Positions 1 to 64,000 of a stretch of 64,000 nt of DNA are shown here, one piece after another. Positions within the stretch are counted from its first letter, which is position 1. The number at the start of each line of letters is the position of its first letter. The stretch spans positions 1-64,000 of the IMG/VR virus record IMGVR_UViG_3300005532_000006. One strand, written 5' to 3'. Both the position numbers and the translations under genes were made by a program. The notes beneath the pieces are model-generated. The model saw only the letters and a program-made list of their open reading frames with translations, had not been told where the DNA came from and searched no databases. Source of the DNA: a virus.

Positions 1-1290
1 GACGACGCGGAAGTTGGTTCCATCCGATTGCAGCTGCAGATACTCGTAGTTGCCGGCGCCCAGGCTGACGGAAGACAAGGCCCTGCCGCCCGAAAGGATC
101 GAGCCGCTCGGCGCGGTGACGGTTATGCCCTTGCCGTTGTCGGTCGCGAAACCCATCCACCAGCCGGCGCCGACCGCCGCCGGGTCGGGGAGTGTCACCG
201 CCAGCGAGGCGCCGGGCGCGTTGTAGCTCGACACCGCCGTGCCGGTATCGAGACCGACGGCGGTGTAACTCGCGGCCGCCGGGAAGACCCATTGGGCCGC
301 CGATCCGCCGATGACCGACATCCCGACCGACTGCGGCCCCCGATTGACGACGGCCCCGCCGTAATTCGGGTTGATCAGCACGTTGCCGCTGCTCGCCGTC
401 GCGTTCACCGCGGTGGGGCAGTTGAAGTAGGGCGAGACGAACGTGTTGAGGCCGTTATGGGCGAAGGTGATTGCGAGGCAGGTCGGCGAGGCCTCGAAAT
501 CGAACGCGAACACCGTGTTGGAAAAGTTGTAGCCGTTTTCGAGGAGGAGCGAGGCGCCGCCGGTGCCGGAGGCCGAGCCGGCGCCGGCGATGCGGCTGAA
601 TTGCGTCTGCTCCAGAGCCAGGCCGGCGGCGCCGCCGGCCGAGTCGCAAACGGCGTAGATCTCGCTGTCGAGCACATAGTTCAGCTGGCAAGCGCCAGCG
701 CGAGCGGCGGTGCTGGCGTTGTTCACGACGAGGTGGTCGAGCTTCAGCGAGTTGTGCGCGTCGGAGAAGTCGCTCATGCCGATGACGACGGCGTAGCCGG
801 GCGTGTCGGCATTCACGAACAGCGTGCCCTCCTCCTTGAAGTAGAAGCAGTTCGCAGGCGCGGTCGGGGTGCCGCCGGAGCATTTGACCTGCAGCACCGG
901 CCCGCCGGCGATCGCGCGCCCGTCCAGGACCGCCCCTTCCGAGAGGAGGCGGAAGCCGCTGCCGGACTGGCCGGCGTAGTCGATCGTGAGCGGTGCCATC
1001 AGCTTGTATTTCCCCGCCGGGATGTGGAGCGGGTAGTTGCCAGCGACCGCGGCGGCGATCGTCGTCGAGAAAGCGGCGGTGTCGTCGTGGCTGTCGTCGC
1101 CGACCGCACCGTTGCATTTCACATCGATCCAGGGATGGCCGGAGCAGATCAAGGCGTCGCCGTTCAGGGTCGCGGTGCCCGAAGCCTGCAAGGTCGTGAA
1201 ATTGCCGGGCGACTGCGCCGTCGCCGCGAAGGCCACAAGGCAGCCCGCGAGCAGCGCCGCCAGTTCCAGGATGCGGTCGAGCCAGCGCAT
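1..1290 (-). CDS. Tail spike / pectate-lyase-like beta-helix protein (partial, runs off left edge)
   Basis: Open frame of 430 codons from ATG at 1290 with no stop before the window edge, so the C-terminus is missing. The first 26 or so residues are a Sec-type signal sequence ending FAATAQ. It is followed by a stretch with CNGAVGDDSHDDTAAF (about residues 58-73), the signature of pectate-lyase-superfamily tail spikes that begin a right-handed beta-helix. The rest is rich in short hydrophobic, Gly, Asn and Ser strands, as expected for a beta-helix. It probably binds or cleaves a host surface polysaccharide. The start lies 3 bases after the stop of the upstream gene. A signal peptide on a tail spike is unusual but recurs in this window. 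Confidence 0.75.
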   Translation of the reverse strand, partial: MRWLDRILELAALLAGCLVAFAATAQSPGNFTTLQASGTATLNGDALICSGHPWIDVKCNGAVGDDSHDDTAAFSTTIAAAVAGNYPLHIPAGKYKLMAPLTIDYAGQSGSGFRLLSEGAVLDGRAIAGGPVLQVKCSGGTPTAPANCFYFKEEGTLFVNADTPGYAVVIGMSDFSDAHNSLKLDHLVVNNASTAARAGACQLNYVLDSEIYAVCDSAGGAAGLALEQTQFSRIAGAGSASGTGGASLLLENGYNFSNTVFAFDFEASPTCLAITFAHNGLNTFVSPYFNCPTAVNATASSGNVLINPNYGGAVVNRGPQSVGMSVIGGSAAQWVFPAAASYTAVGLDTGTAVSSYNAPGASLAVTLPDPAAVGAGWWMGFATDNGKGITVTAPSGSILSGGRALSSVSLGAGNYEYLQLQSDGTNFRVV

Positions 1291-1292
1291 CG

Positions 1293-1733
1293 TCACCACC
1301 GCCGCGCGGCGAAGGCCTGGCCCGTCGTCGCGCCGTAGAGGCTGACAGGGCCGGCCGGCTTGTAGCCGGGGGCGGTGACAAACATGCCGCCGTTGGCCGC
1401 GATCTGCAGGCTCGCGCCGCCGGCCGACGCAGCGCCGACATCGGAGATCCACAGCGCCGCCGAGGAATTGTTCTGCACCAGGAAGCCTGTCGGCGGCACC
1501 GCGCCGCCGAACAGCGTCTGCGCCGCGCCGCCGGCCGCGACCGTGCCGCTGCCATCCGCCGCTGGCGCGACCGTGGTCGGCACCACCGGCAGCGGGTTCT
1601 GCGGCCCGACCGGCGCCGCGACGCCCGCCGTCACGGAGCCGGCGGCGTGCAGCGGCACGAGGTTGCCGTTGGCATCGGCGACGGTGGCGAGCGCCTGCAC
1701 CGTCGTGTTGGCATCCTTCACCAGAAGACTCAT
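1293..1733 (-). CDS. Small virion-associated protein of unknown function
   Basis: 146 aa from ATG at 1733, overlapping the terminase stop by 4 bases (ATGA). The sequence is Ala-, Gly- and Val-rich with short beta-strand-like segments such as TGFLVQNNSSAALWISD, and ends GQAFAARRW. This beta-sandwich-like layout, with hydrophobic strands ending in an aromatic tail, is common in small phage structural proteins near tail fibres. It sits between the second large terminase gene and the tail spike and is probably co-transcribed with both. No enzymatic motif is visible, so function is unassigned. Confidence 0.7.
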   Translation of the reverse strand: MSLLVKDANTTVQALATVADANGNLVPLHAAGSVTAGVAAPVGPQNPLPVVPTTVAPAADGSGTVAAGGAAQTLFGGAVPPTGFLVQNNSSAALWISDVGAASAGGASLQIAANGGMFVTAPGYKPAGPVSLYGATTGQAFAARRW

Positions 1734-3067
1734 CGGCCCTCTCCTTTCCCGGCGAGCTGGCGGTAGACCTCGAAAATCCCCTCGCCGCCTTTCGGCTCGA
1801 CCAGCAGTTCGGTCAGGGCCCAGACCAGCGCATCGACCCGATCGGGCGAAAACCCCGCCTCGGCCGGGTCGAAATCGCTGGAAAAGGCGCACATCTGGTC
1901 TTCGAGGGCAGGCATCGCGCCGACATGGTGAACGCGGCCTTGTTCGTAGAGCGCCGCCACCGGCTCGGCGCGTGCGACCTTGCCGCGCGAGGCGCGAACC
2001 GCGGCGAAGGCGACGTTCGGGTCGATCATCCGCAAGGTTGCCTCGACCATCTCGCCGCCGTTGTTGACCTCGCCGACGATGCGGTCGGCGCCGTGGGCGC
2101 GATAGGCGGCAATCGCCGTCTTCGCCCATTCCGGCGGCGAATACCGCCCCGAGGCGTCGGCGAGGACGTAGGCCGCGCCCGAGCCGTCCTTGCCGGCGAC
2201 CACGATGCCGGTCTCGTCGGCGTCCTCGCCGCTGCTGACCGCCGGGTCGATCGCGACGACGACCCTCGTCAGCTCCGGCGCCGCCGCGACGCGCGCCGCG
2301 TCGATGACGCCGTGGCTCCACAACGCCCCCGGCACGTCCTCGAGGATTTCCGCCTCGAGCTCCTGGCGGCCGAGGCGCGTGCCGGCGTAGCGGCGGACGA
2401 TCTGCGACAGGAAAGCGGGCGCGAGATTGGCGCGGTTTTCATCCGTCGAGCCGCGGATTACGACTACGGTCGGATCGGCGACGAGCGCGCGAATCAGCTT
2501 CGTCGGCCGCGGCGTCGTCGTTACGACGGCGCGCGGGTCCTGCCCGAGGCGCAGCCCCATCATCAGCATGTCCCACGCTTCAGGGTAGCGCCACGCCGCC
2601 AGCTCATCGCACCAGGCGAGGTCGTGCTGCGGGCCGCGCAGCCGTTCCGGCTCGTCGGCGCTGTAGGTCGTCGCGATCGCGCCGCTCTGCCACGTGATCC
2701 GCCGTTTCGACGGCTCGTAAAGCGGCCGATCCCACGGCGGCGCAATGGCGAGGATGCCGCTTTCGCCCTCGACGATGACGTCGCGCGCATCGGCGGCGGT
2801 CGGCGCCACAAGCGCGACCCGCACCGCACGGCCCGCCCCGACTTCGGCGCGGACGAACTCGGCGCCGGTGCGGGTCTTGCCGAAGCCGCGGCCGGCCAGC
2901 AGCAGCCAGATGCGCCAGTCCCCCTCGGGAGCCAGCTGGCTCGCGCGCGCCCAGAAGCGCCAGTTATGGTTGAGGTGCTTGCATTGCTCCTGCGTGAGGC
3001 CCGCCAGCAGGTTACTCCGCAGCGCCTCCGGCAGCGAGGCGAGCCAGGCGGCGTGCAAGGACCTCAC
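1730..3067 (-). CDS. terL: Terminase large subunit (second copy, Terminase_6-like)
   Basis: 445 aa, GTG start at 3067. DNA-packaging ATPase and nuclease. The Walker A motif AGRGFGKTRTG is at about residues 58-68, the Walker B-like LAWCDE at 150-155, and the C-terminal RNase H-fold nuclease begins at VVVAIDP near residue 270, followed by ASRGKVARAEPV and the late acidic residue in RVDALVWALTEL. Length and motif order are complete, so the gene looks functional. It overlaps the truncated small-subunit gene by 56 bases. A second, divergent large terminase lies at 61613-62980; the nuclease halves of the two are clearly related while the ATPase halves differ. Two full TerL genes in one phage is unusual. 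Confidence 0.92.
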   Translation of the reverse strand: MRSLHAAWLASLPEALRSNLLAGLTQEQCKHLNHNWRFWARASQLAPEGDWRIWLLLAGRGFGKTRTGAEFVRAEVGAGRAVRVALVAPTAADARDVIVEGESGILAIAPPWDRPLYEPSKRRITWQSGAIATTYSADEPERLRGPQHDLAWCDELAAWRYPEAWDMLMMGLRLGQDPRAVVTTTPRPTKLIRALVADPTVVVIRGSTDENRANLAPAFLSQIVRRYAGTRLGRQELEAEILEDVPGALWSHGVIDAARVAAAPELTRVVVAIDPAVSSGEDADETGIVVAGKDGSGAAYVLADASGRYSPPEWAKTAIAAYRAHGADRIVGEVNNGGEMVEATLRMIDPNVAFAAVRASRGKVARAEPVAALYEQGRVHHVGAMPALEDQMCAFSSDFDPAEAGFSPDRVDALVWALTELLVEPKGGEGIFEVYRQLAGKGEGR

Positions 3068-3365
3068 GCGCGTCCTCCGCAGGGTCGGGCCGGTCGGGTT
3101 CGTTGGGCCGGCGCGCCGGCGGGTTCAAGAGGCCGAGGTGGCGGGTCAGCGCGTCGAGCGCCGCCTTCTTGTCGTGCAGCTTGACCCGCGGCCCGGAGGC
3201 GCCGCTGCCCGGCACAATCTCGGAGATCGCCGCCGCCTCGGCGTCGCTCAGGTCCTCGGGCCGTTTCAGCACGAACCCATCGGGCCCCCAGTCGGCCACG
3301 CGGCGCAGATCGGCGAAGGCGATGCGGGCGTATTCCTGCAATATGCAACAGCCCCGCAACCGCAA
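3012..3365 (-). pseudogene. Terminase small subunit, N-terminally truncated
   Basis: 117 aa if started at the TTG at 3365. From about residue 8 the protein matches the second half of the Terminase_2-type small subunit: LQEYARIAFADLRRV, WGPDGFVLKRPEDLSD and VKLHDKKAALDALTRHLGLL. Members of this family normally carry about 70 preceding residues with a helix-turn-helix that binds the packaging site. Here that half is missing: the upstream DNA has no homologous frame and reaches the next gene within 80 bases. The gene therefore looks like a remnant, although a downstream-started product could still be made. It precedes an intact TerL. Confidence 0.7.
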
Positions 3366-3441
3366 TGGCTTACGATGCGCTTTCCGTCATCTTTTCCGTC
3401 GTTTGTTCTTGGGGCGTGCCAACGTGAGGCGGCCTGAGCCT

Positions 3442-3663
3442 CTAACGACGGCGCTTGGCCCTGCGCAGCGCGATGCTTTTCTCGGCAGGGGGCTTCGGCG
3501 CCGGCAGCGGCTCGACCTCCGCCTCGGGCGGACACAGCTTGCGCATGATCGCCCGGAGCTGCGCGACGCGCGGAGACAGCGGGTAACGATCGGCGTCGAT
3601 GATGCGGCGGAGCGTCTCCGCCAGCACCGCGCACTCTTGCTCGGTGAGGTTCGGGCTTGCCAT
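3442..3663 (-). CDS. Small conserved phage/rhizobial hypothetical protein
   Basis: 73 aa from ATG at 3663. The N-terminal half, beginning TEQECAVLAETLRRIID, is helical and is followed by a conserved-looking LSPRVAQLRAIMRKL. The C-terminus is a Pro- and Lys/Arg-rich tail (PLPAPKPP, then RRAKRRR). This layout is typical of small unnamed proteins next to terminase genes in alphaproteobacterial prophages. The 76 bases between it and the truncated small terminase may be a deletion junction. No function can be assigned; the basic tail suggests nucleic-acid contact. Confidence 0.65.
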   Translation of the reverse strand: MASPNLTEQECAVLAETLRRIIDADRYPLSPRVAQLRAIMRKLCPPEAEVEPLPAPKPPAEKSIALRRAKRRR

Positions 3664-3710
3664 ATCGGCGATATGGTCAGATGCGGCGAGATAGCGAGTC
3701 GGCAGGACCG

Positions 3711-3914
3711 ATGACCCTGGGCCATGCGGTGCGGGCGCAGGTCCGGCTCATCGTGTGGTGCAAGGCATGCGGCCGCCAAGCCGAACCCGACGTCGCCGCC
3801 GCGGCGTCCACACATGGCGAGGCGTTGCCGGTTCAGGATTGGGCCGCGCGTCTCGTCTGCACAACCTGCGGCAGCCGATCAGCAGATTTTGTCGTCAGCG
3901 GCGCCCGAAAATGA
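3711..3914 (+). CDS. Small zinc-ribbon protein
   Basis: 67 aa on the plus strand from ATG at 3711. Two CxxC pairs (CKACG near residue 18 and CTTCGS near residue 52) are spaced as in a zinc ribbon. Between them is a helix with Glu/Asp and a Trp-Ala-Ala-Arg segment. The start MTLGHAVRAQ was preferred over an in-frame upstream start because the zinc-ribbon family begins here. The gene converges on the HNH nuclease gene, 15 bases away. It probably binds nucleic acid or another protein; no specific role is known to me. Confidence 0.65.
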   Translation: MTLGHAVRAQVRLIVWCKACGRQAEPDVAAAASTHGEALPVQDWAARLVCTTCGSRSADFVVSGARK

Positions 3915-3929
3915 CGGCTTGCCTCAGGA

Positions 3930-4559
3930 TCACGCCTGCAGTTCGGCAGACCAGTAGAGCCAGCCGCCGAAATCGTCCTTGATGTCGGCCGGCAGGAACT
4001 CGAGCCCGGCCCGGAGCAATTCCGCTCGGCTCGGCCGCCGCGGCGGCCTCAGTGGGCGCATCTGCCCCGCCGACGGCTTGCCTTTGCGGCCGGAGTAGTT
4101 CGGCAGGCTGTTGGCCTTCAGCGCGTTGCACCGCAGGCAGGCCGTGACGATGTTCTCCCACACGGTTTTGCCGCCGCGGGAGCGGGGGGTCACGTGGTCG
4201 TACGTCAATTCCGGCGACGGGAAGCGCTTGCCGCAGTAGCAGCAGGCCATCCGATCCCGCAGCAGGATGTTGCGGCGGCAGAACTTGACCTCACCCGAGA
4301 TCGGCGCGTACTCGCGCAGCATGATCACCTTCGGGATCGCGATCGTCGTCGAGGGCGACCGGAAGAACGCGTCCTCCCAAGTGTCGACGATCGAAGCCCG
4401 ATCGCGCCAGATCGCCGATACGGCGTCTTGTGCTGGGATGATGCTCAGCGGGAACGTGCTGAGCGGATTGCCGTCGGCGTTGAGCACGAGACAACGATGC
4501 TCGGCCGGGCGCAGCGATCTTCGCTGGTGGTGCTCGGAAAGCCGAGCGGCGGCGGTCAT
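3930..4559 (-). CDS. HNH endonuclease
   Basis: 209 aa from ATG at 4559. The HNH core has a zinc-binding CCYCGKRF near residue 110, the catalytic LTYDHVTPRSRGGKTVWEN (Asp-His, then Asn), and a second Cys pair in CLRCN. The N-terminal 90 residues (CLVLNADGNPLS, AISA-like helices) resemble the lead domain of standalone phage and bacterial HNH nucleases that make a metal-dependent cut. It lies 22 bases beyond the 3' end of the tRNA array and next to a terminase set; HNH nucleases adjacent to terminases often assist packaging cleavage. It could alternatively be a homing-type element that inserted next to the tRNAs. Confidence 0.9.
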   Translation of the reverse strand: MTAAARLSEHHQRRSLRPAEHRCLVLNADGNPLSTFPLSIIPAQDAVSAIWRDRASIVDTWEDAFFRSPSTTIAIPKVIMLREYAPISGEVKFCRRNILLRDRMACCYCGKRFPSPELTYDHVTPRSRGGKTVWENIVTACLRCNALKANSLPNYSGRKGKPSAGQMRPLRPPRRPSRAELLRAGLEFLPADIKDDFGGWLYWSAELQA

Positions 4560-4581
4560 GTCGGCCTCCCTTGTGACGGTA

Positions 4582-4655
4582 TGGAGCTGACGGTCGGGAT
4601 CGAACCGACATCGGCGCATTACGAGTGCGCTGCACTGCCCTTGTGCTACGCCAGC
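4582..4655 (-). tRNA. tRNA-Thr(CGU)
   Basis: Cloverleaf with acceptor GCTGGCG/CGTCAGC, anticodon loop CTCGTAA on a GCGCA/TGCGC stem, and T-loop TTCGATC. CCA is encoded. This is the last gene of the leftward array. All conserved positions (U33, U54, U55) are present. Confidence 0.93.
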
Positions 4656-4660
4656 ATATC

Positions 4661-4734
4661 TGGTGCGGGCAGAGGGAATCGAACCCTCGTCAACGGCTTA
4701 AAAGGCCGTAGCTTGTCCTTCCAGCTATACCCGC
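4661..4734 (-). tRNA. tRNA-Lys(UUU)
   Basis: Acceptor GCGGGTA/TGCCCGC, anticodon loop CTTTTAA on ACGGC/GCCGT, T-loop TTCGATT, CCA encoded. Standard class I structure of 74 bases. Confidence 0.93.
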
Positions 4735-4738
4735 GGAG

Positions 4739-4815
4739 TGGTGCGCGACCCGAAACTCGAACTCGGAACATCCGGAATTTGAAGCCGGTGCCTCTGCCAG
4801 TTGGGCTAGTCGCGC
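4739..4815 (-). tRNA. tRNA with Leu anticodon CAA on a class I body
   Basis: 77 bases, acceptor GCGCGAC/GTCGCGC, discriminator A, CCA encoded. The D-arm GCC...GGC fixes the anticodon loop as TTCAAAT, giving CAA, with a C-T mismatch closing the loop. The variable loop is only 5 bases (ATGTT), whereas bacterial leucine tRNAs have a long variable arm. A shift by one would read UCA, but the D-arm spacing disfavours it. Charging identity is therefore uncertain. Confidence 0.75.
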
Positions 4816-4819
4816 GGGA

Positions 4820-4895
4820 TGGGGCGCCCGGTGAGGATCGAACTCACAATCTCCCGGTTCGGAGCCGGGTGCACGGTCCATCGTGCTGCGAGCGC
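4820..4895 (-). tRNA. tRNA-Arg(CCG)
   Basis: Acceptor GCGCTCG/CGGGCGC, anticodon loop CTCCGAA on CCCGG/CCGGG, T-loop TTCGATC, CCA encoded. Standard 76-base class I tRNA reading CGG. Confidence 0.92.
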
Positions 4896-4902
4896 GTGAT
4901 GA

Positions 4903-4974
4903 CGAGCCTGCGAGGAATCGAACCCCGATCCGCCGGGTAGAAGCCGGCTGCACTGTCCATTGTGCTACAGGCCC
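4903..4974 (-). tRNA. tRNA-Arg(UCU)
   Basis: Acceptor GGGCCTG/CAGGCTC with one G-T pair, anticodon loop CTTCTAC on GCCGG/CCGGC, T-loop TTCGATT. The 3' end is followed by TCA, so CCA is not encoded and must be added after processing. Only this and Val(UAC) lack it in the array. Confidence 0.9.
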
Positions 4975-4981
4975 GTGAGGT

Positions 4982-5053
4982 TGGCGCCCCGCCGAGGAGT
5001 CGAACCCCGCGTCCCGGGTTCGTAGCCCAGGCCCCAGATCCGCTGGGCGAGGC
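4982..5053 (-). tRNA. tRNA-Arg(ACG), shortened D-arm
   Basis: 72 bases with CCA. Acceptor GCCTCGC/GCGGGGC, anticodon loop CTACGAA on CTGGG/CCCGG, T-loop TTCGACT. Only 23 bases precede the anticodon stem instead of 26, so the D-arm is short and the usual TA linker at positions 8-9 is replaced. The ACG anticodon would need A34-to-inosine editing by host TadA to read all CGN codons it normally serves. Confidence 0.85.
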
Positions 5054-5062
5054 GAAAGGAAT

Positions 5063-5136
5063 TGGCCGCGCAGACGGGATTTGAACCCGCGTTTCCCTGT
5101 TTGAAGGACAGGTGTCCTGCCTTAGACGACCGCGCG
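5063..5136 (-). tRNA. tRNA-Glu(UUC) with C33
   Basis: Acceptor CGCGCGG/CTGCGCG, D-arm GTC...GAC as in bacterial tRNA-Glu, anticodon loop CCTTCAA on CCTGT/ACAGG, T-loop TTCAAAT, CCA encoded. Position 33 is C rather than the near-universal U that forms the U-turn. Confidence 0.87.
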
Positions 5137-5137
5137 A

Positions 5138-5212
5138 TGGTAGGCCCGGCCGGTAACGCTCCGGCACCTCCGCCGTGTCGAGGCGGCGCACAACCTTCTA
5201 TGCGACGGGCCT
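5138..5212 (-). tRNA. tRNA-Val(GAC) with C33 and atypical T-loop
   Basis: Acceptor AGGCCCG/CGGGCCT, D-arm GCAT...GTGC, anticodon loop TCGACAC on CCGCC/GGCGG, CCA encoded. Position 33 is C. The T-loop is AGCGTTA on GCCGG/CCGGC, so U54, U55 and A58 are all replaced although all stems pair fully. Confidence 0.78.
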
Positions 5213-5213
5213 G

Positions 5214-5286
5214 TACCCGGTAGAGGATTCGCACCCCTGCTGACGCGGTGTGTAGGACCGCCGCTCTGCTGCTGAGCTAACCGGGC
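5214..5286 (-). tRNA. tRNA-Val(UAC) with C33 and G55, no encoded CCA
   Basis: Acceptor GCCCGGT/ACCGGGT, D-arm GCTC...GAGC, anticodon loop CCTACAC on GCGGT/ACCGC, T-loop TGCGAAT. Position 33 is C and position 55 is G. One base separates its 3' end from the 5' end of Val(GAC), so CCA is not encoded and both ends must be cut precisely. Confidence 0.83.
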
Positions 5287-5291
5287 GATGA

Positions 5292-5369
5292 TGGTCGGGG
5301 CGGGCGGATTTGAACCGCCGGTCTCCTGCTTCCGAAGCAGGCACTTTGGCCAGGCTAAGCTACGCCCCG
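5292..5369 (-). tRNA. tRNA-Pro(CGG)
   Basis: Acceptor CGGGGCG/CGCCCCG as in bacterial proline tRNAs, anticodon loop TTCGGAA on CCTGC/GCAGG, T-loop TTCAAAT, CCA encoded. Its 5' base directly abuts the CCA of Arg(CCU), leaving no spacer. Confidence 0.92.
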
Positions 5370-5441
5370 TGGCGCCGACACTCGGAATCGAACCGAGGCT
5401 CCTGCCTTTAGGAGAGGCGGGCGCGATCCGTCGCTGTCGGC
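5370..5441 (-). tRNA. tRNA-Arg(CCU), shortened D-arm
   Basis: 72 bases with CCA. Acceptor GCCGACA/TGTCGGC, anticodon loop CTCCTAA on a 4-bp stem GCCT/AGGC, T-loop TTCGATT. Only about 22 bases precede the anticodon stem: the D-arm can form just GCGA/TCGC around a 4-base loop and the 8-9 linker is essentially missing. Confidence 0.82.
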
Positions 5442-5447
5442 CGGAAA

Positions 5448-5523
5448 TGGTCCGGAAGGAGGGACTCGAACCCCCGATATCCTCGCTCCAAACGAGGCGG
5501 TCTAGCCGCTGACCTACTCCCGG
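5448..5523 (-). tRNA. tRNA-Pro(UGG)
   Basis: Acceptor CCGGGAG/CTTCCGG, D-arm GGTC...GACC, anticodon loop TTTGGAG on CCTCG/CGAGG, T-loop TTCGAGT, CCA encoded. Its 5' end lies one base after the rtcB stop codon, so RNase P trimming would define the 3' end of the rtcB message. Confidence 0.92.
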
Positions 5524-5524
5524 C

Positions 5525-6763
5525 TTATCCTTTTACGCACAACACTTGACGAAGCTGGTGCACGATATCGACCAGATCGGCCTGTGCCGCCATCACCGTA
5601 TCGATATCCTTGTACGCCATTGGCGTCTCATCAATGACGCCCTCATCCTTGCGACACTCGACGCCGGCGGTTGCACGAACGTGATCATCGAGCGTGAACA
5701 GCTTCTTGGCCTCAGAACGGCTCATCTTCCGGCCAGCGCCGTGCGAGCATGACATGAAGCTGTCGGGATTGCCCTTGCCGCGCACGATGTAAGAGCGCGC
5801 ACCCATCGAACCGGGAATGATGCCGAGGTCGCCCTCGCGCGCCCTCACGGCGCCCTTGCGTGTGAGCAGCACATTCTGGCCGAAATGGTTTTCGCGGGCG
5901 ACGTAGTTGTGATGGCAATTGACCGCTTCTTCGTTCCACGTGATTCCGGGCTTGCCGAGCGCGCCGACAACCGCGCGCAGAGTCGCATCGAGCATGACGC
6001 GGCGGTTCTCGACCGCAAAATCCTGCGCCCAACTCACCGCTTGCATGTAGTCGTCAAATGCTTCGCTGCCTTCCGGCAGATAGGCCAAATCTTGGTCCGG
6101 CAGGTTAATGAACCAGCGCTTCATGTCGGCCTTGGCGCGGTCGATGAAAAAGCTGCCGATGGCATTGCCGATGCCGCGCGAACCCGAGTGCAGCATGATC
6201 CAGACGCGCTGTTCCTCATCTAGGCAGACCTCGATGAAGTGGTTGCCGGTGCCGAGCGTGCCGAGATGGTGCGGAGCACGCGCCGAGGCTCGCGTAAGTT
6301 TTGGATGCTTCTCGACGATCGCAGCCAGCCTTGCGGCGAGCGACTGGTTGCCGTGCTTGCCGATCATGTAGAGCACGTTCGCCGGCAATTCGCCCCACGC
6401 GCCGCGGTCGTTGATGCCGCCGTTATCGGTGCGGCCGTGCGGCACCGACGCCTCGATCGCGGCACGCATCGGCGCGAGGTTGTCGGGCAAGTCCGAGGCG
6501 GTCAGCGACAGCCGCGCCGCCACCATGCCGCAACCGATATCGACCCCGACCGCAGCCGGGATAATCGCGCCCTTCGTCGCGATAACCGAGCCGACCGTCG
6601 CGCCCATCCCCCAATGCACATCCGGCATCGCGGCGACATGCTTGTAAATGAACGGCAGCCCCGCGACGTTGCGGAGTTGATCAATGGCCATGCGCTCGAC
6701 CGGGACATCTTTCGTCCACATTTTGATCGGCTTCCCGGCGTCCGCGATTACCTCGTAAGACAC
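5525..6763 (-). CDS. rtcB: RNA-splicing ligase RtcB
   Basis: 412 aa, GTG start at 6763 preceded by GAGGAGAT. RtcB joins RNA 2',3'-cyclic phosphate or 3'-phosphate ends to 5'-OH ends using GTP and manganese. The metal-site motif VGVDIGCGM (Asp-Cys) is near residue 75; TGNHFIEV and LHSGSRGIGN supply metal-binding His residues; and SCSHGAGRKMSR near residue 343 carries the His that is guanylylated. All key residues are present and the length is normal for the compact RtcB class. The gene lies inside the tRNA array, co-directional with it, so cleaved tRNAs are its likely substrates. The array's GTG start and abutting tRNA suggest co-transcription. Confidence 0.97.
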   Translation of the reverse strand: MSYEVIADAGKPIKMWTKDVPVERMAIDQLRNVAGLPFIYKHVAAMPDVHWGMGATVGSVIATKGAIIPAAVGVDIGCGMVAARLSLTASDLPDNLAPMRAAIEASVPHGRTDNGGINDRGAWGELPANVLYMIGKHGNQSLAARLAAIVEKHPKLTRASARAPHHLGTLGTGNHFIEVCLDEEQRVWIMLHSGSRGIGNAIGSFFIDRAKADMKRWFINLPDQDLAYLPEGSEAFDDYMQAVSWAQDFAVENRRVMLDATLRAVVGALGKPGITWNEEAVNCHHNYVARENHFGQNVLLTRKGAVRAREGDLGIIPGSMGARSYIVRGKGNPDSFMSCSHGAGRKMSRSEAKKLFTLDDHVRATAGVECRKDEGVIDETPMAYKDIDTVMAAQADLVDIVHQLRQVLCVKG

Positions 6764-6789
6764 AGGCCTATCTCCTCGGGAAGTTGATA

Positions 6790-6863
6790 TGGCGCTCGCA
6801 GGCGGGATCGAACCGCCGTTCCGGCATCGACAGTGCCGTGTCCTGCCATTGAACGATGCGAGC
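6790..6863 (-). tRNA. tRNA-Asp(GUC)
   Basis: Acceptor GCTCGCA/TGCGAGC, anticodon loop CTGTCGA on CGGCA/TGCCG, T-loop TTCGATC, discriminator G, CCA encoded. Lies 26 bases upstream of the rtcB start in the direction of transcription. Confidence 0.93.
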
Positions 6864-6939
6864 TCTTGAGGGTGCCGCGGGCGCCTGCTCTTGGACCTAT
6901 GGCGCCGGCGCGGCGCGCCCGATCGTCACCGGGCGGTTC

Positions 6940-7013
6940 TGGTAGGGCCGTGCGGAGTTGAACCGCATCCTGCCGGTTAAGAGCCGGCTGCTCGACCGAT
7001 GAGCTACGACCCC
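6940..7013 (-). tRNA. tRNA-Lys(CUU)
   Basis: Acceptor GGGGTCG/CGGCCCT, D-arm GCTC...GAGC, anticodon loop CTCTTAA on GCCGG/CCGGC, T-loop TTCAACT, CCA encoded. Confidence 0.92.
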
Positions 7014-7017
7014 AAGC

Positions 7018-7093
7018 TGGTACTCCTGGCCTGTGCTGCCCAGGCATCTCGCGCTTATCGGGCGCGCGTTCTCGGCTGTTGAACTACAGGAGC
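7018..7093 (-). tRNA. tRNA-Ile(GAU) with C33 and atypical T-loop
   Basis: Acceptor GCTCCTG/CAGGAGT, D-arm GTTC...GAAC, anticodon loop CCGATAA on CGCGC/GCGCG, CCA encoded. Position 33 is C. The T-loop on GCCTG/CAGGC is GGCAGCA, which lacks U54, U55 and A58 but keeps C56. Confidence 0.8.
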
Positions 7094-7100
7094 ATTTTGG

Positions 7101-7184
7101 TGGTGCGGAGGTGTGGTGCTGCCCCACTCCCCGAAGGACGGGTTTTACAGACCCGCTGCCGGAAGCTGCCGGCTTTCCCTCCGC
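7101..7184 (-). tRNA. tRNA-Tyr(GUA), class II, atypical T-loop
   Basis: 84 bases. Acceptor GCGGAGG/CCTCCGC, anticodon loop CTGTAAA closed by CGGGT/ACCCG, long variable arm with a TTCG-capped hairpin as usual for bacterial tRNA-Tyr, CCA encoded. The T-loop is GGCAGCA, identical to that of Ile(GAU). Confidence 0.87.
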
Positions 7185-7190
7185 AATGAT

Positions 7191-7265
7191 TGGTGCTGAC
7201 GAGTGGACTTGAACCACTGACCTTCCCCTTACCAAGGGGATGCACCGCCGCTGTGCTACGTCAGC
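7191..7265 (-). tRNA. tRNA-Thr(GGU)
   Basis: Acceptor GCTGACG/CGTCAGC, D-arm GCAC...GTGC, anticodon loop TTGGTAA on TCCCC/GGGGA, T-loop TTCAAGT, CCA encoded. Acceptor nearly identical to Thr(CGU). Confidence 0.93.
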
Positions 7266-7268
7266 AGA

Positions 7269-7356
7269 TGGAGGAAGGTGGAGGCATCGAACCTCTGTCG
7301 CAGAGCGACACTATGGTTTAGCAAACCATTCGGGGGAGCCTACCCCAGCACCTTCC
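7269..7356 (-). tRNA. tRNA-Ser(GCU)
   Basis: 88-base class II tRNA. Acceptor GGAAGGT/ACCTTCC, anticodon loop TTGCTAA on ATGGT/ACCAT, long variable arm, T-loop TTCGATG, CCA encoded. Confidence 0.93.
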
Positions 7357-7426
7357 GTCGTCCCTTCCTGGTGTATCGCTTGCCGCACGACACGACCTTG
7401 TGGCCGAGCCGGCGCAACGCACGAGC

Positions 7427-7514
7427 TGGCGGAGAGCGAGGTACTCGAAACCCAGTCCGTGAGGACCCATCCCGCTTCGAACGGGCGGTGGTGCGCCTGC
7501 CCACTTCACTCTCC
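7427..7514 (-). tRNA. tRNA-Ser(CGA)
   Basis: 88-base class II tRNA. Acceptor GGAGAGT/GCTCTCC, anticodon loop TTCGAAG on CCCG/CGGG with a G-A outer mismatch, long variable arm, T-loop TTCGAGT, CCA encoded. Confidence 0.87.
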
Positions 7515-7519
7515 AAGAT

Positions 7520-7607
7520 TGGCGGAGCGTGATCGCATCGAACGATCGCCGCAGTTGCGGCGCTGCCGTTTTCAAAACGGTGCGGGGAGCCAACCCCAGC
7601 ACGCTCC
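7520..7607 (-). tRNA. tRNA-Ser(UGA)
   Basis: 88-base class II tRNA. Acceptor GGAGCGT/ACGCTCC, anticodon loop TTTGAAA closed by CCGT/ACGG, long variable arm (GCGCCGCAA...), T-loop TTCGATG, CCA encoded. Confidence 0.92.
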
Positions 7608-7609
7608 AG

Positions 7610-7696
7610 TGGAGGATGGCGTCGCTGCCGACGCGAACACCTTGCGGTGCCAACCGCTTTCCAAGCGGCGCCGGAGGCCGCTCCGGTTCACCATCC
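7610..7696 (-). tRNA. tRNA-Ser(GGA), atypical T-loop
   Basis: 87-base class II tRNA. Acceptor GGATGGT/GCCATCC, anticodon loop TTGGAAA on CCGC/GCGG, long variable arm, CCA encoded. The T-arm reads GCGTC-GGCAGC-GACGC, so the usual TTCRA loop is replaced by a GGCAGC core of the Ile(GAU)/Tyr kind. Confidence 0.84.
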
Positions 7697-7702
7697 CAAA
7701 AC

Positions 7703-7781
7703 TGGTACCCCACCGCGGATTCGAACCGCGAACCTCCGCCTTCTGAGGGCGGCGCCTCTGCCGGAGTTGGGCTAGTGGGGC
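7703..7781 (-). tRNA. tRNA with Leu anticodon CAG on a class I body
   Basis: 79 bases. Acceptor GCCCCAC/GTGGGGT, discriminator A, anticodon loop CTCAGAA on CCGCC/GGCGG, variable loop AGGTT (5 bases), T-loop TTCGAAT, CCA encoded. The anticodon is leucine but the long variable arm expected of bacterial tRNA-Leu is absent. Confidence 0.82.
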
Positions 7782-7783
7782 GC

Positions 7784-7861
7784 TGGTACGCGCGGCCGGA
7801 TTCGAACCGGCACTGCCGAGCGCCTCGGGCTCGTGCCTCCTACCGATTGGGCTACGCGCGC
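7784..7861 (-). tRNA. tRNA with Leu anticodon GAG on a class I body, C33
   Basis: 78 bases. Acceptor GCGCGCG/CGCGCGT, discriminator A, anticodon loop CCGAGGC on CGAGC/GCTCG, variable loop GCAGT, T-loop TTCGAAT, CCA encoded. It combines two anomalies: a short variable arm and C at position 33. Confidence 0.78.
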
Positions 7862-7868
7862 TTGATCT

Positions 7869-7951
7869 TGGTGCGGGCGACAGGAGTTGCACCTGCACGC
7901 TTGCGGCGGCGGGGTTTAAGCCCGCTGTGTCTGCTGTTCCACCACGCCCGC
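7869..7951 (-). tRNA. tRNA-Leu(UAA), class II, G55
   Basis: 83 bases. Acceptor GCGGGCG/CGCCCGC, D-arm GTGGAACAGCAGACAC as in bacterial leucine tRNAs, anticodon loop CTTAAAC on GCGGG/CCCGC, long variable arm, T-loop TGCAACT (G at 55), CCA encoded. Its normal architecture contrasts with the other three leucine-anticodon tRNAs. Confidence 0.9.
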
Positions 7952-7958
7952 GAGAAAG

Positions 7959-8033
7959 TGGTCGCCCCGAGGGGTGTTGATCCCCTACCTCCCGGATGAG
8001 GGCCGGGTATCCAGACCGCTAGACGACGGGGCG
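7959..8033 (-). tRNA. tRNA-Glu(CUC) with C33
   Basis: Acceptor CGCCCCG/CGGGGCG, anticodon loop CCCTCAT on CCCGG/CCGGG, T-loop ATCAACA on AGGGG/CCCCT, CCA encoded. Position 33 is C and position 54 is A. Confidence 0.82.
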
Positions 8034-8040
8034 CTGGATT

Positions 8041-8112
8041 TGGAAGCCCGCCTCGGGGTCGAACCGAGCCGCACGGCTTCAAAGGCCGCGATACCCTCCT
8101 GGGCCACGGGCC
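8041..8112 (-). tRNA. tRNA-Gln(UUG), shortened D-arm
   Basis: 72 bases. Acceptor GGCCCGT/GCGGGCT, anticodon loop CTTTGAA on GCGGC/GCCGT, T-loop TTCGACC, CCA encoded. The D-arm is reduced to about CCC-AGGA-GGG. Confidence 0.84.
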
Positions 8113-8121
8113 ATGAGTGAA

Positions 8122-8196
8122 TGGAAGCGAACCGGGGAGTCGAACCCACGATTTGCGCGTTCAGAGCGCGCCGTCCTGCCGTTGAACGAGTTCGCC
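8122..8196 (-). tRNA. tRNA-Gln(CUG)
   Basis: Acceptor GGCGAAC/GTTCGCT, anticodon loop CTCTGAA on GCGCG/CGCGC, T-loop TTCGACT with two weak T-stem pairs, CCA encoded. Confidence 0.88.
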
Positions 8197-8197
8197 G

Positions 8198-8273
8198 TGG
8201 TGCCGCGGCTCGGACTTGCACCGAGGGCCAATCGCTTACAAGGCGATTGCTCTGCTGCTGAGCTACGCGCGGC
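8198..8273 (-). tRNA. tRNA-Thr(UGU), G55
   Basis: Acceptor GCCGCGC/CCGCGGC with a C-C mismatch at pair 7-66, D-arm GCTC...GAGC, anticodon loop CTTGTAA on ATCGC/GCGAT, T-loop TGCAAGT on CTCGG/CCGAG (G at 55), CCA encoded. Confidence 0.88.
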
Positions 8274-8274
8274 T

Positions 8275-8350
8275 TGGGGCGGCGCGCGGGTGCTGGCCCC
8301 GCTTCTTCCCCTCCACAGGGGGACGTGTCCGCTGGTCCACCAGCGCCGCC
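8275..8350 (-). tRNA. tRNA-His(GUG), atypical T-loop
   Basis: Acceptor GCGGCGC/GCGCCGC with the extra G at -1 opposite C73 that HisRS requires, anticodon loop CTGTGGA on TCCCC/GGGGA, CCA encoded. The T-loop is GCCAGCA on GCGGG/CCCGC. Confidence 0.88.
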
Positions 8351-8360
8351 ACGATGCGAA

Positions 8361-8436
8361 TGGAGTTGCCGGTCGGAGTTGCACCGACATAAGACCCGCT
8401 TTGCAGGCGAGCGCCTCGCTGTTCGGCCACGGCAAC
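8361..8436 (-). tRNA. tRNA-Cys(GCA), G55
   Basis: Acceptor GTTGCCG/CGGCAAC, discriminator U as in bacterial tRNA-Cys, anticodon loop CTGCAAA on CTCGC/GCGGG, T-loop TGCAACT on GTCGG/CCGAC, CCA encoded. Confidence 0.9.
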
Positions 8437-8440
8437 AAAT

Positions 8441-8513
8441 TGGCACCGGCGGAGCAGAATCGAACTCTCCTTCGCGGGTTTGGAGTCCGCGTTGTTCACC
8501 AGAACACGCCCGT
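8441..8513 (-). tRNA. tRNA-Trp(CCA), shortened D-arm
   Basis: 73 bases. Acceptor ACGGGCG/CGCCGGT with a G-G mismatch, discriminator G, D-arm reduced to TTC-TGGT-GAA, anticodon loop CTCCAAA on GCGG/CCGC, T-loop TTCGATT with a bulge in the T-stem, CCA encoded. Less well paired than its neighbours. Confidence 0.8.
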
Positions 8514-8519
8514 ATGAAA

Positions 8520-8595
8520 TGGCTCCCATCCCAGGTACCGCCCCTGGCTGCATCCGCTTAACAGGCGGCGCCGTTCGCTTGCTCGGTCGATGGGA
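8520..8595 (-). tRNA. tRNA-Asn(GUU), atypical T-loop
   Basis: Acceptor TCCCATC/GATGGGA, discriminator G as usual for tRNA-Asn, anticodon loop CTGTTAA on CCGC/GCGG, T-loop GGCGGTA on CCAGG/CCTGG, CCA encoded. Confidence 0.85.
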
Positions 8596-8601
8596 ATGAA
8601 C

Positions 8602-8677
8602 TGGAGCGGGTAGCCGGACTCGAACCGGTCATCATCACCTTGGAAGGGTGAGGCCCTAGCCTTTGGACGATACCCGC
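8602..8677 (-). tRNA. tRNA-Gly(UCC)
   Basis: Acceptor GCGGGTA/TACCCGC, discriminator U as in bacterial glycine tRNAs, anticodon loop CTTCCAA on TCACC/GGTGA, T-loop TTCGAGT, CCA encoded. Confidence 0.93.
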
Positions 8678-8686
8678 GTTGAATGA

Positions 8687-8762
8687 TGGTGCCGAGCCGA
8701 GGGATCGCACCTCGATATCCGGTTTTTCGGACCGGCGCATGCACTAGCACTGCCAGCTCGGC
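8687..8762 (-). tRNA. tRNA-Phe(GAA) with C33 and G55
   Basis: Acceptor GCCGAGC/GCTCGGC, anticodon loop CCGAAAA on CCGGT/ACCGG, T-loop TGCGATC on CGAGG/CCTCG, CCA encoded. Position 33 is C and position 55 is G. Confidence 0.84.
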
Positions 8763-8764
8763 GA

Positions 8765-8836
8765 TGGTTGCGGCGGCCGGAGTTGCACCGGCGCGACGCG
8801 GCTTATGAGACCGCGCGGGAACTGTTCCTCACCGCA
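8765..8836 (-). tRNA. tRNA-Met(CAU), shortened D-arm, G55
   Basis: 72 bases. Acceptor TGCGGTG/CGCCGCA, anticodon loop CTCATAA in a GCGG/CCGC stem, T-loop TGCAACT on GCCGG/CCGGC, CCA encoded. A paired U1-A72 and the lack of three G-C pairs above the loop argue against an initiator. A lysidine-modified Ile role cannot be excluded. The D-arm is very short. Confidence 0.8.
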
Positions 8837-8844
8837 TCAAGAAA

Positions 8845-8940
8845 TGGTAGGCGTCCTCGGTGCCGCCCCGAGCCGTCCCCGCTGATCTGGCAGGTCTCGG
8901 CCGTTTATAAAACGGCCCCGCGCTGCTGGCGCCGACGCCC
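8845..8940 (-). tRNA. Long tRNA with Ile anticodon UAU
   Basis: 96 bases. Acceptor GGGCGTC/GACGCCT, anticodon loop TTTATAA on GCCGT/ACGGC, T-loop GGCGGCA on CTCGG/CCGAG, CCA encoded. About 26 bases lie between the anticodon and T stems, a class II length normally seen only in Leu, Ser and Tyr tRNAs. UAU itself is rare in bacteria, which use lysidine-modified CAU to read AUA. Confidence 0.7.
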
Positions 8941-8947
8941 GATGAAT

Positions 8948-9023
8948 TGGAGCGGCCAGAGGTGGTCGAAACCTCATCTCGGCATTGGCAACGCCGCGCT
9001 CTCAGCCGTTGAGCTATGGCCGC
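8948..9023 (-). tRNA. tRNA-Gly(GCC)
   Basis: Acceptor GCGGCCA/TGGCCGC, discriminator U, D-arm GCTC...GAGC, anticodon loop TTGCCAA on CGGCG/TGCCG, T-loop TTCGACC, CCA encoded. Confidence 0.92.
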
Positions 9024-9030
9024 AAAAGGA

Positions 9031-9104
9031 TGGTGGAGATGGTCGGAATCGAACCGACATTTTCTGCTTGCAGGGCAGAAGTCCTCCCGTTGAACGACAT
9101 CCCC
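9031..9104 (-). tRNA. tRNA-Ala(UGC) with C33
   Basis: Acceptor GGGGATG/CATCTCC, anticodon loop CCTGCAA on TCTGC/GCAGA, T-loop TTCGATT, CCA encoded. Position 33 is C. The acceptor lacks the G3-U70 pair that identifies tRNA-Ala in most organisms; it has G3-T70 at the DNA level, which is read as G-U in RNA, so the identity element is in fact present. This is the first gene of the array. Confidence 0.87.
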
Positions 9105-9219
9105 GAAATTTCAAAACGAAGATCGCTGCGGCCGGCTTGACGGCTCTTTGCCCCGGAGCTTCCACCGCGACTGCTGTGTCGTGGCGCTGGCTTTTTGCCG
9201 CGCCGTACTGAATGCGGAA

Positions 9220-9253
9220 AATAAAAAACCTCTCGCGGAGTGATCCGGAGAGG
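9220..9253 (-). terminator. Rho-independent terminator of the sigma/ParB-like operon
   Basis: On the minus strand CCTCTCCGGA pairs with TCCG and GAGAGG (one bulged C) around a TCAC loop, followed directly by six Ts. It ends leftward transcription coming from 9537-10912 before the tRNA array. Confidence 0.85.
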
Positions 9254-9270
9254 CTCGATCGGTTCCGATC

Positions 9271-9465
9271 ATGTTGCGGGTATACTACCCGAGCGAGCCT
9301 CCTTCCGTACCGCGCCGATCGCACGAATTTTCGGGCATCAAGGACCCGAGCGCGATCCCGCTAAACGGCTTCCGCTGGCCTTGCGACAGCCGCGGCAAGC
9401 CGCTCCGCGTGGCGGCTGGTGCTTTCGCTATGGTCGATAACCACAACATGGGGCGCGGCTTGTGA
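9271..9465 (+). CDS. Possible small protein of unknown function
   Basis: 64 aa on the plus strand from ATG at 9271. Codon third positions are GC-rich as in real genes here, but no clear ribosome-binding site precedes the start and the opposite strand is also open. It contains HEFSGIKDPSAIPLNGFRWP and resembles no family I know. It may equally be chance. Confidence 0.25.
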   Translation: MLRVYYPSEPPSVPRRSHEFSGIKDPSAIPLNGFRWPCDSRGKPLRVAAGAFAMVDNHNMGRGL

Positions 9466-9536
9466 CAGAGCCTCGGGTTAATGTCAATATCGAAGATGAT
9501 ATGCGACGCAGACCCTCGCAATCCCCGCCCGGAAAA

Positions 9537-10388
9537 TCAGCGCGCCCGACGCAGCTCTGGCGACGCAATCTTCTTTGGCACGCGTCGGTACCAGACGAGC
9601 GCAAGCGCTGCGTAGAGCGGCCGTTCGTGCGTCAGCGCCATCGCCTCGGCCTCGCGCCGCTCATAGCCGGACGACGCCGCAACGATCGGGCCGACCGCGG
9701 CGGGATCCCAGTTGCCGCGGTAGTCGGGGTCGAACATCAGGAGTTCGAGCGCCCGCACTTCGATCATCTGGATCGGCCGCCGCGTCTTCAGCAGCGACAG
9801 CGCGGTGCGCAAGGCACCAGGGCCATGCGAGCGGTAGAAGTCGATGACGGTCCCGACCGCAACCGTGTCGCCCGGCTTGTAGAGGTCCTTGCGCGGCGGC
9901 GGCGAGCGCGGCACGCGGACACCCGTCTCGTCCATGACCTTCTGGATCGCGATGATTTCGGGGTCGCCGGCGACGAGGGCGGAATGGAACAGCTGCGGTT
10001 TCGTAACCGCGGTGCGGTCGGTGTTGATCGCGATGAACGACTCGGCCTGCCGCGCGACCGAACGCGGCCGGCTGACCAGCACCGGGATCAGCTCGACGGC
10101 GGGGTGCGTCGCGGCGATCGTCGCCGAGTGCTGGCCGTTGGTGATGACGAGGCCGTGCGGCGTCTCGATGACGTTCGGCGCCTGGAACTTCGACCAGTCG
10201 AACCGGCCGAGGATCCGCCGGATCAGGGCGGTGCCTTCCTTGCCGATCCGGCGCTGGTAGGTGTCGTCTACCCACAACGTCGCGGGATCGACCCAGCGCA
10301 GCTCCGGCGGATCGCCGACATCTTCGTTGAAGCGGACCCCATGCAGGGAGGCCGGCGCCAGCGATGCGATCGGGCGCAAGCCGCTCAC
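9537..10388 (-). CDS. ParB/DUF6551-like protein
   Basis: 283 aa with a GTG start at 10388 overlapping the sigma factor stop (GTGA), which argues for translational coupling. The N-terminal domain has the ParB/Srx layout: a conserved LWVDDTYQR near residue 35, then VIETPHGLVITNGQHSATI near residues 75-93 (equivalent to the ParB box for CTP or phosphate handling), then SFIAINTDRTAVTK. The C-terminal half is helical and lacks a HTH I can recognise. DUF6551-type proteins are frequent in phages but uncharacterised. A DNA-binding or CTP-dependent regulatory role is inference. The terminator at 9220-9253 follows. Confidence 0.8.
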   Translation of the reverse strand: MSGLRPIASLAPASLHGVRFNEDVGDPPELRWVDPATLWVDDTYQRRIGKEGTALIRRILGRFDWSKFQAPNVIETPHGLVITNGQHSATIAATHPAVELIPVLVSRPRSVARQAESFIAINTDRTAVTKPQLFHSALVAGDPEIIAIQKVMDETGVRVPRSPPPRKDLYKPGDTVAVGTVIDFYRSHGPGALRTALSLLKTRRPIQMIEVRALELLMFDPDYRGNWDPAAVGPIVAASSGYERREAEAMALTHERPLYAALALVWYRRVPKKIASPELRRAR

Positions 10389-10912
10389 AGGCCGAGATGC
10401 TCGCGCTCGTCGCGGCCGAGCTCGGCGCCGTGCACCAGCGCGCGCAACGCCTGGCGGGCGCGGGACAGCCGCGATCGCACGGTCCCGACCGGGATCGCCT
10501 CGTACGCCGCCATCTCCTCGTAGTTGTCGGCGCTGAGCGCGGCCTGCATGAGGAGCCGCCGCTGCCCCCGCGGCAACCGGCGCATCGCCGCCTCGACCTC
10601 GCTCAGCAGCCGCCGCGCTTCGGGGTCGACAACGGCGCGGACCTGCTCGACCTGCTCCGGTTCGAGTTCGATCGTGCTCTCGCGAACCGCTTTCCTCACC
10701 GAATTGATGCGCTGGTTGTGCGCGAGCGTCATGAGCCAACCCGTCAGGTTGGTGCCCGGCTCGAACAGATGCCGCTTCGTGAGGGCGCGCATGATCGTCT
10801 GCTGCACCAGATCCTCGGCGTCGGCCGGATTGCGGGTGAGGCTGTAGGCATAGCGCCGCAGCTTGGGAAGGCACGCCAGGAGGTCGGCGTCGGAGAAGGG
10901 TTGCGTCGTCAT
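10385..10912 (-). CDS. ECF sigma factor (EcfG-like)
   Basis: 175 aa from ATG at 10912. Region 2 includes YAYSLTRNPADAEDLVQQT and LFEPGTNLTGWLMTLAHN; region 4 has LPRGQRRLLMQAAL and an HTH ending GTVRSRLSRARQAL. The FxPGTNLxxWL phrase is characteristic of the alphaproteobacterial general-stress EcfG group. It directs RNA polymerase to particular promoters, and in a phage it may switch host polymerase to phage promoters. It overlaps the ParB-like gene by 4 bases. No anti-sigma factor is next to it. The target promoters cannot be named from this sequence. Confidence 0.93.
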   Translation of the reverse strand: MTTQPFSDADLLACLPKLRRYAYSLTRNPADAEDLVQQTIMRALTKRHLFEPGTNLTGWLMTLAHNQRINSVRKAVRESTIELEPEQVEQVRAVVDPEARRLLSEVEAAMRRLPRGQRRLLMQAALSADNYEEMAAYEAIPVGTVRSRLSRARQALRALVHGAELGRDEREHLGL

Positions 10913-10972
10913 AACCCCGCTCCCCTAGCACTGCGGTTGCTTAGGATCGGTCTACTTCGGCCCGGATGGCTT

Positions 10973-11590
10973 TTACCGCGCCGGACAATTCTCATCGCGA
11001 AAGACGGCGCAGTATCCGACGCGCCAGTCCGGTGCGAGGAACCATCCCTGCGCCGTCGCCAGCGGCACGCGGCCGTCGCACACCTCGCGCGCCGCGTAGG
11101 CTTCAAACCGATCTTTCGCCGGATAGCCCCATAGGCCGCCCCGGTATTGCGGCCATAGGTTGCGGAGATCGTCGGCGCCGCCCAACGCCAGAGGCACACG
11201 ATGGTCAATTTCCCACCGGCGCCGCTCGGGCCCAACCGGGACGGCCATGCCGTACTCGGCAAAGACCTGTGCCTTCATCTCCGGCGTGGTGAAGCGATGA
11301 GCACGCGAGTAGGACCCGCCGCCAGCGTGGCCGCAGATCGCATCGGCGTCTGTCGAGGCGACGACGCCGGGGGTCAGAACCGGATCGGGGGTCAGCATCG
11401 CTGTCGGCGGATCGGCGGTGGCATTTGCCGCAAGTGCGTATGCCGCAATCATTGCGGCAACGGGACGGCTTAGCACCAGTCTCGGCTGCCGTTCTTTGGT
11501 AAGGCAAGGTGGCGAAGATCTGCGCCTGTCGGGGCGGAGTGCGTTCATGAGCTGGTCGGGAGCCGGTTGCAGCAGTGTTGCGATCACCAT
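10973..11590 (-). CDS. Secreted HNH-family nuclease-like protein
   Basis: 205 aa from ATG at 11590 (an ATG at 11548 is also possible). A hydrophobic segment (LVLSRPVAAMIAAYALAANA) followed by ADPP looks like a late signal peptide, so the mature protein would be exported. The C-terminal domain has WEIDHRVPLALGGAD and NLWPQ, the His-containing HNH core with its trailing Asn, plus several Cys that could form disulphides. It may degrade nucleic acid outside the cytoplasm or act in the periplasm. The start is unresolved because neither ATG has a good ribosome-binding site. Confidence 0.78.
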   Translation of the reverse strand: MVIATLLQPAPDQLMNALRPDRRRSSPPCLTKERQPRLVLSRPVAAMIAAYALAANATADPPTAMLTPDPVLTPGVVASTDADAICGHAGGGSYSRAHRFTTPEMKAQVFAEYGMAVPVGPERRRWEIDHRVPLALGGADDLRNLWPQYRGGLWGYPAKDRFEAYAAREVCDGRVPLATAQGWFLAPDWRVGYCAVFRDENCPAR

Positions 11591-11677
11591 ATTCGTAAAG
11601 ACGGTGTATCAAAATATCGCAATTTGCGCTATTGCCGTCGCAGTGCACTGCCGCTGCACGTGAGGGAGAGGGAAATC

Positions 11678-12280
11678 ATGGACACTGCATCGACCATCGA
11701 CCGTGGCCTGCCGCAGCAGATCGCCGAACTCGGGCGCATGATCTACGCGTTGCCGACGCCCAATGCCGCCGCAGCCGAGGCGCGCGCCGGAATGCAGCAT
11801 GCGTTGACCGCGTACTCCGCTGCCGGTTGGGGCTATTCGCTCGGCACCCGGCAACAGCCCGCGGCGGCGACACCGCCGGCGGCGCGTACCGGCCGCGGGC
11901 GCCCGCGCAAGACCATCGCGACCGGGCGCAACCGGCGCACGAGCGCCGGCGCATCGTCGTCGTCGACCGCGCAGCAACCGCTGGGCAGCCGCATCCTCGC
12001 CGCGATCCCGTCCAACGGCATCACGCCGGCAACGCTGACGAGCCGCTTCACCGACCGGCCGAACCTGGTGGCGAGCGTCATCTCGCGCGCCGTCAAGAGC
12101 GGCAAGATCGTCGAGCGCGACGGCAAGTTGTTCGTGCCGGAGGCCAAGGTGGCGGACATCGACCGGGCGCAGCGCCGCCGGGGTCGGGCCGCGCAGACCG
12201 GCAGGCAGCGCGCCACCGGCACGGGCGGCAGCACCGGTGCCGTCACGGAGGCGCAGCCGCTCGCGGCGCAAGCCGGCTGA
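11678..12280 (+). CDS. Winged-helix-like DNA-binding protein
   Basis: 200 aa on the plus strand from ATG at 11678, preceded by a strong GAGGGAGAGGGA ribosome-binding site. The middle holds an AT-hook-like GRGRPRK. Residues near 110-160 (RILAAIPSNGITPATLTSRF, then ISRAVKSGKIVERDGKLFV) have the pattern of a winged helix with a wing at the end. The C-terminus is Gly/Arg-rich. It is transcribed away from the secreted HNH gene and is followed by a strong hairpin. It is a plausible phage regulator; target unknown. Confidence 0.75.
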   Translation: MDTASTIDRGLPQQIAELGRMIYALPTPNAAAAEARAGMQHALTAYSAAGWGYSLGTRQQPAAATPPAARTGRGRPRKTIATGRNRRTSAGASSSSTAQQPLGSRILAAIPSNGITPATLTSRFTDRPNLVASVISRAVKSGKIVERDGKLFVPEAKVADIDRAQRRRGRAAQTGRQRATGTGGSTGAVTEAQPLAAQAG

Positions 12281-12298
12281 AGACCTGGCCGGAAACGC

Positions 12299-12341
12299 AA
12301 AAAAGACCCGGCGGCGCCCACGAGGGGAGCCGCCGGGTCTT
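12299..12341 (-). terminator. Strong terminator, probably bidirectional
   Basis: An 11-bp perfect stem GACCCGGCGGC/GCCGCCGGGTC with a 13-base loop. On the minus strand it is followed by six Ts, ending the lysis-region operon from 12400 upward; on the plus strand it follows the winged-helix gene with a weaker T-tract. Confidence 0.9.
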
Positions 12342-12399
12342 CATAGTGTCGTACTCTGACGCGCGCAGGCGCGTCAGCTATGCGGCGCCGAACCCCCGC

Positions 12400-12642
12400 T
12401 CAGTCATAGCAGCAGCACGAACCGTCGCACCGCTCAGGCACGAGGCCGCAAGGGCATCGCGCAACCGCGGCGTCGGCATCCTTCTTCCGGTCAGCCGCAG
12501 AATATTCGACCGTTCCCGCGCCGCCGCAATCCGGGCAGAGTTGCGGAAAGCGGTCGAAGGCCGGGCGTTGCGGATCGGCCGCGCGCGGCACCAGCCCATC
12601 CCGGCACGCCGGGTTCGGGCATCTGGTCCGCGCCGCGCGCAT
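12400..12642 (-). CDS. Cys-rich zinc-binding small protein
   Basis: 80 aa from ATG at 12642. Twelve Cys are grouped as CPNPAC, CPDCGGAG (a DnaJ-like CxxCxGxG half-site) and a Cys-rich tail CPCGLVPERCDGSCCCYD. This is a likely zinc-binding fold. It lies 16 bases downstream of the membrane protein gene and upstream of the terminator, so it ends that transcript. No known family name is recognised; a role in protein folding or nucleic-acid binding is only a guess. Confidence 0.6.
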   Translation of the reverse strand: MRAARTRCPNPACRDGLVPRAADPQRPAFDRFPQLCPDCGGAGTVEYSAADRKKDADAAVARCPCGLVPERCDGSCCCYD

Positions 12643-12658
12643 TTGAGTAATGCCGGCG

Positions 12659-13162
12659 CTAGGCGACGGTCCCTACCGCAGGTGCCGGTTCTGCGGCGGG
12701 CGCGGGCGGCACCGCAGGTACTGCAGGTGCGGCAGCGGTCGCATCACGCGGCACGATCATTCCCATCGCCTTGAGCGTCTCGATGATCATCGCAACGCGC
12801 TGCGCATCGGGGATCAGCGAAACCCCGGCCTCGGCGATCTTGACCGGCTGCAGCACTTTCGGTGCCTGCATGACGGCCTTGGCCTCGGCGGCAATGTCCT
12901 TCGCCACCGTGACCAGATTGTCGGCGATCGCGTGCGCCGCCTTGATCCTGTCTTCGGACAGCGGCGACGGGATGCCCTTATCCTTGGCGAGCGCCGACCA
13001 GATGCCGCCGGCTTTTTCGATCCAGGCATAGACCTTGCCCCATGTCGTGGCCGGATCGGGCGTGCCGGTCAGGTTGACGTAGGCCTCGGCGGCGCACCGC
13101 ACCAGCAGGAGGGCAAACGGCAGATACCAATGCGCGGCGAGCCACGCGGAAGCGGCGTCCAT
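12659..13162 (-). CDS. Membrane-anchored protein of the lysis region, unknown
   Basis: 167 aa from ATG at 13162 with AAAGGA upstream. One membrane segment (about residues 10-28, AHWYLPFALLLVRCAAEAYV) is followed by a long amphipathic helical region and a Pro/Ala-rich C-terminal tail. It lies between a permuted papain-like hydrolase and a Cys-rich protein, near the endolysin gene, so a holin- or spanin-like role is conceivable. The single early membrane span and long tail do not match a specific holin class. Confidence 0.65.
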   Translation of the reverse strand: MDAASAWLAAHWYLPFALLLVRCAAEAYVNLTGTPDPATTWGKVYAWIEKAGGIWSALAKDKGIPSPLSEDRIKAAHAIADNLVTVAKDIAAEAKAVMQAPKVLQPVKIAEAGVSLIPDAQRVAMIIETLKAMGMIVPRDATAAAPAVPAVPPAPAAEPAPAVGTVA

Positions 13163-13195
13163 GGCGGCGTCCTTTCGGGTTAGGGAGGGAGGAGT

Positions 13196-13678
13196 TCAGG
13201 CGGCGATCGGCACCAGCATGCTCAGCGCGAGCAGCAGATCGTCAGGGTCGATCTTGTTGACCTGGCAGCAGAGGGGCCGCGCGAAGACGCCTGCGGCCTC
13301 GAGTGCGGCAGCGATCAACTCCGAGCAGAACCAACTGTCGTCGGCGCGCCAGTCGCGGCCGGAGGCAAAGCCCAGGATGGCGGAGATATCGTAAGGCTTG
13401 CCGAGCTGATCGCGCAGATAGCGGTAGAACCACTGTTCCCGCGGCCACGGCACCGGGATATCGACGACGAGACGACGGCTGAACACGGCATAGTCGGGCG
13501 GCCGTATCTGCACTCCCCGACCGTAGGGGCCTCGCCAGCGTGCCCCAAGGAGCCAGCCTTGCCGCGGGCCGGTGTCGCGCATTATCGCATCGACATGGGT
13601 GAAGGGCCCGAGGTGGCCAAACCAGCGGATCAGCGCCGAACTGAGGCCGCGCTGCGTCGAGAACTGGAGGCGGATCAT
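13196..13678 (-). CDS. Permuted NlpC/P60-like (YiiX/YebB) cysteine hydrolase
   Basis: 160 aa from ATG at 13678. It has the permuted papain-like layout: an early His motif FTHVDAIM near residue 26 and a late catalytic Cys in SWFCSELIAAALEAAG near residue 120. Such enzymes cleave peptide or ester bonds in peptidoglycan or lipids. Lying between the endolysin and the membrane protein, it fits a lysis or cell-wall role. There is no signal peptide. Substrate is unassigned. Confidence 0.8.
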   Translation of the reverse strand: MIRLQFSTQRGLSSALIRWFGHLGPFTHVDAIMRDTGPRQGWLLGARWRGPYGRGVQIRPPDYAVFSRRLVVDIPVPWPREQWFYRYLRDQLGKPYDISAILGFASGRDWRADDSWFCSELIAAALEAAGVFARPLCCQVNKIDPDDLLLALSMLVPIAA

Positions 13679-13838
13679 GTCGAGCCTCCAGTCGCGGGAG
13701 TGCCAAGGCCGCCCCGGAGCGGTGTTCAGGTTAGTTTGGCGTCGGCGCCGATGTCGGGTGACGCCTGCCGCACCTATTTGCGCTTTGTCTTGTCCCGCGC
13801 GAACATGTCGAGCGGATCGAGCCGAAAGGATGGCGAGT

Positions 13839-14048
13839 ATGGAACGAGAGAGCGAGACAACTTCAACCACCGAGATAGAGGTTACGCCGGAGATGATTGA
13901 GGCCGGCGTCCGCGTGCTCGATGAGTTTTTCGACTACGCCGATGACTTCATAGCAAAGAAGGTATTTTGCGCAATGATCGCCAAATCGCGGCGGGAACCC
14001 AAAGAGGCCGCCCCGGCTCAGGCCACTGGTTTACCACATGCACTCTGA
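13839..14048 (+). CDS. Small conserved hypothetical protein
   Basis: 69 aa on the plus strand. ATG at 13839 was chosen because AAAGGA sits 8 bases upstream; another ATG lies at 13830. The core VTPEMIEAGVRVLDEFF, followed by an acidic/aromatic stretch and a helix, matches a small protein family often seen in alphaproteobacterial genomes and phages, without known function. It is a single rightward gene inside the leftward lysis region. Confidence 0.65.
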   Translation: MERESETTSTTEIEVTPEMIEAGVRVLDEFFDYADDFIAKKVFCAMIAKSRREPKEAAPAQATGLPHAL

Positions 14049-14201
14049 CAGCTAAGCCACCCCCGCCGCGGTCGCGGTGGCGGTCAGTCTGCCGGCATCG
14101 ACGACGCAGGGGCAGTCGCCGCCGATGATCTGCATCTGGGCAGGCCGGCTCTGCCGCCGCCACCACCATCGCGAGCGCAGCGGCGAGATGGCGGGTCATT
14201 T

Positions 14202-14759
14202 TCAGGCGAACTCGCCCGAGGCTTTGAACTGCTGATAAAGCTGCGTCTTGCGCCGCCGCATGTCCGGCGTGTTCCAGCCGACGCAGGCGAGCATCATGTT
14301 GAACCCGCCGCCGTGGTAGCGCGCCTTGATGTAGGCGACGGCCGTCTCGGCGCCGATGACAGGATCGTTGACGAGATCGGGATTGCCGACGAGGTCCTGG
14401 CCGATGGCCTTGCCGATCGCGTCGTAATTGCCGCGGAAGGTCAGTTGGAACGGCCCCCGGCCGCGGTAGGTGTAGCCGTCATCGGTGCCCGGTCGGTTGC
14501 CGTAGCGGCCCCCATAGACGGCATCGAAGAACTCGCGGTCGTCGGCTTTCAGCGCATTGAGCGCCGCGTCGTCGGCCGGCACCCGGGTGCCGAAAATCTG
14601 CCGGATGCGGACGTTCGGCGTGTGCGCGTAGCTCATCTCGGTCTGCGGCGCGAACCCGCTCTCGCCGCCGGCAATCGCCGCGATCATCGCGCGCTCATCG
14701 GGATCGGTGATGCCGGCCTTGGTCATCGCCGCGATCAGCGCCGCCTTCATATCGGCCAT
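14202..14759 (-). CDS. Endolysin, glycoside hydrolase family 19-like
   Basis: 185 aa from ATG at 14759. The GH19 chitinase/lysozyme core is clear: an early helix with the catalytic Glu in IAGGESGF near residue 30, the hallmark YRGRGPFQLTFRGNY near residues 95-110, and a later YIKARYHGGGFNMMLACVGW. GH19 phage endolysins cut the glycan strand of peptidoglycan. There is no signal peptide, so a holin or pinholin is needed. The gene with a C-terminal membrane span immediately upstream (14768-15181) is the best holin candidate here. Confidence 0.93.
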   Translation of the reverse strand: MADMKAALIAAMTKAGITDPDERAMIAAIAGGESGFAPQTEMSYAHTPNVRIRQIFGTRVPADDAALNALKADDREFFDAVYGGRYGNRPGTDDGYTYRGRGPFQLTFRGNYDAIGKAIGQDLVGNPDLVNDPVIGAETAVAYIKARYHGGGFNMMLACVGWNTPDMRRRKTQLYQQFKASGEFA

Positions 14760-14767
14760 GGCGCCAC

Positions 14768-15181
14768 CTAGCGGTTGTGGAACATCTGCGCCAGGACCCC
14801 ACCGCCAGTGAGCAGCGACACCGTCCAATGCACCCAGCGCTCCCAGCGCATCGCGGCCTTCTCGACGCCGCTGTCGCGGCCGCGCATTGCCGCCAGCTCA
14901 TCCTTCATCTCGCCGATTTTGGTATCGACGCCCTCGACCTTGGTTTCGAGGCGCGACAAACGGCCGTCGACGCCGGCCTGGGCATGGCTCAGCGTCTCCT
15001 TCTGGACCTCGTTGCGTTCGGTCATGCGCTCGAGGAGGCGTTGCTCGCTCGCCTTCAGGTCCTCACGGAAATCTTCTCGCAGGCGTGAAAGCGATGCGAC
15101 GATGCCCTCGACGTGGCCGCGCAGGGCGCCGATCTGCTGATGCACCGCGGGCGATCCCCGCGACTGGGTCGCGTTCGTCAT
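14768..15181 (-). CDS. Coiled-coil protein with C-terminal membrane segment (holin candidate)
   Basis: 137 aa from ATG at 15181. Residues about 18-105 form a long Glu/Arg/Lys/Leu coiled coil (VEGIVASLSRLREDFRED, then SRLETKVEGVDTKIGEM); the C-terminus has one hydrophobic segment, WTVSLLTGGGVLAQMF. This layout matches DUF1515-type phage proteins next to endolysins. It ends 8 bases upstream of the endolysin start, consistent with a lysis partner. Holin function is inferred from position and topology only. Confidence 0.72.
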   Translation of the reverse strand: MTNATQSRGSPAVHQQIGALRGHVEGIVASLSRLREDFREDLKASEQRLLERMTERNEVQKETLSHAQAGVDGRLSRLETKVEGVDTKIGEMKDELAAMRGRDSGVEKAAMRWERWVHWTVSLLTGGGVLAQMFHNR

Positions 15182-15199
15182 CGTGTTCTTACCTCAAGG

Positions 15200-15880
15200 C
15201 TATCTTGCCAAGGGCGCGCTCTGCCGCCGCCGCGGCGCAGGTTTCTGGTGCTGCCCCTTGGCAACGAGATGCTCGCGCGTCAGCCGGATCGTCGCGCGGC
15301 GCAATTCATAGGGGTTGGTGTAAACCGTCAGGGTGTTGTTCTGCGCCCGGTACCGAGGGCCGCCGGGGCGGCCGTCGAGCACGAAAGTGCCCTCGCCGGA
15401 GGCCGACCAGTTCGTCGAGCCTTCCCATCCGACGACGCCGTCGATAACGCCGCCCTTGGTGTGGCTGATCTGGTGCGTCGCGCTCTGGCCGATCGCAAAA
15501 TGCGTGTCGAACTCGGCGAGCGCCTGCTTGCGGTCGGCTTCGAGGAGCTGCCGTTCGTGGACCCCGCCCGCCTGGCTTTTGTCCAGCGTCACCATGACCA
15601 GCACGGACGGGTCCATGACGAGCCGCATGACGAGGTCGTTGAGAGCCTCGTCCGCGTAGCCGAACATGTTCATGACCAGCGACTGGCGGGCCCGCGACAG
15701 CAGGTGCGCGAGGATGCCGTGCACGTCGTCGCAGCCGACGTAGAAGGTGCGGAACTCGGGATTGGCGTCGCGCGGAAACGATTTCTCGGCGCAGAACGGC
15801 GCCAGGTGGTCCAAGCTGAAGCCGTGCAGACTCGGCGGCGGCACATCTGCCACCGTCGCCGCGGCCGGGGTGCGGGTCAT
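15200..15880 (-). CDS. Phospholipase D-like (HKD) domain protein
   Basis: 226 aa from ATG at 15880. One complete HKD motif, HTKGGVIDG with GSTNWS following at the proper spacing (about residues 138-160), defines the PLD superfamily. Only one motif per chain implies a dimer, as in the Nuc/BfiI type nucleases. The N-terminal part has HGILAHLLSRARQSLVMNMFGYAD, the usual strand-helix before the active site. It could be a nuclease, a phospholipase or a transphosphatidylase; single-motif family members are mostly nucleases. It lies among secreted proteins but has no signal peptide. Confidence 0.88.
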   Translation of the reverse strand: MTRTPAAATVADVPPPSLHGFSLDHLAPFCAEKSFPRDANPEFRTFYVGCDDVHGILAHLLSRARQSLVMNMFGYADEALNDLVMRLVMDPSVLVMVTLDKSQAGGVHERQLLEADRKQALAEFDTHFAIGQSATHQISHTKGGVIDGVVGWEGSTNWSASGEGTFVLDGRPGGPRYRAQNNTLTVYTNPYELRRATIRLTREHLVAKGQHQKPAPRRRQSAPLAR

Positions 15881-15908
15881 TTTGCCGCTCGCAGGAAGGT
15901 CCGGCGCG

Positions 15909-16628
15909 TCAGGACACGACAGCGCATGACGCCACCAAAGCTGGCGACCCGGTGATCCGGCCGGCGCGGCGGTAGCTGCGGCCGATGGAGCGGATCGCGC
16001 GCCCGCTCAGCGAGCCATCCGCGAGCCGGGCCATCGTCGACTTCCACACGCCGTTCTCGAAGAACAGGCTGTAGCCGCCGGGGCGCAGGCTGGGGCATCC
16101 CGCCGTCAGCAGCCCGCGATGGTCGAAGCGCGCGTCGCCGCTGGGGTTGGGCAGGCCGAAGTAGCGTGGCGTCACGAAGTTGCTGACCTGCACGCCGCCG
16201 ATCGCGTAGCCGTCGCTGTCTGCCTCGACCGGATCGGCGATCTCGACCGCGTAACCGACCGGGCCGAGCTGAACCATGCGCTCGGTCGTCGGGTCCACCA
16301 GCATCTCGCACAGCTCGTGGCTGAGGGTGACGCTGAGCATGGCGCCGTACTTGGCGTCATCGGCCGCGAAGACCCTGGCTTCGGGCAGCGGTCCGCCGGC
16401 GGTATCGTGATAGCCGAGATCGCCCGCCTGATCGGAGCGATCCATGACCCAGATCGGCCAGTGCGTCGGTTCGGGCTGCGCGCCGGCGCCGACGAAATGC
16501 AGCGTCGCGGTGACGCCCCACCACGGGGCGAGGTCGCGCGTCACCTGGATTTGCAGTGCCGGCAGCATCGCCGACAGCAGCGCGTCGGTCGCTACCGTGC
16601 TGCGGTTGACGATCGCGATATCGGTCAT
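15909..16628 (-). CDS. Putative metallopeptidase-like protein
   Basis: 239 aa from ATG at 16628, overlapping the lipoprotein stop by ATGA. A helix TLSHELCEMLVDPTTE near residue 120 has His-Glu-x-x-Glu, similar to but not identical with the HExxH zinc-binding helix. It is followed by VEIADPVEADSDGY and a loop-rich region with PSLRPGGYSLFFENGVW. The family is found as uncharacterised proteins in alphaproteobacteria and phages. Peptidase activity is inferred only from the helix. It is probably co-translated with the upstream lipoprotein. Confidence 0.68.
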   Translation of the reverse strand: MTDIAIVNRSTVATDALLSAMLPALQIQVTRDLAPWWGVTATLHFVGAGAQPEPTHWPIWVMDRSDQAGDLGYHDTAGGPLPEARVFAADDAKYGAMLSVTLSHELCEMLVDPTTERMVQLGPVGYAVEIADPVEADSDGYAIGGVQVSNFVTPRYFGLPNPSGDARFDHRGLLTAGCPSLRPGGYSLFFENGVWKSTMARLADGSLSGRAIRSIGRSYRRAGRITGSPALVASCAVVS

Positions 16629-17128
16629 TGCCCGGCCGCCTTCCGTGCCGCCGCCTGCTGCGCCGCGACGGCCTGCGCCGGCTTGGTCAGCCCGGAGAGG
16701 TCGTTGGCGTAGGTGACGAGCGTCTGTATCTGCGTCGCGCTCGGCAGCGTCCCCGCGGTCGCGAGGGCGCAGGTATCCTGGATCGCGACATAGCCGATGT
16801 TGTCCGCCGTCATGACCGCGCTCGGCAGTTGCGGCGCCAGCACCAAGGCAAGCTGCACGAGGCTGTGCACGGTGTTGTCGAAGCCGCACATCGCCTTCAC
16901 GTCGTCGACCCCGATCCCGAGCTTGGCGTTTACCTTCTGGATCGCCGCCTGGGCCTTCGGGGCGAGGCCGTTCAGCCAGGCCAGGACGCCCTGGCCGGAT
17001 GGGGATTGCGCCAATTGCTGGGCGATCTGCTCGTACGACAGAACGTCGTTCTTCCCGGTCTGCGAGAGTGTGCAGGCGGCGGCCATCAGGGCGAGCGCCA
17101 GCGGCGCCACCTTCAGCAGCTTGGTCAT
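16625..17128 (-). CDS. Lipoprotein of unknown function
   Basis: 167 aa from ATG at 17128. A typical lipoprotein signal: positive MTKLLK, hydrophobic APLALALMAAAC with the lipobox Cys near residue 19. The mature part is helical with Ala/Gln-rich stretches and a conserved-looking DVKAMCGFDNTVHSL. The next gene starts within its stop codon (ATGA). A phage lipoprotein here may modify the host envelope, for example in superinfection exclusion or as a spanin outer component, but no motif proves this. Confidence 0.7.
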   Translation of the reverse strand: MTKLLKVAPLALALMAAACTLSQTGKNDVLSYEQIAQQLAQSPSGQGVLAWLNGLAPKAQAAIQKVNAKLGIGVDDVKAMCGFDNTVHSLVQLALVLAPQLPSAVMTADNIGYVAIQDTCALATAGTLPSATQIQTLVTYANDLSGLTKPAQAVAAQQAAARKAAGQ

Positions 17129-17171
17129 CGAGGCGTCTCCTTGGGAAATCGTCGGCGGGCGACGGCGTTTG

Positions 17172-17681
17172 CTACGCGGGCGGCTGCCCCGCCAGGATCG
17201 CGGCTTCGCGCGCGCCGGTCAGCAGCGCGGCCGCGACGAGCGCGTCGAGTCCGGCCTTAGTCTTCGCCGCAGCAAGGTCGATGCTGTCGGCCGCCTCGGC
17301 GGTGATCAGCCAAACATTGACGGCATCGTTGGTTCGGGCGGCACCTGAGATCGCCACCAGCTCCGCTGTCGTGAACAGCGACAGAAAGACCGAGCGCGAG
17401 ACGATCTTCGTCACCGGCGCGGCCGGTGCGGGCACGGGTTGGTTGCCCGCCGCAAGCCACTCCTGGTAGCAGCGCCACATCGGGTTGTCGGGTGCGTTCG
17501 GGATGACTGCTCCGGTCGCGAGAAACACGACGGCGCCTTGCGCGGTCGCCTGGTATGCGCCGGCCCCCGGATGGGCTTCGCACGGCCCCGGCGGCAGCGG
17601 CGCCTGCGGTGTTGCGGGAGCCTGCGCAGCCGCGGGAGACCCCAGCAGCACGAGCGCCACGAGCGGGGCAAGCCGTTTCAT
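17172..17681 (-). CDS. Secreted protein of unknown function
   Basis: 169 aa from ATG at 17681. The signal peptide is clear (MKRLAPLVALVLLGSPAAAQA). A Pro-rich linker and two Cys follow, then a C-terminal helical domain with SRSVFLSLFTTAELVAISGA, a DSIDLAAAKTKAGL repeat-like section and ILAG. This helical domain occurs in alphaproteobacterial phage proteins near tail fibres; its function is not known to me. The gene lies 17 bases after the GHL-like glycosidase gene. Confidence 0.65.
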   Translation of the reverse strand: MKRLAPLVALVLLGSPAAAQAPATPQAPLPPGPCEAHPGAGAYQATAQGAVVFLATGAVIPNAPDNPMWRCYQEWLAAGNQPVPAPAAPVTKIVSRSVFLSLFTTAELVAISGAARTNDAVNVWLITAEAADSIDLAAAKTKAGLDALVAAALLTGAREAAILAGQPPA

Positions 17682-17698
17682 CGTCGCGCGCTCCCGTC

Positions 17699-19024
17699 TC
17701 AGTGCACCGCGACCGAGCCGTTGGCGGCCGGCGGCGAGGTCATCAGCACCAGCCCAGTCCCCGGCTGCATCGTGATCGTGCCGGTCATTCGCAACCCGTT
17801 CATCCGCCAGTAGACGGTCGAGCCGAGATTGTAGGTGGCAACCGCGCCGCCCGGAGGGTTGACCAGGACCAGGGCGTTGGCGAACTGGCGGCTGTAGATG
17901 CCGCCGCTGACGGAATAGGGTCCCTGCGCCGGGCCGTGGTTCAGATACCACCACGGCGAGAGGCCATAGTCCTCGTACTGCGCGACGTGGTAGGCCGACA
18001 GCGCGAGATAGGTATGGTTGCCCTTGATCAGCATGTCGCTGGCGATGACGAATTCCAGCGCTTCCGCGCCCGGTTGCGACGGCGCCGAGTGGCAGTTGCC
18101 GCCGCCGCCGCCGGCGATGTCGGTCATGTAGTTGTTATCGACATAGCCGGGAATGCTGAGGGTCGCGAGCACCGCGAACAGGATCTGCCAGTAATTGTCC
18201 TGCGTATCCCAGGGGCCGCAGGCGAACCACCAGCCGTCTTCGTTGAACCAGACATCGAGCTGCTTCGCGATGGTCACGACATCGCTGGCGTGCTGCGCCG
18301 AAAAGCCCAAATTGCCCATCAGGCAGGTATTGGGATTGACCCCTTCGATGGCCACCCGCACCGTCTGCACCCAAGAAGCGACATCGGCGACGTACTGCGG
18401 ATCGCCGGCCCCGCCGGTGAATCGCTGCGTGAAGGTGCCACCGCCGCCCTCGCAGGTCGTGCCGGCAGAGAGCGCCACCGAGCAGGTGCCATAGTAGCCC
18501 CAGGTATTGACCGCATCGAGATTATCGAGCGAGATCGAGTTGTAGCCGTAGCGGACCTCGCTCAGGATATAGGCGAGCTCGACCTGCTGGCACTCCGATT
18601 TCCAGAACGCGAACGGCACCGACGGCGCGTCGGGCGGGCCGCCGAACATGTAGGCGATCGTCTTGTGGTCGCTCTGGTAGACGATGCAGCCGGGATGGTT
18701 GGCCTGCCACCACGACAGCGAATTGCCGGGGTGGTAATCGACCGCGAACGTCGTATAGGCCGAGGACCACACTCCTTGCGGCAGGGTTGGACTCGGCGGC
18801 CCAAGGCCGTTATCCGACGCCCATGTCATGTCGCGGTTGATCAGGGCCGAGGCATCGCTCATCGCGTAATCGAAGACCTGCATGCGCCCGAGCCGGTTCG
18901 TCGTATCCGCCGGGAGCGTGCAGGCGCCCGCGACCTCGATCGGTCCGACGAGGCAGGCGAGAAATCCGAGCGCGGCGGCGATCCGCCGCCAAGCCTTACG
19001 GCCCAGAGGGCGCGTTCTCTGCAT
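17699..19024 (-). CDS. Secreted glycoside-hydrolase-like protein (GHL15-like)
   Basis: 441 aa from ATG at 19024. A signal peptide with a long basic lead (MQRTRPLGRKAWRR) ends near GPIEVAGA. The rest looks like a TIM-barrel glycosidase: VFDYAMSD near residue 50, DYHPGNSLSWWQANHPGC, then SISLDNLDAVNTWGYYG with two acidic residues positioned as catalytic candidates, and later LDVWFNEDGWWFACGPW. It resembles the hypothetical glycosyl hydrolase family 15 (GHL15). The likely job is degradation of host surface polysaccharide. A secreted rather than virion-bound enzyme would be unusual. Confidence 0.65.
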   Translation of the reverse strand: MQRTRPLGRKAWRRIAAALGFLACLVGPIEVAGACTLPADTTNRLGRMQVFDYAMSDASALINRDMTWASDNGLGPPSPTLPQGVWSSAYTTFAVDYHPGNSLSWWQANHPGCIVYQSDHKTIAYMFGGPPDAPSVPFAFWKSECQQVELAYILSEVRYGYNSISLDNLDAVNTWGYYGTCSVALSAGTTCEGGGGTFTQRFTGGAGDPQYVADVASWVQTVRVAIEGVNPNTCLMGNLGFSAQHASDVVTIAKQLDVWFNEDGWWFACGPWDTQDNYWQILFAVLATLSIPGYVDNNYMTDIAGGGGGNCHSAPSQPGAEALEFVIASDMLIKGNHTYLALSAYHVAQYEDYGLSPWWYLNHGPAQGPYSVSGGIYSRQFANALVLVNPPGGAVATYNLGSTVYWRMNGLRMTGTITMQPGTGLVLMTSPPAANGSVAVH

Positions 19025-19226
19025 CGCTGCGCTCCTTGCCGAGGTGATGGCGGATGATCTGGCAGCCGGCCGGGACGGTCTGGCCGGGGCCGAGCCGGGT
19101 CGGGGCTTGCCCGCCGCAGTGAACCCAGATTTCGACGCGGGGCGGCGTCGGCTCCGCAGCGATGGCGCGTTCGGCGACGGCGGCCAACGCCGCCGCGGCG
19201 AGCGTCATGACGATGACCCGGCGCAT
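18996..19226 (-). CDS. Small secreted protein
   Basis: 76 aa from ATG at 19226 (a GTG lies one codon upstream). The signal peptide is clear (MRRVIVMTLAAAALAAVA, cut near AIAA). The remainder has two Cys (WVHCGGQ, PAGCQII) likely to form a disulphide. It overlaps the GHL-like gene by 29 bases and shares the TGATG stop-start with the upstream gene, so all three appear to be translated in series. Confidence 0.65.
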   Translation of the reverse strand: MRRVIVMTLAAAALAAVAERAIAAEPTPPRVEIWVHCGGQAPTRLGPGQTVPAGCQIIRHHLGKERSDAENAPSGP

Positions 19227-19819
19227 CACGGATGCCCCGCGCAGTATTTGACCGACCAGGAGATGCCGTAGCGCGACCCCGCCGCCCCGCCGACGGCCTT
19301 GTAGAGCACCCAGAAGCTGCCGCCGTTGACCTCGACGGCGTGGCTCGGATCGGCATCGACGAGCAGGTTCTGACCCGGCGTCACCACGCCGCCGACGGCG
19401 GTATTCTGCGTCTCGTAGTTAAGGTAGACCGTATCGCTCGACCCGGCCGGAGGCGCCGTGGCGACCCACACCGTGAGGTCGTAGAGCCAGCCGATCCCCT
19501 CGGGCAACGTCACCGCGACGGCGCCCGAGCCGCCGCTGTAGCCGGCGAGGCCGAAATAGGCCGGGCTGGTGTCGGGGCCGAGCGGAGGCTGCATCGGGTC
19601 GGAATGACCGAAGATGGTCTGGCAGATGTTCGGAGCCGGCGCGACGCAGCTGTCCGCGAGGGTGGTCTGCGGCCCGGCGACGAGCACGTCGCCGGGATTG
19701 ACCGTGCCGGTCTGCGGGCACGGTGCGATCGACTGCGCATGGCCGAGCGGGGCAGCGAGCCACAAAAGGCCGAACGCCAGCACAACGCATTGCAGCGCCG
19801 CCCGAAGCGGTCTGTTCAT
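19226..19819 (-). CDS. Secreted beta-rich protein, possibly fibre-associated
   Basis: 197 aa from ATG at 19819. Signal peptide ending LAAPLGHAQS. The mature protein has paired Cys (APCPQTG, ADSCVAPAPNICQ) and a beta-rich C-terminal half (LYDLTVWVATAP, VNGGSFWVLYKAVGG). It has no catalytic motif. It follows the 550-aa fibre-like protein by 23 bases and probably belongs to the same surface module. Confidence 0.62.
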   Translation of the reverse strand: MNRPLRAALQCVVLAFGLLWLAAPLGHAQSIAPCPQTGTVNPGDVLVAGPQTTLADSCVAPAPNICQTIFGHSDPMQPPLGPDTSPAYFGLAGYSGGSGAVAVTLPEGIGWLYDLTVWVATAPPAGSSDTVYLNYETQNTAVGGVVTPGQNLLVDADPSHAVEVNGGSFWVLYKAVGGAAGSRYGISWSVKYCAGHP

Positions 19820-19842
19820 GCCAGGGTTTCTCCCGGTTCGGT

Positions 19843-21495
19843 TTAGGCGCCGCTGTTGCGGCAGTCGGCGGCCCAGTGGTAGCCGAAGAATGAGACCGTC
19901 CCGGCCGACGCGGTGGAGTTGATGTGCGCCGCCGTCTGTCCGATCAAGCCGGTGTTGAAATTGACATCGGTATTGTTCTGGAAGTCGCGCACTTTGCCGG
20001 ACGCGCCGGTCGTAGGACTCCAGATCGTCAACGTCGGGTCGCACACCTTGCGGGATTTGAAGTAGATCGGCACTCCCATTCCCGCCGAAGCAGACGAATA
20101 TAATTCGGCGACGCCGTTTGTGGTCACCGTCGCCGGCGCGACGCCGTTGTCGTAGCTCGTCTCAAAGAAAGCCTGGTTCCACGCCGCATCAAAGGCCGGC
20201 GGAGCGACTTCCATCGGTGGCGGATTGGCGTTGAGCCCGGTCGCCACGTTGGGGGTTGCACGACAGTCCATGCCGCCAAGCGCGATGAAATTCGGGCTCG
20301 TGATCGCGGTGTTGAGGTCGAGATCGATCGACAGGCCAAGGCCGCTGGCGTTGTTGGCGGCGAAGGTATAGGCGACGGTCGCCACCTGCGTAGCCGGGAC
20401 GGTTTGCAGGCTGACGGCGCTGACATCTGTTGCGTTGCTGCCGAAGCTGTCCTGTCCGGCGGTCGCCCGCTTGACCGTCAACTTCGGCGTAACCGCCGTC
20501 GAAAGCGAGTTGTAGAGCAAGAACTGGCAGGTGACGTTCTGGCCCGCCAGTTGCGCCGCCGTCTGGCTGTAGATCGGGAAGCGCAACACGATGTCGGTGA
20601 CGCTCGACGCCGGCACCAGGGCCATCGCCCAATAAGCCTGCGGCGGCGAGAAGTAAGTGGTGGCGGTCCCCTGCTGCGCGCTGACCGATCCGCCGGTCGG
20701 GACGATGTAGACGCCCTCGGGCCCCCAGCCGCCCGAAGTCGTGACCGTTGGAGTGGTGCCGCCGTACCACTGTGACAGGCTCGAATTGCGTAGCTTGTTG
20801 ACGAAGCCCCGGATCGGCGTCGCCGGATAGAGCGTCCCGGCGTTCGCGGTGAATCCCGTGGCCGCCAGCGGCACGCTGGTCGGAGCGGCGGAGGAGGAAT
20901 TGGGGTTGCCGTAGAGCGAAAACCCCGGCAGTGAGGTGAGCGGCGCGAGGCCGCTGTCCTGGAACTGCCCAGATGTGGACGAGGCGGTCGGCAGATGGCC
21001 GATCGTGAACGAGCCGGTATAGGTCGCGAGGCTGCTGCCCTGCACAAAAGCGCGGGTGAATGCCACCCAGTTCGCCGTCGCCCCATGGCAGCGCCAGACG
21101 ATGGCCTGCCCGTTGAAATTGAGGGCTTCGCTCGCGCCCCCGTCGATGGTCCCGCCGGAGGGGGTGACCGTGTCGTTGTACGCCCCGGCGTTCAGCGCCT
21201 CATCGGCAACCGCGAAATAGTGCCCGTCATTGGTCGAATTGCACGCGGGGGCGGAAATCGCCGTGGCGCCGGGAGAACCCGAGGCGACGACGTAAAGTAT
21301 CTGCCCAAGCGAAACCGATCCTGCGGTTCCCGATTGCAGTTGCGCCGTCGCGAGGATCGGCACCAGCCCGTCGTAGGAGGTCTGGAACGGCACCGGGGTC
21401 TGCGCCGCGACCGGCAGGGAGGCGAGTAGCGCCGAGAGGATGGGCGCGAGAAGCCGGCGCAGCCCTCTCGGCGCCGCGAAGTGCGGCGTGAGCAT
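19843..21495 (-). CDS. Tail-fibre-like protein with signal peptide
   Basis: 550 aa from ATG at 21495. The N-terminus is a Sec-type signal (RRLLAPILSALLASLPVAAQ). The body is rich in Gly, Ser, Thr and Ala in beta-strand patterns: an early section with a repeated-strand look, a jelly-roll-like middle (SQWYGGTTPTVTTSGGWGPE, QAYWAMALVPAS, IVLRFPIYSQ) and a C-terminal domain ending in Cys-containing HWAADCRNSGA. The middle resembles carbohydrate-binding modules of tail fibres. Position next to DUF4376-like and fibre genes supports a receptor-binding role. Confidence 0.7.
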   Translation of the reverse strand: MLTPHFAAPRGLRRLLAPILSALLASLPVAAQTPVPFQTSYDGLVPILATAQLQSGTAGSVSLGQILYVVASGSPGATAISAPACNSTNDGHYFAVADEALNAGAYNDTVTPSGGTIDGGASEALNFNGQAIVWRCHGATANWVAFTRAFVQGSSLATYTGSFTIGHLPTASSTSGQFQDSGLAPLTSLPGFSLYGNPNSSSAAPTSVPLAATGFTANAGTLYPATPIRGFVNKLRNSSLSQWYGGTTPTVTTSGGWGPEGVYIVPTGGSVSAQQGTATTYFSPPQAYWAMALVPASSVTDIVLRFPIYSQTAAQLAGQNVTCQFLLYNSLSTAVTPKLTVKRATAGQDSFGSNATDVSAVSLQTVPATQVATVAYTFAANNASGLGLSIDLDLNTAITSPNFIALGGMDCRATPNVATGLNANPPPMEVAPPAFDAAWNQAFFETSYDNGVAPATVTTNGVAELYSSASAGMGVPIYFKSRKVCDPTLTIWSPTTGASGKVRDFQNNTDVNFNTGLIGQTAAHINSTASAGTVSFFGYHWAADCRNSGA

Positions 21496-21513
21496 CTGGT
21501 CTGTTCTCCGGCT

Positions 21514-22089
21514 TTAGGGGATCGTGACGGGCTGCGTCGGCCAGGTCCCGCCGTGGCCGCCAAGCATCGAGGCTTGCGCCTGGATCAGGTCGTAGACGTA
21601 GGTTTCGAGCGCCGCCGCCAGATTAAGGAAGTCGGCGTTGCCGATCGCGTGCGCGGCTCCGGAGGCGTCGTAAAGGTTGAAGGTCGAGCCGCCGCCGGGC
21701 AGGCCCTTGCCGTTGCCGATACCCGCCGCGATCGCGGTGATCTTGCCGATGCTGGCGTCATCGATCGCGTAGGCAGCATCAAGGCTTGGCGTCGCGGTCG
21801 AGGAGATGCGGCACCCGGCCGCCTTCAGAACGGCGTATTGGTCGGCGATCGAGACCTCGCCCCAACCCGTCCAGCCCGCTGCCTGGATCGCTGCGGCGGT
21901 CGCGCCAGCCTTCGCCAGCACGTCCGCGAGTTCGCCGTCGGTGGCGATGCGGCTCGGGAGGTTTCCCGCGGCGAGCCAGGCCTCATACCCCGCATCGGTG
22001 AGTGCGACATAACCGGGGCCGGCGCTGGAAAAGACGAGGTCGCTCTTGTTGCCGACCAGCCAGTACCAGGAGAGCGGTGTATAGGCCAT
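21514..22089 (-). CDS. Tail fibre-associated protein, DUF4376-like
   Basis: 191 aa from ATG at 22089. The N-terminal 75 residues carry short motifs (YEAWLAAGNLPSRI) often seen in fibre-tip or assembly proteins. The C-terminal part, LDAAYAIDDASIGKITAIAA through GKGLPGGGSTFNLYDASG to AALETYVYDLIQAQ, matches the DUF4376 domain layout found in tail fibre and fibre-assembly proteins. It lies 13 bases downstream of a long fibre gene. Confidence 0.75.
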   Translation of the reverse strand: MAYTPLSWYWLVGNKSDLVFSSAGPGYVALTDAGYEAWLAAGNLPSRIATDGELADVLAKAGATAAAIQAAGWTGWGEVSIADQYAVLKAAGCRISSTATPSLDAAYAIDDASIGKITAIAAGIGNGKGLPGGGSTFNLYDASGAAHAIGNADFLNLAAALETYVYDLIQAQASMLGGHGGTWPTQPVTIP

Positions 22090-22102
22090 CTCTCGCTCTC
22101 CT

Positions 22103-23776
22103 CTAGTTGTAGACGCTGGTGGCGTCGACCGCGCCCGCCGTCGAGCCCGGCAGGAAGCTCGCGCCGCCGCCGTCGGTCTTGATGTACGACTGCACCGCCG
22201 CGTTGTAGCGCTGCCCGGTCGCGCCGCCGGAGAAGGTCACGTACGCGGCGCTCAGCTGCACGAAGGACTGGTAGTTCAGCGATATGAAGGTTGTGAAGGC
22301 GGGCGTGCCGGTCAGCGTGATCGTGCACACGGTGGCCTCCGGCGCGTAGAAGCTGCCGTTGCCGCCGTTGACGTGCTGTCCTGCATTGCCGTTGATCGTG
22401 TAACCGGTGGCCAGTTCGACGGTGCCGCCCTGCGTCAGATAGATCTGGTTGACCGCGGCCCCAAAGGCGATGCCGGTCGAATTGAGCAGGATGAAGCCGC
22501 CGGCCCCGATCTGGACGCAGGATGCCGAACCGCCGCCGGTCGAGCTGAGCTGCACCGTCCCCGTGATCTGGATCGCCGCGTTGACAGCGCTGATGCAGTA
22601 GGTGGAGACGGCGCTCAGGGCAATTGAGGAACTCGACGTGAAGTTCCAGATTTCGCCGACCGAAGGCAGGCCGGAAATCGTGCCCGACGCCAGGAGGCCG
22701 GCAGTGAAAGCGCCGGTGCACTGGAAAGTGAGGCTGTAGACGCCGCCGCCATCGAAATGCGAGAACGCGTAGTTGCGCGCGGCCTGAAGCGTGCGGAACG
22801 GCTTTGCCGAGGTACCGTCTGCAGTCGAGTCGTTGCCGGTCGAGGCGTTGACGTAAATCGTCGTATTGGCGGTGAGGCGGGTGCGGTTGCCGCCGCCGAC
22901 CCATTTCGCGGTCAGTGCATTGCCGGTCTGGCTGCACACCCACATCAGGCCATCTGTCGTGTCCCAGCAGAAGTTCGGGGCGTAGCTCGGCCCGACCGTG
23001 CCGACGACGGTGCCGGCGAGGTTGCCGTTCGGATTGCCGGCGTAGGTCCCGACCGTCGGCTTCTGCGTCAGGCCGGCGAGGAAGGGCGCCTGCGGGTAAT
23101 TGCTCGGGGTGTTGCTGCCCTGCGACGGACCGGCGACGAGTATCTGGTTGGCGTTGACCTGCGTCTGGCCGAAGGTCAGGTCGATCAGGTAAAGCCCGAC
23201 CGCACCGCCCGGCGCGTTCGGTGGCACTTCCGAACCCGTGGTCGCGACCGTGCCGTAGGTGACGCCGATCGTGCACACACCCTGCCGGCGGGTGTTCTGC
23301 AAGGTGTTGTTGTTGTTCGGACCGCTGTACGGCGCGCCGGTCGGGTTGACGGTGTTGAGGTAATAGAGGAGGCCACCGGTCGGATCGTCGGACGGGATTG
23401 AATCTGCCTGGCTGAACGAGGCGGTGATCAGGGCATAGCGAGACTGGCCGGCACCGAGGCCGGAGGTCGAGAGCAGCACGGTCTGCGCGACCGCGAAGCC
23501 CTGCATCATCGTCTGCGTCGTATCCGGGTTCAGCGAGCCGTAAGCGGTCGTATCGAGCTGCGCCAGCTGGTAGATGTCGCCGGCCGCAAGATTGATCGTC
23601 AGGCTGGCGGGAGCGGTCGGCGTCGCGCCGAGGCCGGTGACGACGGTGCCGGTGCTGCCCAGGAGGTCCGCGAGGCTCTGAGAGCGGGCGTACTCGTTGC
23701 CGCGCCAGGCCCAGAGATGGTCGTAGTCCCTGACCATCGACTGGTCGTAGATGATCGGTCGCCCGTAGATGCCCAC
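22103..23776 (-). CDS. Tail fibre protein with beta-helix C-terminus
   Basis: 557 aa from GTG at 23776. Residues 1-40 (MGIYGRPIIYDQSMVRDYDHLW, shown in part) attach to the baseplate or gpI-like protein, which is encoded upstream. The middle includes a block typical of phage fibres (YALITASFSQ, TGGLLYYLN). From about residue 300 a right-handed beta-helix is suggested by TIYVNASTGNDSTADGTSAK, the signature that opens many tail-spike helices, then repeated short strands. It has no signal peptide, unlike other fibre-like genes here. Probable receptor-binding fibre. Confidence 0.82.
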   Translation of the reverse strand: MGIYGRPIIYDQSMVRDYDHLWAWRGNEYARSQSLADLLGSTGTVVTGLGATPTAPASLTINLAAGDIYQLAQLDTTAYGSLNPDTTQTMMQGFAVAQTVLLSTSGLGAGQSRYALITASFSQADSIPSDDPTGGLLYYLNTVNPTGAPYSGPNNNNTLQNTRRQGVCTIGVTYGTVATTGSEVPPNAPGGAVGLYLIDLTFGQTQVNANQILVAGPSQGSNTPSNYPQAPFLAGLTQKPTVGTYAGNPNGNLAGTVVGTVGPSYAPNFCWDTTDGLMWVCSQTGNALTAKWVGGGNRTRLTANTTIYVNASTGNDSTADGTSAKPFRTLQAARNYAFSHFDGGGVYSLTFQCTGAFTAGLLASGTISGLPSVGEIWNFTSSSSIALSAVSTYCISAVNAAIQITGTVQLSSTGGGSASCVQIGAGGFILLNSTGIAFGAAVNQIYLTQGGTVELATGYTINGNAGQHVNGGNGSFYAPEATVCTITLTGTPAFTTFISLNYQSFVQLSAAYVTFSGGATGQRYNAAVQSYIKTDGGGASFLPGSTAGAVDATSVYN

Positions 23777-23871
23777 GCGCGTGCTCCTGCCTTGCCGCGC
23801 GCCGTTTGGCGTGCGGTTTGGTTCAGACGATGTGCGGAAGGCCCGGAGCTAGCCGGGCACAAAGAGACGGG

Positions 23872-24702
23872 TTACGGCGTCAGCGGCCGGCCGCCGCTGT
23901 CGTCGAGCGGTCGGAGGCTGCCGTCGATCAGGAAATCGTAGGCAAGCTGCTCGGTGACGTTGACCGGGTTGAGGAACCTGACCCAGACCGTCGTGCCTTC
24001 GGACTTGAGCCGGTTCACGAGGCCGTAGACGAGCTGCGCCCCAGAGCCGCCGGCGGTGGGGCCGTCCCAATACCAGCCGGCAAAGCCCGAGTTGTTGCCG
24101 TAGAAACCACCGTCGTAAAACGACCACTGCGGCTGCGCCCCGAGGCTCTTGACGGCCGGCAGCGAGCACTCGACGAAGCCCTGGTAGCGGGCGTTGCCGT
24201 TCGAGTAATTGCCCGGCCGCGCCGTCGCATCGACGCCGTAGAAGGCATAGCCGTAGCAGGCGTTATCGCGCGGGTCCCACGGCTCGATCATGCGCACCGG
24301 CGCGCCCGTCAGGGTAGCGACCGCGGCCTGGATGGCGCTCCTCGTATTGGCTGGCGGAAACAGGTTCTGCTGGATGCGCAGCCGGAACGGATCGTCGAGT
24401 TCACCGGGAAGGCGGGGCAGGCTCGGCCCGAGGTAATCCGTCGAGGCGATGTCGAGCCAGCCGCCGGTCGCGGTGGTGATGTAGAGCTGCGCCGTGACGT
24501 ATTGCAGAAACCACCAGATCCAGCCGGCGATGCCGTTGGCCCAGCCGGCGAGATAGGCCTCCAGGACCGGCTCGGGCGTGTCCGTCGCGCCGAGTTCGTC
24601 GCCCGGCTCCGGGAACCAGCCGCGCGGCAGCAGATCCCGCACCCGCCGCAGCATCGATGGCGTGACCGTCGCCGGCGGCAACGGGGTGACCGGAGCGGTC
24701 AT
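23872..24702 (-). CDS. Phage tail protein I-like baseplate protein
   Basis: 276 aa from ATG at 24702. The N-terminal half has LRRVRDLLPRGWFPEPGD and a WxxGIAGWIWWFLQYVTAQL aromatic helix, then GGWLDIASTDYLG and DPFRLRIQQNLFP, as in gpI/Mu gp48-type proteins that link the baseplate to fibres. The C-terminal 100 residues are aromatic and loop-rich. It lies between the baseplate J gene and the fibre genes, the canonical place. Confidence 0.78.
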   Translation of the reverse strand: MTAPVTPLPPATVTPSMLRRVRDLLPRGWFPEPGDELGATDTPEPVLEAYLAGWANGIAGWIWWFLQYVTAQLYITTATGGWLDIASTDYLGPSLPRLPGELDDPFRLRIQQNLFPPANTRSAIQAAVATLTGAPVRMIEPWDPRDNACYGYAFYGVDATARPGNYSNGNARYQGFVECSLPAVKSLGAQPQWSFYDGGFYGNNSGFAGWYWDGPTAGGSGAQLVYGLVNRLKSEGTTVWVRFLNPVNVTEQLAYDFLIDGSLRPLDDSGGRPLTP

Positions 24703-24706
24703 GGAT

Positions 24707-25063
24707 TCAGGCTCCGAAGGTCTCGCGCTGCGCCTCGCTCAGGTTGGCGCGCCATTCCTCCATCACATCGACCGCTTCGGATGCGGTCGCGGCCTTGCGG
24801 TCGAGCCGCCGGCCACCGGCGGCAAACGCGAGGCCATAGCCCTCGCCTTTCACCGCATTGCGCGTGATCCGGCCGCGGATGTTGCTGAAGGCGTGGCGGT
24901 CGGGGATCGCGAAGACCGCGATCGTCGCCGTCTCGCCGCCGTCCTCACCGCCGCCGAACGACAGCACGATGGCGCCGTTCGGATAATGCGTCTGGTGGAA
25001 GGCTCCGGCGAGCCAGCCGCGCGCCTCCAGCTCGGCGAGGAGCGCATCGTGGCGCACATCCAT
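24707..25063 (-). CDS. Hypothetical protein in baseplate cluster
   Basis: 118 aa from ATG at 25063. A compact alpha/beta protein with AIVLSFGGGEDG, TATIAVFAIPDRHAF and VKGEGYGLAFAAGGRRLDRK; no known motif. It lies between baseplate J (19 bases away) and the gpI-like gene (4 bases away), so it is certainly in the tail operon. A baseplate accessory or chaperone role is inferred only from place. Confidence 0.6.
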   Translation of the reverse strand: MDVRHDALLAELEARGWLAGAFHQTHYPNGAIVLSFGGGEDGGETATIAVFAIPDRHAFSNIRGRITRNAVKGEGYGLAFAAGGRRLDRKAATASEAVDVMEEWRANLSEAQRETFGA

Positions 25064-25082
25064 GGCCTCTTTCTCCCGAGCC

Positions 25083-26315
25083 TCAGGCGGCGGCGACCGT
25101 GCCCGGCACGGGCACCTGGATCAGGGTCAGCGCCAGATCGGCATTGGAGCCGTTGATCAGCACCGAGGGGACGCTGACGTTGATGACGCCCGGAACCGAC
25201 AGCGCGACATCGACCGCCGCGGCGACGGACACCGTGATCGGCGTCGGCGCGGTGCCGGCCGGCAGGGTCTGGAGGTAGGCGACCCAGCTCTGCCACATCG
25301 TGTTGAGCCAGTTTGCCCAGGCAGCGTCGACCGCCTGCACCACCGTGCCGTGGTTGAGGCCAGGCGCCGAAGTGATCGTCCCGGATAGGCTCACCGTCAC
25401 GGTCGTGGGGCCGTAGACGCCCTGCGGCCGCACCGTGAACGCCCGAACAGCGTAGATGGCGTTGTAGACGGCGGTCAGGAGGCTCGACGGCGGGTTGTGT
25501 GAGCCGTCGTCGATGACGACGAAGAACGAGCCGTAGTCGGTGCCGAGGCCGGGGTAGTCCTTGTTCTCGACGAGCAGGTAGAACAGCCCCTGCTGGACGT
25601 TGGCGATGGCGCTTTCGATTGCGGTTTCGTCGGCGGAGGGCAATGCCGCGATCGCGAGCTGGAAGCGCTGGCGGAAGGCGTCGTCGTTCTCGGCCGCCAT
25701 GCCGCCGGTAAAGGCGGCGACATTCGTGACCGAGTCGAAATTGCTGATCGTGCCGTCGACGATGGAGGTGATCGTGTTGGCGGCGACGTTGCCGACCGTG
25801 CCCGCATTGACCGCGACCGCCGGGACGATGATGCTCGCGGTGCCGGCCGGGCAGACATAGCTGCCGGTCGCCGGGTTGTAGTAGGCGTTCGCCGTGTCGA
25901 GGGTGACGGTGAAGCCCTGCGTGCCGTCGGCGCTTTGCAATTGCGCCGTGCCCGCCGGGCCGATCGTGACGACACCTTGCAACGATGTGTCGCCCCGCGT
26001 GAAGGTGACGGTCCCGGTGGCGTAGGTCGCCGGCAGGCGGGTGAAGGCGCTCTGGCCGATCGGCAACGGCCACTGCGCCATCCAGCTGTCGAGGTCGGCG
26101 CCGGTGGAGGTCTGGGCCCGCGTCAATGCCAAGAGCCGCAGCCCCATGCGCTGAAACCACAGCGCCATGAAGGACGAGGCCTCGCCGATCGCCAAGCCCA
26201 CAGAGCCGACCGAGAAGTCGAGCGCCGTCTTTGAAGCCGCTTGCGCGGCGGCGGCGAACGATTGGACGAACTGCTGGAACGAGCGGGTAACGATCGTCGG
26301 CAGGGCAATCGCCAT
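25083..26315 (-). CDS. Baseplate J-like protein
   Basis: 410 aa from ATG at 26315. Typical gpJ features: an N-terminal helix RSFQQFVQSFAAAAQAASK, then GADLDSWMAQWPLP, a beta-rich middle with GTVTFTRGDT and TAGTVGNVAANTI, then GMAAENDDAFRQRFQLAIAA and a helical C-terminus with VYNAIYAVRAFTVRPQGVY. It forms the wedge ring of contractile-tail baseplates. Located 3 bases downstream of the gp25-like gene, as usual. Confidence 0.93.
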   Translation of the reverse strand: MAIALPTIVTRSFQQFVQSFAAAAQAASKTALDFSVGSVGLAIGEASSFMALWFQRMGLRLLALTRAQTSTGADLDSWMAQWPLPIGQSAFTRLPATYATGTVTFTRGDTSLQGVVTIGPAGTAQLQSADGTQGFTVTLDTANAYYNPATGSYVCPAGTASIIVPAVAVNAGTVGNVAANTITSIVDGTISNFDSVTNVAAFTGGMAAENDDAFRQRFQLAIAALPSADETAIESAIANVQQGLFYLLVENKDYPGLGTDYGSFFVVIDDGSHNPPSSLLTAVYNAIYAVRAFTVRPQGVYGPTTVTVSLSGTITSAPGLNHGTVVQAVDAAWANWLNTMWQSWVAYLQTLPAGTAPTPITVSVAAAVDVALSVPGVINVSVPSVLINGSNADLALTLIQVPVPGTVAAA

Positions 26316-26318
26316 GAT

Positions 26319-26720
26319 CTACCCGCCGTTGCTGTTGCCGACCGCCGGATTGAACGTGAGCAGCATCGGGGCGCCCGACTCGGCGTCCTGGTACTTGATG
26401 TTGACGATCTGCTCGCCCGACCCGGCGGGGATTTCCTGGATTTCGACCGCCGGCTGCGGCGAGTGCGCCACCGCCGCCTCCTGGTACATCTGCGCCCGGA
26501 CGATGCCGGTGATCGTGCGCACGTTCCGGGTCGAACCGATCTTCTCCGGCAGCCCCGCGCCGTACTCGGGATGCGCCAGCAAGGCACGCTTCGGGGTCAA
26601 GAGACGGCGGATCACCCGCTGCGTGCCGAGCGCGGAGCCGTCAACCGTCTGAAGATCGCCCGAGGGCGTCTGCACCAGATCGGCGGCCCAGCCGTACTGG
26701 CCGATCGAGATGTCGGCCAT
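26319..26720 (-). CDS. Baseplate wedge protein, gp25-like
   Basis: 133 aa from ATG at 26720. It has the gp25/lysozyme-like wedge pattern: DLQTVDGSALGTQRVIRRLL, then LAHPEYGAGLPEKIG and ITGIVRAQMYQE, followed by a C-terminal beta segment. It sits immediately upstream of baseplate J and its start overlaps the preceding gene's stop by one base. Confidence 0.9.
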   Translation of the reverse strand: MADISIGQYGWAADLVQTPSGDLQTVDGSALGTQRVIRRLLTPKRALLAHPEYGAGLPEKIGSTRNVRTITGIVRAQMYQEAAVAHSPQPAVEIQEIPAGSGEQIVNIKYQDAESGAPMLLTFNPAVGNSNGG

Positions 26721-26995
26721 TATTCCGGGATGACCCTGAATCCAAGTCGCTCAGCCGCCGCGTTCAGAGCCGCTTCGTCCGCCGGCCAGAAGATCGCGGG
26801 CACGTCCTCAAAATCGAGCCTACCCGCTAGGCTATAGTATATCTCTGCCGTGATTACATCGTCGGCCGTTGGGCAAGAAATGCGATACCCGGTAATAAGG
26901 CCGGGAATCAAATCACCGTTCTCATCCCTGATCTCAGTATCTCGCCCGATCAGAATGCTATCTTGCGCCTTCGCCTTGATGCTCAACCTCATCAT
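26720..26995 (-). CDS. Small hypothetical baseplate-region protein
   Basis: 91 aa from ATG at 26995, with GGAG five bases upstream. Beta-rich (KAKAQDSILIGRDTEI, YRISCPTADDVITAEIYYSL) with an acidic C-terminus. Its codons are less GC-rich than those of neighbours, and it has no recognised domain. It is inserted between the gpV-like and gp25-like genes. Confidence 0.6.
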   Translation of the reverse strand: MMRLSIKAKAQDSILIGRDTEIRDENGDLIPGLITGYRISCPTADDVITAEIYYSLAGRLDFEDVPAIFWPADEAALNAAAERLGFRVIPE

Positions 26996-27007
26996 GGTAG
27001 CTCCGAT

Positions 27008-27607
27008 TTACTGTGCAAACAGTACGGTGGAATTGGACCCGTCAGCGAGCTTGACCGGCTGCGTCGAGCCGCCGTTCTTGAAGGTCGCGTTGGGCGTGTT
27101 CGTCGTCCACGTATTCTGAGCCGTGTGCGTGTAATCGGGCGCCGACGTGACGATCTTGACCTTCCCTTGCAGGGTCAGCGAGCCGTCCTTCGTCATCGAA
27201 TACATCGACCCCTGCTTATCGATCAGCATCAGTTCTCCAGCCTGTAGCTGCTTCACGGCGTCGGGGATTTTCTTGCGCGCATCCCAGGCGCGGGTGACGC
27301 CGAAGCCCTCGTTGGCCCCGAACTGCGGGAAGGCGTGGAAAATCTGGTCGCCCTGATCCGGCCCCACGGCGGGCGGGGCAAAGAAGCCGTAACCGTCGCC
27401 CACCCACGGCGCGTGCATCGGCGACCACCCGGTGACGACGCCCTCCGGCTGGATCGCGTACTTGGCCGACCAGGTCTTCGGGTCGAACGCGTTGACGAGC
27501 GAGTGCCGGGCTGTCGGCTGCAAGCGGATCACCCGCTCGACCTCGTCGCGCACGAGGTCCTGGACGCGGCGCACGATCGCCTCGAAGAAATGATCGAAGG
27601 CCGACAT
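27008..27607 (-). CDS. Baseplate spike / assembly protein V-like
   Basis: 199 aa from ATG at 27607. N-terminal helix (FFEAIVRRVQDLVRDEVERV), a beta section with GVVTGWSPMHAPWVGDGYGF reminiscent of the gpV OB-fold, GDQIFHAFPQFG, and a C-terminal region (MYSMTKDGSLTLQGKVKIVT) that could form the triple beta-helix of a membrane-piercing spike. No metal-binding HxH tip is evident. Its position after the gpD-like gene fits. Confidence 0.75.
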   Translation of the reverse strand: MSAFDHFFEAIVRRVQDLVRDEVERVIRLQPTARHSLVNAFDPKTWSAKYAIQPEGVVTGWSPMHAPWVGDGYGFFAPPAVGPDQGDQIFHAFPQFGANEGFGVTRAWDARKKIPDAVKQLQAGELMLIDKQGSMYSMTKDGSLTLQGKVKIVTSAPDYTHTAQNTWTTNTPNATFKNGGSTQPVKLADGSNSTVLFAQ

Positions 27608-28795
27608 CTAGCTGCTCTCCGCCGACCCGACCGAGCCTTGGCTGTCCTTGTCGCGTGCCGTGACGTGCATCGTGTAGCCCGACCGCACGTCGAACGAATG
27701 GGTGATCTCGTTGACGTGGTAGGGCTGGTCGAACGCCGTCCCGGTGCCGGACAGGGTGACGGTGAACTTTGGCGTCAGGCTCGGGTCGCCCGGCAGGTGG
27801 AAGGAAATTTCCTTCTCGAATTTCGACAGCTGGTCGGCCTTGTTGCGCGCGTGCTTCCCCGACTGCGACTTGGTCATGCCGGGGATGTTGTGGTGGTAGG
27901 CCAGCGGCTTGTTCGAGTGCCGGCCGCGGTATTTGCTCAGCGAGGTGTGCGACTTGCCGGTCTTGGCGTGGAAGCTCTGAACCTTGCTGTCGATCCCTTT
28001 CGAGACCTGCAGGTCGCGCGTCAGGGTCAGCGACTCAACATTGGCCGAGGCCGGGCTGAACGAACCCGAAGTGCCTTGGCTGATCCGCGGCGGCGAGTAG
28101 TAGACCTTGAAGTCGCTGCCGGCGTCTGCGGCATCGGGTGGGGCCAGGGTGATGTTTTTGCCCTGCACCGTGATGTCGAGCGCCTCGTGGTCGGCGATCC
28201 CGGTCAGCACATCCCATTCCGAGCGGTTCAGAAACAGCCGATGCTGGTCCTGGTTGTACGGGTCCCCCACGGCGTCGCCGCCATCGTCGCCCGCCCCCTG
28301 GATCGAGATGTTCAGCTCGGGATGGTTCTGCTGGATTTTGCCGATGATCTGCTGGTTCGAGACGGGGTTGCCCTCGAAACCCTCGTCCATCCGCGAGTCG
28401 ATCAGCTGCCCGGCATAGTCGCGGCCGGTGATGACGAGCTTTGCCTCGTGGCCGGCGTGGCCGCCTTCGTGCTCGCCCCCGCCCTCGCCGGCGAGCGGCG
28501 TCAGGGTTTGCTTCTCGACCGGCCCGGTGATCAGCGAGGTCCACTGGCCGCCGCCGTCATTGCTGGCGTTCTGGGCCAACGAAATGGAGATTTCGATCTC
28601 TATCTCGGCCTGTTCCGACCACCATTTCCAGTCGAATGGCGCCTTGGCGTCGAACAGCGGCAACTCGACGGTGAAATGGTCGCTCTTGTGGTTCGAGGTC
28701 TTGGTAACGTGGAACGACTCGAAGCGCAGCGGCGTGCCGTTCGCGGTGACCCGCCCCAGCGGTCGGCGGACCTGCGACTGGACGTTAGACGACAG
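27608..28795 (-). CDS. Tail hub protein, gpD-like, with probable CTG start
   Basis: 395 aa if begun at CTG 28795. No ATG, GTG or TTG lies in frame until TTG at 28663, which would remove about 44 residues that belong to the family: VTANGTPLRFESFHVTKTS and DHFTVELPL. A GGGAGG ribosome-binding site ends 5 bases upstream of the CTG. The rest has the gpD/gp27 pattern: LVITGRDYAGQLIDSRMDEG, QQIIGKIQQNHPELN, LNRSEWDVLTGIADHEALDI, and a C-terminal YHVNEITHSFDVRSGYTMHV. It forms the central hub between tube and spike. It overlaps the upstream gene by 11 bases. Confidence 0.82.
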   Translation of the reverse strand: MSSNVQSQVRRPLGRVTANGTPLRFESFHVTKTSNHKSDHFTVELPLFDAKAPFDWKWWSEQAEIEIEISISLAQNASNDGGGQWTSLITGPVEKQTLTPLAGEGGGEHEGGHAGHEAKLVITGRDYAGQLIDSRMDEGFEGNPVSNQQIIGKIQQNHPELNISIQGAGDDGGDAVGDPYNQDQHRLFLNRSEWDVLTGIADHEALDITVQGKNITLAPPDAADAGSDFKVYYSPPRISQGTSGSFSPASANVESLTLTRDLQVSKGIDSKVQSFHAKTGKSHTSLSKYRGRHSNKPLAYHHNIPGMTKSQSGKHARNKADQLSKFEKEISFHLPGDPSLTPKFTVTLSGTGTAFDQPYHVNEITHSFDVRSGYTMHVTARDKDSQGSVGSAESS

Positions 28796-29012
28796 GCTGG
28801 CCTCCCGTGTCGAGCTTCGACGGGATCAGCAAAGTCACGGACCCCTGAATCCACGGGTCGGTCAGGCCGTTCAGCACCGCGATCCGATCCCATTGCGTCG
28901 CGTCGCCGAGTTCGTCGAGCGCGATGCGGAACAGGTTGCCGCCGATGACGCGGAGCGTCTTCTGCGGCGCCGGCGCGAGCACGCCGCCGTTGACGAGGGC
29001 GACCCCGGCCAT
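28785..29012 (-). CDS. LysM-like / tail X-like hub protein
   Basis: 75 aa from ATG at 29012, sharing TGATG with the upstream stop. The pattern NLFRIALDELGDATQWDRIA followed by NGLTDPWI and TLLIPS is a LysM fold as in tail protein X and other hub-associated proteins that contact peptidoglycan or the tail hub. Its position just before the gpD-like gene is typical. Confidence 0.8.
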   Translation of the reverse strand: MAGVALVNGGVLAPAPQKTLRVIGGNLFRIALDELGDATQWDRIAVLNGLTDPWIQGSVTLLIPSKLDTGGQPVV

Positions 29013-29347
29013 CACACGGCCCCGGCCTCAAGGTTGATCGCCATGCGGTTGAGGTAGGACTGCATGTCGATGAGGTCGGGCGCCTGATCGGCGGTGGACT
29101 GATAGGCAAGGAAGGCGGCGGCGTTGACCGCACCGTCCACGCCGGAGACGACCCCCGCGACGGTATCACCGATCATCTGCGTCTCGGCCTGCGCCAGCGC
29201 GCTCTCGACATCGCCGATGCAGCTGTCGAGCGCGGCGATGACAGGCGCCATGCCGGCCTGGCTCTCGCCGACGAACGGGCCGTTGGCCTGAACCGTCTGG
29301 CGCAGCGTCGTCAGATCGGTGGCGAGCTGCGTCAGATCGATCGTCAT
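29012..29347 (-). CDS. Helical tail-region hypothetical protein
   Basis: 111 aa from ATG at 29347. All-helical: LTQLATDLTTLRQTVQANGP, APVIAALDSCIGDVESAL, AETQMIGDTVAGVVSGVDG and DLIDMQSYLNRMAINLEAG. No known family. It is translationally coupled to the LysM-like gene. It may be a baseplate adaptor; unassigned. Confidence 0.6.
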   Translation of the reverse strand: MTIDLTQLATDLTTLRQTVQANGPFVGESQAGMAPVIAALDSCIGDVESALAQAETQMIGDTVAGVVSGVDGAVNAAAFLAYQSTADQAPDLIDMQSYLNRMAINLEAGAV

Positions 29348-29372
29348 GGCTTGCTGCCGTTCCGCGATGCGC

Positions 29373-29444
29373 TCAGCGGTCCCGATGCTGCTCGTAGTGA
29401 TCGACCGCGACACTGACCAGCGCGATCAGCACCAGCTTCTGCAT
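29373..29444 (-). CDS. Possible 23-residue peptide
   Basis: ATG at 29444 preceded by an exceptionally strong ribosome-binding site, AAAGGAG, at 8 bases spacing. The peptide begins MQKLVLIALVSVAVD and ends HYEQHRDR: a short hydrophobic stretch followed by a charged tail. It lies in the 120-base gap between two tail genes. Too short to judge by homology; the ribosome-binding site is the main evidence. Confidence 0.4.
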   Translation of the reverse strand: MQKLVLIALVSVAVDHYEQHRDR

Positions 29445-29467
29445 TTTGGCGGCTCCTTTTTTTGGGC

Positions 29468-30016
29468 CTATCCGTTCCACGTGATCGCCTGATTGGCCGG
29501 CTGCGCCGAGCCGAAGGAGGCGGAGAACGGCGACGGCATCGCGCTCGGCACGGTCATGTTGAGCTGTGTCGCCGAGTTCAGCGTGTTGGTCATGTCGCCG
29601 GCGACCAGGGTATCGAGGTCGCCCGTGCCGTTCTGATCGGCAGGCGACTGCGGATCGTCGATGACCTTGATGACCATCTCGAACGGCACCCGCGAGACGA
29701 ATTCGAACTCCGGTTTGAAGTGCGCGATGACGACCGTATAGGAAAGCACATCCCACGACAGCGTGACCGGGGTGCCGGTCTGCCGCATCTGGTCGATTTC
29801 CAACGCCGCCGCGACGGCGTCGCCGACATCGTCGGAATAGAGCGTGCCCTTCCAGTGGATGTCGTCGTCGCTCGGCCCCATCACGTCGACGATACGCACG
29901 CCGCCCGGCAATTGGTGGACGCCGAGCCGCTGCGCGCCGCCGAAGTTGATGTTCTTGTCGGGGACTGAGCCGCCGCGGGCCGTGAACTGCCCGATCTGGA
30001 CGGGAAAAAGCTCCAT
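29468..30016 (-). CDS. Tail/baseplate protein of unknown class
   Basis: 182 aa from ATG at 30016. Beta-rich: GGVRIVDVMGPSDDDIHWKG, YSDDVGDAVAAALEIDQMR, LSWDVLSYTVVIAHFKPEFE and VPFEMVIKVIDD. This pattern is shared by phage tail proteins encoded after the tape measure (gpU-like or LysM-hub partners). A role in the tail tip is inferred. Confidence 0.68.
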   Translation of the reverse strand: MELFPVQIGQFTARGGSVPDKNINFGGAQRLGVHQLPGGVRIVDVMGPSDDDIHWKGTLYSDDVGDAVAAALEIDQMRQTGTPVTLSWDVLSYTVVIAHFKPEFEFVSRVPFEMVIKVIDDPQSPADQNGTGDLDTLVAGDMTNTLNSATQLNMTVPSAMPSPFSASFGSAQPANQAITWNG

Positions 30017-30025
30017 GGCGGAGAA

Positions 30026-30205
30026 TTACCGCCGCGCGCGATCGACGATCGTCGTGCCCAAGCAAAGCATCGGCTGGACCTCGATCGACAGCGTCTTTGC
30101 GGCGTACTCGCAGTCCTGCTGCTGCGCGTAGTAGCGGATCAGATCGGCCTCGACGTGACCCGAACTCAGCCACACCGCGACGAGCGCCCACGCCATCGTA
30201 TTCAT
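30026..30205 (-). CDS. Small secreted protein
   Basis: 59 aa from ATG at 30205, with AGAGGG upstream. Starts MNTMAWALVAVWLSSGHVEA, which could be a signal peptide, followed by a helix with Asp-Cys and Cys in PMLCLGTT that could pair. It ends 10 bases upstream of the tail protein gene. Too short for many gene callers; no family known. Confidence 0.5.
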   Translation of the reverse strand: MNTMAWALVAVWLSSGHVEADLIRYYAQQQDCEYAAKTLSIEVQPMLCLGTTIVDRARR

Positions 30206-30348
30206 GATCGGGGACCCTCTTGGGAAATCAGTTCGGCGACGGCCGCGCCGAACCGCCGGACGTGTCGGGCCGCGCGAAATCCAGCTTGTCAGGCACCATT
30301 GCGGCCACTACGCTTACTCCTATCGCGTAAAGTTTGGAGCAACAGCCC

Positions 30349-30606
30349 GTGACGCCGGAAGAGGGCACTCCCTTTACTAAAGAGCAGTTGACTATAATGG
30401 CAGGTGCGCTTGAGAAATTGCCAGATCACGTGATGCTTGTGGTCGAGTTTTTGATGAAGTCACTATTGGACAAAAATATTTTATCGGAGGCAGACATCGC
30501 GGGATGGATCGAAAAGCTTGGCACATCGACTTATCCACCCGCAGTCACCGCCGTGGAAAAGCTCAAAGCTTTTTTAGTTCGGACTGGGTTTGACCGAACC
30601 GCCTGA
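30349..30606 (+). CDS. Small rightward accessory protein, atypical composition
   Basis: 85 aa on the plus strand from GTG at 30349 with GGAG upstream (a TTG at 30334 is also possible). Helical and acidic: KEQLTIMAGALEKLPDHVML, FLMKSLLDKNILSEADIAGW. Its AT-richer codons contrast with the 65 percent or so GC of most neighbours, a sign of separate acquisition. It overlaps the 3' end of the tape-measure gene tail to tail by 33 bases. Confidence 0.6.
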   Translation: MTPEEGTPFTKEQLTIMAGALEKLPDHVMLVVEFLMKSLLDKNILSEADIAGWIEKLGTSTYPPAVTAVEKLKAFLVRTGFDRTA

Positions 30607-33198
30607 GTAGTCAGGCCGGGCACCGCCAGCAGCCTTGCCGCCGCCGGACAAGGCTTGTGCGACACCCTTGGCGGCCAAGGCCGCGATCTGCGAGCCAAGT
30701 TGGCCCATGTTGATGTTGACGTTGCCGGTCAGGGTCGCGGTGCCTTGCAGCTGCACGGCCCGGCTCGCGGTCGCCTGGATGGCTGCGGCCGCGGCCTGAA
30801 GGGCCGCCACCGCTCCCGCTAGAGCGCCCGCCACGGCACCGGCGCCTGCGGGGTTGTGTCCCTCGCCCCCGGCCATGCCGCCGTGGACCCCGCCGACGGT
30901 GCCGAGCGCGTACGAAGCGCCTTCGGCTTCGTGAGCAGCCGTCCGAGCCACGGGCATCGTGTGTAAATCGAGGCCCAGCGCCTTGCGCTCCGCAGGTGTG
31001 GGGACAAACCCGGGGATTTCTCCAGCCATCGTGCCAGCGCGCCGGATGAACGGCGGCATGGTCCGGTTGTGAGCATCCAAATTTAGCGGTGCTTTGTATC
31101 CAGGAAGCGCTTCGGCCAGTTCCGGAGTTAGCTCAGGATCAAGGCCAACAAGCGCCCGAACGTAGTCTGAAATCGTCTGCCACATCTCGGCCTGGCCGAT
31201 CTTCTGCGAAGACCAGCCCTTTTTCCGCAATTGTGGCTCTATCTTGTTAAACTTCTCCCAGTCGATGCTATTCAAGTAGTCGTATGCAAGGAATCCAGCG
31301 CCCGCTGTGCCAAGTGCGGCACCGAACGCTCCAAAACGCCGTAGGACGCGACTTGCTTTCGAGACTGCTGCCCCAGCACCGGCGCCGGCTGCGGCCTTGG
31401 CGGGGCCGCCGGTTATAGTGCTCCCCGTTAACCGGCCCGCGGCCGCCGAGAGCTGGCCCGCCGCCAAGGAGAGCCTTCCGGCGGCACCAGTAAGAGCAGG
31501 GCCTGCCGTCAGTAGGCGATAAGCTGCCCATCCGCCGGCCAAGCCTATGCCCCCGATCCCGCCGATCTCTGTGGCGCGGGCAATGCTCGGATGTGCAGCG
31601 CGCTTCTCTGCAATCCAGCTCAGCGCATCCGTCGCCAGATTGACAACACCCAGATTGTCGGTGACTAAGCCAATCGTTGAGGCGAGCGAGTCGAGTTGTT
31701 GCCGGAATGCCTGAAGCGCCTGTTTCGGATCGGAGCGGTCATAGTCGGTGCCGACCTGGTTAACCATTTCTGATGTCCGAACCATGTTCGGATATTGCGC
31801 CAGGAGTTCTTCGACGAACTGTACGGCCTTGCGATCGCTGAAAGCCATGTTCAACGCGCGCATCGCCTTCGCGCGCTCGTTGATGTCTCCGGCTTTGGCC
31901 TTCCCCCAATCTATGCCGAGGTTAGAAAGGGCCGGCAGGAGATCTTTGACGACCCATTTCAGCGGCTCGTTCATCTTGAGCAGTTCGTCTTTCCAAGCAC
32001 CAGCCTCAATTTTCACGTGGCCGTGCTCTGAGCGCCATTTGTGCGGGTCAAGCAGGCCAAGCTTCGTTGCAAACTCCATGGATGCGACTGTCCCGCGGCC
32101 GAATGTCGAGCGCTGGAAAGTCTGTGCCATAGTGCCGACTTTTGAGCCGCTGCCCATCGCCATAAACAGTTCGGGCAGATAGTGGGTGATAAAATCCGGG
32201 TCCATCATGTAAGCGGCGGACCCGGCTGTTGACGCGAACTGTGTGAACGCATTCGCGCCCATCTTGCCGCCGGACGCGATTACGGCACGCATTGCGCCCG
32301 TGATGAAGCTGTTGAGGCGTTCCGGGCTCGTATTAAAACCGAGCTGCTCGCCGGCGCGTATTGCGCTGTAGAACTGGCTGGCTCGCTCTCCGGTCGTGCC
32401 GGCGTTCTCTCCCATGCTGTTTGCCAGAACAGCGTTCCACTTGGCCGCTTCCGGAAGCCAGTGCATCAGCTCCGGCATCGGATCGCCGCCGTGAGACATG
32501 CTCATCATGATCGGATAGAGCTCGCGCTCCAGCGCCATGACCGAGGCTGCCGACATGTTCGGGACCTGCCGGGCCACCCGATAGGCGGCTTGGTTCATCA
32601 GGCCCAAGTTGGCTGCGGCGCCCGGACTCGTGCCGAGCATCTGCCGCGCAAGAAATCGTTGATGGCCGTATTCAACACTCGGTTCGAGGACGGTGCCGGC
32701 CATGCTGGCCATCATCTCGATGTCATTCACGGCGTAGAAGCCGCGGCGGGCAAGTTCCCACATGCTGGCATGTCCACCGCGCGGAGCATGCCCCCCTGAA
32801 CCGATAGCGGGCGGCCTGCCGCTCGGCGGAACGCTGCCCCCAGTGCCACGCGGCGGCGCGCGGAGCGTCGAAAGCAATTTCGACAAAGCCGACGCTTCAC
32901 TCCTGGCCGCCTTCAAATCGCCAGCCAATGTCTGGACACCGCTGGCTGCGCCGGAATTCAGCCGGACTGTCCGAAGCGTCTCCCCAAGCTCCCTTGACGA
33001 TTTTGCTGCTATCGCGGCAGTGCGCGACAACAGTTCCATATCCTTGGCCGCTCGGCCGACGCCGAGGGTACTAAAGGACTTACCGAACTCCTTCTCAAGC
33101 CGGCCGATCTTCTCAAACATTGCTCCGATTTCGCGGAGCCGCCGCGTGGCGCGGTCATTCAAAACAAGATCGGCTTCAACCAAAAAGCGAGCACCCAT
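30574..33198 (-). CDS. Tail tape measure protein
   Basis: 874 aa from ATG at 33198, the longest gene in the window. The N-terminal 120 residues are coiled-coil (RRLREIGAMFEKIGRLEKEF); a long middle contains the usual TMP-like segments (FITGAMRAVIASGGKMGANAF, shown in part, FAAGLGTAGAGF-like hydrophobic helices around residues 560-660), and the C-terminus is Ala/Gln-rich with tail-tip contacts. It sets tail length. The gene is noticeably AT-richer than the flanking structural genes, suggesting separate ancestry. Confidence 0.88.
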   Translation of the reverse strand: MGARFLVEADLVLNDRATRRLREIGAMFEKIGRLEKEFGKSFSTLGVGRAAKDMELLSRTAAIAAKSSRELGETLRTVRLNSGAASGVQTLAGDLKAARSEASALSKLLSTLRAPPRGTGGSVPPSGRPPAIGSGGHAPRGGHASMWELARRGFYAVNDIEMMASMAGTVLEPSVEYGHQRFLARQMLGTSPGAAANLGLMNQAAYRVARQVPNMSAASVMALERELYPIMMSMSHGGDPMPELMHWLPEAAKWNAVLANSMGENAGTTGERASQFYSAIRAGEQLGFNTSPERLNSFITGAMRAVIASGGKMGANAFTQFASTAGSAAYMMDPDFITHYLPELFMAMGSGSKVGTMAQTFQRSTFGRGTVASMEFATKLGLLDPHKWRSEHGHVKIEAGAWKDELLKMNEPLKWVVKDLLPALSNLGIDWGKAKAGDINERAKAMRALNMAFSDRKAVQFVEELLAQYPNMVRTSEMVNQVGTDYDRSDPKQALQAFRQQLDSLASTIGLVTDNLGVVNLATDALSWIAEKRAAHPSIARATEIGGIGGIGLAGGWAAYRLLTAGPALTGAAGRLSLAAGQLSAAAGRLTGSTITGGPAKAAAGAGAGAAVSKASRVLRRFGAFGAALGTAGAGFLAYDYLNSIDWEKFNKIEPQLRKKGWSSQKIGQAEMWQTISDYVRALVGLDPELTPELAEALPGYKAPLNLDAHNRTMPPFIRRAGTMAGEIPGFVPTPAERKALGLDLHTMPVARTAAHEAEGASYALGTVGGVHGGMAGGEGHNPAGAGAVAGALAGAVAALQAAAAAIQATASRAVQLQGTATLTGNVNINMGQLGSQIAALAAKGVAQALSGGGKAAGGARPDYSGGSVKPSPN

Positions 33199-33645
33199 TT
33201 ACTTGGCCCCCGTAAAGACGTGCTCGAATTTTCTTGCCATTTCTTGCTCGACCGGCTTTTGACTGAGCTTCATCGCCGGCTCCATTACCGGCCGCGGCGG
33301 TATTCCGCGCGACGTGCCTAGTTCCTGAAACAGGTCAATCAGATCATTGCTGCCAACTGAAAATTCGCGCTCGCCAGCGACCACAGACTCGACGCTGTCG
33401 CGGATCGCGCCGCTGCGCAGCAAAGGACTGGGCGAAGGCCAGCCGTGCCGCGCCTTGTCTTCCAAGGTCGAAGCCGCCAGCCCAGGCCAACCCGCGCCAG
33501 CGCCATTGCCGTACAAGCTTTGCGCCCGCTTTTTGACGATCTCGGCGCCCTCTTTGAGCATCCGCCGCTTGGCCTCCGGCATATGGCCGGCGCAGCGCTG
33601 GAGAAACTCGCCGAACTCGGCGAGGCTCTTGAAGGTGCGGGTCAT
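33199..33645 (-). CDS. Phage virion morphogenesis / HK97 gp10-like protein
   Basis: 148 aa from ATG at 33645. KSLAEFGEFLQRCAGHMPEA, MLKEGAEIVKKRAQSLYG and WPGLAASTLEDKARHGW, then LLRSGAIRDSVES and GTSRGIPPRPVMEPAM form the standard gp10/virion morphogenesis pattern seen in head-tail or tail completion proteins. Its stop directly abuts the tape-measure start. Confidence 0.85.
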   Translation of the reverse strand: MTRTFKSLAEFGEFLQRCAGHMPEAKRRMLKEGAEIVKKRAQSLYGNGAGAGWPGLAASTLEDKARHGWPSPSPLLRSGAIRDSVESVVAGEREFSVGSNDLIDLFQELGTSRGIPPRPVMEPAMKLSQKPVEQEMARKFEHVFTGAK

Positions 33646-33688
33646 CGGTGTCTACTTTTTGGTTTGCGGCGTAGATGGGGAGGGAGTG

Positions 33689-34063
33689 GTGCGCTACCTC
33701 GTTCTCATCGTGATCATTCTGATCTTCATTTTCCCGACCTCGCGCGAAGCCACGCTCGCGGTAATCGCGGGGCTGATGCACCAAGCAAGGGATCTTGGAC
33801 AGTCGGGGTTGCCCGAGTGTGACAGTCCTCGGGCGCGCGAAGAAGTTGACGACACGATCTCCCGCGCTCCCCTAGGGAAGATCTACGGGATATCGGTTAT
33901 TGAATACGACGCAGTTGAGACAGTTTCCCAATCAGCCTCTTTGGTGGAATGCAAGGCGACAGTTGTGCTCAACAACGACACGTCGCATCCCGCGACTTAC
34001 AGCTTCACGCTCAAGGGCGATCAGCAGTTTGTGCGCTTCCGGATCATAGGATTGGGCGACTAA
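33689..34063 (+). CDS. Rightward membrane/secreted protein of unknown function
   Basis: 124 aa on the plus strand, GTG start at 33689 with GGGGAGGGAG upstream. N-terminal hydrophobic segment RYLVLIVIILIFIFP (signal or anchor), then a soluble beta-rich domain with ECKATVVLNNDTSHPATYSF and VRFRIIGLGD. Its opposite orientation and AT-richer codons mark it as accessory. Together with the next gene it may be a lysogenic-conversion or superinfection-exclusion cassette; this is speculation. Confidence 0.6.
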   Translation: MRYLVLIVIILIFIFPTSREATLAVIAGLMHQARDLGQSGLPECDSPRAREEVDDTISRAPLGKIYGISVIEYDAVETVSQSASLVECKATVVLNNDTSHPATYSFTLKGDQQFVRFRIIGLGD

Positions 34064-34065
34064 CC

Positions 34066-34284
34066 ATGCAAACCATGAAGCAGCGGCGCGGCCACTTCAG
34101 GCGCCCAGTTATCCTGGCGCTTCTATCCATATTGCTCACGCTCAGCCCCATGGCAGACAGCGCCGCTCGCGGTCATCGCGGCGGCATCTACGGCTTCCGC
34201 TCCAGCCCGTGCAAAAGCTCATCGTGCTGGTCGAAGCACCCGAGCGGGTCGTGGACGCACCCGCTGACGCGGCGGAGGCGGTAG
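34066..34284 (+). CDS. Small secreted basic protein
   Basis: 72 aa from ATG at 34066, two bases after the upstream stop. Signal peptide PVILALLSILLTLSPMADSA, then a short Gly/His/Cys/Arg-rich mature part (GHRGGIYGFRSSPCKSSSC, HPSGSWTHPLTRRRR). Similar small cationic secreted proteins are common in rhizobial genomes. It converges on the antitoxin gene, 2 bases away. Confidence 0.55.
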   Translation: MQTMKQRRGHFRRPVILALLSILLTLSPMADSAARGHRGGIYGFRSSPCKSSSCWSKHPSGSWTHPLTRRRR

Positions 34285-34286
34285 GA

Positions 34287-34631
34287 TCAGGCCATCGCCA
34301 GTTGGCGGTCGGTCTCCGGCTCCGCCTCCCGGTCCTCGAATTCGATTACCAGCCGCTTGCCGACTGCGAGGGCCGCACGGTCGAGCGTATCGATTGTTAT
34401 GCCGGCACCGTTGGGGTCGAGAAGCCTGTCTACGGCGGTGCGGCTGGTGTGCATGCGGCGGGCCATCTCGGCCTTCGTGATGCCCGATAGCCGGATCCAG
34501 TCTGCCACCATGTAGGCGATCACCTTGCGCCACGCCTGATCGACCACGACTGCATCAATCCCCTCTTCGACGAGGAAATCGTCGAAATCGCTGCCGATAT
34601 GAGGATTTGTCTTTCCAGTGTTTGCGGTCAT
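34287..34631 (-). CDS. HigA-like XRE antitoxin
   Basis: 114 aa from ATG at 34631, overlapping the toxin stop by ATGA. The XRE helix-turn-helix is clear: YMVADWIRLSGITKAEMARR followed by MHTSRTAVDRLLDPNGAGIT and TLDRAALAVGKRLVIEF. The N-terminal DFDDFLVEEGIDAVVV is the usual lead of this antitoxin class. It neutralises the upstream Gp49-like toxin and probably represses the operon. The toxin-first order is typical of higBA-type modules. Confidence 0.88.
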   Translation of the reverse strand: MTANTGKTNPHIGSDFDDFLVEEGIDAVVVDQAWRKVIAYMVADWIRLSGITKAEMARRMHTSRTAVDRLLDPNGAGITIDTLDRAALAVGKRLVIEFEDREAEPETDRQLAMA

Positions 34632-35065
34632 TTTGCTTTTTCCATTCGGCGTTTGCGCGCACGCGCCAGGTTGATGTCCGATTGAGGGGTTTTCTGCTGC
34701 TTCTTGATGAAGCCATGCAACAGCAGCATGCGACCCTCGTAGACGCTGAAGATCACCCGCGCGATGCGCGTCGGCAACTCGGTCCGCACCTCCCATAGCC
34801 CATTGCCCAGAGGCCGGCACAGCGGCAACCCGACTGGCCACCCGTACTCTGCCGCCTTGATGTCTCTCCCGATCGCAATCCGCTCATTCTCAGGCAAACC
34901 CTTGAGCCAATCCCTTACCGGCTCCGCTCCCGCCGCGGTCCTGTAGAACGAGACCGGGAGCTTTTTCCCTGACCCAGGCTGTACCAAATTTGGTGCGCCA
35001 GTGCCAGGGATTAAATCGCTCCGCCCAGATAAAGGTTCCGTTACCGGCGAGCTCTTCGTCCTCAC
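34628..35065 (-). CDS. Gp49-like / HigB-type RelE-superfamily toxin
   Basis: 145 aa from GTG at 35065, overlapping the upstream stop by GTGA. The Gp49-like (DUF891) toxin starts at PVSFYRTAAGAEPVRDWLKG (about residue 37), followed by WPVGLPLCRPLGNGLWEVRT, RVIFSVYEGRMLLLHGFIKK and TPQSDINLARARKRR, all expected for ribosome-dependent mRNA interferases. About 35 residues precede it, rich in Pro, Ser and Gly, and are absent from typical family members. The start cannot be placed closer because no other ATG or GTG lies between. Confidence 0.87.
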   Translation of the reverse strand: MRTKSSPVTEPLSGRSDLIPGTGAPNLVQPGSGKKLPVSFYRTAAGAEPVRDWLKGLPENERIAIGRDIKAAEYGWPVGLPLCRPLGNGLWEVRTELPTRIARVIFSVYEGRMLLLHGFIKKQQKTPQSDINLARARKRRMEKAK

Positions 35066-35265
35066 TCGCTCGCTTTCCCTCGCGGCTTCGGCCGGTGCAC
35101 CGGTATCTCGTCCCGCGACAGCCCGCGCTCGATAAGTTGGCGGATCGCTTCCGCCTCTGTGGGTATGCGGTGCGCGAACCGGAAATCCTCTATCGCCTTC
35201 GCCTGCTCCGTCGTCAGTGCGACGAGCTTCTTGACGGGGTAAATCACTGCTGAGTAGCGCGCCAT
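35062..35265 (-). CDS. Small ribbon-helix-helix-like regulator
   Basis: 67 aa from ATG at 35265. YPVKKLVALTTEQAKAIEDF (a beta strand, then a helix) and RIPTEAEAIRQLIERGL give a ribbon-helix-helix pattern. It is the first gene of the leftward operon and is coupled to the toxin by GTGA, so it may be a third component or co-repressor. The predicted promoter puts the transcript start about 3 bases before the ATG, so the mRNA would be nearly leaderless. Confidence 0.68.
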   Translation of the reverse strand: MARYSAVIYPVKKLVALTTEQAKAIEDFRFAHRIPTEAEAIRQLIERGLSRDEIPVHRPKPRGKASE

Positions 35266-35274
35266 CGCCTGGCA

Positions 35275-35303
35275 AAAATAGTCGATATTGACGCTATTGA
35301 CAA
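35275..35303 (-). promoter_or_regulatory. Sigma-70-type promoter of the leftward toxin-antitoxin operon
   Basis: On the minus strand TTGTCA (35303-35298) and TATTTT (35280-35275) are separated by exactly 17 bases. The predicted start is close to the ATG at 35265, leaving almost no leader. Its -35 box overlaps the -35 of the divergent promoter. Confidence 0.65.
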
Positions 35304-35325
35304 GAGCGCCTATAGGCTATATGTT
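35297..35325 (+). promoter_or_regulatory. Sigma-70-type promoter of the rightward operon
   Basis: TTGACA (35297-35302) and TATGTT (35320-35325) with a 17-base spacer. The spacer contains the perfect palindrome GCCTATAGGC (35308-35317), a good operator candidate. It would drive the genes from 35401. Confidence 0.65.
35308..35317. promoter_or_regulatory. Palindromic operator candidate
   Basis: GCCTATAGGC is a perfect 10-bp inverted repeat inside the spacer of the rightward promoter. A repressor bound here would block the rightward promoter; the RHH-like or XRE protein of the adjacent leftward operon is the obvious candidate. Confidence 0.5.
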
Positions 35326-35400
35326 CAATGCGTTCAATAGCGGCCCGACCGAGAGCTGGAACCTCCCGACCGGGCCTAACCCCAGCCAAGGAGATGGCCC

Positions 35401-35733
35401 ATGGCTACGGCTACTGCCACACTTACCACATCCTCTCTGCACAATCTGCCCGTTGGCGACATCGTCGATGAACTCGGCGCACTGAAAGCCAGTATCGCGG
35501 ACCTCGAAGCCCGCGAGAAGCGGCTGCGCGACGAGCTGGTCGCCCGCGGCGTCGGTGAGGCCGAGGGTGCGCTGTTCCGCGCCACCGTCTCCGAGGCGAT
35601 CCGTTGGACGCTCGACAGTTCCTTGGTCAAGGAGCGGATGGGCCACGATTGGTGGAACCAACACTGCCGCACTGCCAGCGTGACGACGGTCAAGGTCTGC
35701 GCCCGCACCGGCTCCTTCAAGGCGGCGGCGTGA
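35401..35733 (+). CDS. Conserved coiled-coil phage protein
   Basis: 110 aa from ATG at 35401 with AAGGAG upstream. VGDIVDELGALKASIADLEA continues into a coiled coil, then VGEAEGALFRATVSEAIRWT and a C-terminal WWNQHCRTASVTTVKVCART. This family is common in alphaproteobacterial phages and prophages and often starts an early operon, but has no known function. It heads a four-gene rightward operon with tight spacing. Confidence 0.75.
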   Translation: MATATATLTTSSLHNLPVGDIVDELGALKASIADLEAREKRLRDELVARGVGEAEGALFRATVSEAIRWTLDSSLVKERMGHDWWNQHCRTASVTTVKVCARTGSFKAAA

Positions 35734-35734
35734 G

Positions 35735-36277
35735 ATGGCCGCGACCAATCCCGCTGCCGGCGTTCGCCGGCGCAAGCCGCGCGCACGCCTCTACCGGCGG
35801 ATCGATCTGCGCCGCCGGCGGCGGCGCGTTCATCCCCCGACGATCACCGCGGAAGCCGCACTGCATCTGCTGATGGAAGAGGCGGATATCTTCGCAGTCG
35901 GCCGCAGCCGCTATCTCGTTGCGTGGATCGATGCCGACGTACTGGAAACCCTGATCGTCGCCGCGGGCGCCACCGAAGACCGCGAAGAGAACGGCGACGA
36001 CGAGCCGGATAGCGATCGCGAGCCGGATGTGGACGACGAGCCATCGGTCGGAGCCGATGATCTCGAAAGCGATGGTCTCGACGACGAGGGCGGCGAACGG
36101 ACCGACGAAGACGTGCTGCCTTCTCCAAGACCGCGGCCGCCCATCCTCGACGGCGGTCTCGTCGAAGTCAGCTACGACCCCGTGAACGGCCAGAAGGTTT
36201 TCACTGTCGTCCGCGCGTTGCGGGTCGATCTCGCCAGCCCCGAGCCGCCGCTCGTCGCACCGACAGGAGCACGCTAA
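35735..36277 (+). CDS. Acidic hypothetical protein of the early operon
   Basis: 180 aa from ATG at 35735, one base after the upstream stop. Basic N-terminus (RRRKPRARLYRRIDLRRRRR), a small alpha/beta core (ALHLLMEEADIFAVGRSRYL), a long Asp/Glu-rich stretch (about residues 80-130, DDEPDSDREPDVDDEP) and a C-terminal strand domain. The acidic run may mimic DNA, but the gene could also simply be disordered. Its end overlaps the next ATG by one base. Confidence 0.65.
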   Translation: MAATNPAAGVRRRKPRARLYRRIDLRRRRRRVHPPTITAEAALHLLMEEADIFAVGRSRYLVAWIDADVLETLIVAAGATEDREENGDDEPDSDREPDVDDEPSVGADDLESDGLDDEGGERTDEDVLPSPRPRPPILDGGLVEVSYDPVNGQKVFTVVRALRVDLASPEPPLVAPTGAR

Positions 36278-36924
36278 TGGCAAAGAGCACAAAAGCGAAG
36301 GATGAGGCACCAAGCGCGATCGTCGTGATCGAACCGCCGAAGTTCCAGCGGGCCGTGATCCGGATCGTGGGCACGTCGCCCTACGTGCAGAATAAATTCA
36401 GCCAGAAGGCGCGCGAGCAGATGGAGGCGAAACAGCGCGCCGGATCGCAGGCGACAAAGGGCCGCAAACGCGAGCCCAAGGACTTCGACGCGGTCTACGA
36501 AGGGGCGCTGCACGTCAGCCGCGAGGGTTGGTACGGCATTCCGGCGCCCGCCTTCCGCAACGCGATGATCTCCGCGTGCCGGGTCGTTGGATTTCGCATG
36601 ACGCTCGCAAAGCTGAGCGTCTTCATTGAGGCCGATGGGTTCGACCGTGACGACGGTACTCCCCTGGTCAAGATCGAGGGTGCTCCAAGGCCCTTTCATA
36701 TGACTGCCCGTAACGAGACGGGTGTAGCGGACGTTCGGGTGCGGCCGATCTGGGATGACTGGTCCGCCAATGTGCGGGTACGCTGGGACGCGGATCAGTT
36801 CTCCGCGACAGACATCATGAACCTGCTGGCGCGCGCCGGCATGCAGGTCGGCGTTGGCGAAGGTCGGCCGGACAGCAGAAACAGCAACGGCCTCGGTTGG
36901 GGCCTTTGGGAGGTGGCAGGATGA
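36277..36924 (+). CDS. RAMP-like hypothetical phage protein
   Basis: 215 aa from ATG at 36277. Conserved-looking blocks: FQRAVIRIVGTSPYVQNKFS, GWYGIPAPAFRNAMISACR, TLAKLSVFIEADGFD, VRVRWDADQFSATDIMNLLA and a Gly-rich end GVGEGRPDSRNSNGLGWG. The alternation of strands with a late Gly-rich loop before a final strand is reminiscent of the RAMP/Cas7 ferredoxin-like fold, but no catalytic residue or Cas neighbour is present. It sits in the middle of an early operon and is translationally coupled to the next gene (ATGA). Confidence 0.7.
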   Translation: MAKSTKAKDEAPSAIVVIEPPKFQRAVIRIVGTSPYVQNKFSQKAREQMEAKQRAGSQATKGRKREPKDFDAVYEGALHVSREGWYGIPAPAFRNAMISACRVVGFRMTLAKLSVFIEADGFDRDDGTPLVKIEGAPRPFHMTARNETGVADVRVRPIWDDWSANVRVRWDADQFSATDIMNLLARAGMQVGVGEGRPDSRNSNGLGWGLWEVAG

Positions 36925-37388
36925 GAACCAAATCGACAGTCGCCGGGGAACTTCTGGCGCTCGCGTCGCAGATCAACACCGGCGACAAATTGCAGGCGCA
37001 ACAGGTAGTCGATTGGGCGCGCTCGCACCCGAAATCGGCGCTCTACGCTGCCCTGTGTCCGCTTGGCACCGACGGGAAGTGGGATCTTGTCAAGGCCGCC
37101 GAAGAATATTTGTTGCATCAGGCCCGGCGGCTCATTGCGGTCCACATTGTGGACGAAGCGGGAGCGCGCAAGGTCGTATCACTCAGCGTTGACCGCGTCT
37201 CTGGCGGCGGCTATCGGCGCGTCAAAGACGTGCTGATGGATGTGGAACTGACCGCCGTCATGCTCAAGGACGCGCTGGCAGAACTTCAGAGGGTGCGGCT
37301 GAAGTACGAGACGGTTCAGGCTCTCGCCGGTGTGTGGCGCGAACTGGACCGGGTCAAAGAGCAGTACCGCAACGAGGACGCTGCTTAG
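36921..37388 (+). CDS. Hypothetical protein, fourth gene of the operon
   Basis: 155 aa from ATG at 36921, overlapping the upstream stop (ATGA). N-terminal helical domain TVAGELLALASQINTGDKLQ, then VVDWARSHPKSALYAALC and a beta-rich RRLIAVHIVDEAGARKVVSL, ending in a long helix LAELQRVRLKYETVQALAG. No family recognised. The coupling to the RAMP-like protein suggests the two act together. Confidence 0.68.
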   Translation: MRTKSTVAGELLALASQINTGDKLQAQQVVDWARSHPKSALYAALCPLGTDGKWDLVKAAEEYLLHQARRLIAVHIVDEAGARKVVSLSVDRVSGGGYRRVKDVLMDVELTAVMLKDALAELQRVRLKYETVQALAGVWRELDRVKEQYRNEDAA

Positions 37389-37403
37389 GTTCAGGACAGT
37401 ATC

Positions 37404-37655
37404 ATGAGTTCGGGCACGGATGGGCTAGGCGCAGCTGGGCAAGGCCAGGCCCGGCACCGCAGGCGTGGCAAGGCACAGCGAGGGATGGCGGGGCATGGCG
37501 AGGCTGGGTTGGGCAACGCAACACACGGCAGGCATGGCGACGTGTGGCTAGGCCAGGCGAGGCATCGCGGGTCACGGCTCGGCACCGCAGGCGAGGCAAC
37601 GGAACTGGCTTGGCGAGGCAGGGCAAACCATGGCAGGGCCAAGGGGGCGGCTTTC
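37404..37655 (+). repeat. Degenerate GGC(A/G/T)-rich, purine-biased repeat tract
   Basis: About 250 bases of loosely repeated units such as GGCAAGGC, GGCGAGGC, GGCATGGC and GGCAGGGC with 8- to 20-base spacing. The plus strand is strongly G-rich and C-poor in triplets, giving translated Gly/Arg/His/Ala low-complexity frames (GQARHRRRGKAQRG) on one strand and Pro/Cys/His frames on the other, neither gene-like. It lies between the four-gene operon and the DUF4258 toxin promoter. Confidence 0.7.
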
Positions 37656-37697
37656 GGGCCGCCTCTCCGCGTTCTGTAGCATTCTATGGAACCGTAG

Positions 37698-37727
37698 TTG
37701 ACAGCCTCCGTTGGCGTATCATATTGA
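37698..37727 (+). promoter_or_regulatory. Promoter of the DUF4258 toxin-antitoxin pair
   Basis: TTGACA (37698-37703) and TATTGA (37722-37727) with an 18-base spacer, 31 bases upstream of the toxin start. The -10 lies inside a perfect palindrome. Confidence 0.65.
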
Positions 37728-37730
37728 TAC
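37716..37730. promoter_or_regulatory. Palindromic operator over the -10 box
   Basis: GTATCA-TAT-TGATAC is a perfect inverted repeat with a 3-base centre covering the -10 element. Autoregulation by the HTH antitoxin is the simplest explanation. Confidence 0.65.
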
Positions 37731-37758
37731 AGCCAGCTAGGGCTGTTGGCGCGGATGA

Positions 37759-38106
37759 ATGGCCGATCCCATACCGTTCAAACGGCCCGTCAACTGGGCC
37801 AGGCTTCGCGCCGACCAAGCCGAAGCGATCGTCCGCGAGCGCGCCAAGACCGAGGTCAACGTCATCTTCGGCGATCATGCGTTCGACCGTATCGACGACC
37901 GCTCGATCCTCGCCGAAGACGCCTACTGGATTTTGCAGACTGGGTTTGTCGAGGGGCAGCCGGAGTATGTGGGCGAAGGCGAGTGGAAGGTCATCATGGT
38001 TCGCCGCATGCCCGGATGCCGCGAGGCGGGTGTCGTCACAATCATTGTCTCAAGCAACGATGAGGTCTTCGTAAAAACCGTGGAATGGATGGATTGGCTC
38101 AGATGA
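37759..38106 (+). CDS. DUF4258 RelE-like toxin
   Basis: 115 aa from ATG at 37759. The DUF4258 core is visible: FGDHAFDRIDDRSILAEDAY, then the WKVIMVRRMPG strand and a C-terminal VFVKTVEWMDWL. DUF4258 proteins are predicted RelE-fold toxins that act on RNA. It overlaps the antitoxin start by ATGA, typical of toxin-first pairs. The operator upstream supports autoregulation. Confidence 0.82.
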   Translation: MADPIPFKRPVNWARLRADQAEAIVRERAKTEVNVIFGDHAFDRIDDRSILAEDAYWILQTGFVEGQPEYVGEGEWKVIMVRRMPGCREAGVVTIIVSSNDEVFVKTVEWMDWLR

Positions 38107-38582
38107 CCGACCAGATGACCGAACTGCACCATTACACGAACTGCGGCCTGGACTATGTCTACCTGCGCAACGGCTTTGTGGTGCGAGAGACGCGCCATGG
38201 CCGCGGGATCGCGATCCACGACGCCGCAGCGCTGCACGAGGCCATCGCGCGCGTCGTGATTACGCGACCGCAGCGTTTGCGCGGCCAGGAAGTGCGCTTT
38301 CTGCGCTCGCTGCTCAAGCTTTCGCAGGATGGACTGGCTCGCATTCTGCGCACGAGGCGTGTTTCGGTGGCGCGTTGGGAAGCGCGGCCGAACCATCCCA
38401 TACCGGGCGCCGCCGACTCGGCCCTGCGCTTGTTCTACGCGTTGAAGCTCGAGAAGCACGGTCTTGCCCAGCAGATTTGCGAAATCCTGGCCGAGCTGGA
38501 CGATTTGGAGCATTCGTTGCATGTGATGAGCGACATCAGGCTGCGCGAAACCGAGCGCGGCTGGCAGCGAGAGGCAGCCTGA
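38103..38582 (+). CDS. HTH antitoxin of the DUF4258 pair
   Basis: 159 aa from ATG at 38103. The N-terminal part has the phrase CGLDYVYLRNGFVVRE found in antitoxin-type regulators linked to DUF4258. The middle has an XRE-like HTH, GQEVRFLRSLLKLSQDGLAR with ILRTRRVSVARWEARP. The C-terminus is helical and would wrap the toxin. It presumably binds the 37716-37730 palindrome. Confidence 0.85.
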   Translation: MTDQMTELHHYTNCGLDYVYLRNGFVVRETRHGRGIAIHDAAALHEAIARVVITRPQRLRGQEVRFLRSLLKLSQDGLARILRTRRVSVARWEARPNHPIPGAADSALRLFYALKLEKHGLAQQICEILAELDDLEHSLHVMSDIRLRETERGWQREAA

Positions 38583-38601
38583 CGGCACGGGAATCTGGTC
38601 T

Positions 38602-39212
38602 TCAGCTATCGAATAACCCTTTCTCGCCGGCCAGCTTCTTGAAGGCGTGAATGAAGGCGAGGCGCCGCGCCCGCGACATCGTCATCGCAACGTCGTACGC
38701 GATCCCGTTCTTTATCAGGCAGGCAACCTCATAGAGGGCTGCCTGCCGGGTCAGTTTTTTGCGATCGCCTCGTCGCTGTCGGCATTGTCGATCTGGCTCT
38801 CAAGGTGCTCCCGCACGGCGCGGACTCCAGAGCGATCCACCATCTGGAACATGCTGCGGAGTTGGACCCCGTTTCTCGGAAAGGGCACTTTGGCGCCGTC
38901 GATCTCGGCCACTCGCGCGGCCAGGACGAGCTGGACCATCCAGGATCCATTCTCAGTACGGGCACCCGCAAGTTCCAGCAGGTCCAATTCGTCGAGATAA
39001 GACAGCTCCCGCAGCCTCAGCCGTCGCCCCTTCTCGTCAATCAGCAGCCCGTCCGGCGTGATCTTAGGCCGCGGCGTCGGCGCTTCGGGCGCTACCGGCG
39101 CAACCGCAATCGGCTCCGGTTCCGGCGTTCCGCCGATCGGCTGCTGCACGACGGCGGGCGCCTCTGCGGCGGGGCCGGCATAGGCGATGGTCGGCCCGAT
39201 GGCGTCGGACAT
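38602..39212 (-). CDS. Tail assembly chaperone, -1 frameshift fusion product
   Basis: Translation from ATG at 39212 proceeds to the slippery heptamer A-AAA-AAC (38760-38754); a -1 slip then continues as LTRQAALYEVACLIKN and ends at 38602, giving about 203 aa. The extension is all-helical and includes AMTMSRARRLAFIHAF. Such fusions are the longer of two tail chaperones that bind the tape measure protein during tail assembly, like lambda G and GT. A stem-loop (38718-38747) sits 6 bases after the slip site. Confidence 0.85.
38718..38760 (-). promoter_or_regulatory. -1 programmed frameshift signal
   Basis: Minus-strand slippery heptamer AAAAAAC in the right phase (GCA AAA AAC, then the 0-frame stop TGA). 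Six bases later is a perfect 8-bp stem, GGCAGGCA/TGCCTGCC, whose loop contains a further CCTC/GAGG pairing. Heptamer, spacing and stem match known -1 frameshift signals. Confidence 0.9.
38751..39212 (-). CDS. Tail assembly chaperone, unshifted product
   Basis: 153 aa from ATG at 39212. The N-terminal half is a Pro/Ala-rich linker (about residues 10-50). The core is LLIDEKGRRLRLRELSYLDE and WMVQLVLAARVAEIDGAKV, with a C-terminal ending DEAIAKN at the slip site. This is the standard short chaperone located between tail tube and tape measure genes. It is made when the ribosome does not shift at 38754-38760. Confidence 0.85.
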   Translation of the reverse strand: MSDAIGPTIAYAGPAAEAPAVVQQPIGGTPEPEPIAVAPVAPEAPTPRPKITPDGLLIDEKGRRLRLRELSYLDELDLLELAGARTENGSWMVQLVLAARVAEIDGAKVPFPRNGVQLRSMFQMVDRSGVRAVREHLESQIDNADSDEAIAKN

Positions 39213-39295
39213 GGTGGGTTCTCTTCTGTTGTGGAGGGGCGTTGTGCGCGGTCCTGCGCTCGGCGCAGACTGCTCGAAAGCTGGGGGAGGCGGCG

Positions 39296-39571
39296 ATGGC
39301 AGAGACACCGCAGCGCGGGTTATTCGCGCTCGGCTTCACCGTGATCGGCATGCAAGATTTCGCGGCCAAGCTGCTGCGGGCTGCGCTGAACGACGAGCCG
39401 CTTGACGAGGCCGCGCTGGCCGCGATCCAGGCGAGCTGCATCCGCGATTTGAAAGACGCGTATCCGGTTGGTCTGACGATCGAGGACGAGGCCGCAATCA
39501 TCGGGCAGGCGATCCAGAACCTCGAAGAGCACATGCGCCTCGCAATCCAGCGAGCGCGGCAACGGGACTGA
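39296..39571 (+). CDS. Small rightward hypothetical protein inside the tail region
   Basis: 91 aa on the plus strand from ATG at 39296 with GGGGGAGG upstream. RGLFALGFTVIGMQDFAAKL, LIRAALNDEPLDEAA-like helix and CIRDLKDAYPVGLTIEDEA, ending in a basic helix. It resembles small alphaproteobacterial hypotheticals and is oriented against the tail genes. No function assigned. Confidence 0.6.
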   Translation: MAETPQRGLFALGFTVIGMQDFAAKLLRAALNDEPLDEAALAAIQASCIRDLKDAYPVGLTIEDEAAIIGQAIQNLEEHMRLAIQRARQRD

Positions 39572-39654
39572 GCGCAGGCTTCCGTCCAAGCCGATCACGC
39601 TCACCTGTCGGGCATCGACAATAAGCATCGCCTGATCCACCGAACGATGATCGC

Positions 39655-40101
39655 CTACGACAGCTGCGTCCGGGTCGATGCTCGGCCCTGGACCCGCATC
39701 TTGATCATGTCGTCGGCCTTCACGTCGCCGATGTCTTCGCAGGTCAACATGAGGCCGCTGAACAGGAAAACGTGCACCGCGCCAGTGTCGGCGTCGATGA
39801 TCGTCTCGGTGATCGTGCCGGCGTTGATCGCGCCGCCCTGGTAGTAGGTCGATTCCAGGTTGGCGAAGAACGTATCGACGCCGGCGTTCTGGCGGTCGAG
39901 TTCGAAGTCGAGTTCCCAGCCGGCGATGATCGGCACGAACTTCGGCGGCCCGTTGATCGGCCGCGACACGCGATGGTCGTAGAGGCCGCGGCGCCGGAAC
40001 GACTGCGTGATGTCGAGGCTGAGGAGCCCGGCGTCGGTGACGATGTTGAACGATACGTCGCGGCCGGTATTGACCTGGTTGATGCCACCAAGCTGCGCCA
40101 T
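39655..40101 (-). CDS. Tail tube protein
   Basis: 148 aa from ATG at 40101. The N-terminal GRDVSFNIVTDAGLLSLDIT, GPPKFVPIIAGWELDFELD and a late IIDADTGAVHVFLFSGLMLT are the strand pattern of contractile-tail tube proteins. It directly follows the tail sheath gene in transcription order, the normal arrangement, but a terminator hairpin separates them. Confidence 0.8.
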   Translation of the reverse strand: MAQLGGINQVNTGRDVSFNIVTDAGLLSLDITQSFRRRGLYDHRVSRPINGPPKFVPIIAGWELDFELDRQNAGVDTFFANLESTYYQGGAINAGTITETIIDADTGAVHVFLFSGLMLTCEDIGDVKADDMIKMRVQGRASTRTQLS

Positions 40102-40118
40102 GGCGGTGTGCTCCCGTC

Positions 40119-40150
40119 AAAAGAAAAGCGGCGCCGGTTGAGGCGCCGCC
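40119..40150 (-). terminator. Terminator between sheath and tube genes
   Basis: On the minus strand GCGGCGCC/GGCGCCGC forms a perfect 8-bp stem around TCAACC and is followed by TTTTCTTTT. It would stop or attenuate leftward transcription from the sheath gene. Confidence 0.85.
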
Positions 40151-40178
40151 ACGTGTGAAGAGGGAAAAGGGGAGCGGG

Positions 40179-42083
40179 CTAGCTCCGGGCGAAGGCCGGC
40201 GGCGTCTGCGAGACGTTGACCTGGACGGTCTGGCCGCCCATCAGGTTGACGACGAACCAGCGGATGACCGCGAGATACTGGACCCGCACCGCGGCGATTT
40301 CGTAGCCGAGCGCGGCCATGTTCGGCGGCGTCGTGGTGTCGTCGATCTCCACCGACCAGGGCGGCACGCCGATGCCGTTGGCGCTGTCGGCGTTGCCGAT
40401 CATGCCCTCCTGCCACATGTCGTTGAAGAAGTCGTCCATGACGGCCTTCGCCGCCTTGCGCTGGTCCGGCGTCTGCAGCAGGCCGATGTTCTTGCCCGCC
40501 CACAGCCCGATCGAGCGGGCGATGAAGTCCGTCATCATCGCGTAGTTGTCGCCGTTGATCGCGGCGTTCGACGACGTGTTGATGCCGTTGTTGGCGGCCC
40601 AGTACTGGCCGCCCGGCGGGTTGTTGCAGATGAGGTCGAGCCGGTAGGAGTAGAGCGCGTCCTTGTCGGCGTCCGACCAGACGCCGCCGGTCAGCGTCTT
40701 CTGCGACCCGATGATGCCGTTGATGATCTTGTTCAGGGTCGAGTTCTGTGGCGCCTGCTGAGCCCGCATCGCGGCCATGAACGTAGCCGGGGCCAGGACC
40801 CGCTCCGTCTGGTTCGTCGTGTCGTACCAGTAGAGCCAGTCGCCGAAAGTGACGCGCAGCGCATAGTTGTCGACGCCGGCCGTCGCCAGTTCGGTGGCGG
40901 CGTTGGTCAAGGTATCGGCGCTCGGGGTCGAAGTCTCGACGAGGATGCCCTCGGACTGGCCGAACGCGGCGAAATTGGTCCAGTAGGTCGAGACCGAGGC
41001 GTCCACCGGGCAGGCGATGCCGACGCCCTGCGCGCGCAGCGCGTAGAGCCCCTTGCGCGGCACCACATCGACGCCGAGGAGCGTCGCGTCGGTGATGCCG
41101 GACCAGCCGTCGGTGCCGCCCGTCATCGGGACGGTCGTGGCGGCGTTCGGGGCGGCGGCGGCGCCCGTTCCGGCGGAGGCGACGCACAATTGCGACGGGC
41201 CGCGCAGCGCCGAGTTGCCGTTGTTGACGGCATTGGCGATGTTCGCCCACAGAAGGTTGCCGGTGCCGGTGAGGTTGTCGAACTTCTCGGCGACGAAGCC
41301 GGGCCGCGCCAGGACCAGCGCGGTCGAGCCGGCGAGGGTGCCCGGCTGCAATGAGGCGAGCAGGCCGTTGCCGACGGTGCCGGTGTAGAGCGCCGTCAGG
41401 GTGAGCTTCACGGTCGCCGCGGTCGAGGTGCCGGCGGTGAAGGTCGTCGTCGGGCTGGAGCCGCCGACCGAGGGCGTGATCGAGGTCCATCCCGTGCCCG
41501 GAGCGGTGCCGCCGGGGCAGTAGACCGAGATGACCGCGCCGGCGACCGAGAAGGCGAAACCCGCGGCTTGCAGCTGCGTATTGGCGCTGAGCAGCGCCGC
41601 CAGCGAGGCGGCCACCGCCGAGGCCGTAGGCGGACCCGCGGGGACGGTGTAGCTGACGACGATCGGCGAACCGGCGGTCGGAGTGAAGGTCAGGGTCGGG
41701 ATGTCGCCGGCCTTGACGGTGCCGGCGATCGTCTCGGTCGCGAAGGTCTCGCTCGTCGAGTACGTGCCGGTCGCCGCCGTGTCGGTGCCGTCGCTGACGC
41801 GCACGTTCTTGAAGCTCGACACGTAGTTCTCGACCGCGACCGCGACCGCGCTGGAGAGGTCGAACTTGCGGTTGGTGACCGGTCCGAACGTGGCGACCTG
41901 CTCGTCGTTGCCGCCCACCACCATCGGGATGTTGACCGGACCCCATGAGGCGGCGCCGATGTAGCCGAGGATGTTGACCGGAACCCCGGTGACCGGCGGC
42001 GTCGGGGTTTGAATCTGAACCACCGCCTTCGGTGCGCCGAGCGCGAGGACGTTGGTGGTGCCGGCTTGCACGATCTGCGTCAT
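40179..42083 (-). CDS. Tail sheath protein
   Basis: 634 aa from ATG at 42083. The N-terminal domain has VPVNILGYIGAASWGPVN and a following FGPVTNRKFD; later come QRKAAKAVMDDFFNDMWQEG, GYEIAAVRVQYLAVIRWFV and the C-terminal QVNVSQTPPAFARS, all typical of contractile sheath proteins. Length is normal for large sheaths with inserted surface domains (about residues 120-330 are Thr/Ala/Gly-rich). It proves a myovirus-type tail. Terminators lie on both sides of this gene. Confidence 0.95.
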   Translation of the reverse strand: MTQIVQAGTTNVLALGAPKAVVQIQTPTPPVTGVPVNILGYIGAASWGPVNIPMVVGGNDEQVATFGPVTNRKFDLSSAVAVAVENYVSSFKNVRVSDGTDTAATGTYSTSETFATETIAGTVKAGDIPTLTFTPTAGSPIVVSYTVPAGPPTASAVAASLAALLSANTQLQAAGFAFSVAGAVISVYCPGGTAPGTGWTSITPSVGGSSPTTTFTAGTSTAATVKLTLTALYTGTVGNGLLASLQPGTLAGSTALVLARPGFVAEKFDNLTGTGNLLWANIANAVNNGNSALRGPSQLCVASAGTGAAAAPNAATTVPMTGGTDGWSGITDATLLGVDVVPRKGLYALRAQGVGIACPVDASVSTYWTNFAAFGQSEGILVETSTPSADTLTNAATELATAGVDNYALRVTFGDWLYWYDTTNQTERVLAPATFMAAMRAQQAPQNSTLNKIINGIIGSQKTLTGGVWSDADKDALYSYRLDLICNNPPGGQYWAANNGINTSSNAAINGDNYAMMTDFIARSIGLWAGKNIGLLQTPDQRKAAKAVMDDFFNDMWQEGMIGNADSANGIGVPPWSVEIDDTTTPPNMAALGYEIAAVRVQYLAVIRWFVVNLMGGQTVQVNVSQTPPAFARS

Positions 42084-42157
42084 CGGGCGAGTTCCTTCAA
42101 AGGGACGGCGGCGCTATCCAGCGGCGCGCGGCGCTTGCCCAAGGCGCTTTCCGGGCA

Positions 42158-42180
42158 ACAAAAAGCCCCCTCGCGGGGGC
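42158..42180 (-). terminator. Terminator upstream of the sheath gene
   Basis: On the minus strand GCCCCC-GCGA-GGGGGC is a perfect tetraloop hairpin followed by TTTTT. It closes the leftward transcript from the gene at 42208. Confidence 0.9.
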
Positions 42181-42207
42181 GCGGTTCACGTGGTGGAGGG
42201 TGCGGTT

Positions 42208-42546
42208 CTACGCCGGTTCGGCGGCTCCCTCAGGAGCGCTATCGCGGCGGCGAGATGGTGCCGCCGGCGTCGCATGGGGCGCAGCAGCGATGGCGCGCGC
42301 GAGCCGCACAGGGTGGCCCTCCGGCAGCGCCGCGAGCGCGGGATGGCCGTCTGACAGATGCGGCAGTACCGCATCGTGGTCGTCGGGCAACTGCATGTTG
42401 TGGCCGTGCGCCGCGTGCTCGCTGTCGCGGATGTCGGCGAGCCGCTCCGGGTGCGCGACGATGTCGCCCTTCTTGTACTCGACAAGCTCCCCGGTGATGG
42501 GGCACTTGCGCGAGAACGGCACGCGCACGATGAACGAATTCGTCAT
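42208..42546 (-). CDS. Hypothetical structural-region protein
   Basis: 112 aa from ATG at 42546 with AGGAG upstream. The N-terminal half is a small beta fold with a possible RKCPITGELVEYKKGDIVAH metal or knuckle motif; the C-terminal half is His/Ala/Pro-rich (EHAAHGHNMQLPDDHDAVLP). It lies just before a terminator. Function unknown. Confidence 0.62.
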   Translation of the reverse strand: MTNSFIVRVPFSRKCPITGELVEYKKGDIVAHPERLADIRDSEHAAHGHNMQLPDDHDAVLPHLSDGHPALAALPEGHPVRLARAIAAAPHATPAAPSRRRDSAPEGAAEPA

Positions 42547-42563
42547 GGAGAGCTTCTCCTCAG

Positions 42564-42899
42564 TTACGCCGCCACCCGGCAAGGGATGTGCGAGTAGGCC
42601 GACAGGACGCGGGGCGGTGTGTCGGTGGTCGTGACCGTCACCCGGAACAGGTAGATCACCCCGTCAAGGCAGTTGCCGACATCCTGGCTGACCGTCGTGA
42701 TGCCGTTGGCTGTGGCGTGGTTCGCGCTGCCGATCAGACGCGAGGCCGGCGCGTTGTCGGTCGCGGTGCCGAACGGCGTGGCCAGAAGCTCGACATCGAC
42801 CGAGGCGATCGTCGAGACGCCGAGCATTGCGGTTACGTCGAAGGTGAAGGTATCGACGTCGCCCGGCTCGATCGGAGAGAAGTCGTTGCCGACAAACAT
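42564..42899 (-). CDS. Phage structural-region protein, beta-sandwich-like
   Basis: 111 aa from ATG at 42899. FSPIEPGDVDTFTFDVTAML, STIASVDVELLATPFGTATD and IYLFRVTVTTTDTPPRVLSA give a seven-stranded Ig-like pattern seen in small phage decoration or structural proteins. Located 17 bases upstream of the next gene. It may decorate the head or tail. Confidence 0.68.
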   Translation of the reverse strand: MFVGNDFSPIEPGDVDTFTFDVTAMLGVSTIASVDVELLATPFGTATDNAPASRLIGSANHATANGITTVSQDVGNCLDGVIYLFRVTVTTTDTPPRVLSAYSHIPCRVAA

Positions 42900-42913
42900 G
42901 CGCGGCCCCTCCT

Positions 42914-43150
42914 CTACTGCGCGAGCAGTCCGCCGATAGCGCCGCCGACGGCGAGGCCGCCGGTCACGATGTTGCCGCTGAACAGCCCGGAACCGCTGAT
43001 CACGGTCGTCCCTTGCGGCTGCGCCACCTGGCAGAACGACAGGCCGCCGTCGTGGCACTTCGCCATGACCTCTCCGGTAACCGGGTCTTTGACGGTGTAG
43101 GTGCAGCCGGCGAGGGCGAGGAAGCCCGCGAGAGCAAGAGCGTGTTGCAA
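42914..43150 (-). CDS. Small lipoprotein
   Basis: 78 aa. TTG start at 43150 supported by GGGAGG 4 bases upstream. The lipobox is clear (LALAGFLALAGC); the mature part contains TYTVKDPVTGEVMAKC and a Gly-rich hydrophobic C-terminus, GLAVGGAIGGLLAQ. Small phage lipoproteins can block superinfection or act as outer spanins. It is unusual to find one among structural genes. Confidence 0.7.
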   Translation of the reverse strand: MQHALALAGFLALAGCTYTVKDPVTGEVMAKCHDGGLSFCQVAQPQGTTVISGSGLFSGNIVTGGLAVGGAIGGLLAQ

Positions 43151-43161
43151 GTTGCCTCCCG

Positions 43162-43266
43162 CTACCGCGGCGCACCCAGCAGCCAGAACAGGATCAGCCC
43201 TTCGACGACGGCGCTGAAGACGCCCGCGGCAAAGCCGGCCATCACGCCGTCGATGAACTTGCGCAT
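43162..43266 (-). CDS. 34-residue membrane peptide
   Basis: ATG at 43266, overlapping the 3' end of the 609-aa gene by 25 bases. The peptide has one hydrophobic span, GVFSAVVEGLILFWLLGAP. It ends 11 bases upstream of the lipoprotein start. The overlap and neighbouring lipoprotein suggest a real, coupled micro-gene, possibly a pair with the lipoprotein. Confidence 0.5.
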   Translation of the reverse strand: MRKFIDGVMAGFAAGVFSAVVEGLILFWLLGAPR

Positions 43267-45071
43267 CGGACCGCCCGTGTTGGGCCGGGCGCGACGACGC
43301 GCCGGCCGCTTGCTGGCACGGCCACCGTTCGGCCTGCTCCGATCGCCTTCAGGGTCCGGTTGGCATTCGCCTGAACCGCCGAGGCGAGGACGCCGAGAAT
43401 GCCGGCGATGCCCATCGCCGCGACGCCGGTCAGCGGCACAGCATTGGTCGGCACCTGCACGGTGATCGTGCCAGCCGCGCCGAAAGCCGCTTCGCGTACC
43501 AGCGAGGCGACGACGCTGTCGATGATCGACGAAACCGACGCCGTAGCACTCGCCGAGCCGAGTGACCCATTCCACGAGGCCGAGGCTGCCCCCGCGGTGC
43601 CCATAGCCGCGGTTCCAGCGATAGGAATCTGTTCTGCCCTTGCCACTCCCCCGGCAGCGCCAGACGCGCTTACAGAGCCTCCTACGGCCTCTGGCGAGCC
43701 TTCTACCGATCCGGCTCCCGTCGCAGCGGTCGCTGCCGGCAGGGTGAAGGCGTTCGCGAAGCCGAGGGTTCCCGCTGCCGTCGAGACGCTCGCGCCGGTC
43801 AGATCTACTGACGCCGAGCCGCCGGCATCCACATTCAGAACGCCAACGGCGGCCGAAGCCGTGGCCGCCGGGAGCGTGACAGACTCGGCAGGACCGAATA
43901 TTCCGCTCGCGCCCAATCCGGTTGCGCCCGATAAGCTATTGCTTGCCGCATCGGAGAGCGAACCCACCGCACCCGCCCCGGATTGTCCGGCCAGAGCATT
44001 GGCGGCAGATTCGCTCAGCGTACCTGCCGCGCCCGACCCGGCAACGGCTGAGAGGCTGTGCTGGTCGGCGTCGGCGATGGCCCCAAATGCCCCGGAACCC
44101 GCGGCGCTATTGAGTGCTACGGACCCGGCCGTTACGACCGACCCGGCGGCACTGGACCCGCTCGCGCCCGCGAAGCTGGCGATCTCGGAGAGGCTAAGAG
44201 GTTGCGCCGCGGCCGACGCCGACACGGTACCAAGATTGATCAAGACCGACGGGACGAGGCCGCCTACCGCACCTGCCGCCGCTACCCCGGTCAGCGGAAA
44301 GCTGATAAGCGAGGGTGCCGCAGCACCTAAGATCGACGAAACAACGTCGTCCGGGAATATCAGAAACCGGGTCGGGTCCCGCGAGAGTTCTTGCGCGGCC
44401 GAGGCCGGGATAGCAACATTGTAGAGAGCGGCAAGCGCCATGGCGTAATCGCCGTCGCCAGCCGACGAGCCGCCGATGTACATCGTGCCGGCGGTATAGG
44501 CGATCGTTCCCGCGACCGCTGTGCCGCTCGATACGGGCGCGCCCTTGTTGTACCAGTTGACCGCGCCGCCCATCGTCAGGGTGACGACCATCGAGACCAC
44601 ATCGCCGTTCGACGGATTCGGTCCGGAAGTAAAGGCTTCGAATGCCGAACCGTTGTTGTATCCCAGCTGAATATCCGGGGTGCCATCGTAGATGGTCAAC
44701 GCGGTAAAGGGAGACGCGTTGGTCGGGTTCGGGTCGAGGCCGAAGATGCGAAAATTGCTGAAGCTCCGGGCCAGGATGCGGCCAGAGTACAGCAGTGTTC
44801 CCTGCGTCGTGACCTGCCACGTCGGCAGGGCGGCCAGAGACCAGTAACCCGTTCCGGCGCTGTTGGCTTCGACGCCCTCCGGCCCGAGGCTCCGGGATAC
44901 GGTTCCTGTTGGCGTCAGGTAGACGCCGGACACAAGATCGATAATCTTGTTCCCGACCGGGAAGAAGCACGCAACCAGCCCCTTCGTAAGCGGGTTGCTC
45001 CAGTCGATCTTCGGGACCCCAGGCCGCATCCCTCCGGCGCGGCGCGATTTGAGGGCCAGCGGCGCGAACAT
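43242..45071 (-). CDS. LamG-like structural protein with Ala/Gly-rich repeats
   Basis: 609 aa from ATG at 45071. Residues 20-230 form a concanavalin-A-like lectin domain (SNPLTKGLVACFFPVG, FRIFGLDPNPTNASPFTAL, VNWYNKGAPVSSGTAVAG, YIGGSSAGDGDYAMALAALY). From about residue 265 to 560 there are roughly a dozen degenerate repeats of 20-24 residues built around GxGAxGxL, each starting with a Leu/Val strand. The C-terminus is Arg-rich. Likely a virion surface protein that binds glycans or lengthens by repeats. Confidence 0.75.
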   Translation of the reverse strand: MFAPLALKSRRAGGMRPGVPKIDWSNPLTKGLVACFFPVGNKIIDLVSGVYLTPTGTVSRSLGPEGVEANSAGTGYWSLAALPTWQVTTQGTLLYSGRILARSFSNFRIFGLDPNPTNASPFTALTIYDGTPDIQLGYNNGSAFEAFTSGPNPSNGDVVSMVVTLTMGGAVNWYNKGAPVSSGTAVAGTIAYTAGTMYIGGSSAGDGDYAMALAALYNVAIPASAAQELSRDPTRFLIFPDDVVSSILGAAAPSLISFPLTGVAAAGAVGGLVPSVLINLGTVSASAAAQPLSLSEIASFAGASGSSAAGSVVTAGSVALNSAAGSGAFGAIADADQHSLSAVAGSGAAGTLSESAANALAGQSGAGAVGSLSDAASNSLSGATGLGASGIFGPAESVTLPAATASAAVGVLNVDAGGSASVDLTGASVSTAAGTLGFANAFTLPAATAATGAGSVEGSPEAVGGSVSASGAAGGVARAEQIPIAGTAAMGTAGAASASWNGSLGSASATASVSSIIDSVVASLVREAAFGAAGTITVQVPTNAVPLTGVAAMGIAGILGVLASAVQANANRTLKAIGAGRTVAVPASGRRVVAPGPTRAVRCASSSTA

Positions 45072-45078
45072 CGCTGGC

Positions 45079-45576
45079 CTAGTTGTTCAGGTTGACGTTC
45101 TCGGTGATGAACTTCATCACGTTGTTACCCGCAGTACCGGAGAACGTGAGCCCGGTGAAGTTGCCCAAGATCCACAGGAAGTTCCGCGGCGGCAGCAGGA
45201 TCGCCGAGACGGATCCCATCATCTTCGTCAAGGCGGTGCCGCTCTCGATCGGGATGATCGCGGCCGGAGCCCAGGGCGGCGTGTAAGCAGCCTGGACGCC
45301 GGCGGTCAGCTGGCCGTCGCCGTAGGTCGTGCCGTCTTCCTGGAGCGGGGCAATCCATAGCGCGATATAGGCACCGGCCGATGGCGTGGACGATGCGATC
45401 GTGATTTCGACCGACGCGTCGGCGAACATATCAAGGTTCGCGCCGTTCGCGATGGCCGCTCCAGAAGACAGCACCACGTCGCCCGAAGGCAGGCTGGTCA
45501 GATCGGCGGCGCCGAAACCGCTGGTCCAGGTCAGGCCAGCGCCGTTCCCTGCTGTCCATGCGGTTCGATTCGCCAT
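45079..45576 (-). CDS. Structural-region hypothetical protein
   Basis: 165 aa from ATG at 45576. Beta-rich: GLTWTSGFGAADLTSLPSGD, VEITIASSTPSAGAYIALWI and a C-terminal FLWILGNFTGLTFSGTAGN. Matches the profile of small virion surface proteins. Tightly packed with neighbours on both sides (7 and 3 bases). Confidence 0.68.
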   Translation of the reverse strand: MANRTAWTAGNGAGLTWTSGFGAADLTSLPSGDVVLSSGAAIANGANLDMFADASVEITIASSTPSAGAYIALWIAPLQEDGTTYGDGQLTAGVQAAYTPPWAPAAIIPIESGTALTKMMGSVSAILLPPRNFLWILGNFTGLTFSGTAGNNVMKFITENVNLNN

Positions 45577-45579
45577 GAC

Positions 45580-46104
45580 TTAGGCCCCGTAAGTTCCCAG
45601 AGGGATGAGTCCAGCCGCTTCCAGGTCCATGATCGTGATCGGGTCCGCGTAGCCGTTAGCGACGCGCCACAGCACTGTCGTGTCCGCCATCGCGAGCAAT
45701 GCCGTGACGTCGGCCGCAACAATCCCGCTGGCGCTATCCGCGGCGAGCGCGTTCAGAAAGTTCTCGACCGCGGTACCAGTGGCCGGGTTCGACATCTGAA
45801 ACGAGGTTATGCTCGGGGTCGAGAGCAGCGTCAGAAGCTCTTTTGCCGCGACCAGCGACTGCGGCTGCTGCCCGGTCCCGGCGACATAGGTCTGCAACCC
45901 CGTCAGTTTGCCCTGGAGGGCGAGATAGGCGATGACCGATCCGATCGGCACATCGACCTTCGATCCGGCCACGACCCATCCGTTAATGGCATCGGCCTTC
46001 TGCTGGTTCGTCATCGAACCAATGAGCGCTGTACCGGTGACCCCGGAAGGTGGCTGCGTCGATGAGTTCCACGCAGTCTTGAGGGCCGTGTAATCGCGCG
46101 GCAT
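45580..46104 (-). CDS. Helical structural-region protein
   Basis: 174 aa from ATG at 46104, overlapping the next stop by one base. Mostly helical: TNQQKADAINGWVVAGSKVD, VIAYLALQGKLTGLQTYVAG, VAAKELLTLLSTPSITSFQM and AADVTALLAMADTTVLWRV. No known family, but a similar hypothetical often follows head-tail proteins in contractile phages. Confidence 0.68.
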   Translation of the reverse strand: MPRDYTALKTAWNSSTQPPSGVTGTALIGSMTNQQKADAINGWVVAGSKVDVPIGSVIAYLALQGKLTGLQTYVAGTGQQPQSLVAAKELLTLLSTPSITSFQMSNPATGTAVENFLNALAADSASGIVAADVTALLAMADTTVLWRVANGYADPITIMDLEAAGLIPLGTYGA

Positions 46105-46769
46105 TAGTTGATCCGCAAGATCGCGCTTGACGAATTGTTGGTCGGCAGCACCAGGGTCAGGGTGCCGGCGGTGACCTTCTGCTCGCCGCCGAAGTCGCCG
46201 ACATACACCGCGCGGCCCGCAGCGCCCGCTCGCGTCGAATTGTTGTAGAACATGCAGCCCTGGACATCGAGGGTCGCCGAGGCCCAGGACGGGTTCGTGC
46301 TCCACGACCAGAACGCCGTGGTTCCCGAAGTCGCCGGGGTGGTGTTGGCGGTCAGCGTCTGGCCGCCGGCCGTGTATCCGGCACCGGTTGCCTCGTCAGA
46401 ATTGCCGGTGATGTTCGAATAGTTCGTGGAGGCGGCGCCGTACGTGCCGGCACAGCCGTTCTTGATCAGCGCGACATTGAACGTGTCGCCGGCGCAGGTC
46501 AGCGTCGTGCCGCTGTTGGTCGCGGTCGCGGCCTGCGACAGGGTGAGGGTCGTCGAGGTCGGGAGGTCGGCGATGAACGTGTTCGCCGGGATGCCCGTGC
46601 CGGAAATCGCCATGCCGCGGCAGAGATTGGCCGGCGACGACAGCGACGTTACCCCGGTGCTCGTGTTCGTCGTGTTGCCCGTCGGGGTTTGCGACCCGGT
46701 AAAGCAGTGCATGCCTTGGGCAAGTTCCTGCTTGAAGCTGGTCGGGAAAGCGGTGGTCGTTCCGGCCAT
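46104..46769 (-). CDS. Beta-rich structural protein
   Basis: 221 aa from ATG at 46769. The N-terminal SFKQELAQGMHCFTGSQTP is followed by Ig/beta-helix-type Ser/Thr/Gly-rich strands (GIPANTFIADLPTSTTLTLS, GGQTLTANTTPATSGTTAFW) and ends with TAGTLTLVLPTNNSSSAILR. It resembles phage structural proteins that sit on the tail or head surface. Confidence 0.68.
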   Translation of the reverse strand: MAGTTTAFPTSFKQELAQGMHCFTGSQTPTGNTTNTSTGVTSLSSPANLCRGMAISGTGIPANTFIADLPTSTTLTLSQAATATNSGTTLTCAGDTFNVALIKNGCAGTYGAASTNYSNITGNSDEATGAGYTAGGQTLTANTTPATSGTTAFWSWSTNPSWASATLDVQGCMFYNNSTRAGAAGRAVYVGDFGGEQKVTAGTLTLVLPTNNSSSAILRIN

Positions 46770-47339
46770 TTACGCCTCCGCCGCAGAGGGATGGGCGCCC
46801 GGATGGCGCGCCGCCTTGAAGGCGAGGACGCTTGGGTGCCGTGGATCGTGGTCCGGGTTCGGAACGGCCCTACCGTCGGCAGCGATGTTGTGCCCGTTGG
46901 CGTGCCAGTCGCGCTCGATATCGACGACGGAGGAAAAGTCCATCAGCAATCGATCGCGCAGCATCGCCCGCACCTCTTCCTTGTCGAAGTGCGCGAACAG
47001 ATCAGGATGAAGCTTGGCCTCATCCACGACAGCCTCAACGCACGCATCGACGTCGATGTGGTCGTGCACCGCCGCGTGCGGCGCACCGTCGAGCCGGGCA
47101 TGACCGTGCTCTGCCACTGCGGCGCGCTCTTTGTCCTGCACGGTTTGGTGATGGCTCTTCAGCACCTTGTAGAGATTGCGCTCCAGGTCGTCCCGGGCCT
47201 CGCGGATCTCGATCGCCTTGGCCAACGCGCTCTTCTCGTCGACCTCGATCAGGTGGTTGGCGATCATCCAAGCCGTCATCCGCGCCCATTTTTCGGGCGG
47301 GTGCGGGCCGTAATCCGTGGTCAGGACGCCGACTTGCAT
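46770..47339 (-). CDS. Helical His-rich hypothetical structural-region protein
   Basis: 189 aa from ATG at 47339. N-terminal part has the tail-completion-like PHPPEKWARMTAWMIANHLI, then a coiled coil (IEIREARDDLERNLYKVLKS), and a C-terminal region with repeated His/Asp (AVHDHIDVDACVE, NPDHDPRHPSV). No enzyme motif. It directly abuts the next stop. Confidence 0.68.
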   Translation of the reverse strand: MQVGVLTTDYGPHPPEKWARMTAWMIANHLIEVDEKSALAKAIEIREARDDLERNLYKVLKSHHQTVQDKERAAVAEHGHARLDGAPHAAVHDHIDVDACVEAVVDEAKLHPDLFAHFDKEEVRAMLRDRLLMDFSSVVDIERDWHANGHNIAADGRAVPNPDHDPRHPSVLAFKAARHPGAHPSAAEA

Positions 47340-47348
47340 GGTCTGGCC

Positions 47349-48254
47349 TCAATTGGTGAAGGTGATCGAGGGTGCCGTACCGAGGGTGCTGTTGCCCATC
47401 TCGGTCTGGCTTTCCATGACGATGATCTCCGCCGCCGCTATCGTTTGCGTCGTGGCGTAGTCGCACTCGACCCCGATGATGCGGCGATAAAGGTTCGCCT
47501 TTTCCGGATCGTCGAGCCAGTGGTCGGCGCCCATCGTGATGCGCATGCCGGAGCCGTCGGCGAGGGTCACCCACTCGATGCAGCCGGCGGTGAATTGCGC
47601 ACTCAGTGCCTGCCGGAGCGGGATGCCGATCTGGTCGCGCAAGGCGGGGGTCGGGGTCCACACGTGCAGGTCGACCATCTGCGCCTGGCGCGAGATTTCG
47701 CGGATCGCGGTGCCGGTCACGCCGATGCGGCCGATGATCGAAAACGCGGCCGGGATCGTGATGACCTCTCCCACTGCGGACGCGGGAGTGGCGGCGTTGA
47801 TGAGAGCCGCGAGGGAAGCGGCGATGGTGTTCAGCGTATCGGATGGGGTCGTCTGGTAGACGAAGCCCTGATAGGCGGTGCCGAACCCGACGATGGCGGC
47901 GACGTTCTGAACAGCGCCGTTCGCTCCCGGCGCCGCGCCGCCGATGGTCAGCGTATCGCCCGCGACGGTGATCGTCAGCGTCGCGGTTGGGCGCGACAGT
48001 TCCTGCCACTTGGCTGGGTTGCGGGTGAGGTTCCGGAACCCGTTCGGGACTGGGTAGATCGAGATCAGCGCCTGTGGGTTGGCGGCGCTGTAGCTGGCGG
48101 CGATGCCGTTGAGGGTCGCTTCCGTGGGCCAGCCGTTGCCGATCGCAATCAGGGTGTTCGGCACGACCGTCGAAAGACCGCCGCCGCTGGGGATGCCCAA
48201 TGCCGTCAGCGCGATCGATTTGAGCGCGTTGCAGACATCGACGAGGTCTGCCAT
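47349..48254 (-). CDS. Head-tail/tail completion structural protein
   Basis: 301 aa from ATG at 48254. VDVCNALKSIALTALGI, PQALISIYPVPNGFRNLTRN and a C-terminal FTAGCIEWVTLADGSGMRIT with LYRRIIGVECDYATTQT resemble tail-terminator or head-tail joining proteins. A Gly/Ala/Thr-rich middle forms strands. It follows the head-tail connector genes in order. Confidence 0.72.
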   Translation of the reverse strand: MADLVDVCNALKSIALTALGIPSGGGLSTVVPNTLIAIGNGWPTEATLNGIAASYSAANPQALISIYPVPNGFRNLTRNPAKWQELSRPTATLTITVAGDTLTIGGAAPGANGAVQNVAAIVGFGTAYQGFVYQTTPSDTLNTIAASLAALINAATPASAVGEVITIPAAFSIIGRIGVTGTAIREISRQAQMVDLHVWTPTPALRDQIGIPLRQALSAQFTAGCIEWVTLADGSGMRITMGADHWLDDPEKANLYRRIIGVECDYATTQTIAAAEIIVMESQTEMGNSTLGTAPSITFTN

Positions 48255-48269
48255 GCGCGCTCCGTCACG

Positions 48270-48632
48270 TTACGCGGTCAGCAGCTCGGCCCGAATGTCG
48301 TAGCCGAGGGCGGTCCAGTAAGGCGCCTCGATCTGGTAGCGCAGCCCCTGATCGTCGGTCACGACATCAGTTTGTCGAAGCGACCCGAGGGGAAGCGCAG
48401 GGGTGACCGGAAGAAAGATTTTCCACAGGGTGCGGCCCTCGGCATCCGAGGGGACGCGCGCATCGGGTCGGGTACCGTGCCGGTCGAACTGGATGCTCGC
48501 CGGGATGTTGCTGGCGATGACCGTCTCGTTGGCCTCTTCGAGGCCGAGATAGCCGGCGTCGCCCGAGGTCGTGGCAAGCGCCGGCCGGGTGATCGTGACG
48601 GTGCGGTCGTAGAGCGCCTGCGGGTCGGCCAC
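48270..48632 (-). CDS. Head-tail connector protein
   Basis: 120 aa, GTG start at 48632. DRTVTITRPALATTSGD, ETVIASNIPASIQFDRHGT, WKIFLPVTPALPLGSL and DDQGLRYQIEAPYWTALGY show the small beta-barrel of head-closure or stopper proteins (SPP1 gp16/HK97 gp7 type). It abuts the adaptor-like gene. Confidence 0.78.
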   Translation of the reverse strand: MADPQALYDRTVTITRPALATTSGDAGYLGLEEANETVIASNIPASIQFDRHGTRPDARVPSDAEGRTLWKIFLPVTPALPLGSLRQTDVVTDDQGLRYQIEAPYWTALGYDIRAELLTA

Positions 48633-49094
48633 TTATTCGACCTCGTCGATCTCGGCCTGGGTTTCCGGTCCTACGGGTGCCACCGGGAGAAAATCGTCCG
48701 TCATGCCGATGTTGAAGTTCGGCGGCACGCGATCGCTGTCCTGCGTCTGCTGCGCCTTGTCGGAAATGCTGATGCCGCCGGCGTACGGCATGCCGCCCCC
48801 GCGGGCTGCCGCGAGGTTCTTGTATTCGGCGGCCATGGCGCGGTAGGCCTTTGCGCGCTGGCTGTAGGCGATTTTCGTTTGCCCCGCCGACTGATCGGCA
48901 AGCGAGGAGAATTTTGCGGCCACTTGGGAGCAGGCCATCGCGGCGGCGCCGTACACCGTCGGCACCTGCGTCAGATCGAATGCGATCTCTTCATCCTGCA
49001 GCAGCGGATTTGTCGAGTTGGTGTCGCCGATCAGCAGGCGCACTTGGTCTTTCTGCGACGAACCGACCCCAACCGCATTGTAGGACCAAGTCAT
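48633..49094 (-). CDS. Head-tail adaptor protein
   Basis: 153 aa from ATG at 49094. The adaptor pattern is good: KDQVRLLIGDTNSTNPLLQD, EEIAFDLTQVPTVYGAAAMA and ADQSAGQTKIAYSQRAKAYR, as in gp6/gp15-type connectors. The C-terminal tail is acidic and flexible. It immediately precedes the stopper-like gene. Confidence 0.82.
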   Translation of the reverse strand: MTWSYNAVGVGSSQKDQVRLLIGDTNSTNPLLQDEEIAFDLTQVPTVYGAAAMACSQVAAKFSSLADQSAGQTKIAYSQRAKAYRAMAAEYKNLAAARGGGMPYAGGISISDKAQQTQDSDRVPPNFNIGMTDDFLPVAPVGPETQAEIDEVE

Positions 49095-51563
49095 CTACTG
49101 AAAATTCCCGATGACGCAAAGCTGGCCGGCCGCGCCATTGCCGCCGGCACCACCGGTCGCGCTGTAGCCGCCGGCTCCGCCGCCGCCGCCGTAATTCCCG
49201 CCAACACCGCCGTTGCCGCCGGTCGCCGAGTTCTGCACGCCGCCGCCGCCGCCGCCGCCGCCGCCGGGGCTGATCGCCGTTGTGCCGCCGACACCATTGC
49301 CGCCAGCGCCACCGGTGCCGCCGGTCACCGCAGCCGTCGAGCCGCCGCCACCGCCGCCGCCCGATCCGTGCGAACCAGAACCGCCCGCGGTTGGGGAAGC
49401 GCCGCCGGTTCCGCCAGTGCCGCCCGCAGTGCTGTCCTGCGCCGCGCCGCCAGCCTGACCGTTGATGCCGCTGCCGGCCGTCCCGACGCTACCGCCATCG
49501 GATGCGCCGCCGCCAGCGCCGCCTTGATTGGAGCCGGATTGGGCACCGCCGGCCGCGCCCGCGCCATGCGGACCGCCAGCACCGCCAGCACCGGCCGCGG
49601 CATAGCCGACCTGATCGTTGGTCCCGCCCGATCCGCCATTGTGGCCGGTCGTTCCGGTGCCGCCGGAACCGCCAGATCCCGCAGCGCCTGCCGCTGTCCC
49701 GCCGCCGCCGCCATTGGCGACAACGACGGTGCTGTCCCATGTCGTTGCGCCGCCAGCCGTCCCGTTCCCGGACGGGGCTCCCCCAGCCCCGCCGCTGCCG
49801 ATGACGATGGCCTTGCTGGTGCCTGAGGCATACGCGAGCGACGCGGCGCGGTACTCGCCGCCGCCGCCCGGCCCGCCGATAGAAACGCCGCCGTTCGAGC
49901 CGGCTCCGCCGCCGCCGCCGCCAATCGCCTCGACGGTGATGTTCGAGCCGTCGCTGTTCTTGTTGAACGTCGCCGAGGAGGTAAAGCACACCGTCTGGCG
50001 CGTGTAGCCGAGGAAAGGACCGCCGCCGCCGAACAGGGAGATCATGCCGCCGCTCGACAGCGGGGTGCCGCCGCTTGCGAACTCGACCGCGCCCATCGCC
50101 GTTGGGCTGCTGCGCGTCGTGCCGAAGAAATCGACGCTCGGTGCCGCGAACCCGCCCGCTGCGCCAATCGCCGGCGATCCTGCCTGAAGATGGAAATTCG
50201 CCACGCTGGTGAAGCCGGGGCTGGTCAGCTTCGGGTCGCCGGTAATGTCGTTCGCGCCCGTGACCGCTGCGCCCGCCCCCTGGAAACGGTCGTTGTAATT
50301 GCCGCCGAGAGTGCCGGTCCCGAGCGAACCTATCGTGTAATTGTCGGTAGTGTTCTTCGAATAAAGGATATTCGCGAAGTAGCGGGCCGAGTTGTTGTTG
50401 CTGTCCACTTCGCCGTTGGCCGAGCACGGCGCGGCGCAGCCGGATTGCAGCGCGCCCGTCCCGTTCGGCGACTGCTGGTTCTCATAGACCGTATTGTAGA
50501 CGAGATCGCAGGCGGCGGGCGCGCCGGATACCGCCGTCACGTTGATGCAGTGCGCCCCGTCGCCGGAGTTTCCGGTCAGGATGTTGTTCATGATCAGGAC
50601 CGACCCGGTATAGGTCGAGGTCCCGCCGATGATGATGCCGTTGCCATCCGAACGATGGCCGGTCTGCGTCTCGGTGACCTGCTCGTTGTTGTTGTACGAC
50701 CAGTTGCCGACGACGCAGATGTGATAGAGGTTGCCCGACGTATCGTCCGGGCAGGTCATGCCGGGACTGCTGTCGAGCGCCAAGGGGAGAGATGAAATCC
50801 CGGAGCCGCCTGCCGGCGAATAGTAGGCGTTGTCGTGCGCCGCGTTGTAGGCGTAGATCAGGTAGTCCTGCGGCGCGCCACCACCGTTGGACGCTCCCTC
50901 GATGCCCGAGGAGCCGTGAAAGTAGACCTCGACCCCTTCAACCGTGATGTGGTGCCCGTAGGCGCCAACGGCGTTGCCGTTGCAGATGAAGGCCGAGGGG
51001 TTGGCGACGCACGCCGCGAGATTGTCGGCATAGCCGCCGCCGAGGATCGTATTCGCCTGATCGTCGCCGCCGTAGATTTTCCAGCAGCTCGACACGCAGG
51101 TCGGGCCGTGCAGCGGGTTGCCGAGGATCGAGATATAATTCACGCCCTCGACTTCTATGCCGTAGAAGAGGACGTGGTTGTTGCTGGCGCTCGGGCCGTT
51201 GAGGCGGGAAATCGTGACGACGTTGCCGCCGGCACAGCCATCGGCGGCGCGTACGGAAAGCTTGATCGGGTTGCCGGATGTCCCGCTTGGCGAGCCTGAG
51301 CTGCCGCCGAAATGCACGACGCGCTGATCCGAAGCCCCGCCGGTCTGGCCGTTTTCGAACGTCCCGTCATACGTCGCGGTGTCATCGACGCACACCGTAT
51401 CGCCCGCGACCGCGGCCGAGATGCCTTTCCAGATGTGTTGGAACGGGCTTCCGGAGGTGCCGGGGTTGCTGTCGGAGCCGGTCTGCTGGACGTGGTAGAC
51501 CGTCGCCCAGGCCGGGCTCGACACCAGCGCGAAGAGCGCGGCGGCGAGAACGATGCGCCGCAT
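49095..51563 (-). CDS. Beta-helix protein with glycine-rich C-terminal adhesin domain
   Basis: 822 aa from ATG at 51563. Signal peptide RRIVLAAALFALVSSPAWA. Residues 20-520 form a parallel beta-helix of pectate-lyase type (TGSDSNPGTSGSPFQHIWKG, AYGHHITVEGVEVYFHGSSG, SVLIMNNILTGNSGDGAHC). From about residue 560 to the end lies a long Gly-rich region with repeated GGxGG triplets (GGAGGAPSGNGTAGGATTWD, GGSGGTGTTGHNGGSGG), like the polyglycine-II lattice of phage S16 gp38-type receptor-binding tips. Likely a receptor-binding protein. A signal peptide on it is unusual. Confidence 0.75.
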   Translation of the reverse strand: MRRIVLAAALFALVSSPAWATVYHVQQTGSDSNPGTSGSPFQHIWKGISAAVAGDTVCVDDTATYDGTFENGQTGGASDQRVVHFGGSSGSPSGTSGNPIKLSVRAADGCAGGNVVTISRLNGPSASNNHVLFYGIEVEGVNYISILGNPLHGPTCVSSCWKIYGGDDQANTILGGGYADNLAACVANPSAFICNGNAVGAYGHHITVEGVEVYFHGSSGIEGASNGGGAPQDYLIYAYNAAHDNAYYSPAGGSGISSLPLALDSSPGMTCPDDTSGNLYHICVVGNWSYNNNEQVTETQTGHRSDGNGIIIGGTSTYTGSVLIMNNILTGNSGDGAHCINVTAVSGAPAACDLVYNTVYENQQSPNGTGALQSGCAAPCSANGEVDSNNNSARYFANILYSKNTTDNYTIGSLGTGTLGGNYNDRFQGAGAAVTGANDITGDPKLTSPGFTSVANFHLQAGSPAIGAAGGFAAPSVDFFGTTRSSPTAMGAVEFASGGTPLSSGGMISLFGGGGPFLGYTRQTVCFTSSATFNKNSDGSNITVEAIGGGGGGAGSNGGVSIGGPGGGGEYRAASLAYASGTSKAIVIGSGGAGGAPSGNGTAGGATTWDSTVVVANGGGGGTAAGAAGSGGSGGTGTTGHNGGSGGTNDQVGYAAAGAGGAGGPHGAGAAGGAQSGSNQGGAGGGASDGGSVGTAGSGINGQAGGAAQDSTAGGTGGTGGASPTAGGSGSHGSGGGGGGGSTAAVTGGTGGAGGNGVGGTTAISPGGGGGGGGGVQNSATGGNGGVGGNYGGGGGAGGYSATGGAGGNGAAGQLCVIGNFQ

Positions 51564-52276
51564 CAGTTGACCGTCCAGGAGCCGGTCAGGGCGCCGATCT
51601 GGTAGTGCGTTGCGTCGCGGCCGGTGAGGCAAACCCGGTCACCCAGGGCACCGGCGCTGACCATCGTACCGGTGCCGGCAGTTCCGTAGCCGGAGTGGTC
51701 GGTCTTTTCGTACGCATCGCTGCCGCCGAGCGCGGCCAAAGTGATGGCGGTTGAAACCCCGGTGTCGTTGTAGACGCAATATTCGGCGGCGGCCGCCGGG
51801 GTCGGCAGGGTGATCGTGCAGGCCCCGGTGCAGACGAAATACGCGGCGGTGCCCGAGAGGGTGTGAGCGCCGGAGCCGGCCGAGAGAGTCGGAGCGCTGC
51901 CGCCTCCGGCCGGCGCGGCCCAGGTTCCGTCGGCGCGCAGGTAATTCGTGGTGCCGCCGCCCGAGGCTGGGACAAGGCCCTGGAGAGAAGATGAGAACTG
52001 GTTCAGGGCTGCGGTGAGCACCGCCGCGGTCAACGATCCGCCAAGGCCGACGGCTTGGCCGGCGATCGTCAGCGAGTTCGCAAGACCGCCAAAGCTTCCG
52101 GCGTTGTTGTATTGAATCTGGCCGTTGGTGCCGCCCGGCGGGGTCGATCCGCCACCGCCGCCGCTGCTGCCACCGCCAATGTCGGCCCAAGCCGTTCCGG
52201 CCAATAGGCCGAGCGTGAACGCTCCTGCTGCAGCGCGTCTCGCGATGGCGGCGATCCGTGTTCCGAGCGGCGTCAT
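51563..52276 (-). CDS. Secreted beta-rich fibre-like protein
   Basis: 237 aa from ATG at 52276, sharing TGATG with the next gene. Signal peptide IARRAAAGAFTLGLLAGTAW. A Gly/Ser-rich linker leads to GGTTNYLRADGTWAAPAGGG, a short motif typical of tail fibre tips, then a beta-rich domain (LTGRDATHYQIGALTGSW). It probably carries a receptor-binding tip. Confidence 0.68.
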   Translation of the reverse strand: MTPLGTRIAAIARRAAAGAFTLGLLAGTAWADIGGGSSGGGGGSTPPGGTNGQIQYNNAGSFGGLANSLTIAGQAVGLGGSLTAAVLTAALNQFSSSLQGLVPASGGGTTNYLRADGTWAAPAGGGSAPTLSAGSGAHTLSGTAAYFVCTGACTITLPTPAAAAEYCVYNDTGVSTAITLAALGGSDAYEKTDHSGYGTAGTGTMVSAGALGDRVCLTGRDATHYQIGALTGSWTVN

Positions 52277-52281
52277 CGGGA

Positions 52282-52692
52282 TCACCAGGAGTGCGCGCCG
52301 ACGAAGCTGCCGGCCGTCCCAAAAACGCGAATCCGCCCGGTATGCGGCATCCCGGCCATATCCATCCATGAGCCGATGCCGTTCAGACCCAAGGGCAAGA
52401 TCGTGCATTTTCCGGGGGTACAGTTCGTTCCCGTGTCTGTTCCGTCATCCAGCGTCACGTAGTAGGCGACGCTCGACGAGACGACGATGAGGTAACCGAG
52501 CCGGTGGCCACCAGCGGCTGGGATTGTCGTCAGCAACGTCAGCCCGGAAAGCGATGGCGGGTTGACGCTGTAGTCCGAGCCGTTGATGCCGGACGCGTAT
52601 TCCGGTTGCACGGCCGCCGCATTCGCGACAGATGCAACCAGCAATATCGAGGCGAGGACCAGGAGAAGGCGAGACAGCCAGGCGCGCATCAT
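52282..52692 (-). CDS. Small secreted protein near fibre genes
   Basis: 136 aa from ATG at 52692. Signal peptide RLLLVLASILLVASVANA. Two Cys (TGTNCTPGKCTILP) likely pair. The end GRIRVFGTAGSFVGAHSW resembles the end of the 146-aa protein at 1293-1733 (PVSLYGATTGQAFAARRW), so both could share a small beta fold. Function unknown. Confidence 0.65.
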   Translation of the reverse strand: MMRAWLSRLLLVLASILLVASVANAAAVQPEYASGINGSDYSVNPPSLSGLTLLTTIPAAGGHRLGYLIVVSSSVAYYVTLDDGTDTGTNCTPGKCTILPLGLNGIGSWMDMAGMPHTGRIRVFGTAGSFVGAHSW

Positions 52693-52766
52693 CGCCCTCC
52701 ACGCAGGAACAGCACGAACAGGATGAGAAGGCCGCCGGCGACCAGAGCGGTCGCGAGGGCCTCCAT
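52689..52766 (-). CDS. 25-residue membrane peptide
   Basis: ATG at 52766; its stop overlaps the next start (ATGATGA arrangement). Single hydrophobic span TALVAGGLLILFVLFLRGG. It parallels the 34-residue peptide at 43162-43266: both are tiny membrane peptides next to secreted proteins. Confidence 0.4.
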   Translation of the reverse strand: MEALATALVAGGLLILFVLFLRGGR

Positions 52767-52784
52767 CAGTGCAATCAGGACCGT

Positions 52785-53327
52785 CTAGTCCGAAGCTACG
52801 ACGTACCAGCCGTTGAGGGTCACATCGTTCGCCGCCGCCGTCCCGGTCTGGCCGGTGACCTTGAGCGTAATGGCCGACGTATCGGTTTCGGTGCCGCTCT
52901 GGTTGACGACGCCGCCATGCGTGGCTCCGGTGATCAGCTGGCCGCTGATGACCTGCGAGTTGGCGCCGGCTTTGGCGATGACCATTTCGAGGGCCCAGCC
53001 GACATTGGCGCCGGTCTGCGCGCCGGTCGAAACGACCTCCGACCCGAAATACAGCTTCGCGGTCTTCGAGTGCGCGTTGTTGGCGAGCATGCCCCACGCG
53101 TAGATGTAGAGCATGCGGCCGACGACATCGAGGGAATTGGCCGGCAGCGAGAAGCTGTCGAGCGTGTCTTCGGTCGTGTCGTTGCCATTGCCGAGGCCGG
53201 CCGCGGACAGCTTCGAATAGATGTTGCCGGATGCGCCGAACGTCGCGCCGGACTTGCCGAACTGGAACAGGCTTCCGGCAGGAACGAGGATCTTGCCCTT
53301 GAAGCGCTGGATGAAGCCATTAGCCAT
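52785..53327 (-). CDS. Structural beta-sandwich protein
   Basis: 180 aa from ATG at 53327. KGKILVPAGSLFQFGKSGAT, DVVGRMLYIYAWGMLANNAH, AKLYFGSEVVSTGAQTGANV and a C-terminal VTLNGWYVVASD; jelly-roll-like. Similar small proteins precede fibres and decorate phage surfaces. No motif for enzymatic activity. Confidence 0.7.
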   Translation of the reverse strand: MANGFIQRFKGKILVPAGSLFQFGKSGATFGASGNIYSKLSAAGLGNGNDTTEDTLDSFSLPANSLDVVGRMLYIYAWGMLANNAHSKTAKLYFGSEVVSTGAQTGANVGWALEMVIAKAGANSQVISGQLITGATHGGVVNQSGTETDTSAITLKVTGQTGTAAANDVTLNGWYVVASD

Positions 53328-53383
53328 GGGTGATGTTCCTTCTCAGGGACGGCCGGCGTCATCCCGACGCGGGCATTGTAATT

Positions 53384-53740
53384 TCAGCCGGCCGCCAGCG
53401 CCTGCGCCGCTTCGCGCGTCATCGGCTCGGCGGTGATCCGCCAGCCTTCGACCACACCGAATTCGCCCTTGCCGAGCGACACGACGAACTTCCGCGCCGG
53501 GCCTCGGTTCTCTGCCGGATCGGGATCCCGCGGGAATGGCGCGATATAGCGGTTGTTGACCAGCGCCCGCAGGTTCGACGCCGGAATAGCGAGCAGCGTC
53601 TCGCGCGGCAGGCGGTCGCCCTTGCGGAAGGTTTGGGCGCCGACCGTGAAGGGCCGGAAGACTTGCGCGCCGCCCATCTCTGCGGCATCGACGATGCCGA
53701 TCAGGCGCGGGGGCGAAAACGGGACGCGGGCGGCTTCCAT
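53384..53740 (-). CDS. Head-region hypothetical protein
   Basis: 118 aa from ATG at 53740. Compact alpha/beta: RLIGIVDAAEMGGAQVFRPF, FRKGDRLPRETLLAIPASNL and KGEFGVVEGWRITAEPMTRE. It lies between the capsid gene and the structural sandwich protein, where head-completion or tail-adaptor accessory proteins occur. Unassigned. Confidence 0.65.
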   Translation of the reverse strand: MEAARVPFSPPRLIGIVDAAEMGGAQVFRPFTVGAQTFRKGDRLPRETLLAIPASNLRALVNNRYIAPFPRDPDPAENRGPARKFVVSLGKGEFGVVEGWRITAEPMTREAAQALAAG

Positions 53741-53850
53741 TTTTTGGACTTCCTCTGATCGAAAGATGGTGGGCGGGGCCGATTGGTCCCGGCCGCACTG
53801 GTGGCTCCCCCCGCCGGAGCGGGGGGCCGTCACTCAGGGGTTCGCGGCGG

Positions 53851-54846
53851 CTACTGGACGATGCCGCTGAAGAAGTAGCCGAGGTCGCTCCCGACCACCT
53901 GCATGTCGAAGGACATTTCGCCCTCGATGCGCACGGTGTTGTTGCCGCGCCACGGCATCGGGATTTCCAGGATGCGGACGCCCATGTTGTTGAGGCCGGT
54001 GTAGCCTTCCCACGGGAAGATGTAGCCGGCCGAGGCGACCATCAGGCCCGGCGCATCGGCGCGGTGGCAGAGCAATGCGCTCTTGCCCATCGTGAAGCTG
54101 TAGGACCCGGCGATGCCTTCCGATGCGGTGTTGTAGACCGCCTTCGAGACCAGCACCTCCTCCACGTCGAACGCCGCGGCGAGCAGCTGCGGGGTGATCG
54201 ACTTGGCGTCCGCCTGCATCGTGTACTTGATGCGGTCGACGACGAGCGGGTGCTTGCGCAGCGCCGCATACACCGGATAGGACAGCACGAGGATGTTGGC
54301 CTCGTGGCCGGTGTTCTGCAGGATCGTGCTCTGGCCGACTTCGACATCGGTGAACGGATCGCCGCCGGCATCGTCGTTCCAGAAGGCCGGGGTCGTGGTG
54401 CCCGGCGTGCCGCCGGCGGTGCCGGTGTTGTCCGTGCCCCAGACGCCGGTCGTCATGTACTTCGCCATGAAGAACCGCTCGCGGCGGATCAGCAGGCGCT
54501 GCATGACAAACTTCGTGGCGGCGACATCGATGTCGAGCGCCGGATCGGCGTTGCGGCGGGTCTGGTCGCCGATGTCCTTGTGGAACGCCCACACGGAGGC
54601 CGAATAGCTATTGGTCGAAAGCGTGAAGCCGCCGCCGGCCGACTCCTCGGCGTCGGCGCGCAACTGCGCTTCGTCACGGAAGTAATCGTCCTTCGAGAAG
54701 ACGAAATACTTGTCGGACTGATGCACGACCGGCACGGTCGGGAACACCTTGTCGGCGACGTAGTGGGCCTCGTCCTGGAGGTACGCGACCGAGATGTCGG
54801 TCAGGGCCGCGTTGACATGGACGTCCGAGTTTGAAGGTTGCGGCAT
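53851..54846 (-). CDS. Major capsid protein
   Basis: 331 aa from ATG at 54846. HK97-fold capsid pattern of the E-type: ALTDISVAYLQDEAHYVADK, VFSKDDYFRDEAQLRADAEE, MQRLLIRRERFFMAKYMTTG, GQSTILQNTGHEANILVLSY, AAFDVEEVLVSKAVYNTASE and the C-terminal VGSDLGYFFSGIVQ. It lies after a decoration gene and scaffold-like gene, as expected. Confidence 0.92.
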   Translation of the reverse strand: MPQPSNSDVHVNAALTDISVAYLQDEAHYVADKVFPTVPVVHQSDKYFVFSKDDYFRDEAQLRADAEESAGGGFTLSTNSYSASVWAFHKDIGDQTRRNADPALDIDVAATKFVMQRLLIRRERFFMAKYMTTGVWGTDNTGTAGGTPGTTTPAFWNDDAGGDPFTDVEVGQSTILQNTGHEANILVLSYPVYAALRKHPLVVDRIKYTMQADAKSITPQLLAAAFDVEEVLVSKAVYNTASEGIAGSYSFTMGKSALLCHRADAPGLMVASAGYIFPWEGYTGLNNMGVRILEIPMPWRGNNTVRIEGEMSFDMQVVGSDLGYFFSGIVQ

Positions 54847-54979
54847 AGTGCCATCTCCATCAATGGGATCGCGCGCCTCTCGGCGGGCTTTTCCGCAGGG
54901 TTTACGTGGACAGCAGCCGCACGCGGCCCGCGATCCTTCGGAGACGAAGGGGCGGCGGTCTCACGACCCTGCGGCGGTG

Positions 54980-55011
54980 GGCCTTGCCCAAGGGCCAGAC
55001 GGGGCAAGGCC
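54980..55011. other. Perfect hairpin between decoration and capsid genes
   Basis: GGCCTTGCCC and GGGCAAGGCC form a 10-bp stem around a 12-base loop, with no T-run. It may modulate readthrough or RNA processing to raise capsid expression relative to the upstream genes. Confidence 0.5.
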
Positions 55012-55049
55012 GGCACCCGAGGGCACCGGCCTATGGAGTGAGCGGCCGA

Positions 55050-55427
55050 TCAGGTCACGGTGCCGATCGGGCGCAGGAACACGGTCACGATCTGGCCGGC
55101 CTGGGTGGCGGCTTCGAGAGCGCTCGCGACGCGATGGTTGGTCGAGGTGGCGGCGATCAACCTTCCCGACGTATCGGTCATCAGCTGTGCGCCCGCCGAG
55201 AACGCGGCGCCGGCGACAGCCTTGCAGATACCGTAGAGCGCAACGTCGGCGACTTGGCCGGAGGTTGGCTTGTTCTGCAGCACGCCATAGATGTCTTCGC
55301 CGCCGGCGCTGGCCAAATTGACTTGGCGCGCGCCGGTCAGCTTGACGGCGTAGAACTGGTTGCTGGAAAGATCGGCGGCCGCAGTGGTCTGCGCGCCGTC
55401 CGCAAGGAATGGGCCTTCTGTAGCCAT
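55050..55427 (-). CDS. Head decoration (capsid cement) protein
   Basis: 125 aa from ATG at 55427. Glu-Gly-Pro start, then SSNQFYAVKLTGARQVNLAS, VLQNKPTSGQVADVALYGIC and KAVAGAAFSAGAQLMTDTSG: DUF2190-like cement protein that stabilises capsids. It is located between the scaffold-like gene and the capsid gene, as usual. Confidence 0.85.
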   Translation of the reverse strand: MATEGPFLADGAQTTAAADLSSNQFYAVKLTGARQVNLASAGGEDIYGVLQNKPTSGQVADVALYGICKAVAGAAFSAGAQLMTDTSGRLIAATSTNHRVASALEAATQAGQIVTVFLRPIGTVT

Positions 55428-55525
55428 GGGGCATACTCCGTCTGTGGGACAGCCGGCGCCTCTCGGCGCGGGCGAAAAGAAGGGCGCCTGACGCTCTCCC
55501 TTCGGGTGCGGGCGATGACGGCCTC

Positions 55526-57001
55526 TTAGGCGCCGCGCTTGCCCTGCGTGGCCGCCTTGTAGGCGTACCAGAGGTCACGGTGCTCCGGCATGGTCGCGAT
55601 CTTGGCGATCGCCTTCGCCTTGCTGAGCTTCCCATCGGACTTCTGCAGTTCGGCGACGACCGCACCGACCTTGCCGACCGGGTCATCGACCGAGACCGAT
55701 CCGCGGGCACCGAACTCCTTGAACACCTCGCCGGCCTTCACCTGCGCGGCAAGCGCCTCAAGCTGCTTCTGGATTTCGGCATAGGCTTCCGGCGCGGCCT
55801 TGTGCAACGCGATCATGTGCGGCACGAGGTCATTACCGAGGCCCATGTCCGACGCGCGCTTTGCGAATTCGGTCGCCACCGCCTCGTCAGCGAGCTTCTG
55901 CACCTGTTCGGCTGCCGCCTTGCCGGCCTCAAGCGCCTTCCGGACGCTCTCCGGCAGCGAGGCGATCCGCTTCTCGGTCTTCTCGGCGATCGGGTGCGCC
56001 TTGATGAACTCGTCCCGCTCCGACGCGGACTTGTTGACGAACGCCACCTTCTCGGTGACGGTCATGTCCTGGTCAGGATGGTTCATGTAGTCGCGATGCG
56101 CGACCGGCATTTCGAGTGACGCATGGAGCGCCTTCTCGATGCTCTCTTTCTCCCTGGCGGCCATCTCGCGGGCGGCCTTTTCGTCGTCCATATCCTTGCG
56201 GGCCTTGGCGAGTGCCGCCTCGGTCTCCGCAAGCTTCTTCTCCAGATCGGTCATGCGATCCTCCTGCTTGTGCACGGCGCCTTGCGGGTTGATCGTGTAG
56301 CCATCCGCCACTAGCGCCGCTGCGGCCATGGCCGTCTCTATGCCCTCGGGCACGATGCCCTGGACGTGTTCCTGGAATTGCCCGAACGTCTCGTCGAGCG
56401 CCGCCTGTTTGTCGGTCAGCTCGTCGTCGCACATGATCGAGTTCACCGACTCGCGCAGGGAGCCGACCGCCTCGCAGATTTCCTGAAGCATGCCGCAGGC
56501 GTATTCCCGGGCCTCGACTGCGGCCTGGACCGTATCGAAGTCGTGACCATCCTTGGCGACACCGAAGACGGCGAAGAATTTCTCCAGCACCGCCGGCAGC
56601 GCCCGCTTTTTGACGTTCCAATCGTCGGGCAGCATGCTGGTCGCGCCCAACGCGCGGGCCCGGGCGATGATGTGTCGCCGGATCGCTTCGTGAGAATTGT
56701 TCCTGCCGCGGCCGACCGCGTGAATGGCTCGCTCAAGGTCCGCTCGGTTGGCGATCGGGTAGGAGCCGTCCTTCATTGCGACGCCGCTGCGGGCGTACTC
56801 GCGCCGCTGCTGTGCCGTGAAGGTGCGCTTGATGACGGGGTCTGCTTCGCCGGCCGCGTCGATCTTGGCGAGCGCGGCGTCGATCTGAATATCCATGGTT
56901 TTTTCATCCCGCTTCATCAGCACGACCTTGACGCCTTCGCCGGCCCCGCGATCGACAGACGACACCTCGGTGATTCGGAGATTGCGCAAGATCTTCGCCA
57001 T
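55526..57001 (-). CDS. Scaffold-like protein with DUF6582 domain
   Basis: 491 aa from ATG at 57001. The N-terminus MAKILRNLRITEVSSVDRGA (a leading block of phage head proteins) is followed by a DUF6582-type section (RREYARSGVAMKDGSYPIAN, AIRRHIIARARALGATSMLP). Residues about 255-360 are a long charged coiled coil (EKKLAETEAALAKARKDMDD), and the C-terminal half is helical with Lys/Glu/Ala bias. This composition fits a capsid scaffolding protein. A protease function is less likely because the XkdF-like gene upstream supplies one. Confidence 0.78.
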   Translation of the reverse strand: MAKILRNLRITEVSSVDRGAGEGVKVVLMKRDEKTMDIQIDAALAKIDAAGEADPVIKRTFTAQQRREYARSGVAMKDGSYPIANRADLERAIHAVGRGRNNSHEAIRRHIIARARALGATSMLPDDWNVKKRALPAVLEKFFAVFGVAKDGHDFDTVQAAVEAREYACGMLQEICEAVGSLRESVNSIMCDDELTDKQAALDETFGQFQEHVQGIVPEGIETAMAAAALVADGYTINPQGAVHKQEDRMTDLEKKLAETEAALAKARKDMDDEKAAREMAAREKESIEKALHASLEMPVAHRDYMNHPDQDMTVTEKVAFVNKSASERDEFIKAHPIAEKTEKRIASLPESVRKALEAGKAAAEQVQKLADEAVATEFAKRASDMGLGNDLVPHMIALHKAAPEAYAEIQKQLEALAAQVKAGEVFKEFGARGSVSVDDPVGKVGAVVAELQKSDGKLSKAKAIAKIATMPEHRDLWYAYKAATQGKRGA

Positions 57002-57038
57002 CGCGATCACCCGGAAAAGGTTGTTCTGGACGTGAAGA

Positions 57039-57368
57039 TCAGTCGGCCGCGGCCGGCTCGATCGTCTTTGCCTCTGCCTTTGCAGCGGCCTTCTTCGGTG
57101 CCGCCGCAGCTGCGCGCGCATCAAGCCATTGACCCAGTTCGTCGCCGAAGCGCGCCAAGAGCGCACCCATCAGGCTGTAGCCGGTCACCTTCTTCCCGGC
57201 CGGGTCAACATCCGGAAGCGGTGGCGAGAAGGACAACCCGTTGCCGTCGGGGTAGGCCGCGACGAACTCGCCGGTGACGACGTATCCCGGCGTCAGGTTG
57301 GTCGGGTTCTGCTCCGCCTGGTGGCGGACGATGCGTCCGTCCGGGGTCTGTATCTCAAAAAACCGCAT
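57039..57368 (-). CDS. Small head-region hypothetical protein
   Basis: 109 aa from ATG at 57368. TPDGRIVRHQAEQNPTNLTP and YVVTGEFVAAYPDGNGLSF form a beta section; the C-terminus is Ala/Lys-rich (AAAAAPKKAAAKAEAKT). Lies between the scaffold-like gene and another head gene. Unassigned. Confidence 0.65.
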   Translation of the reverse strand: MRFFEIQTPDGRIVRHQAEQNPTNLTPGYVVTGEFVAAYPDGNGLSFSPPLPDVDPAGKKVTGYSLMGALLARFGDELGQWLDARAAAAAPKKAAAKAEAKTIEPAAAD

Positions 57369-57383
57369 GATGGTCTCCTTGCA

Positions 57384-57977
57384 TTACCGCGGCTCATTGC
57401 GCAGCGCGTGATGGCGCAGCGCCTCGCGGATCGCGTCCTCGACTTCGCCGACCGGGATCTTCCGATTGCCGACAACAGCGGTGTCGTCAGACAGAAAAAT
57501 CACCTCGATGCCGGCGCCCCAGGCTTCCTTGACCACCTGGTCAAAGAGGCGCGGAATGCCGATCGGCCTGGCTGCCTGTTTCAGGTCCTCGTCGAGCTCG
57601 TCGTTCGGCGGCAAGCCGTCATCTGCTGCGGTGGATTGCGGCCCGCTTGCTTTTCGGCCCTGCCGCTGGGATTTCGGTAGCCGCGCCAGGATCGCGCCGC
57701 CATCGGCCCGCCAGACCAGCGGCAAGTTCCGACACGGCGGCGGCGCATTGTCGAACAGCGCCAAAGGAACTGTGACGGCGGTGGGGGTTGGATTGCCGAT
57801 CGTGCCGTCCCGACTGAAACGAACCCAACCTGCGTGCTCACCATCGCCGAGCTGCACTCTTATCCCCCCGGCACCAGCCAATGGAGGCGTACAATCCGAT
57901 CCGATGCGGAATCGGGCCGTCTTCGGGGCGACCGTGAGCGTCACGCCATCGGCGCTGGGCAGATCCTGCCAGCTCAT
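57384..57977 (-). CDS. Head-region hypothetical protein
   Basis: 197 aa from ATG at 57977. Beta-rich N-terminal half (GVTLTVAPKTARFRIGSDCT, LVWRADGGAILARLPKSQR) and a helical C-terminal half with FDQVVKEAWGAGIEVIFLSD, VEDAIREALRHHALR. No recognised domain. Packed between the XkdF-like and small head genes. Confidence 0.65.
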   Translation of the reverse strand: MSWQDLPSADGVTLTVAPKTARFRIGSDCTPPLAGAGGIRVQLGDGEHAGWVRFSRDGTIGNPTPTAVTVPLALFDNAPPPCRNLPLVWRADGGAILARLPKSQRQGRKASGPQSTAADDGLPPNDELDEDLKQAARPIGIPRLFDQVVKEAWGAGIEVIFLSDDTAVVGNRKIPVGEVEDAIREALRHHALRNEPR

Positions 57978-58006
57978 TTCGTTTCCATTCGAGTTGCTTG
58001 CGGTGC

Positions 58007-59122
58007 TCAGGCTTCCTGCGAAACGGCCATGCCGCCAATCGAGAACTCAGGGCGCTCGCCTTGCTTGTGGGCGGCCCAGACGCCGGGGTCATCGACCTTG
58101 AAGCCGATCCACCAGCCTTCGATCTGGCGGCCCGCCTCGTCTTTCACGACGATGCCGAGAGCGTCCTGCTTTTCCTTCGTAAAGACCATCGACTCGATCA
58201 TGCGGCCGACGCCCACCTTCTCGTGCATGTCGCCCTGAGCGCGGCTGTACAGCACGAACTCGTAGGCCGCCTTTTCAAGCTCGGCCGGTTCGATCACGTC
58301 CTGCTGCTTGTCGACCACAAGCTCGCCGTTCTTGGTGACGACCGAGGCCCAACCGAAGATCAGCTGCTGCTCCGGCTCGGCCTTCCGCACCTCGAACGGA
58401 AGGCGCCAACCCGCATCGCGCTTCACCGCGTTGTTCATGGGGGTCAGGTCGAGGTAGTGCACCTCGGCCGCGTCATGCCCATCGACGTAGTCCGCCGCCA
58501 GACGATGATGCCCATCGGCGATATAGTCTCGGTCGTTCCAGCGGATGACCATTGGCTTGGTCTTGCCCCGCATGGCGCCGCGGCGCATGCGCTCGACCTT
58601 TTCGGGATCGACCCGGTTCTGGATCGCGTGGAGCGACTTCAGGTCTACGTGACGCGTCGGGTGCGCGCCGGGGTTCGTGACAGCGCCAAGGAAGCGCGGA
58701 ATCTGGTCATGCCGCAGCGAGCCGAGCGCGTTTGCATCGTACGGGAAGGGCGTATGCGCCATCCCGTCTTCGAAGGGCTTGAGCGCGCGGTCTGCCGCCT
58801 TTGCGGTCTTTGCCTGCCAATGCCGGCAATGGCCGTCGGGCCTGATCAAGCCCATAACCAACGTGCAGCGGCCGGGTGCGCGGAACATTGAGCATGCGGA
58901 ACACTGATGGCCGCCTACTGGATGCTCCACGTAGCCGGCGTGCTCTTTCGTCTCGGTAGCGAGCTTTTGCGTCACCTCAGTCGGCTCGTTCGAACCGCCG
59001 GTGATGGCGCTGAACAGCCGATAACGGCGGCGCCGGGTGCTGTTGCCGACGGCCGTCGTGGCATGGACATCGCCGACCGTGGGCGCATCCTTCCGGATCT
59101 CGTTGAAGAGGCGAGCCTTCAT
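58007..59122 (-). CDS. Three-domain protein: Cys motif, ParB/Srx-like domain and XkdF-like maturation domain
   Basis: 371 aa from ATG at 59122. Residues about 70-100 carry a HiPIP-like Cys motif (HQCSACSMFRAPGRCTLVMG, then GHCRHW). Residues about 150-225 have a ParB/Srx layout (LKSLHAIQNRVDPEKVERM, IRWNDRDYIADGHHRLAADY). From residue 245 is the XkdF maturation domain: IFGWASVVTKNGELVVDKQQ, DVIEPAELEKAAYEFVLYSR, GVGRMIESMVFTKEKQDAL and WWIGFKVDDPGVWAAHKQGE. XkdF proteins are thought to be prohead proteases. The ParB-like domain could handle a nucleotide or DNA. Confidence 0.85.
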   Translation of the reverse strand: MKARLFNEIRKDAPTVGDVHATTAVGNSTRRRRYRLFSAITGGSNEPTEVTQKLATETKEHAGYVEHPVGGHQCSACSMFRAPGRCTLVMGLIRPDGHCRHWQAKTAKAADRALKPFEDGMAHTPFPYDANALGSLRHDQIPRFLGAVTNPGAHPTRHVDLKSLHAIQNRVDPEKVERMRRGAMRGKTKPMVIRWNDRDYIADGHHRLAADYVDGHDAAEVHYLDLTPMNNAVKRDAGWRLPFEVRKAEPEQQLIFGWASVVTKNGELVVDKQQDVIEPAELEKAAYEFVLYSRAQGDMHEKVGVGRMIESMVFTKEKQDALGIVVKDEAGRQIEGWWIGFKVDDPGVWAAHKQGERPEFSIGGMAVSQEA

Positions 59123-59209
59123 GCTTGAGCCTCTCCCAACATCTCGTCAGCCCCTCCGGCCGTAGCATCTCGGCTTTGGCGGGGCGGGAAATCGCCCCCA
59201 AGCCGGTTG

Positions 59210-59485
59210 TCAGCCGATCGGTCGCAGCTTGTTCAAGGTCTCCGGGCCGGCCGCCACGAGTGCCGCTTTGCGAGCCTGCGGCACGCCAGCGTGCAGTACA
59301 GCCAGATTGTCGGGCCTCACCTCGAGGCGGAACGGAAGATCGCTGGGCACATCTTCAACGCGGATCGATACCGCTCCTCCCGCAGCCATCACCAAGCGAT
59401 GAAGCAGCGCCGCCATGATGTTTTCGGCGGTGATCTGCTGTTGCGCCGTCACCGGCGTGCGCTTATCGCGATCAGGCAGAATCAC
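59210..59485 (-). CDS. Small hypothetical protein
   Basis: 91 aa, GTG start at 59485 overlapping the upstream stop (GTGA). N-terminal helix TAENIMAALLHRLVMAAGGA, then strands and a helical end QARKAALVAAGPETLNKLRP. Part of the portal-to-protease gene string. Unknown function. Confidence 0.62.
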   Translation of the reverse strand: MILPDRDKRTPVTAQQQITAENIMAALLHRLVMAAGGAVSIRVEDVPSDLPFRLEVRPDNLAVLHAGVPQARKAALVAAGPETLNKLRPIG

Positions 59486-60036
59486 TTGGCGGCTCCACGC
59501 GTCATCGCTGCCGCATAGGCCATTCTGGCTCGGTCCACCGCCGGATCTTCGTCGCCCTGCAGGGCGGGGTGGCGCAGGAGGTTGCCTAGAGCCTCGGCCG
59601 CGTCGAGATAGGCCGGGAGGCTCTCAATCGCCGACCGGGCGCGCCTTGCCTTGTCGCTGCCGTCAAGTGCGGCGATTGCTGTCGTCTCGTCGCGATAGCC
59701 GATCACCAAGACCGGTCCGTTCGGCTCGCCGTTGAACTCTTCGATGCGCCAACTCGATTTTTCGGCCGTGGTCAGTGTGGCGCGGGTGACATAGACCGGC
59801 TCGGACAGGACGATCGGGAGGTTCTCCTCGCCACCGATCCGGCGCCAATGGAAGCCGCCGAAGCCGCCGCCGAGGATGATCTCGCCGATGATATGCCGCG
59901 GATCGGCCAAGCCGGTGTTGCCCAGCTCGCGCTGCTCGGCCGCCAGCGCCGAAGCGGTCGTGTCGTAGACCTGGGTTCCGCCGTCTTCCGAGTTCACCGT
60001 GACGGTGATGTCCATATCGGGCTGCTCGCCGGTCAT
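59482..60036 (-). CDS. Head-region hypothetical protein
   Basis: 184 aa from ATG at 60036, overlapping the portal stop by ATGA. ITVTVNSEDGGTQVYDTTAS, GGFGGFHWRRIGGEENLPIV and LTTAEKSSWRIEEFNGEPNG suggest a beta-sandwich; the C-terminal half is helical. No known family. It may be a head completion or portal-associated protein. Confidence 0.65.
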   Translation of the reverse strand: MTGEQPDMDITVTVNSEDGGTQVYDTTASALAAEQRELGNTGLADPRHIIGEIILGGGFGGFHWRRIGGEENLPIVLSEPVYVTRATLTTAEKSSWRIEEFNGEPNGPVLVIGYRDETTAIAALDGSDKARRARSAIESLPAYLDAAEALGNLLRHPALQGDEDPAVDRARMAYAAAMTRGAAK

Positions 60037-61592
60037 GTCACGGTCACCGAGGCGATCGGCTTGCGCCCTTTTCGCTTGCGTTGCGCCTCTCGCAGCGCCA
60101 TGCGGACCAGTGCTTTTGCGGTGTTGCGCGCCGGCGAGTCATCGGCGGGATCGTCATCGTCGGTCAGGCCGCTGGCGCCGTTGCCGTCGCCCCGCCGCGC
60201 CTCCCCTTCGCGATCCGCGGCGTCGCGCTCGGCGCCCAGTTCGTCCTCCTCTTCGGAGACTTCCGGGAGTCCTGCGGCGCCGCGAAGGTACTGCCGCGTC
60301 TCGGGGTCGTCGAAGAGGTGCACGCCCGCCCTTGATAGGTTGAGAACAAAATTGCCGATCGCGTCGATGTCGATCCGATCCGGCATGTCCGGGCTGATTT
60401 GCGGCAGCAGGTCGGGATCGAAGCGGTTCAGCTCCCAAAGCCGCGGCAGACCGTGCTGGTTGAGCACTGCCGCCATGCTGTCGAGCCAGCCCTCGATGCC
60501 GGCGTAAAACATGTCGACCTTGGAGATCGCGAGATTTTGCGTTCCCCGCGCTTGGTGGCCGAGATCGATGAAGTCGGCCAGCACCGTCTTCAGGATGTTG
60601 AGACTGTGCCGGGTGACGATCTCGTGCGACCGCACGCCTGACTGCGTTCCTTGCGGCGTCAGCAGTTCAAGCGTGTACCGCGGCACGTTGCTGGGTCCGT
60701 CCGCCCCCTCGTACGTGTCGGAGGGCATCATGACGCCCATCTGCTCGTCGACCCGGATGTTGGTCACGAGCTTTTTATAGGCGGCCACCTGCGCCGTGGC
60801 GGTAGCGTCACCGGTCGCGGCCGCCTCAAGGAGGGCGCTCGGCACCTTGACCACCGGGAGGCCGGCGAAACGCTCCATCAGGATCGCCTCCATCTCCTCC
60901 ATGCGCTTTACCAGGTAGTAGCTGCGATACGCAGTCCTGAGAATGCTACGCCCTTCAGGGTTGTTCTTGTGGCTCGACGGCCGGAACAGCAGGAACTTCT
61001 CGATCGGCAAATCGATCAGCCGCCCCACCCACGGCTGTTGCGTCACGCCCTTTATTTGGCCGTTGGCATCGAAGAACCACTTGAGGATCGTGTCCTGGGA
61101 GCGGATCGGCAAGCGGCGCCAGCCGATCTTGCCGTCGTTGTATTTGCTCGACGCATCGGCACCGTCCTTCGGCTTGCGGCCGAGGCGGCGTTTGTAGACG
61201 ACCTCGTTTATGGCGTAGCCGTAGCCGAGCATCGACAGCGCCTCGACGACGAAGCCGGGCCACGTGTGCGACATGTCGTCCATCAGGCCATGGACAAACT
61301 CGGCCGCCTCTTCCGCTTCCGGTGTGTCGGCCGCAGGAATGACCCGCCAGTCGACCCTGCGCATCGTCTGCATGATCGCGAACATCACCGCGCCCACGGT
61401 GGCGGAGTTGTCCATCATCTCGCGATAGGCGCGGGCGGCGAGCCGGCCTTGCAGGTCGGGAAGAAATTCCTCGCGGACCCAACCGGAAAACTGCCGCAGA
61501 CCGTAGGAGCCGACGTCCTTGAACGTCATTCCATGGTCGAATACCGGCAGCTGCCAGCCGCCCGACCCATCCGTGTACGGATCAGTCGCCAT
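60033..61592 (-). CDS. Portal protein (DUF935/Mu gp29-like)
   Basis: 519 aa from ATG at 61592. Portal pattern: REEFLPDLQGRLAARAYREM, RRVDWRVIPAADTPEAEEAA, EALSMLGYGYAINEVVYKRR, QDTILKWFFDANGQIKGVTQ and GTQNLAISKVDMFYAGIEGW. The C-terminal region is acidic and flexible (EVSEEEDELGAERDAADREG). It forms the dodecameric packaging portal. It lies 20 bases downstream of the large terminase. Confidence 0.92.
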   Translation of the reverse strand: MATDPYTDGSGGWQLPVFDHGMTFKDVGSYGLRQFSGWVREEFLPDLQGRLAARAYREMMDNSATVGAVMFAIMQTMRRVDWRVIPAADTPEAEEAAEFVHGLMDDMSHTWPGFVVEALSMLGYGYAINEVVYKRRLGRKPKDGADASSKYNDGKIGWRRLPIRSQDTILKWFFDANGQIKGVTQQPWVGRLIDLPIEKFLLFRPSSHKNNPEGRSILRTAYRSYYLVKRMEEMEAILMERFAGLPVVKVPSALLEAAATGDATATAQVAAYKKLVTNIRVDEQMGVMMPSDTYEGADGPSNVPRYTLELLTPQGTQSGVRSHEIVTRHSLNILKTVLADFIDLGHQARGTQNLAISKVDMFYAGIEGWLDSMAAVLNQHGLPRLWELNRFDPDLLPQISPDMPDRIDIDAIGNFVLNLSRAGVHLFDDPETRQYLRGAAGLPEVSEEEDELGAERDAADREGEARRGDGNGASGLTDDDDPADDSPARNTAKALVRMALREAQRKRKGRKPIASVTVT

Positions 61593-61612
61593 GCCAGCCT
61601 CTGCCTATCCGG

Positions 61613-62980
61613 TCATCGCCGCGGCGCCGTCATCACGATCGGTATCGCGCGGCCATGATCCTGCTGCGGCCCCAGGGCGAGGTCGGTCAACGCCCAGATC
61701 AGCGCGTCCGCTCGGTTGGGTGACCGCGCGCCCTGGTAGCCGAACACCGAGAAATTGAGCAGTTCGTCTTCGAGCTCGGGGAACTGGCCGGCATGCCGCA
61801 CCTTGTCGCCGATCCAGGCGCCGTCCTGCTCGTGACCGTAAAGAGCCGAAACCGGCTCGGCGCGTGCCGCCTTGCCGCGCGACGCCGTGACCACCTTTAC
61901 GGGGATCGCGGCGTTGGCGGCCTTGATGACAAACCGGACCATCGCCCCGCCGAAGTTCGTCTCGGCGACGACGCGATCCGCCTTCCACTTGTCGAACATG
62001 AACGCAACCCGCCGGCCCCAGCCTTCCGGGGGAAGATTGCAGGTCGCGTCCTCCAGCAGATATGCCGTGCCGTCCATCGCGAGGCCGGCCGCGACGATGC
62101 CGACGGCGTCGGATCGGGTTTCCTCGTTGCCTTCGGTCCCGGAGGGATCGACCGCGATGATGACCCGGCGCAATGTGGTTGGCACGTCGGCACTATCGCA
62201 GCGCGCATGCTCCAGCGTTTCCACTGTCCATAACGCGCCGTCGATGTCGGAGACGTATTGCCCGAGAAAGAACCGCTTGCGTTGCCGCTCCGGCAGGCTG
62301 CGATACACCCGGAGGGTTTGTTCCGGCAGGTTGTCGGCGTTGTCTTCGGGGTTAATCGTGCCGTACCGGTAGAGTGCCCTGTCGGCTTCCGACAATCGGG
62401 TTCGGCTGATCGGGTCGATCCCGTCGATCCATAGCTGATATGTCCAGTGGCGCGTGCCGGCCGGGTTCAGGTCGTAATATGCGCGCAGCGGCAGTCCGAT
62501 GTTCTGCGCCAGACGGGTCTGGGCCACGAGCACCGAGCTGTACGGTATCTGCGAGCACTCGTTGAAGTAGATGCCGGCAAATTCCTGACCGAGGATTTTC
62601 TCGACTCGGTCCTTCTCGTCGAGACCGCCGAACCAGATTTGCGACCCGTTGTCGATCTCGACAAAGCCGTCTTGACGATGATCCCTGATCTCCAGATCGG
62701 GAAAGCACAACCTGGTCACCTTCGGCAGCGTGTCTAACCATATCGAAGACCGAACCGCATTGCCGCGCAACCTGACGATGGCGTGCCGCGATCCCGCGGC
62801 TCGAACCGCGCGGATCAGGATCGACCGCACGATTAGGAAGGTTTTCCCGGATCGGCCGCCGCCGTAGATCAGCGTGTGAAGTTGCGGTCCGCTGAGAAGA
62901 TTGCGCAGCTCGCGCTGCTTTTGGGTCAGCCTAAAGGTCGGCGTCTTCGGGGCTGATGCGGATGACGATCGGCCGGCCAT
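61613..62980 (-). CDS. terL: Terminase large subunit (head-module copy)
   Basis: 455 aa from ATG at 62980. Walker A LIYGGGRSGKTFLIVRS near residues 37-53, a Walker B-like FAGIYFNECSQIP near residue 133, and a nuclease domain beginning RVIIAVDPSGTEGNEETRSD, then TASRGKAARAEPVSALYGHE and a late NRADALIWALTDL. It lies between the small subunit and portal in canonical order, so this is probably the terminase used for packaging. It overlaps the small-subunit gene by 50 bases. Its nuclease half is clearly homologous to that of the second copy at 1730-3067. Confidence 0.95.
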   Translation of the reverse strand: MAGRSSSASAPKTPTFRLTQKQRELRNLLSGPQLHTLIYGGGRSGKTFLIVRSILIRAVRAAGSRHAIVRLRGNAVRSSIWLDTLPKVTRLCFPDLEIRDHRQDGFVEIDNGSQIWFGGLDEKDRVEKILGQEFAGIYFNECSQIPYSSVLVAQTRLAQNIGLPLRAYYDLNPAGTRHWTYQLWIDGIDPISRTRLSEADRALYRYGTINPEDNADNLPEQTLRVYRSLPERQRKRFFLGQYVSDIDGALWTVETLEHARCDSADVPTTLRRVIIAVDPSGTEGNEETRSDAVGIVAAGLAMDGTAYLLEDATCNLPPEGWGRRVAFMFDKWKADRVVAETNFGGAMVRFVIKAANAAIPVKVVTASRGKAARAEPVSALYGHEQDGAWIGDKVRHAGQFPELEDELLNFSVFGYQGARSPNRADALIWALTDLALGPQQDHGRAIPIVMTAPRR

Positions 62981-63284
62981 CCTTGCCCGTGTGTTCGTTG
63001 AGGGTGGTTTCCTTCCAGCCGGCGCGGGTCTTGAGCCAGAATATCTGCGCCGTCACCCGCGCCCGCGGATCCTTGCCTGCCGTCGCCTCCTGATAGAGAC
63101 CCTCGGCAACTTTGGCCGTCGCTACCGTGGTGCCGGTGTCGAGCTCGTCGCGGCACGCGCTGCGCAATGTCTTCGGTGCGACGCCGAGCACGCGCGCGAT
63201 ATCGTCTTGCGGGATGCCGTAAGCCGCCATCGCCTGCACCTGCCGGCGCTCGGCGGCGTCCGGCACCCATTTCTGCCGCGCCAT
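62931..63284 (-). CDS. Terminase small subunit
   Basis: 117 aa from ATG at 63284 (an in-frame upstream extension exists but the family begins at MARQKW). N-terminal helix-turn-helix: DAAERRQVQAMAAYGIPQDD, IARVLGVAPKTLRSACRDEL; then TVATAKVAEGLYQEATAGKD and IFWLKTRAGWKETTLNEHTG with an Ile/Val-rich end. This is the small DNA-binding subunit that recognises the packaging site. It overlaps TerL. Confidence 0.85.
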   Translation of the reverse strand: MARQKWVPDAAERRQVQAMAAYGIPQDDIARVLGVAPKTLRSACRDELDTGTTVATAKVAEGLYQEATAGKDPRARVTAQIFWLKTRAGWKETTLNEHTGKDGRPIVIRISPEDADL

Positions 63285-63406
63285 CCCGTGCTCCCGCGCC
63301 CTTGCAACCCTCGTGCGGGGCGCCGCGCCGAAGCTCTGCGTCCCTCGCAATGCGGCTCCAGGACCGCCCTAGAGCTTCGATCCTTGCTTTGGCGCGATGG
63401 CGAGCT
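63285..63406. other. Short intergenic region before the terminase genes
   Basis: 122 bases between the ParB-like gene and the small terminase start. Packaging recognition sites often lie near here. I see no obvious repeat or hairpin in it. Confidence 0.4.
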
Positions 63407-63955
63407 TCACGCGATCGATCCCCGGCACGTGCGGCCCTCGGCCTGCAGGCGTTGGATCAAATCGACCTGATCGGCCTCGCTGGCACAGTCGACCACGACG
63501 ACGTAGCCCTCGGGCGTGGCGTCTACCGCGGCGTCGCCGCCGGCGCCGAGGCCGCCGAGGCCGTTCAATTCGGTCGCAGAGAAACCCGTGAGGGAGAGAT
63601 CGAAGCCGTCCTCGCCGAGCCGCCCGAGTTCGATCGCCAGAAGCTCGTCGTTCCAGCTTGCGTTCAGCGCCAGCTTGTTGTCGGCGATGACGTAGGCTCG
63701 CCGTTGCGCCTCTGTCAGATACTTGAGTTCGATCGTCGGGACTTCCTCGATCCCGATCTTCTGCGCCGCCAGCACACGACCGTGACCGGCGATGATGCCG
63801 CCGTCTGCATCGACGAGGACCGGATTGGTAAATCCGAACTCCTTTATCGACGCGGCGATCTGGCCGATCTGGGCGGGGCTGTGCTCGCGGCTATTGTTCG
63901 CGTAGGGGATCAGCGATGCGACGGCGCGCATCACGATCTTGTCGGCGATGTTCAT
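63407..63955 (-). CDS. ParB/Srx-domain protein
   Basis: 182 aa from ATG at 63955. ParB N-terminal domain: ASLIPYANNSREHSPAQIGQ, IAASIKEFGFTNPVLVDADG, IIAGHGRVLAAQKIGIEEVP and VIADNKLALNASWNDELLAI. The central GHGR is the conserved ParB box; some such phage proteins carry a DNA methyltransferase domain afterwards, but here only about 60 residues follow, with no methyltransferase motif. It heads the late operon. It may bind nucleotide or have nuclease activity. Confidence 0.85.
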   Translation of the reverse strand: MNIADKIVMRAVASLIPYANNSREHSPAQIGQIAASIKEFGFTNPVLVDADGGIIAGHGRVLAAQKIGIEEVPTIELKYLTEAQRRAYVIADNKLALNASWNDELLAIELGRLGEDGFDLSLTGFSATELNGLGGLGAGGDAAVDATPEGYVVVVDCASEADQVDLIQRLQAEGRTCRGSIA

Positions 63956-64000
63956 CCTGCCGCAGGCCCTGTTTTATAGCCGGTAGATTTGCGAAAGATC

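Follow-up and report, generated by a model that had tools for sequence, protein, structure and literature searches.

The phage studied here (the window: a 64,000-nt stretch, positions 1 to 64,000 of IMG/VR virus record IMGVR_UViG_3300005532_000006) carries a near-complete pool of tRNA genes together with a gene for the RNA repair ligase RtcB, and we see about an even chance that this is one tRNA-rich case of a recurrent anti-nuclease module composed of rtcB and tRNA-Pro(UGG). Across viruses, rtcB is linked with tRNA-Pro(UGG) recurrently, in a scattered fashion, and among many unrelated phages, and the linked tRNA-Pro(UGG) is biased toward adenine at position 37 (A37). The window phage shows both features, with a tRNA-Pro(UGG) gene bearing A37 well within 350 nt of rtcB.

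The tRNA Array

The array (4582–9104) comprises many tRNA genes lying head-to-tail on the minus strand of a phage genome (a record of about 91 kb), with terminase, tail sheath, and baseplate genes in the same window. ARAGORN called 29 minus-strand tRNAs here, with the same anticodons that the first-pass annotation had read by hand, while the Rfam tRNA model gave 20 matches at the gathering score across the full window and 24 above it when the array alone was searched with laxer filters. A covariance model built for this analysis (R1; 55 tRNAs, with compensatory changes at 21 of 21 pairs) found 37 minus-strand cloverleaves, the top plus-strand match reaching 16.0 bits; its scores are partly circular, as many of the 37 tRNAs entered the training set via locus L001. 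The eight tRNAs beyond the ARAGORN set are absent from that training set.

The first gene of the array is tRNA-Ala(UGC) (9031–9104), followed by Gly(GCC) (8948–9023), a tRNA-like gene with anticodon UAU (8845–8940), Met(CAU) (8765–8836), Phe(GAA) (8687–8762; Rfam 45.8 bits, R1 51.2 bits), Gly(UCC) (8602–8677), Asn(GUU) (8520–8595; R1 25.3 bits), Trp(CCA) (8441–8513; R1 29.4 bits), Cys(GCA) (8361–8436), His(GUG) (8275–8349; R1 37.5 bits), Thr(UGU) (8198–8273), Gln(CUG) (8122–8196), Gln(UUG) (8041–8112), Glu(CUC) (7959–8033), Leu(UAA) (7869–7951), Leu(GAG) (7784–7861), Leu(CAG) (7703–7781), Ser(GGA) (7611–7697; R1 18.5 bits), Ser(UGA) (7520–7607), Ser(CGA) (7427–7515; R1 14.8 bits), Ser(GCU) (7269–7356), Thr(GGU) (7191–7265), Tyr(GUA) (7101–7184; R1 15.6 bits), Ile(GAU) (7018–7094; R1 48.2 bits), Lys(CUU) (6940–7013), and Asp(GUC) (6790–6863), the final tRNA ahead of rtcB. 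On the other side of rtcB lie Pro(UGG) (5448–5523), Arg(CCU) (5374–5444), Pro(CGG) (5292–5369), Val(UAC) (5213–5286), Val(GAC) (5138–5212), Glu(UUC) (5063–5136), Arg(ACG) (4982–5058), Arg(UCU) (4901–4975), Arg(CCG) (4820–4895), Leu(CAA) (4739–4815), Lys(UUU) (4661–4734), and the final gene, Thr(CGU) (4582–4655). Apart from the UAU gene and those given with scores, all were called by both ARAGORN and R1.

Ser(GGA), Tyr(GUA), and Ser(CGA), the last being the weakest of the 37, are long-variable-arm types that lie near the noise of R1, a class-I model; each is also supported by its fold, a class-II cloverleaf in the case of Ser(GGA). The UAU gene scored ~6 bits with R1, but its unaided fold was a class-II cloverleaf of five arms, the acceptor stem having 7 bp; CCA follows in the sequence, and the T-loop is non-canonical (GGCGGCA). 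Judged by its folding, it is a probable 38th tRNA-like gene, possibly for Ile. The 38 minus-strand tRNAs in 4.5 kb that were initially claimed thus become 37 supported by ARAGORN and R1 plus one probable, and together they serve all 20 amino acids, as had been stated. The array is not a chance product. Folding gave no cloverleaf in the gaps at 6864–6939 and 7357–7424, and no introns, split tRNAs, or permuted tRNAs requiring RtcB for maturation were seen in the array; an Rfam permuted-tmRNA match was discarded, its score being at noise level. The array was seen in one virus only, as L001 and L252 represent this virus assembled a second time (14,763 identical nt) and a search of TerL relatives for close relatives with the array recovered only this virus.

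The rtcB Gene

The rtcB gene (5525–6763, minus strand), flanked by Asp(GUC) and Pro(UGG), has a GTG start with a GAGGAG ribosome-binding site immediately upstream and encodes a 412-aa RNA 3′-phosphate/5′-OH ligase. The protein matches PF01139 with 440 bits over residues 29–412 and aligns with solved RtcB chains in the PDB. Asp75, Cys78, Asn174, His175, His192, His285, and His341 are each conserved in 245 or more of the 248 viral homologues, bearing out the earlier description of a complete gene with its metal-binding and guanylylation residues; the product is apparently an intact ligase that retains its catalytic residues.

Neither the rtcA cyclase (RTC, PF01137), which sits beside rtcB in the bacterial RtcBA operon, nor the archease partner of the RtcB-archease pair (PF01951) gave a match in the 90.9-kb phage record, which is possibly incomplete, while the control genomes matched for both. 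The Rnl1 ligase of T4-type Pnkp and Rnl1 repair (PF09511) gave no match either, nor did the control genomes.

Linkage of rtcB with tRNA-Pro(UGG)

Viral rtcB loci were sampled by RtcB similarity and reduced to 248 distinct loci (90% identity clusters), so the counts do not describe a random sample; a tRNA was considered near if within 350 nt of rtcB. A nearby tRNA was present at 37 of the 248 loci, and Pro(UGG) was among the tRNAs at 24 of these 37. The other 211 had none, and rtcB was not found in L374, a phage locus with 36 tRNAs; we therefore rejected the initial notion that rtcB is a standard companion of large arrays. Among unique tRNAs, Pro(UGG) made up 24/69 near rtcB versus 3/187 far from it (Fisher p = 1e-12), and its share within 100 nt of rtcB was 21/40, against a phage background of 6/329. 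Where Pro(UGG) was accompanied by at least one other tRNA, it was the closest to rtcB at 9 of 13 loci (3.9 expected, p = 0.002), and solitary tRNAs were Pro(UGG) in 15/18 cases near rtcB versus 0/22 far from it. No rtcB lay near Pro(UGG) at any of 102 loci with a phage Pro(UGG), and the link therefore runs from rtcB to Pro(UGG) and not the reverse. TerL-based background loci were too tRNA-poor for use. Pro(UGG) was within 350 nt in none of the 18 named rtcB phages whose flanks were examined, Tunturi_5 having Pro(CGG) instead, and the majority of 80 bacterial-genome rtcB loci had no nearby tRNA.

Pro-linked members are dispersed across the RtcB tree, requiring 25 parsimony changes for their 27 tips, with Pro(UGG) upstream of rtcB in 12 cases, downstream in 14, and inside it in one, nearly always on the same strand, and neighboring genes are otherwise not common between loci. 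The linked Pro(UGG) genes with an encoded CCA keep C1, G72, and A73 in 21 of 21 cases, ends typical of bacterial tRNA-Pro. A single inherited rtcB-Pro cassette is unsupported, given the scattered tips and the differing sides, tRNA bodies, and neighbors. Loci L012 and L153 carry near-identical tRNA-Pro genes on opposite sides of diverged rtcB genes, making local horizontal spread of the pair likely. We did not find this rtcB-Pro(UGG) core of the arrangement described in the literature.

Position 37 of tRNA-Pro(UGG)

In the window phage, tRNA-Pro(UGG) starts right after the rtcB stop codon and has the anticodon loop TTTGGAG, with A37; its Pro(CGG) also has A37. Across the sample, A37 occurs in 22 of 27 rtcB-linked Pro(UGG) genes versus 20 of 103 unlinked phage copies (p = 3.5e-9), and the bias persists after clustering at 85% (p = 2e-6) and 75% (p = 0.004). 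Most unlinked phage copies keep G37 (83/103), as do nearly all matched Pro(UGG) genes in 100 proteobacterial genomes, all of one phylum, where a single A was seen. Base composition was rejected as the cause since A37 persists from 28% to 67% GC. Other TrmD-type tRNAs in rtcB phages lean to A37 too, in small numbers. As precedents, PrrC depends on base modification at position 37 (PMC12409363), and altered anticodon loops in phage tRNAs have been proposed as an escape from host nucleases (PMC10264068).

A Proposed Anti-Nuclease Module and Its Rivals

The first-pass annotation had suggested that the phage counters host tRNA cleavage with replacement tRNAs and a repair ligase. This remains the best reading and is partly supported; the link between rtcB and Pro(UGG), with its altered anticodon loop, recurs in many unrelated phages. 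In detail, a host nuclease would cut tRNA anticodon loops during infection, leaving 2′,3′-cyclic phosphate and 5′-OH ends, with tRNA-Pro(UGG) as the commonest target across hosts. RtcB would reseal such ends, and the phage would supply fresh tRNA-Pro(UGG) that, having A37 and not the near-invariant bacterial G37, may resist cutting in part or completely. In the window phage, this protection would extend to nearly every tRNA, allowing phage translation to continue despite a damaged host pool. Here we infer the existence and identity of the putative nuclease, its need for G37, the expression of the array, and the action of RtcB on tRNA-Pro.

The nucleases initially named as sources of the damage fit unequally. 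Colicin-type enzymes leave 2′,3′-cyclic phosphate and 5′-OH ends, whereas VapC does not fit, because PIN-domain nucleases are understood to leave 3′-OH and 5′-phosphate ends, which RtcB does not seal. PrrC also fits, as it leaves cyclic phosphate and 5′-OH ends (PMC3400036). More tentatively, and with the balance leaning against it, we suggest that bacteria possess an undescribed but widespread defence that cleaves the anticodon loop of tRNA-Pro(UGG), depending on G37 or m1G37 and leaving cyclic-phosphate ends, and that many unrelated phages answer with the same two genes, RtcB and an A37 tRNA-Pro(UGG). This tRNA would be a favored choke point because in E. coli it is the essential proline tRNA and is able to decode every one of the four proline codons. 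As a further precedent, RNase L cuts tRNA-Pro(UGG) (PMC13191261); among the papers searched, we found no bacterial nuclease specific for this tRNA that leaves cyclic-phosphate ends, and for AriB, Pro(UGG) is just one among several probable cleavage products (PMC12409363). Against a module, most phage Pro(UGG) genes are unlinked to rtcB and most phage rtcB genes have no adjoining tRNA, and A37 could instead abolish the need for m1G37 methylation.

That last point belongs to an unlikely, though by no means far-fetched, account without defence, in which the array replaces host tRNAs at shut-off or tunes codon supply, rtcB serves general RNA maintenance, and with A37 the phage tRNA-Pro no longer depends on m1G37 methylation by the host, so that +1 frameshifts are avoided during fast tRNA synthesis. 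It draws on the suppression of +1 frameshifting by m1G37 on tRNA-Pro (PMC13191261), on the A37 lean of other TrmD-type tRNAs in rtcB phages, and on large arrays such as L374 in which no rtcB was found, yet it does not account for why rtcB adjoins Pro(UGG) over other tRNAs or why most unlinked phage copies have G37, and the pairs span loci of 28% to 67% GC. Codon optimization as the sole purpose, an alternative raised initially, was rejected on comparing the anticodon set with phage codon use: the array includes tRNAs for codons that hardly occur in the phage (AGA 1%, TTA 1%, ATA 4%).

It is improbable that genome mechanics alone placed the two genes together, with tRNA-Pro(UGG) serving as a site of integration, or with homing endonucleases mobilizing rtcB and adjacent tRNAs jointly, and no functional pairing. 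Near-rtcB tRNAs at L103 and L009 do have degenerate 5′ halves and good 3′ halves, like attachment sites, and some loci have HNH and LAGLIDADG-like ORFs nearby; however, most of the linked genes form complete cloverleaves, frequently with CCA, that share the strand of rtcB, lie to either side of it, and vary in their bodies, no integrase or other neighbor is common to them, and A37 is not predicted. An attack made by the phages themselves, which would cut the G37-bearing host tRNA-Pro(UGG) for shut-off and use their A37 copy and RtcB for immunity and repair, would account equally well for the A37 marking and the ligase pairing, but we regard it as very improbable, as no nuclease gene is common to the neighbors of Pro-linked rtcB, though one could reside elsewhere in those genomes.

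The reason that phages carry tRNAs has long been debated, and little is established about the physiological substrates of RtcB in either bacteria or phages. The recurrent ligase-tRNA pairing, together with the base change, predicts a nuclease that reads position 37 of tRNA-Pro(UGG) and is beaten by the phage pair, and could guide the discovery of a new defence system.

Comparison with Known Systems

The combination of rtcB with a tRNA array is not itself new in phages, being present in the cultivated phages Lacusarx, Bongo, and Tunturi_5. The same logic, in which host tRNAs lost to nucleases are replaced, applies to phage tRNAs whose anticodon loops are altered (PMC10264068) and to retron-evading phage tRNAs (PMC11555353, in the portion available); these differ in concerning mycobacteriophage C1 and enteric examples, the former source makes no mention of RtcB, and a tRNA-Pro(UGG)-A37 rule was not found in the available text. 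Jumbo phages carry their own tRNAs with RtcB or Rnl ligases that join cleaved tRNAs (PMC7824862); in the available portion of that source a tRNA-Pro pairing was not found, and the window phage has a far smaller record.

In the Mycobacterium cluster M phage Bongo, the tRNA array extends up to rtcB, but rtcB follows Asp and Glu tRNAs and not Pro, while cluster K1 phages, unlike the window phage, have rtcB with one tRNA; their RtcB proteins share about 44–49% identity with that of the window, and it was proposed in 2011 that RtcB guards against host tRNA cleavage (PMC3203893). The isolated Tunturiibacter phage Tunturi_5 (PP885688) likewise has rtcB within its tRNA array, with two tRNA-Pro(CGG) genes starting 48 nt downstream, but differs in size (309 kb), in its RtcB (about 31% identical), and in its Pro(UGG), which bears G37 and is 2 kb distant. 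The Sphingobium phage Lacusarx (PMC5648845) is larger (130 kb), encodes tadA, sigA, and a tmRNA as well, and has 24 tRNAs versus 37–38 in the window phage, but shares the combination of rtcB and a tRNA array and has a high-GC alphaproteobacterial host, and tRNA repair has been suggested for its RtcB.

Genome Setting and tRNA Content

By gene content, the window's virus is a contractile-tailed phage, as it encodes a T4-type terminase (1730–3067), a baseplate wedge protein (25083–26315), a tail sheath (40179–42083), and a Mu-type portal (PF06074, 60033–61592). The whole IMG/VR record comprises 90,867 bases, of which the window covers bases 1–64,000. A second assembly, IMGVR_UViG_3300027773_000004, derives from the same virus, with which it shares 14,763 nt at 100% identity, and reaches ~7 kb past the left end of the window. 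Just left of the window, this assembly carries a portal of a second family (PF04860, L252:14360–15808), in addition to the PF06074 portal inside the window; two portal families in one virus may point to a composite genome or an assembly join.

A tight array of tRNA genes lies on the minus strand at 4582–9104, broken once, by rtcB (5525–6763). ARAGORN called 29 tRNAs in the array, and a covariance model trained on 55 tRNAs from the loci compared here gave 37 minus-strand matches of at least 14.8 bits, the best plus-strand noise match scoring 16.0. Eight of the 37 lie outside ARAGORN's calls: five are Phe, Ile(GAU), His, Trp, and Asn, and the other three, Ser(GGA), Tyr, and Ser(CGA), have long variable arms, which a class-I model scores poorly; given the noise level, support for these three comes partly from folding and array position. 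The 38th gene, Ile(UAU), is supported only by its fold. The 38 tRNAs and the anticodon list of the first-pass annotation are thus upheld, with Ile(UAU) graded as probable. The gap between the Asp and Lys tRNAs (6864–6939) holds two strong hairpins (−39.8 kcal/mol) that are not a tRNA, and an HNH endonuclease gene, of a kind frequent next to phage tRNA regions, lies directly downstream of the array (3930–4487). The surroundings of the array yielded no sigma-70-like promoter, which says little, since the phage carries its own sigma-factor gene (10385–10912).

Codon use in the phage is strongly GC-ending; the array nonetheless holds tRNAs for AGA (1% of Arg codons), TTA (1% of Leu), and ATA (4% of Ile), the last read by the unproven Ile(UAU) gene. 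We infer that such near-complete coverage of the code fits a replacement pool rather than selection for codon tuning. A viral locus of 69% GC (L374:6418–11327) holds 36 ARAGORN tRNAs, with no rtcB found in the stretch examined, and could serve as a natural control for arrays lacking the ligase.

The RtcB Ligase

The RtcB of the window (412 residues) matches PF01139 across nearly its full length (440 bits), is alignable with solved RtcB chains, and looks intact from its sequence: its catalytic residues (Asp, Cys, Asn, and His) are kept and recur in 245 or more of the 248 viral relatives. The gene has a GTG start preceded by a GAGGAG site, and its stop codon is immediately followed by tRNA-Pro(UGG). 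Searches of the virus record for RtcA and archease gave no match, with matches in control genomes; a search for Rnl1 also gave none, but neither did any control genome.

Linkage of rtcB to tRNA-Pro(UGG)

We assembled loci from five viral-contig scans, each with a different RtcB query, and nine named phages, giving 248 distinct viral rtcB genes after clustering at 90% identity; the loci were thus sampled by RtcB similarity and are mostly uncultivated contigs with 3–10 kb of flank. ARAGORN found a tRNA within 350 nt of 37 of the 248 genes, with Pro(UGG) present in 24 of the 37. Pro(UGG) made up 24/69 unique tRNAs near rtcB versus 3/187 farther away (p = 1e-12, pooled over a set that contains the 80 loci in which the linkage was first noticed), and the later scans alone showed the same pattern, p-values being from the pooled set only. 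Within 100 nt, its share rose to 21/40, compared with 6/329 among background phage tRNAs. The linkage was borne out by two checks that take account of each locus's own tRNA set: Pro(UGG) was the tRNA closest to rtcB in 9 of 13 multi-tRNA loci (3.9 expected; pooled p = 0.002), and lone tRNAs near rtcB were Pro(UGG) in 15/18 loci, compared with 0/22 for lone distant tRNAs. The covariance model added few tRNAs to ARAGORN's list over the viral loci, among them a truncated Pro(UGG) with A37 (the base 3′ of the anticodon) a few nucleotides after rtcB in L019 and a remnant of Pro(UGG) in L103.

On a FastTree phylogeny of 300 RtcB tips, the 27 Pro-linked tips (24 viral and 3 from bacterial-genome contigs) require 25 changes, a parsimony count sensitive to sampling. 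The linked tRNA lies upstream of rtcB in 12 cases, downstream in 14, and inside the reading frame in one (L599), and surrounding genes are otherwise unshared, except in a few close pairs. Almost none of 80 bacterial-genome rtcB loci had a nearby tRNA, the exceptions including short MAG contigs. One of these, assigned to Candidatus Sulfotelmatobacter (L656:40–2376), carries 12 tRNAs, rtcB, and then Pro(UGG), with the same junction as the window, and is probably viral. Among 18 named rtcB phages with flanks examined, none had Pro(UGG) within 350 nt of rtcB.

Several rtcB-adjacent arrangements were unusual. In L599, a complete tRNA-Pro(UGG) with A37 (4340–4416) sits in frame at a length-variable loop of rtcB (3974–5221), where tRNA maturation would be predicted to cut the rtcB mRNA. 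A LAGLIDADG-like ORF ending in a copy of the RtcB C-terminal tail follows rtcB in L595 (5236–5754) and L599 (5591–6103), as might be left by a homing endonuclease invading the 3′ end of the ligase gene. In a related set of four loci (L024, L027, L040, and L058), rtcB is accompanied not by Pro(UGG) but by Lys(CUU), which precedes it, and in three of these loci Glu(CUC) directly follows the ligase gene. Partial tRNAs whose 5′ half is degenerate and whose 3′ half is intact (Asn, L009:5922–5994; Pro(UGG), L103:4256–4333) adjoin rtcB on the opposite strand and resemble attachment-site remnants.

Position 37 of the Linked tRNA

Base A37 was present in 22/27 unique linked Pro(UGG) versus 20/103 unlinked ones, the latter taken from viral loci where the stretch examined lacked rtcB (p = 3.5e-9). 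This difference persisted after tRNA clustering (p = 2e-6 at 85%; p = 0.004 at 75%) and was present at both low and high GC. Matched Pro(UGG) genes from 100 genomes of a single bacterial phylum nearly all read TTTGGG, and thus G37, with one match bearing A. All linked tRNAs with an encoded CCA keep C1, G72, and A73, so charging by the host ProRS is likely. The A37 mark itself may reflect freedom from m1G37 methylation instead of escape from a nuclease.

Proposed Repair-and-Replacement Module

The observed array, intact-looking ligase, rtcB-Pro(UGG) linkage, and A37 mark are best explained, tentatively, by nuclease escape combined with repair. A hypothetical host nuclease would attack tRNAs, most frequently tRNA-Pro(UGG), leaving 2′,3′-cyclic phosphate and 5′-OH ends that RtcB would reseal; the A37 copy supplied by the phage would escape cutting or suffer less of it, and the window's phage may have widened this supply to nearly all tRNAs. 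VapC-type nucleases, named among the tRNA-cutting enzymes by the first-pass annotation, do not fit this role, since such PIN nucleases leave ends other than those RtcB seals and the ligase would not serve against them. PrrC does leave 2′,3′-cyclic phosphate and 5′-OH ends (PMC3400036) and requires a modified base 37 in tRNA-Lys (PMC12409363), nuclease escape has been proposed for phage tRNAs with altered anticodon loops (PMC10264068), and human RNase L cuts tRNA-Pro(UGG) (PMC13191261). A bacterial nuclease with specificity for tRNA-Pro(UGG) did not emerge from the literature searched, and the central actor of the proposal is therefore hypothetical.

Comparison with Known Phages

Neither the combination of a phage tRNA array with rtcB nor the idea of repair is new, with earlier accounts for cluster K1 phages in 2011 (PMC3203893), for Lacusarx (PMC5648845), and for jumbo phages (PMC7824862). 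In the open-access literature searched, we found neither the pairing of rtcB with tRNA-Pro(UGG) nor the A37 mark described. The isolated phages Bongo and Tunturi_5 resemble the window's phage in having rtcB at or in the tRNA array; in Tunturi_5, the ligase gene is directly followed by two genes for tRNA-Pro(CGG), where the window has Pro(UGG).

Follow-up and report, generated by a model that had tools for sequence, protein, structure and literature searches.

The four-gene cassette studied here, together with the repeat array that follows it, is a member of the VIPR (Viral Interference Programmable Repeat) kind, which was described in a 2026 preprint and proposed as an ancestor of CRISPR interference (PMC13142463). 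In VIPR systems, a RAMP protein is combined with an accessory gene, vap, and with guide RNAs in which GGY and NN alternate; the published vrRNA tracts have 9–16 repeats, and array architecture differs between VIPR types (PMC13142463). The cassette lies in a window (the whole 64,000-nucleotide stretch that was analyzed) taken from an IMG/VR virus record of 90.9 kb, and both the record and the virion genes around the cassette indicate a phage or prophage location. We assign a probability of about 0.9 to the whole explanation, i.e., a VIPR system whose carrier is a phage or prophage with a contractile tail and whose host is probably an alphaproteobacterium, including the mechanism proposed below.

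Cassette genes and the Vipr protein

The four ORFs are present and tightly coupled as stated in the first-pass annotation, the three junctions being a gap of one base, an overlap of one base (TAATG) and ATGA (Table 1). Its description of them as an early operon was not supported, as the cassette sits among tail genes of the opposite strand. The surrounding late virion genes (neck/tail completion, sheath, portal and terminase) suggest that the four genes are an inserted cassette in the tail region, with no obvious early operon. No phage relatives of window positions 30000–44000 were found at the DNA level.

Table 1. Features of the cassette, its guide array and flanking virion genes (window coordinates)
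Feature	Position	Strand	Description
Neck/tail completion protein	33199–33645	opposite to cassette	
Sigma-70-like promoter site	35297–35325	+	TTGACA-17-TATGTT, 10/12 consensus letters, consensus match only; upstream of ORF 1
ORF 1	35401–35733	+	110 aa, coiled-coil-like, probably passenger
ORF 2	35735–36277	+	180 aa, acidic middle, probably passenger
ORF 3 (vipr)	36277–36924	+	215 aa, RAMP-family protein, C-terminal glycine-rich loop
ORF 4, probable vipr-accessory protein (vap)	36921–37388	+	155 aa, ATGA-coupled to vipr
Guide 1	37413–37460	+	AC TG TA GC TG AA CA CC AC; 9 NN; 7/10 units perfect GGY; left end undefined
Slip A, guides 1/2	37461	+	one base, CGC-A-GGC
Guide 2	37462–37529	+	GT AA AC GA AT GG AT GA TG TG AA AA AC; 13 NN; 10/14 units perfect
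Slip A, guides 2/3	37530	+	one base, GGC-A-GGC
Guide 3	37531–37588	+	AT GA GT TA CA GA AT GG AC TC AC; 11 NN; 8/12 units perfect
Slip A, guides 3/4	37589	+	one base, CGC-A-GGC
Guide 4, imperfect	37590–37651	+	indel after second unit; read by eye
GC-rich hairpin, array 3' end	37643–37667	+	predicted fold; possible transcript end or RNA tail
Sheath	40179–42083	opposite to cassette	

When ORF 3 was compared with all PDB chains (phmmer), a single match was obtained, the SUSP1 Vipr protein (36pp_D, E 2.1e-4), and a profile of 24 ORF 3 relatives matched SUSP1 Vipr at E 1.1e-4. With hhalign, the ORF 3 profile aligned to this protein with 90% probability (E 1.6e-6) over a region spanning the C-terminal helix and the glycine-rich loop. 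ORF 3 also matched PHROG 4652 (E 1e-18). An AlphaFold model of ORF 3, for which the alignment of 24 relatives served as input, had a pLDDT of 84. In a Foldseek search of this model against PDB, all leading matches were CRISPR-complex subunits (Cmr, Csm, type III-D, type VII and Craspase), and the top ones were Csm3/Cmr4/Cas7-type subunits; the best E value was 4.6e-5, with modest TM-scores (0.34–0.50) and 8–14% identity. The late glycine-rich loop reported earlier, GVGEGRPDSRNSNGLGWG, is found at the C-terminus, and G192, G196, R197, S200, G205 and G209 are invariant across the 24 relatives. A thumb domain is among the defining features of Vipr; in ORF 3, residues ~41–78 are lysine/arginine-rich and were modeled with lower confidence. 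The initial view of ORF 3 as RAMP-like was thus borne out both by sequence (SUSP1 Vipr) and by fold (CRISPR RAMPs), and the AlphaFold and profile comparison of 36277–36924 with RAMP folds, which had been proposed as its check, returned RAMP matches and no confident non-RAMP fold. ORF 3 is a Vipr protein, i.e., a small RAMP homolog with a glycine-rich loop.

ORF 3 resembles the CRISPR backbone RAMPs Csm3, Cmr4 and Cas7 in fold (Foldseek, E from 5e-5) and in its glycine-rich loop. Unlike in the systems of these proteins, however, neither a further cas gene nor a CRISPR array was recognized next to it, and the guides take the form of gapped pentamer codes instead of spacers. The CRISPR array and several cas genes that define Class 1 CRISPR-Cas are absent from the cassette, which instead has the content of a minimal VIPR locus: vipr and a conserved ORF 4, with no further Cas genes and no CRISPR array.

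Relatives of Vipr were collected from 74 IMG/VR loci, 20 prokaryote genome contigs and named phages. Homologs of ORF 4 occurred at 71 of 94 vipr loci (L001, a near-identical record, is included in both numbers). They mostly followed vipr at a short distance, and in some cases the array was located between both genes. The conserved unit consists of vipr, ORF 4 and the array. All 30 aligned members of the ORF 4 family matched PHROG 15946 (unknown function). The ORF 4 model (pLDDT 90) begins with a helical part, forms a short strand at the GGGYR motif and ends in a long helix, and ORF 4 had no Pfam, PDB-sequence or PDB-fold match. No homology was detected between ORF 4 and the gene after SUSP1 vipr, so that the role of ORF 4 is one that we infer; it is probably the vap of this lineage.

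Guide arrays in the window and in related loci

An array of GGY-NN pentamers begins on the plus strand 25 bases after the last stop codon of the cassette, opens with GGC AC GGA TG GGC TA GGC at 37413 and extends to ~37650/37651. We scanned the window with a pattern of ten GGY-NN units, scored out of 30 fixed letters. The best scores were 28/30 at 37462 and 27/30 at 37531, corresponding to the first ten units of guides 2 and 3, respectively, as compared with a best score of 24 in 30 random 64-kb sequences and a maximum of 25 in 5000 dinucleotide shuffles of the array segment. Guide 4 scored 22/30 over ten units, which alone is within the null range. As a positive control, the same scan detected one GGY/NN tract upstream and two downstream of vipr in phage SUSP1, for which one upstream and three downstream vrRNA tracts were reported (PMC13142463). 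The window tract adjoins vipr, has guides of 9, 13 and 11 NN pairs with some imperfect units, and is less regular than the arrays of most relatives. No T-run terminator was found at its 3' end, and neither hammerhead ribozymes nor other Rfam RNAs were found near it at relevant scores.

The first-pass annotation had noted that no CRISPR array or Cas gene is seen. This holds for CRISPR, as the locus has no spacer-repeat array and its ORFs gave no Cas family matches; the annotation missed, however, the guide-type array directly downstream. The accompanying guess of a nucleic acid-guided complex pointed in the right direction, since a guide-type repeat array is located next to ORF 3, but the pairing of ORF 3 with a DNA mimic was not supported.

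Similar arrays were present in many related loci. All 186 clean GGY/NN runs, which came from 56 loci (the IMG/VR set and the window), were on the vipr strand, and nearly all were within 3 kb of vipr, mostly downstream. Because the guide parser also outputs trailing fragments after arrays, statistics were restricted to guides with at least 60% perfect units, except for the histogram of NN pairs per guide, which was unfiltered and peaked at 8–10, close to the published range of 9–16 repeats. Among 312 distinct delimited guides, the fixed positions were G (0.93), G (0.92) and C/T (0.92), whereas a broad mix of bases occurred at NN. The most frequent distances from one GGY to the next were 5 (2039 cases), 10 (262 cases, one imperfect unit) and 4 (291 cases), and in 267 of these 291 four-nucleotide slips the single intervening base was A. 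The GGC-A-GGC slip may be a boundary between adjacent guides that are packed head to tail; in arrays of this Vipr lineage there is no tail between guides but a one-base slip instead. The NN pair immediately before the slip was biased (AA or AC in 131 of the 312 guides), and this last pair therefore may not be a free specificity position.

The closest comparison is with the type II VIPR of phage SUSP1 and of a Pseudomonas fulva prophage (PMC13142463, PDB 36pp). The window shares with them Vipr homology, a phage location, a minimal locus of vipr plus accessory gene, and GGY/NN tracts that lie next to these genes and on their strand. However, its Vipr protein is only about 26% identical to those of the SUSP1 group, its accessory protein is not homologous to that of SUSP1, and in SUSP1 every guide is an RNA by itself, about 100 nt long and with its own structured 3' tail, whereas the window guides are contiguous and parted by one A. 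An invariable 3' tail after each repeat tract, which is characteristic of type II, is absent in the window. As array architecture differs between VIPR types (PMC13142463), the missing tails argue against type II and not against VIPR. The head-to-tail, one-base-punctuated layout and the uncharacterized partner set the locus apart from the experimentally studied type II systems. It should be noted that the preprint refers to supplementary data on "staggered arrays with overlapping vrRNAs" (PMC13142463), so this layout may already be partly described there.

Comparison of two close relatives, L054 and L069, revealed that most guides are shared and in the same order. Their third guides (L054:8737–8789 and L069:8737–8789) are almost entirely different (GG TA GC TA GC TC AG GT GA AA in L054 versus AT GT AT TC GC AC AG AT CG AC in L069), and the fifth guide also differs largely. 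Whole guides thus appear to be swapped between close relatives. In other relatives with 53–65% Vipr identity (L003–L007, L026 and L041), no GGY/NN array above the scan threshold was detected; these loci may use another consensus or may have lost the array.

Possible targets, proposed mechanism and alternative explanations

By analogy with the published SUSP1 and P. fulva systems, Vipr (36277–36924) would coat guide RNA transcribed from the array (37413–37651), with the GGY triplets serving as a protein-held scaffold. The NN pairs would be read jointly, with one target base skipped per pair, and would bind the double-stranded DNA of rival phages; ORF 4 (36921–37388) probably assists in DNA binding. 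The outcome would probably be repression of target genes and not cutting, as the cassette has no recognizable nuclease. What the present sequences show is the homology and fold of Vipr, the array, the conserved unit of two genes plus array, and the GGY/NN composition across relatives; guide binding, repression, the skip rule as applied to these guides and an effect on competing phages are all taken from the two published systems.

Targets of the window guides were searched for in several ways. Exact 1-nt-skip patterns found no target in IMG/VR, nor did patterns with 2–3 mismatches allowed in 300 Bradyrhizobium-family genomes, and when skip lengths 0–3 were applied to the fetched loci none stood out except for an array self-match at skip 3. 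Guides of L054 and of phage Brocalys also had no target in IMG/VR, and those of the Bradyrhizobium locus L078 matched at chance, with the reversed-pattern control matching too in one search. When 347 guides were tested together against 2.3 Mb, only a weak excess was seen for skip 1 (7 versus 0–2 matches below E 0.01), and 2 of the 7 lay in loci fetched by the pattern itself.

A guide of L076 (GA AT GT AA CT TT TC CG GT GG, at L076:7636–7690), read by the 1-nt-skip rule, agreed with the vipr gene of L077 (L077:1215–1243) in 18 of 20 bases. This match is in frame, places the skip at the codon wobble position and decodes to the conserved Vipr helix D[IM]VNL[LF]SRVG. The exact pattern had no match in IMG/VR, whereas a relaxed pattern (one pair dropped and one base changed to R) had six in 2.9 million contigs, all in vipr genes; as the motif is conserved, these six are not independent of the first. 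In a shuffle test, 39 of 3817 shuffled guide sets reached a match of this type (p about 0.01, counting only sense, in-frame matches to vipr genes; inclusion of antisense matches or ORF 4 genes would raise the count a few-fold). The L076 match thus supports the skip rule and VIPR-against-VIPR targeting within this lineage to a moderate degree, short of proof.

It is possible, and we suggest it tentatively as somewhat less than an even chance, that these loci represent a tail-less VIPR layout, in which guides lie head to tail, the GGC-A-GGC slip acts as punctuation that ends and starts guides, the fold of the accessory protein is a new one, near-identical phages differ by replacement of entire guides, and the conserved vipr motif of other phages is the target of some guides. 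Both this one-base punctuation and the guide that may target vipr are relevant to how guides could be delimited and replaced in the absence of Cas1, and to whether phages disarm one another's guide systems.

The partial degeneracy of the window array leaves room for a decaying VIPR locus, in which both proteins, Vipr and ORF 4, remain intact while the guides erode and no longer have a target. The imperfect GGY units, the indel in guide 4 and the window guides without a target in our searches are consistent with this alternative. However, the four ORFs are all open and coupled, the three slips are preserved with the register kept between them, and imperfect units also occur in many relatives; decay is therefore unlikely, though it deserves consideration. 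Much less probable is that the array is an RNA decoy or scaffold for Vipr which regulates the phage itself or blocks host CRISPR complexes. The lack of an identified target for the window guides would fit such a role, and competition of the RAMP fold with Cas7-type subunits is conceivable, but NN is free while GGY is held and whole guides appear to be swapped between L054 and L069, as expected of specificity elements, and the L076 guide decodes to a vipr motif.

ORFs 1 and 2 had no relative at the other vipr loci examined, with the exception of L001, apart from one diverged and weak ORF 1 relative near vipr of L104, and ORF 2 had no relatives in the phage collection. They look like local passengers that share the promoter-like site upstream of ORF 1. 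The conserved association of neighbors across phages, which the first-pass annotation had proposed to check, is therefore found for its "helical protein" (ORF 4) and not for ORFs 1 and 2. This bears on its suggestion that the RAMP-like protein and an acidic DNA mimic form an anti-defense module. ORF 2 is coupled to vipr in this phage and its middle is acidic as described (the N-terminus is strongly basic), but the idea of a DNA mimic loses support if ORF 2 is a passenger, and it is the array and ORF 4 that recur at other loci. We dropped the DNA-mimic and anti-defense readings, now highly improbable, because ORF 2 is not conserved with vipr. Finally, that the GGC-rich stretch is functionless low-complexity DNA is scarcely credible: G is abundant in the segment and its predicted RNA fold does not stand out (z −1.15), but its period-5 register is far above composition-matched shuffles, it is biased to the vipr strand and recurs beside vipr in dozens of phages, and it has the specific A-filled 4-nt slip.

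Hosts, named relatives and neighboring genes

Starting from the window cassette, we reached about 100 relatives spread over many bacterial groups, among them laboratory mycobacteriophages as well as isolate genomes of Bradyrhizobium, Roseococcus and Azohydromonas. Among 142 genomes from the class of Bradyrhizobium, a homolog of the window sheath was found in a single one, from Bradyrhizobium lablabi, in which a VIPR of this lineage is present as well. Terminase, sheath and tail genes of the window phage have counterparts in the prophage region of this genome (24–57% identity), where the VIPR is located about 26 kb before the terminase; compared with the window, this position shows that related phages carry the cassette at different places. 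L078 and the B. lablabi SZCCT0422 contig of 668,473 bases (114–187 kb) hold a prophage with a VIPR of this lineage and a window-related head/tail module.

Mycobacterium phage Brocalys, Gordonia phage ODay and Cyanophage Cy-LDV1 resemble the window in having vipr, an ORF 4-like neighbor (assigned to the family by eye from sequence) and arrays with GGC-A-GGC slips; their arrays differ in being more regular and variously placed around the genes, and Vipr identity is 32–58%. The genes in question, Brocalys gp45-46, ODay gp19-20 and Cy-LDV1 g34-g33 (L098, L099 and L097, respectively), are annotated as hypothetical despite this VIPR content. A laboratory strain, M. smegmatis mc2 155, supports growth of Brocalys.

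Two further gene pairs lie next to the cassette in the window. On the minus strand, 34290–34841 and 34631–35275 encode a Gp49-like (DUF891) protein and a helix-turn-helix protein, a probable toxin-antitoxin pair, as the DUF891 family includes HigB-type toxins. After the array, at 37759–38582 on the plus strand, two overlapping genes, one with a weak DUF4258 match and the other encoding a helix-turn-helix protein (PHROG 5119), resemble another module of the toxin-antitoxin type.
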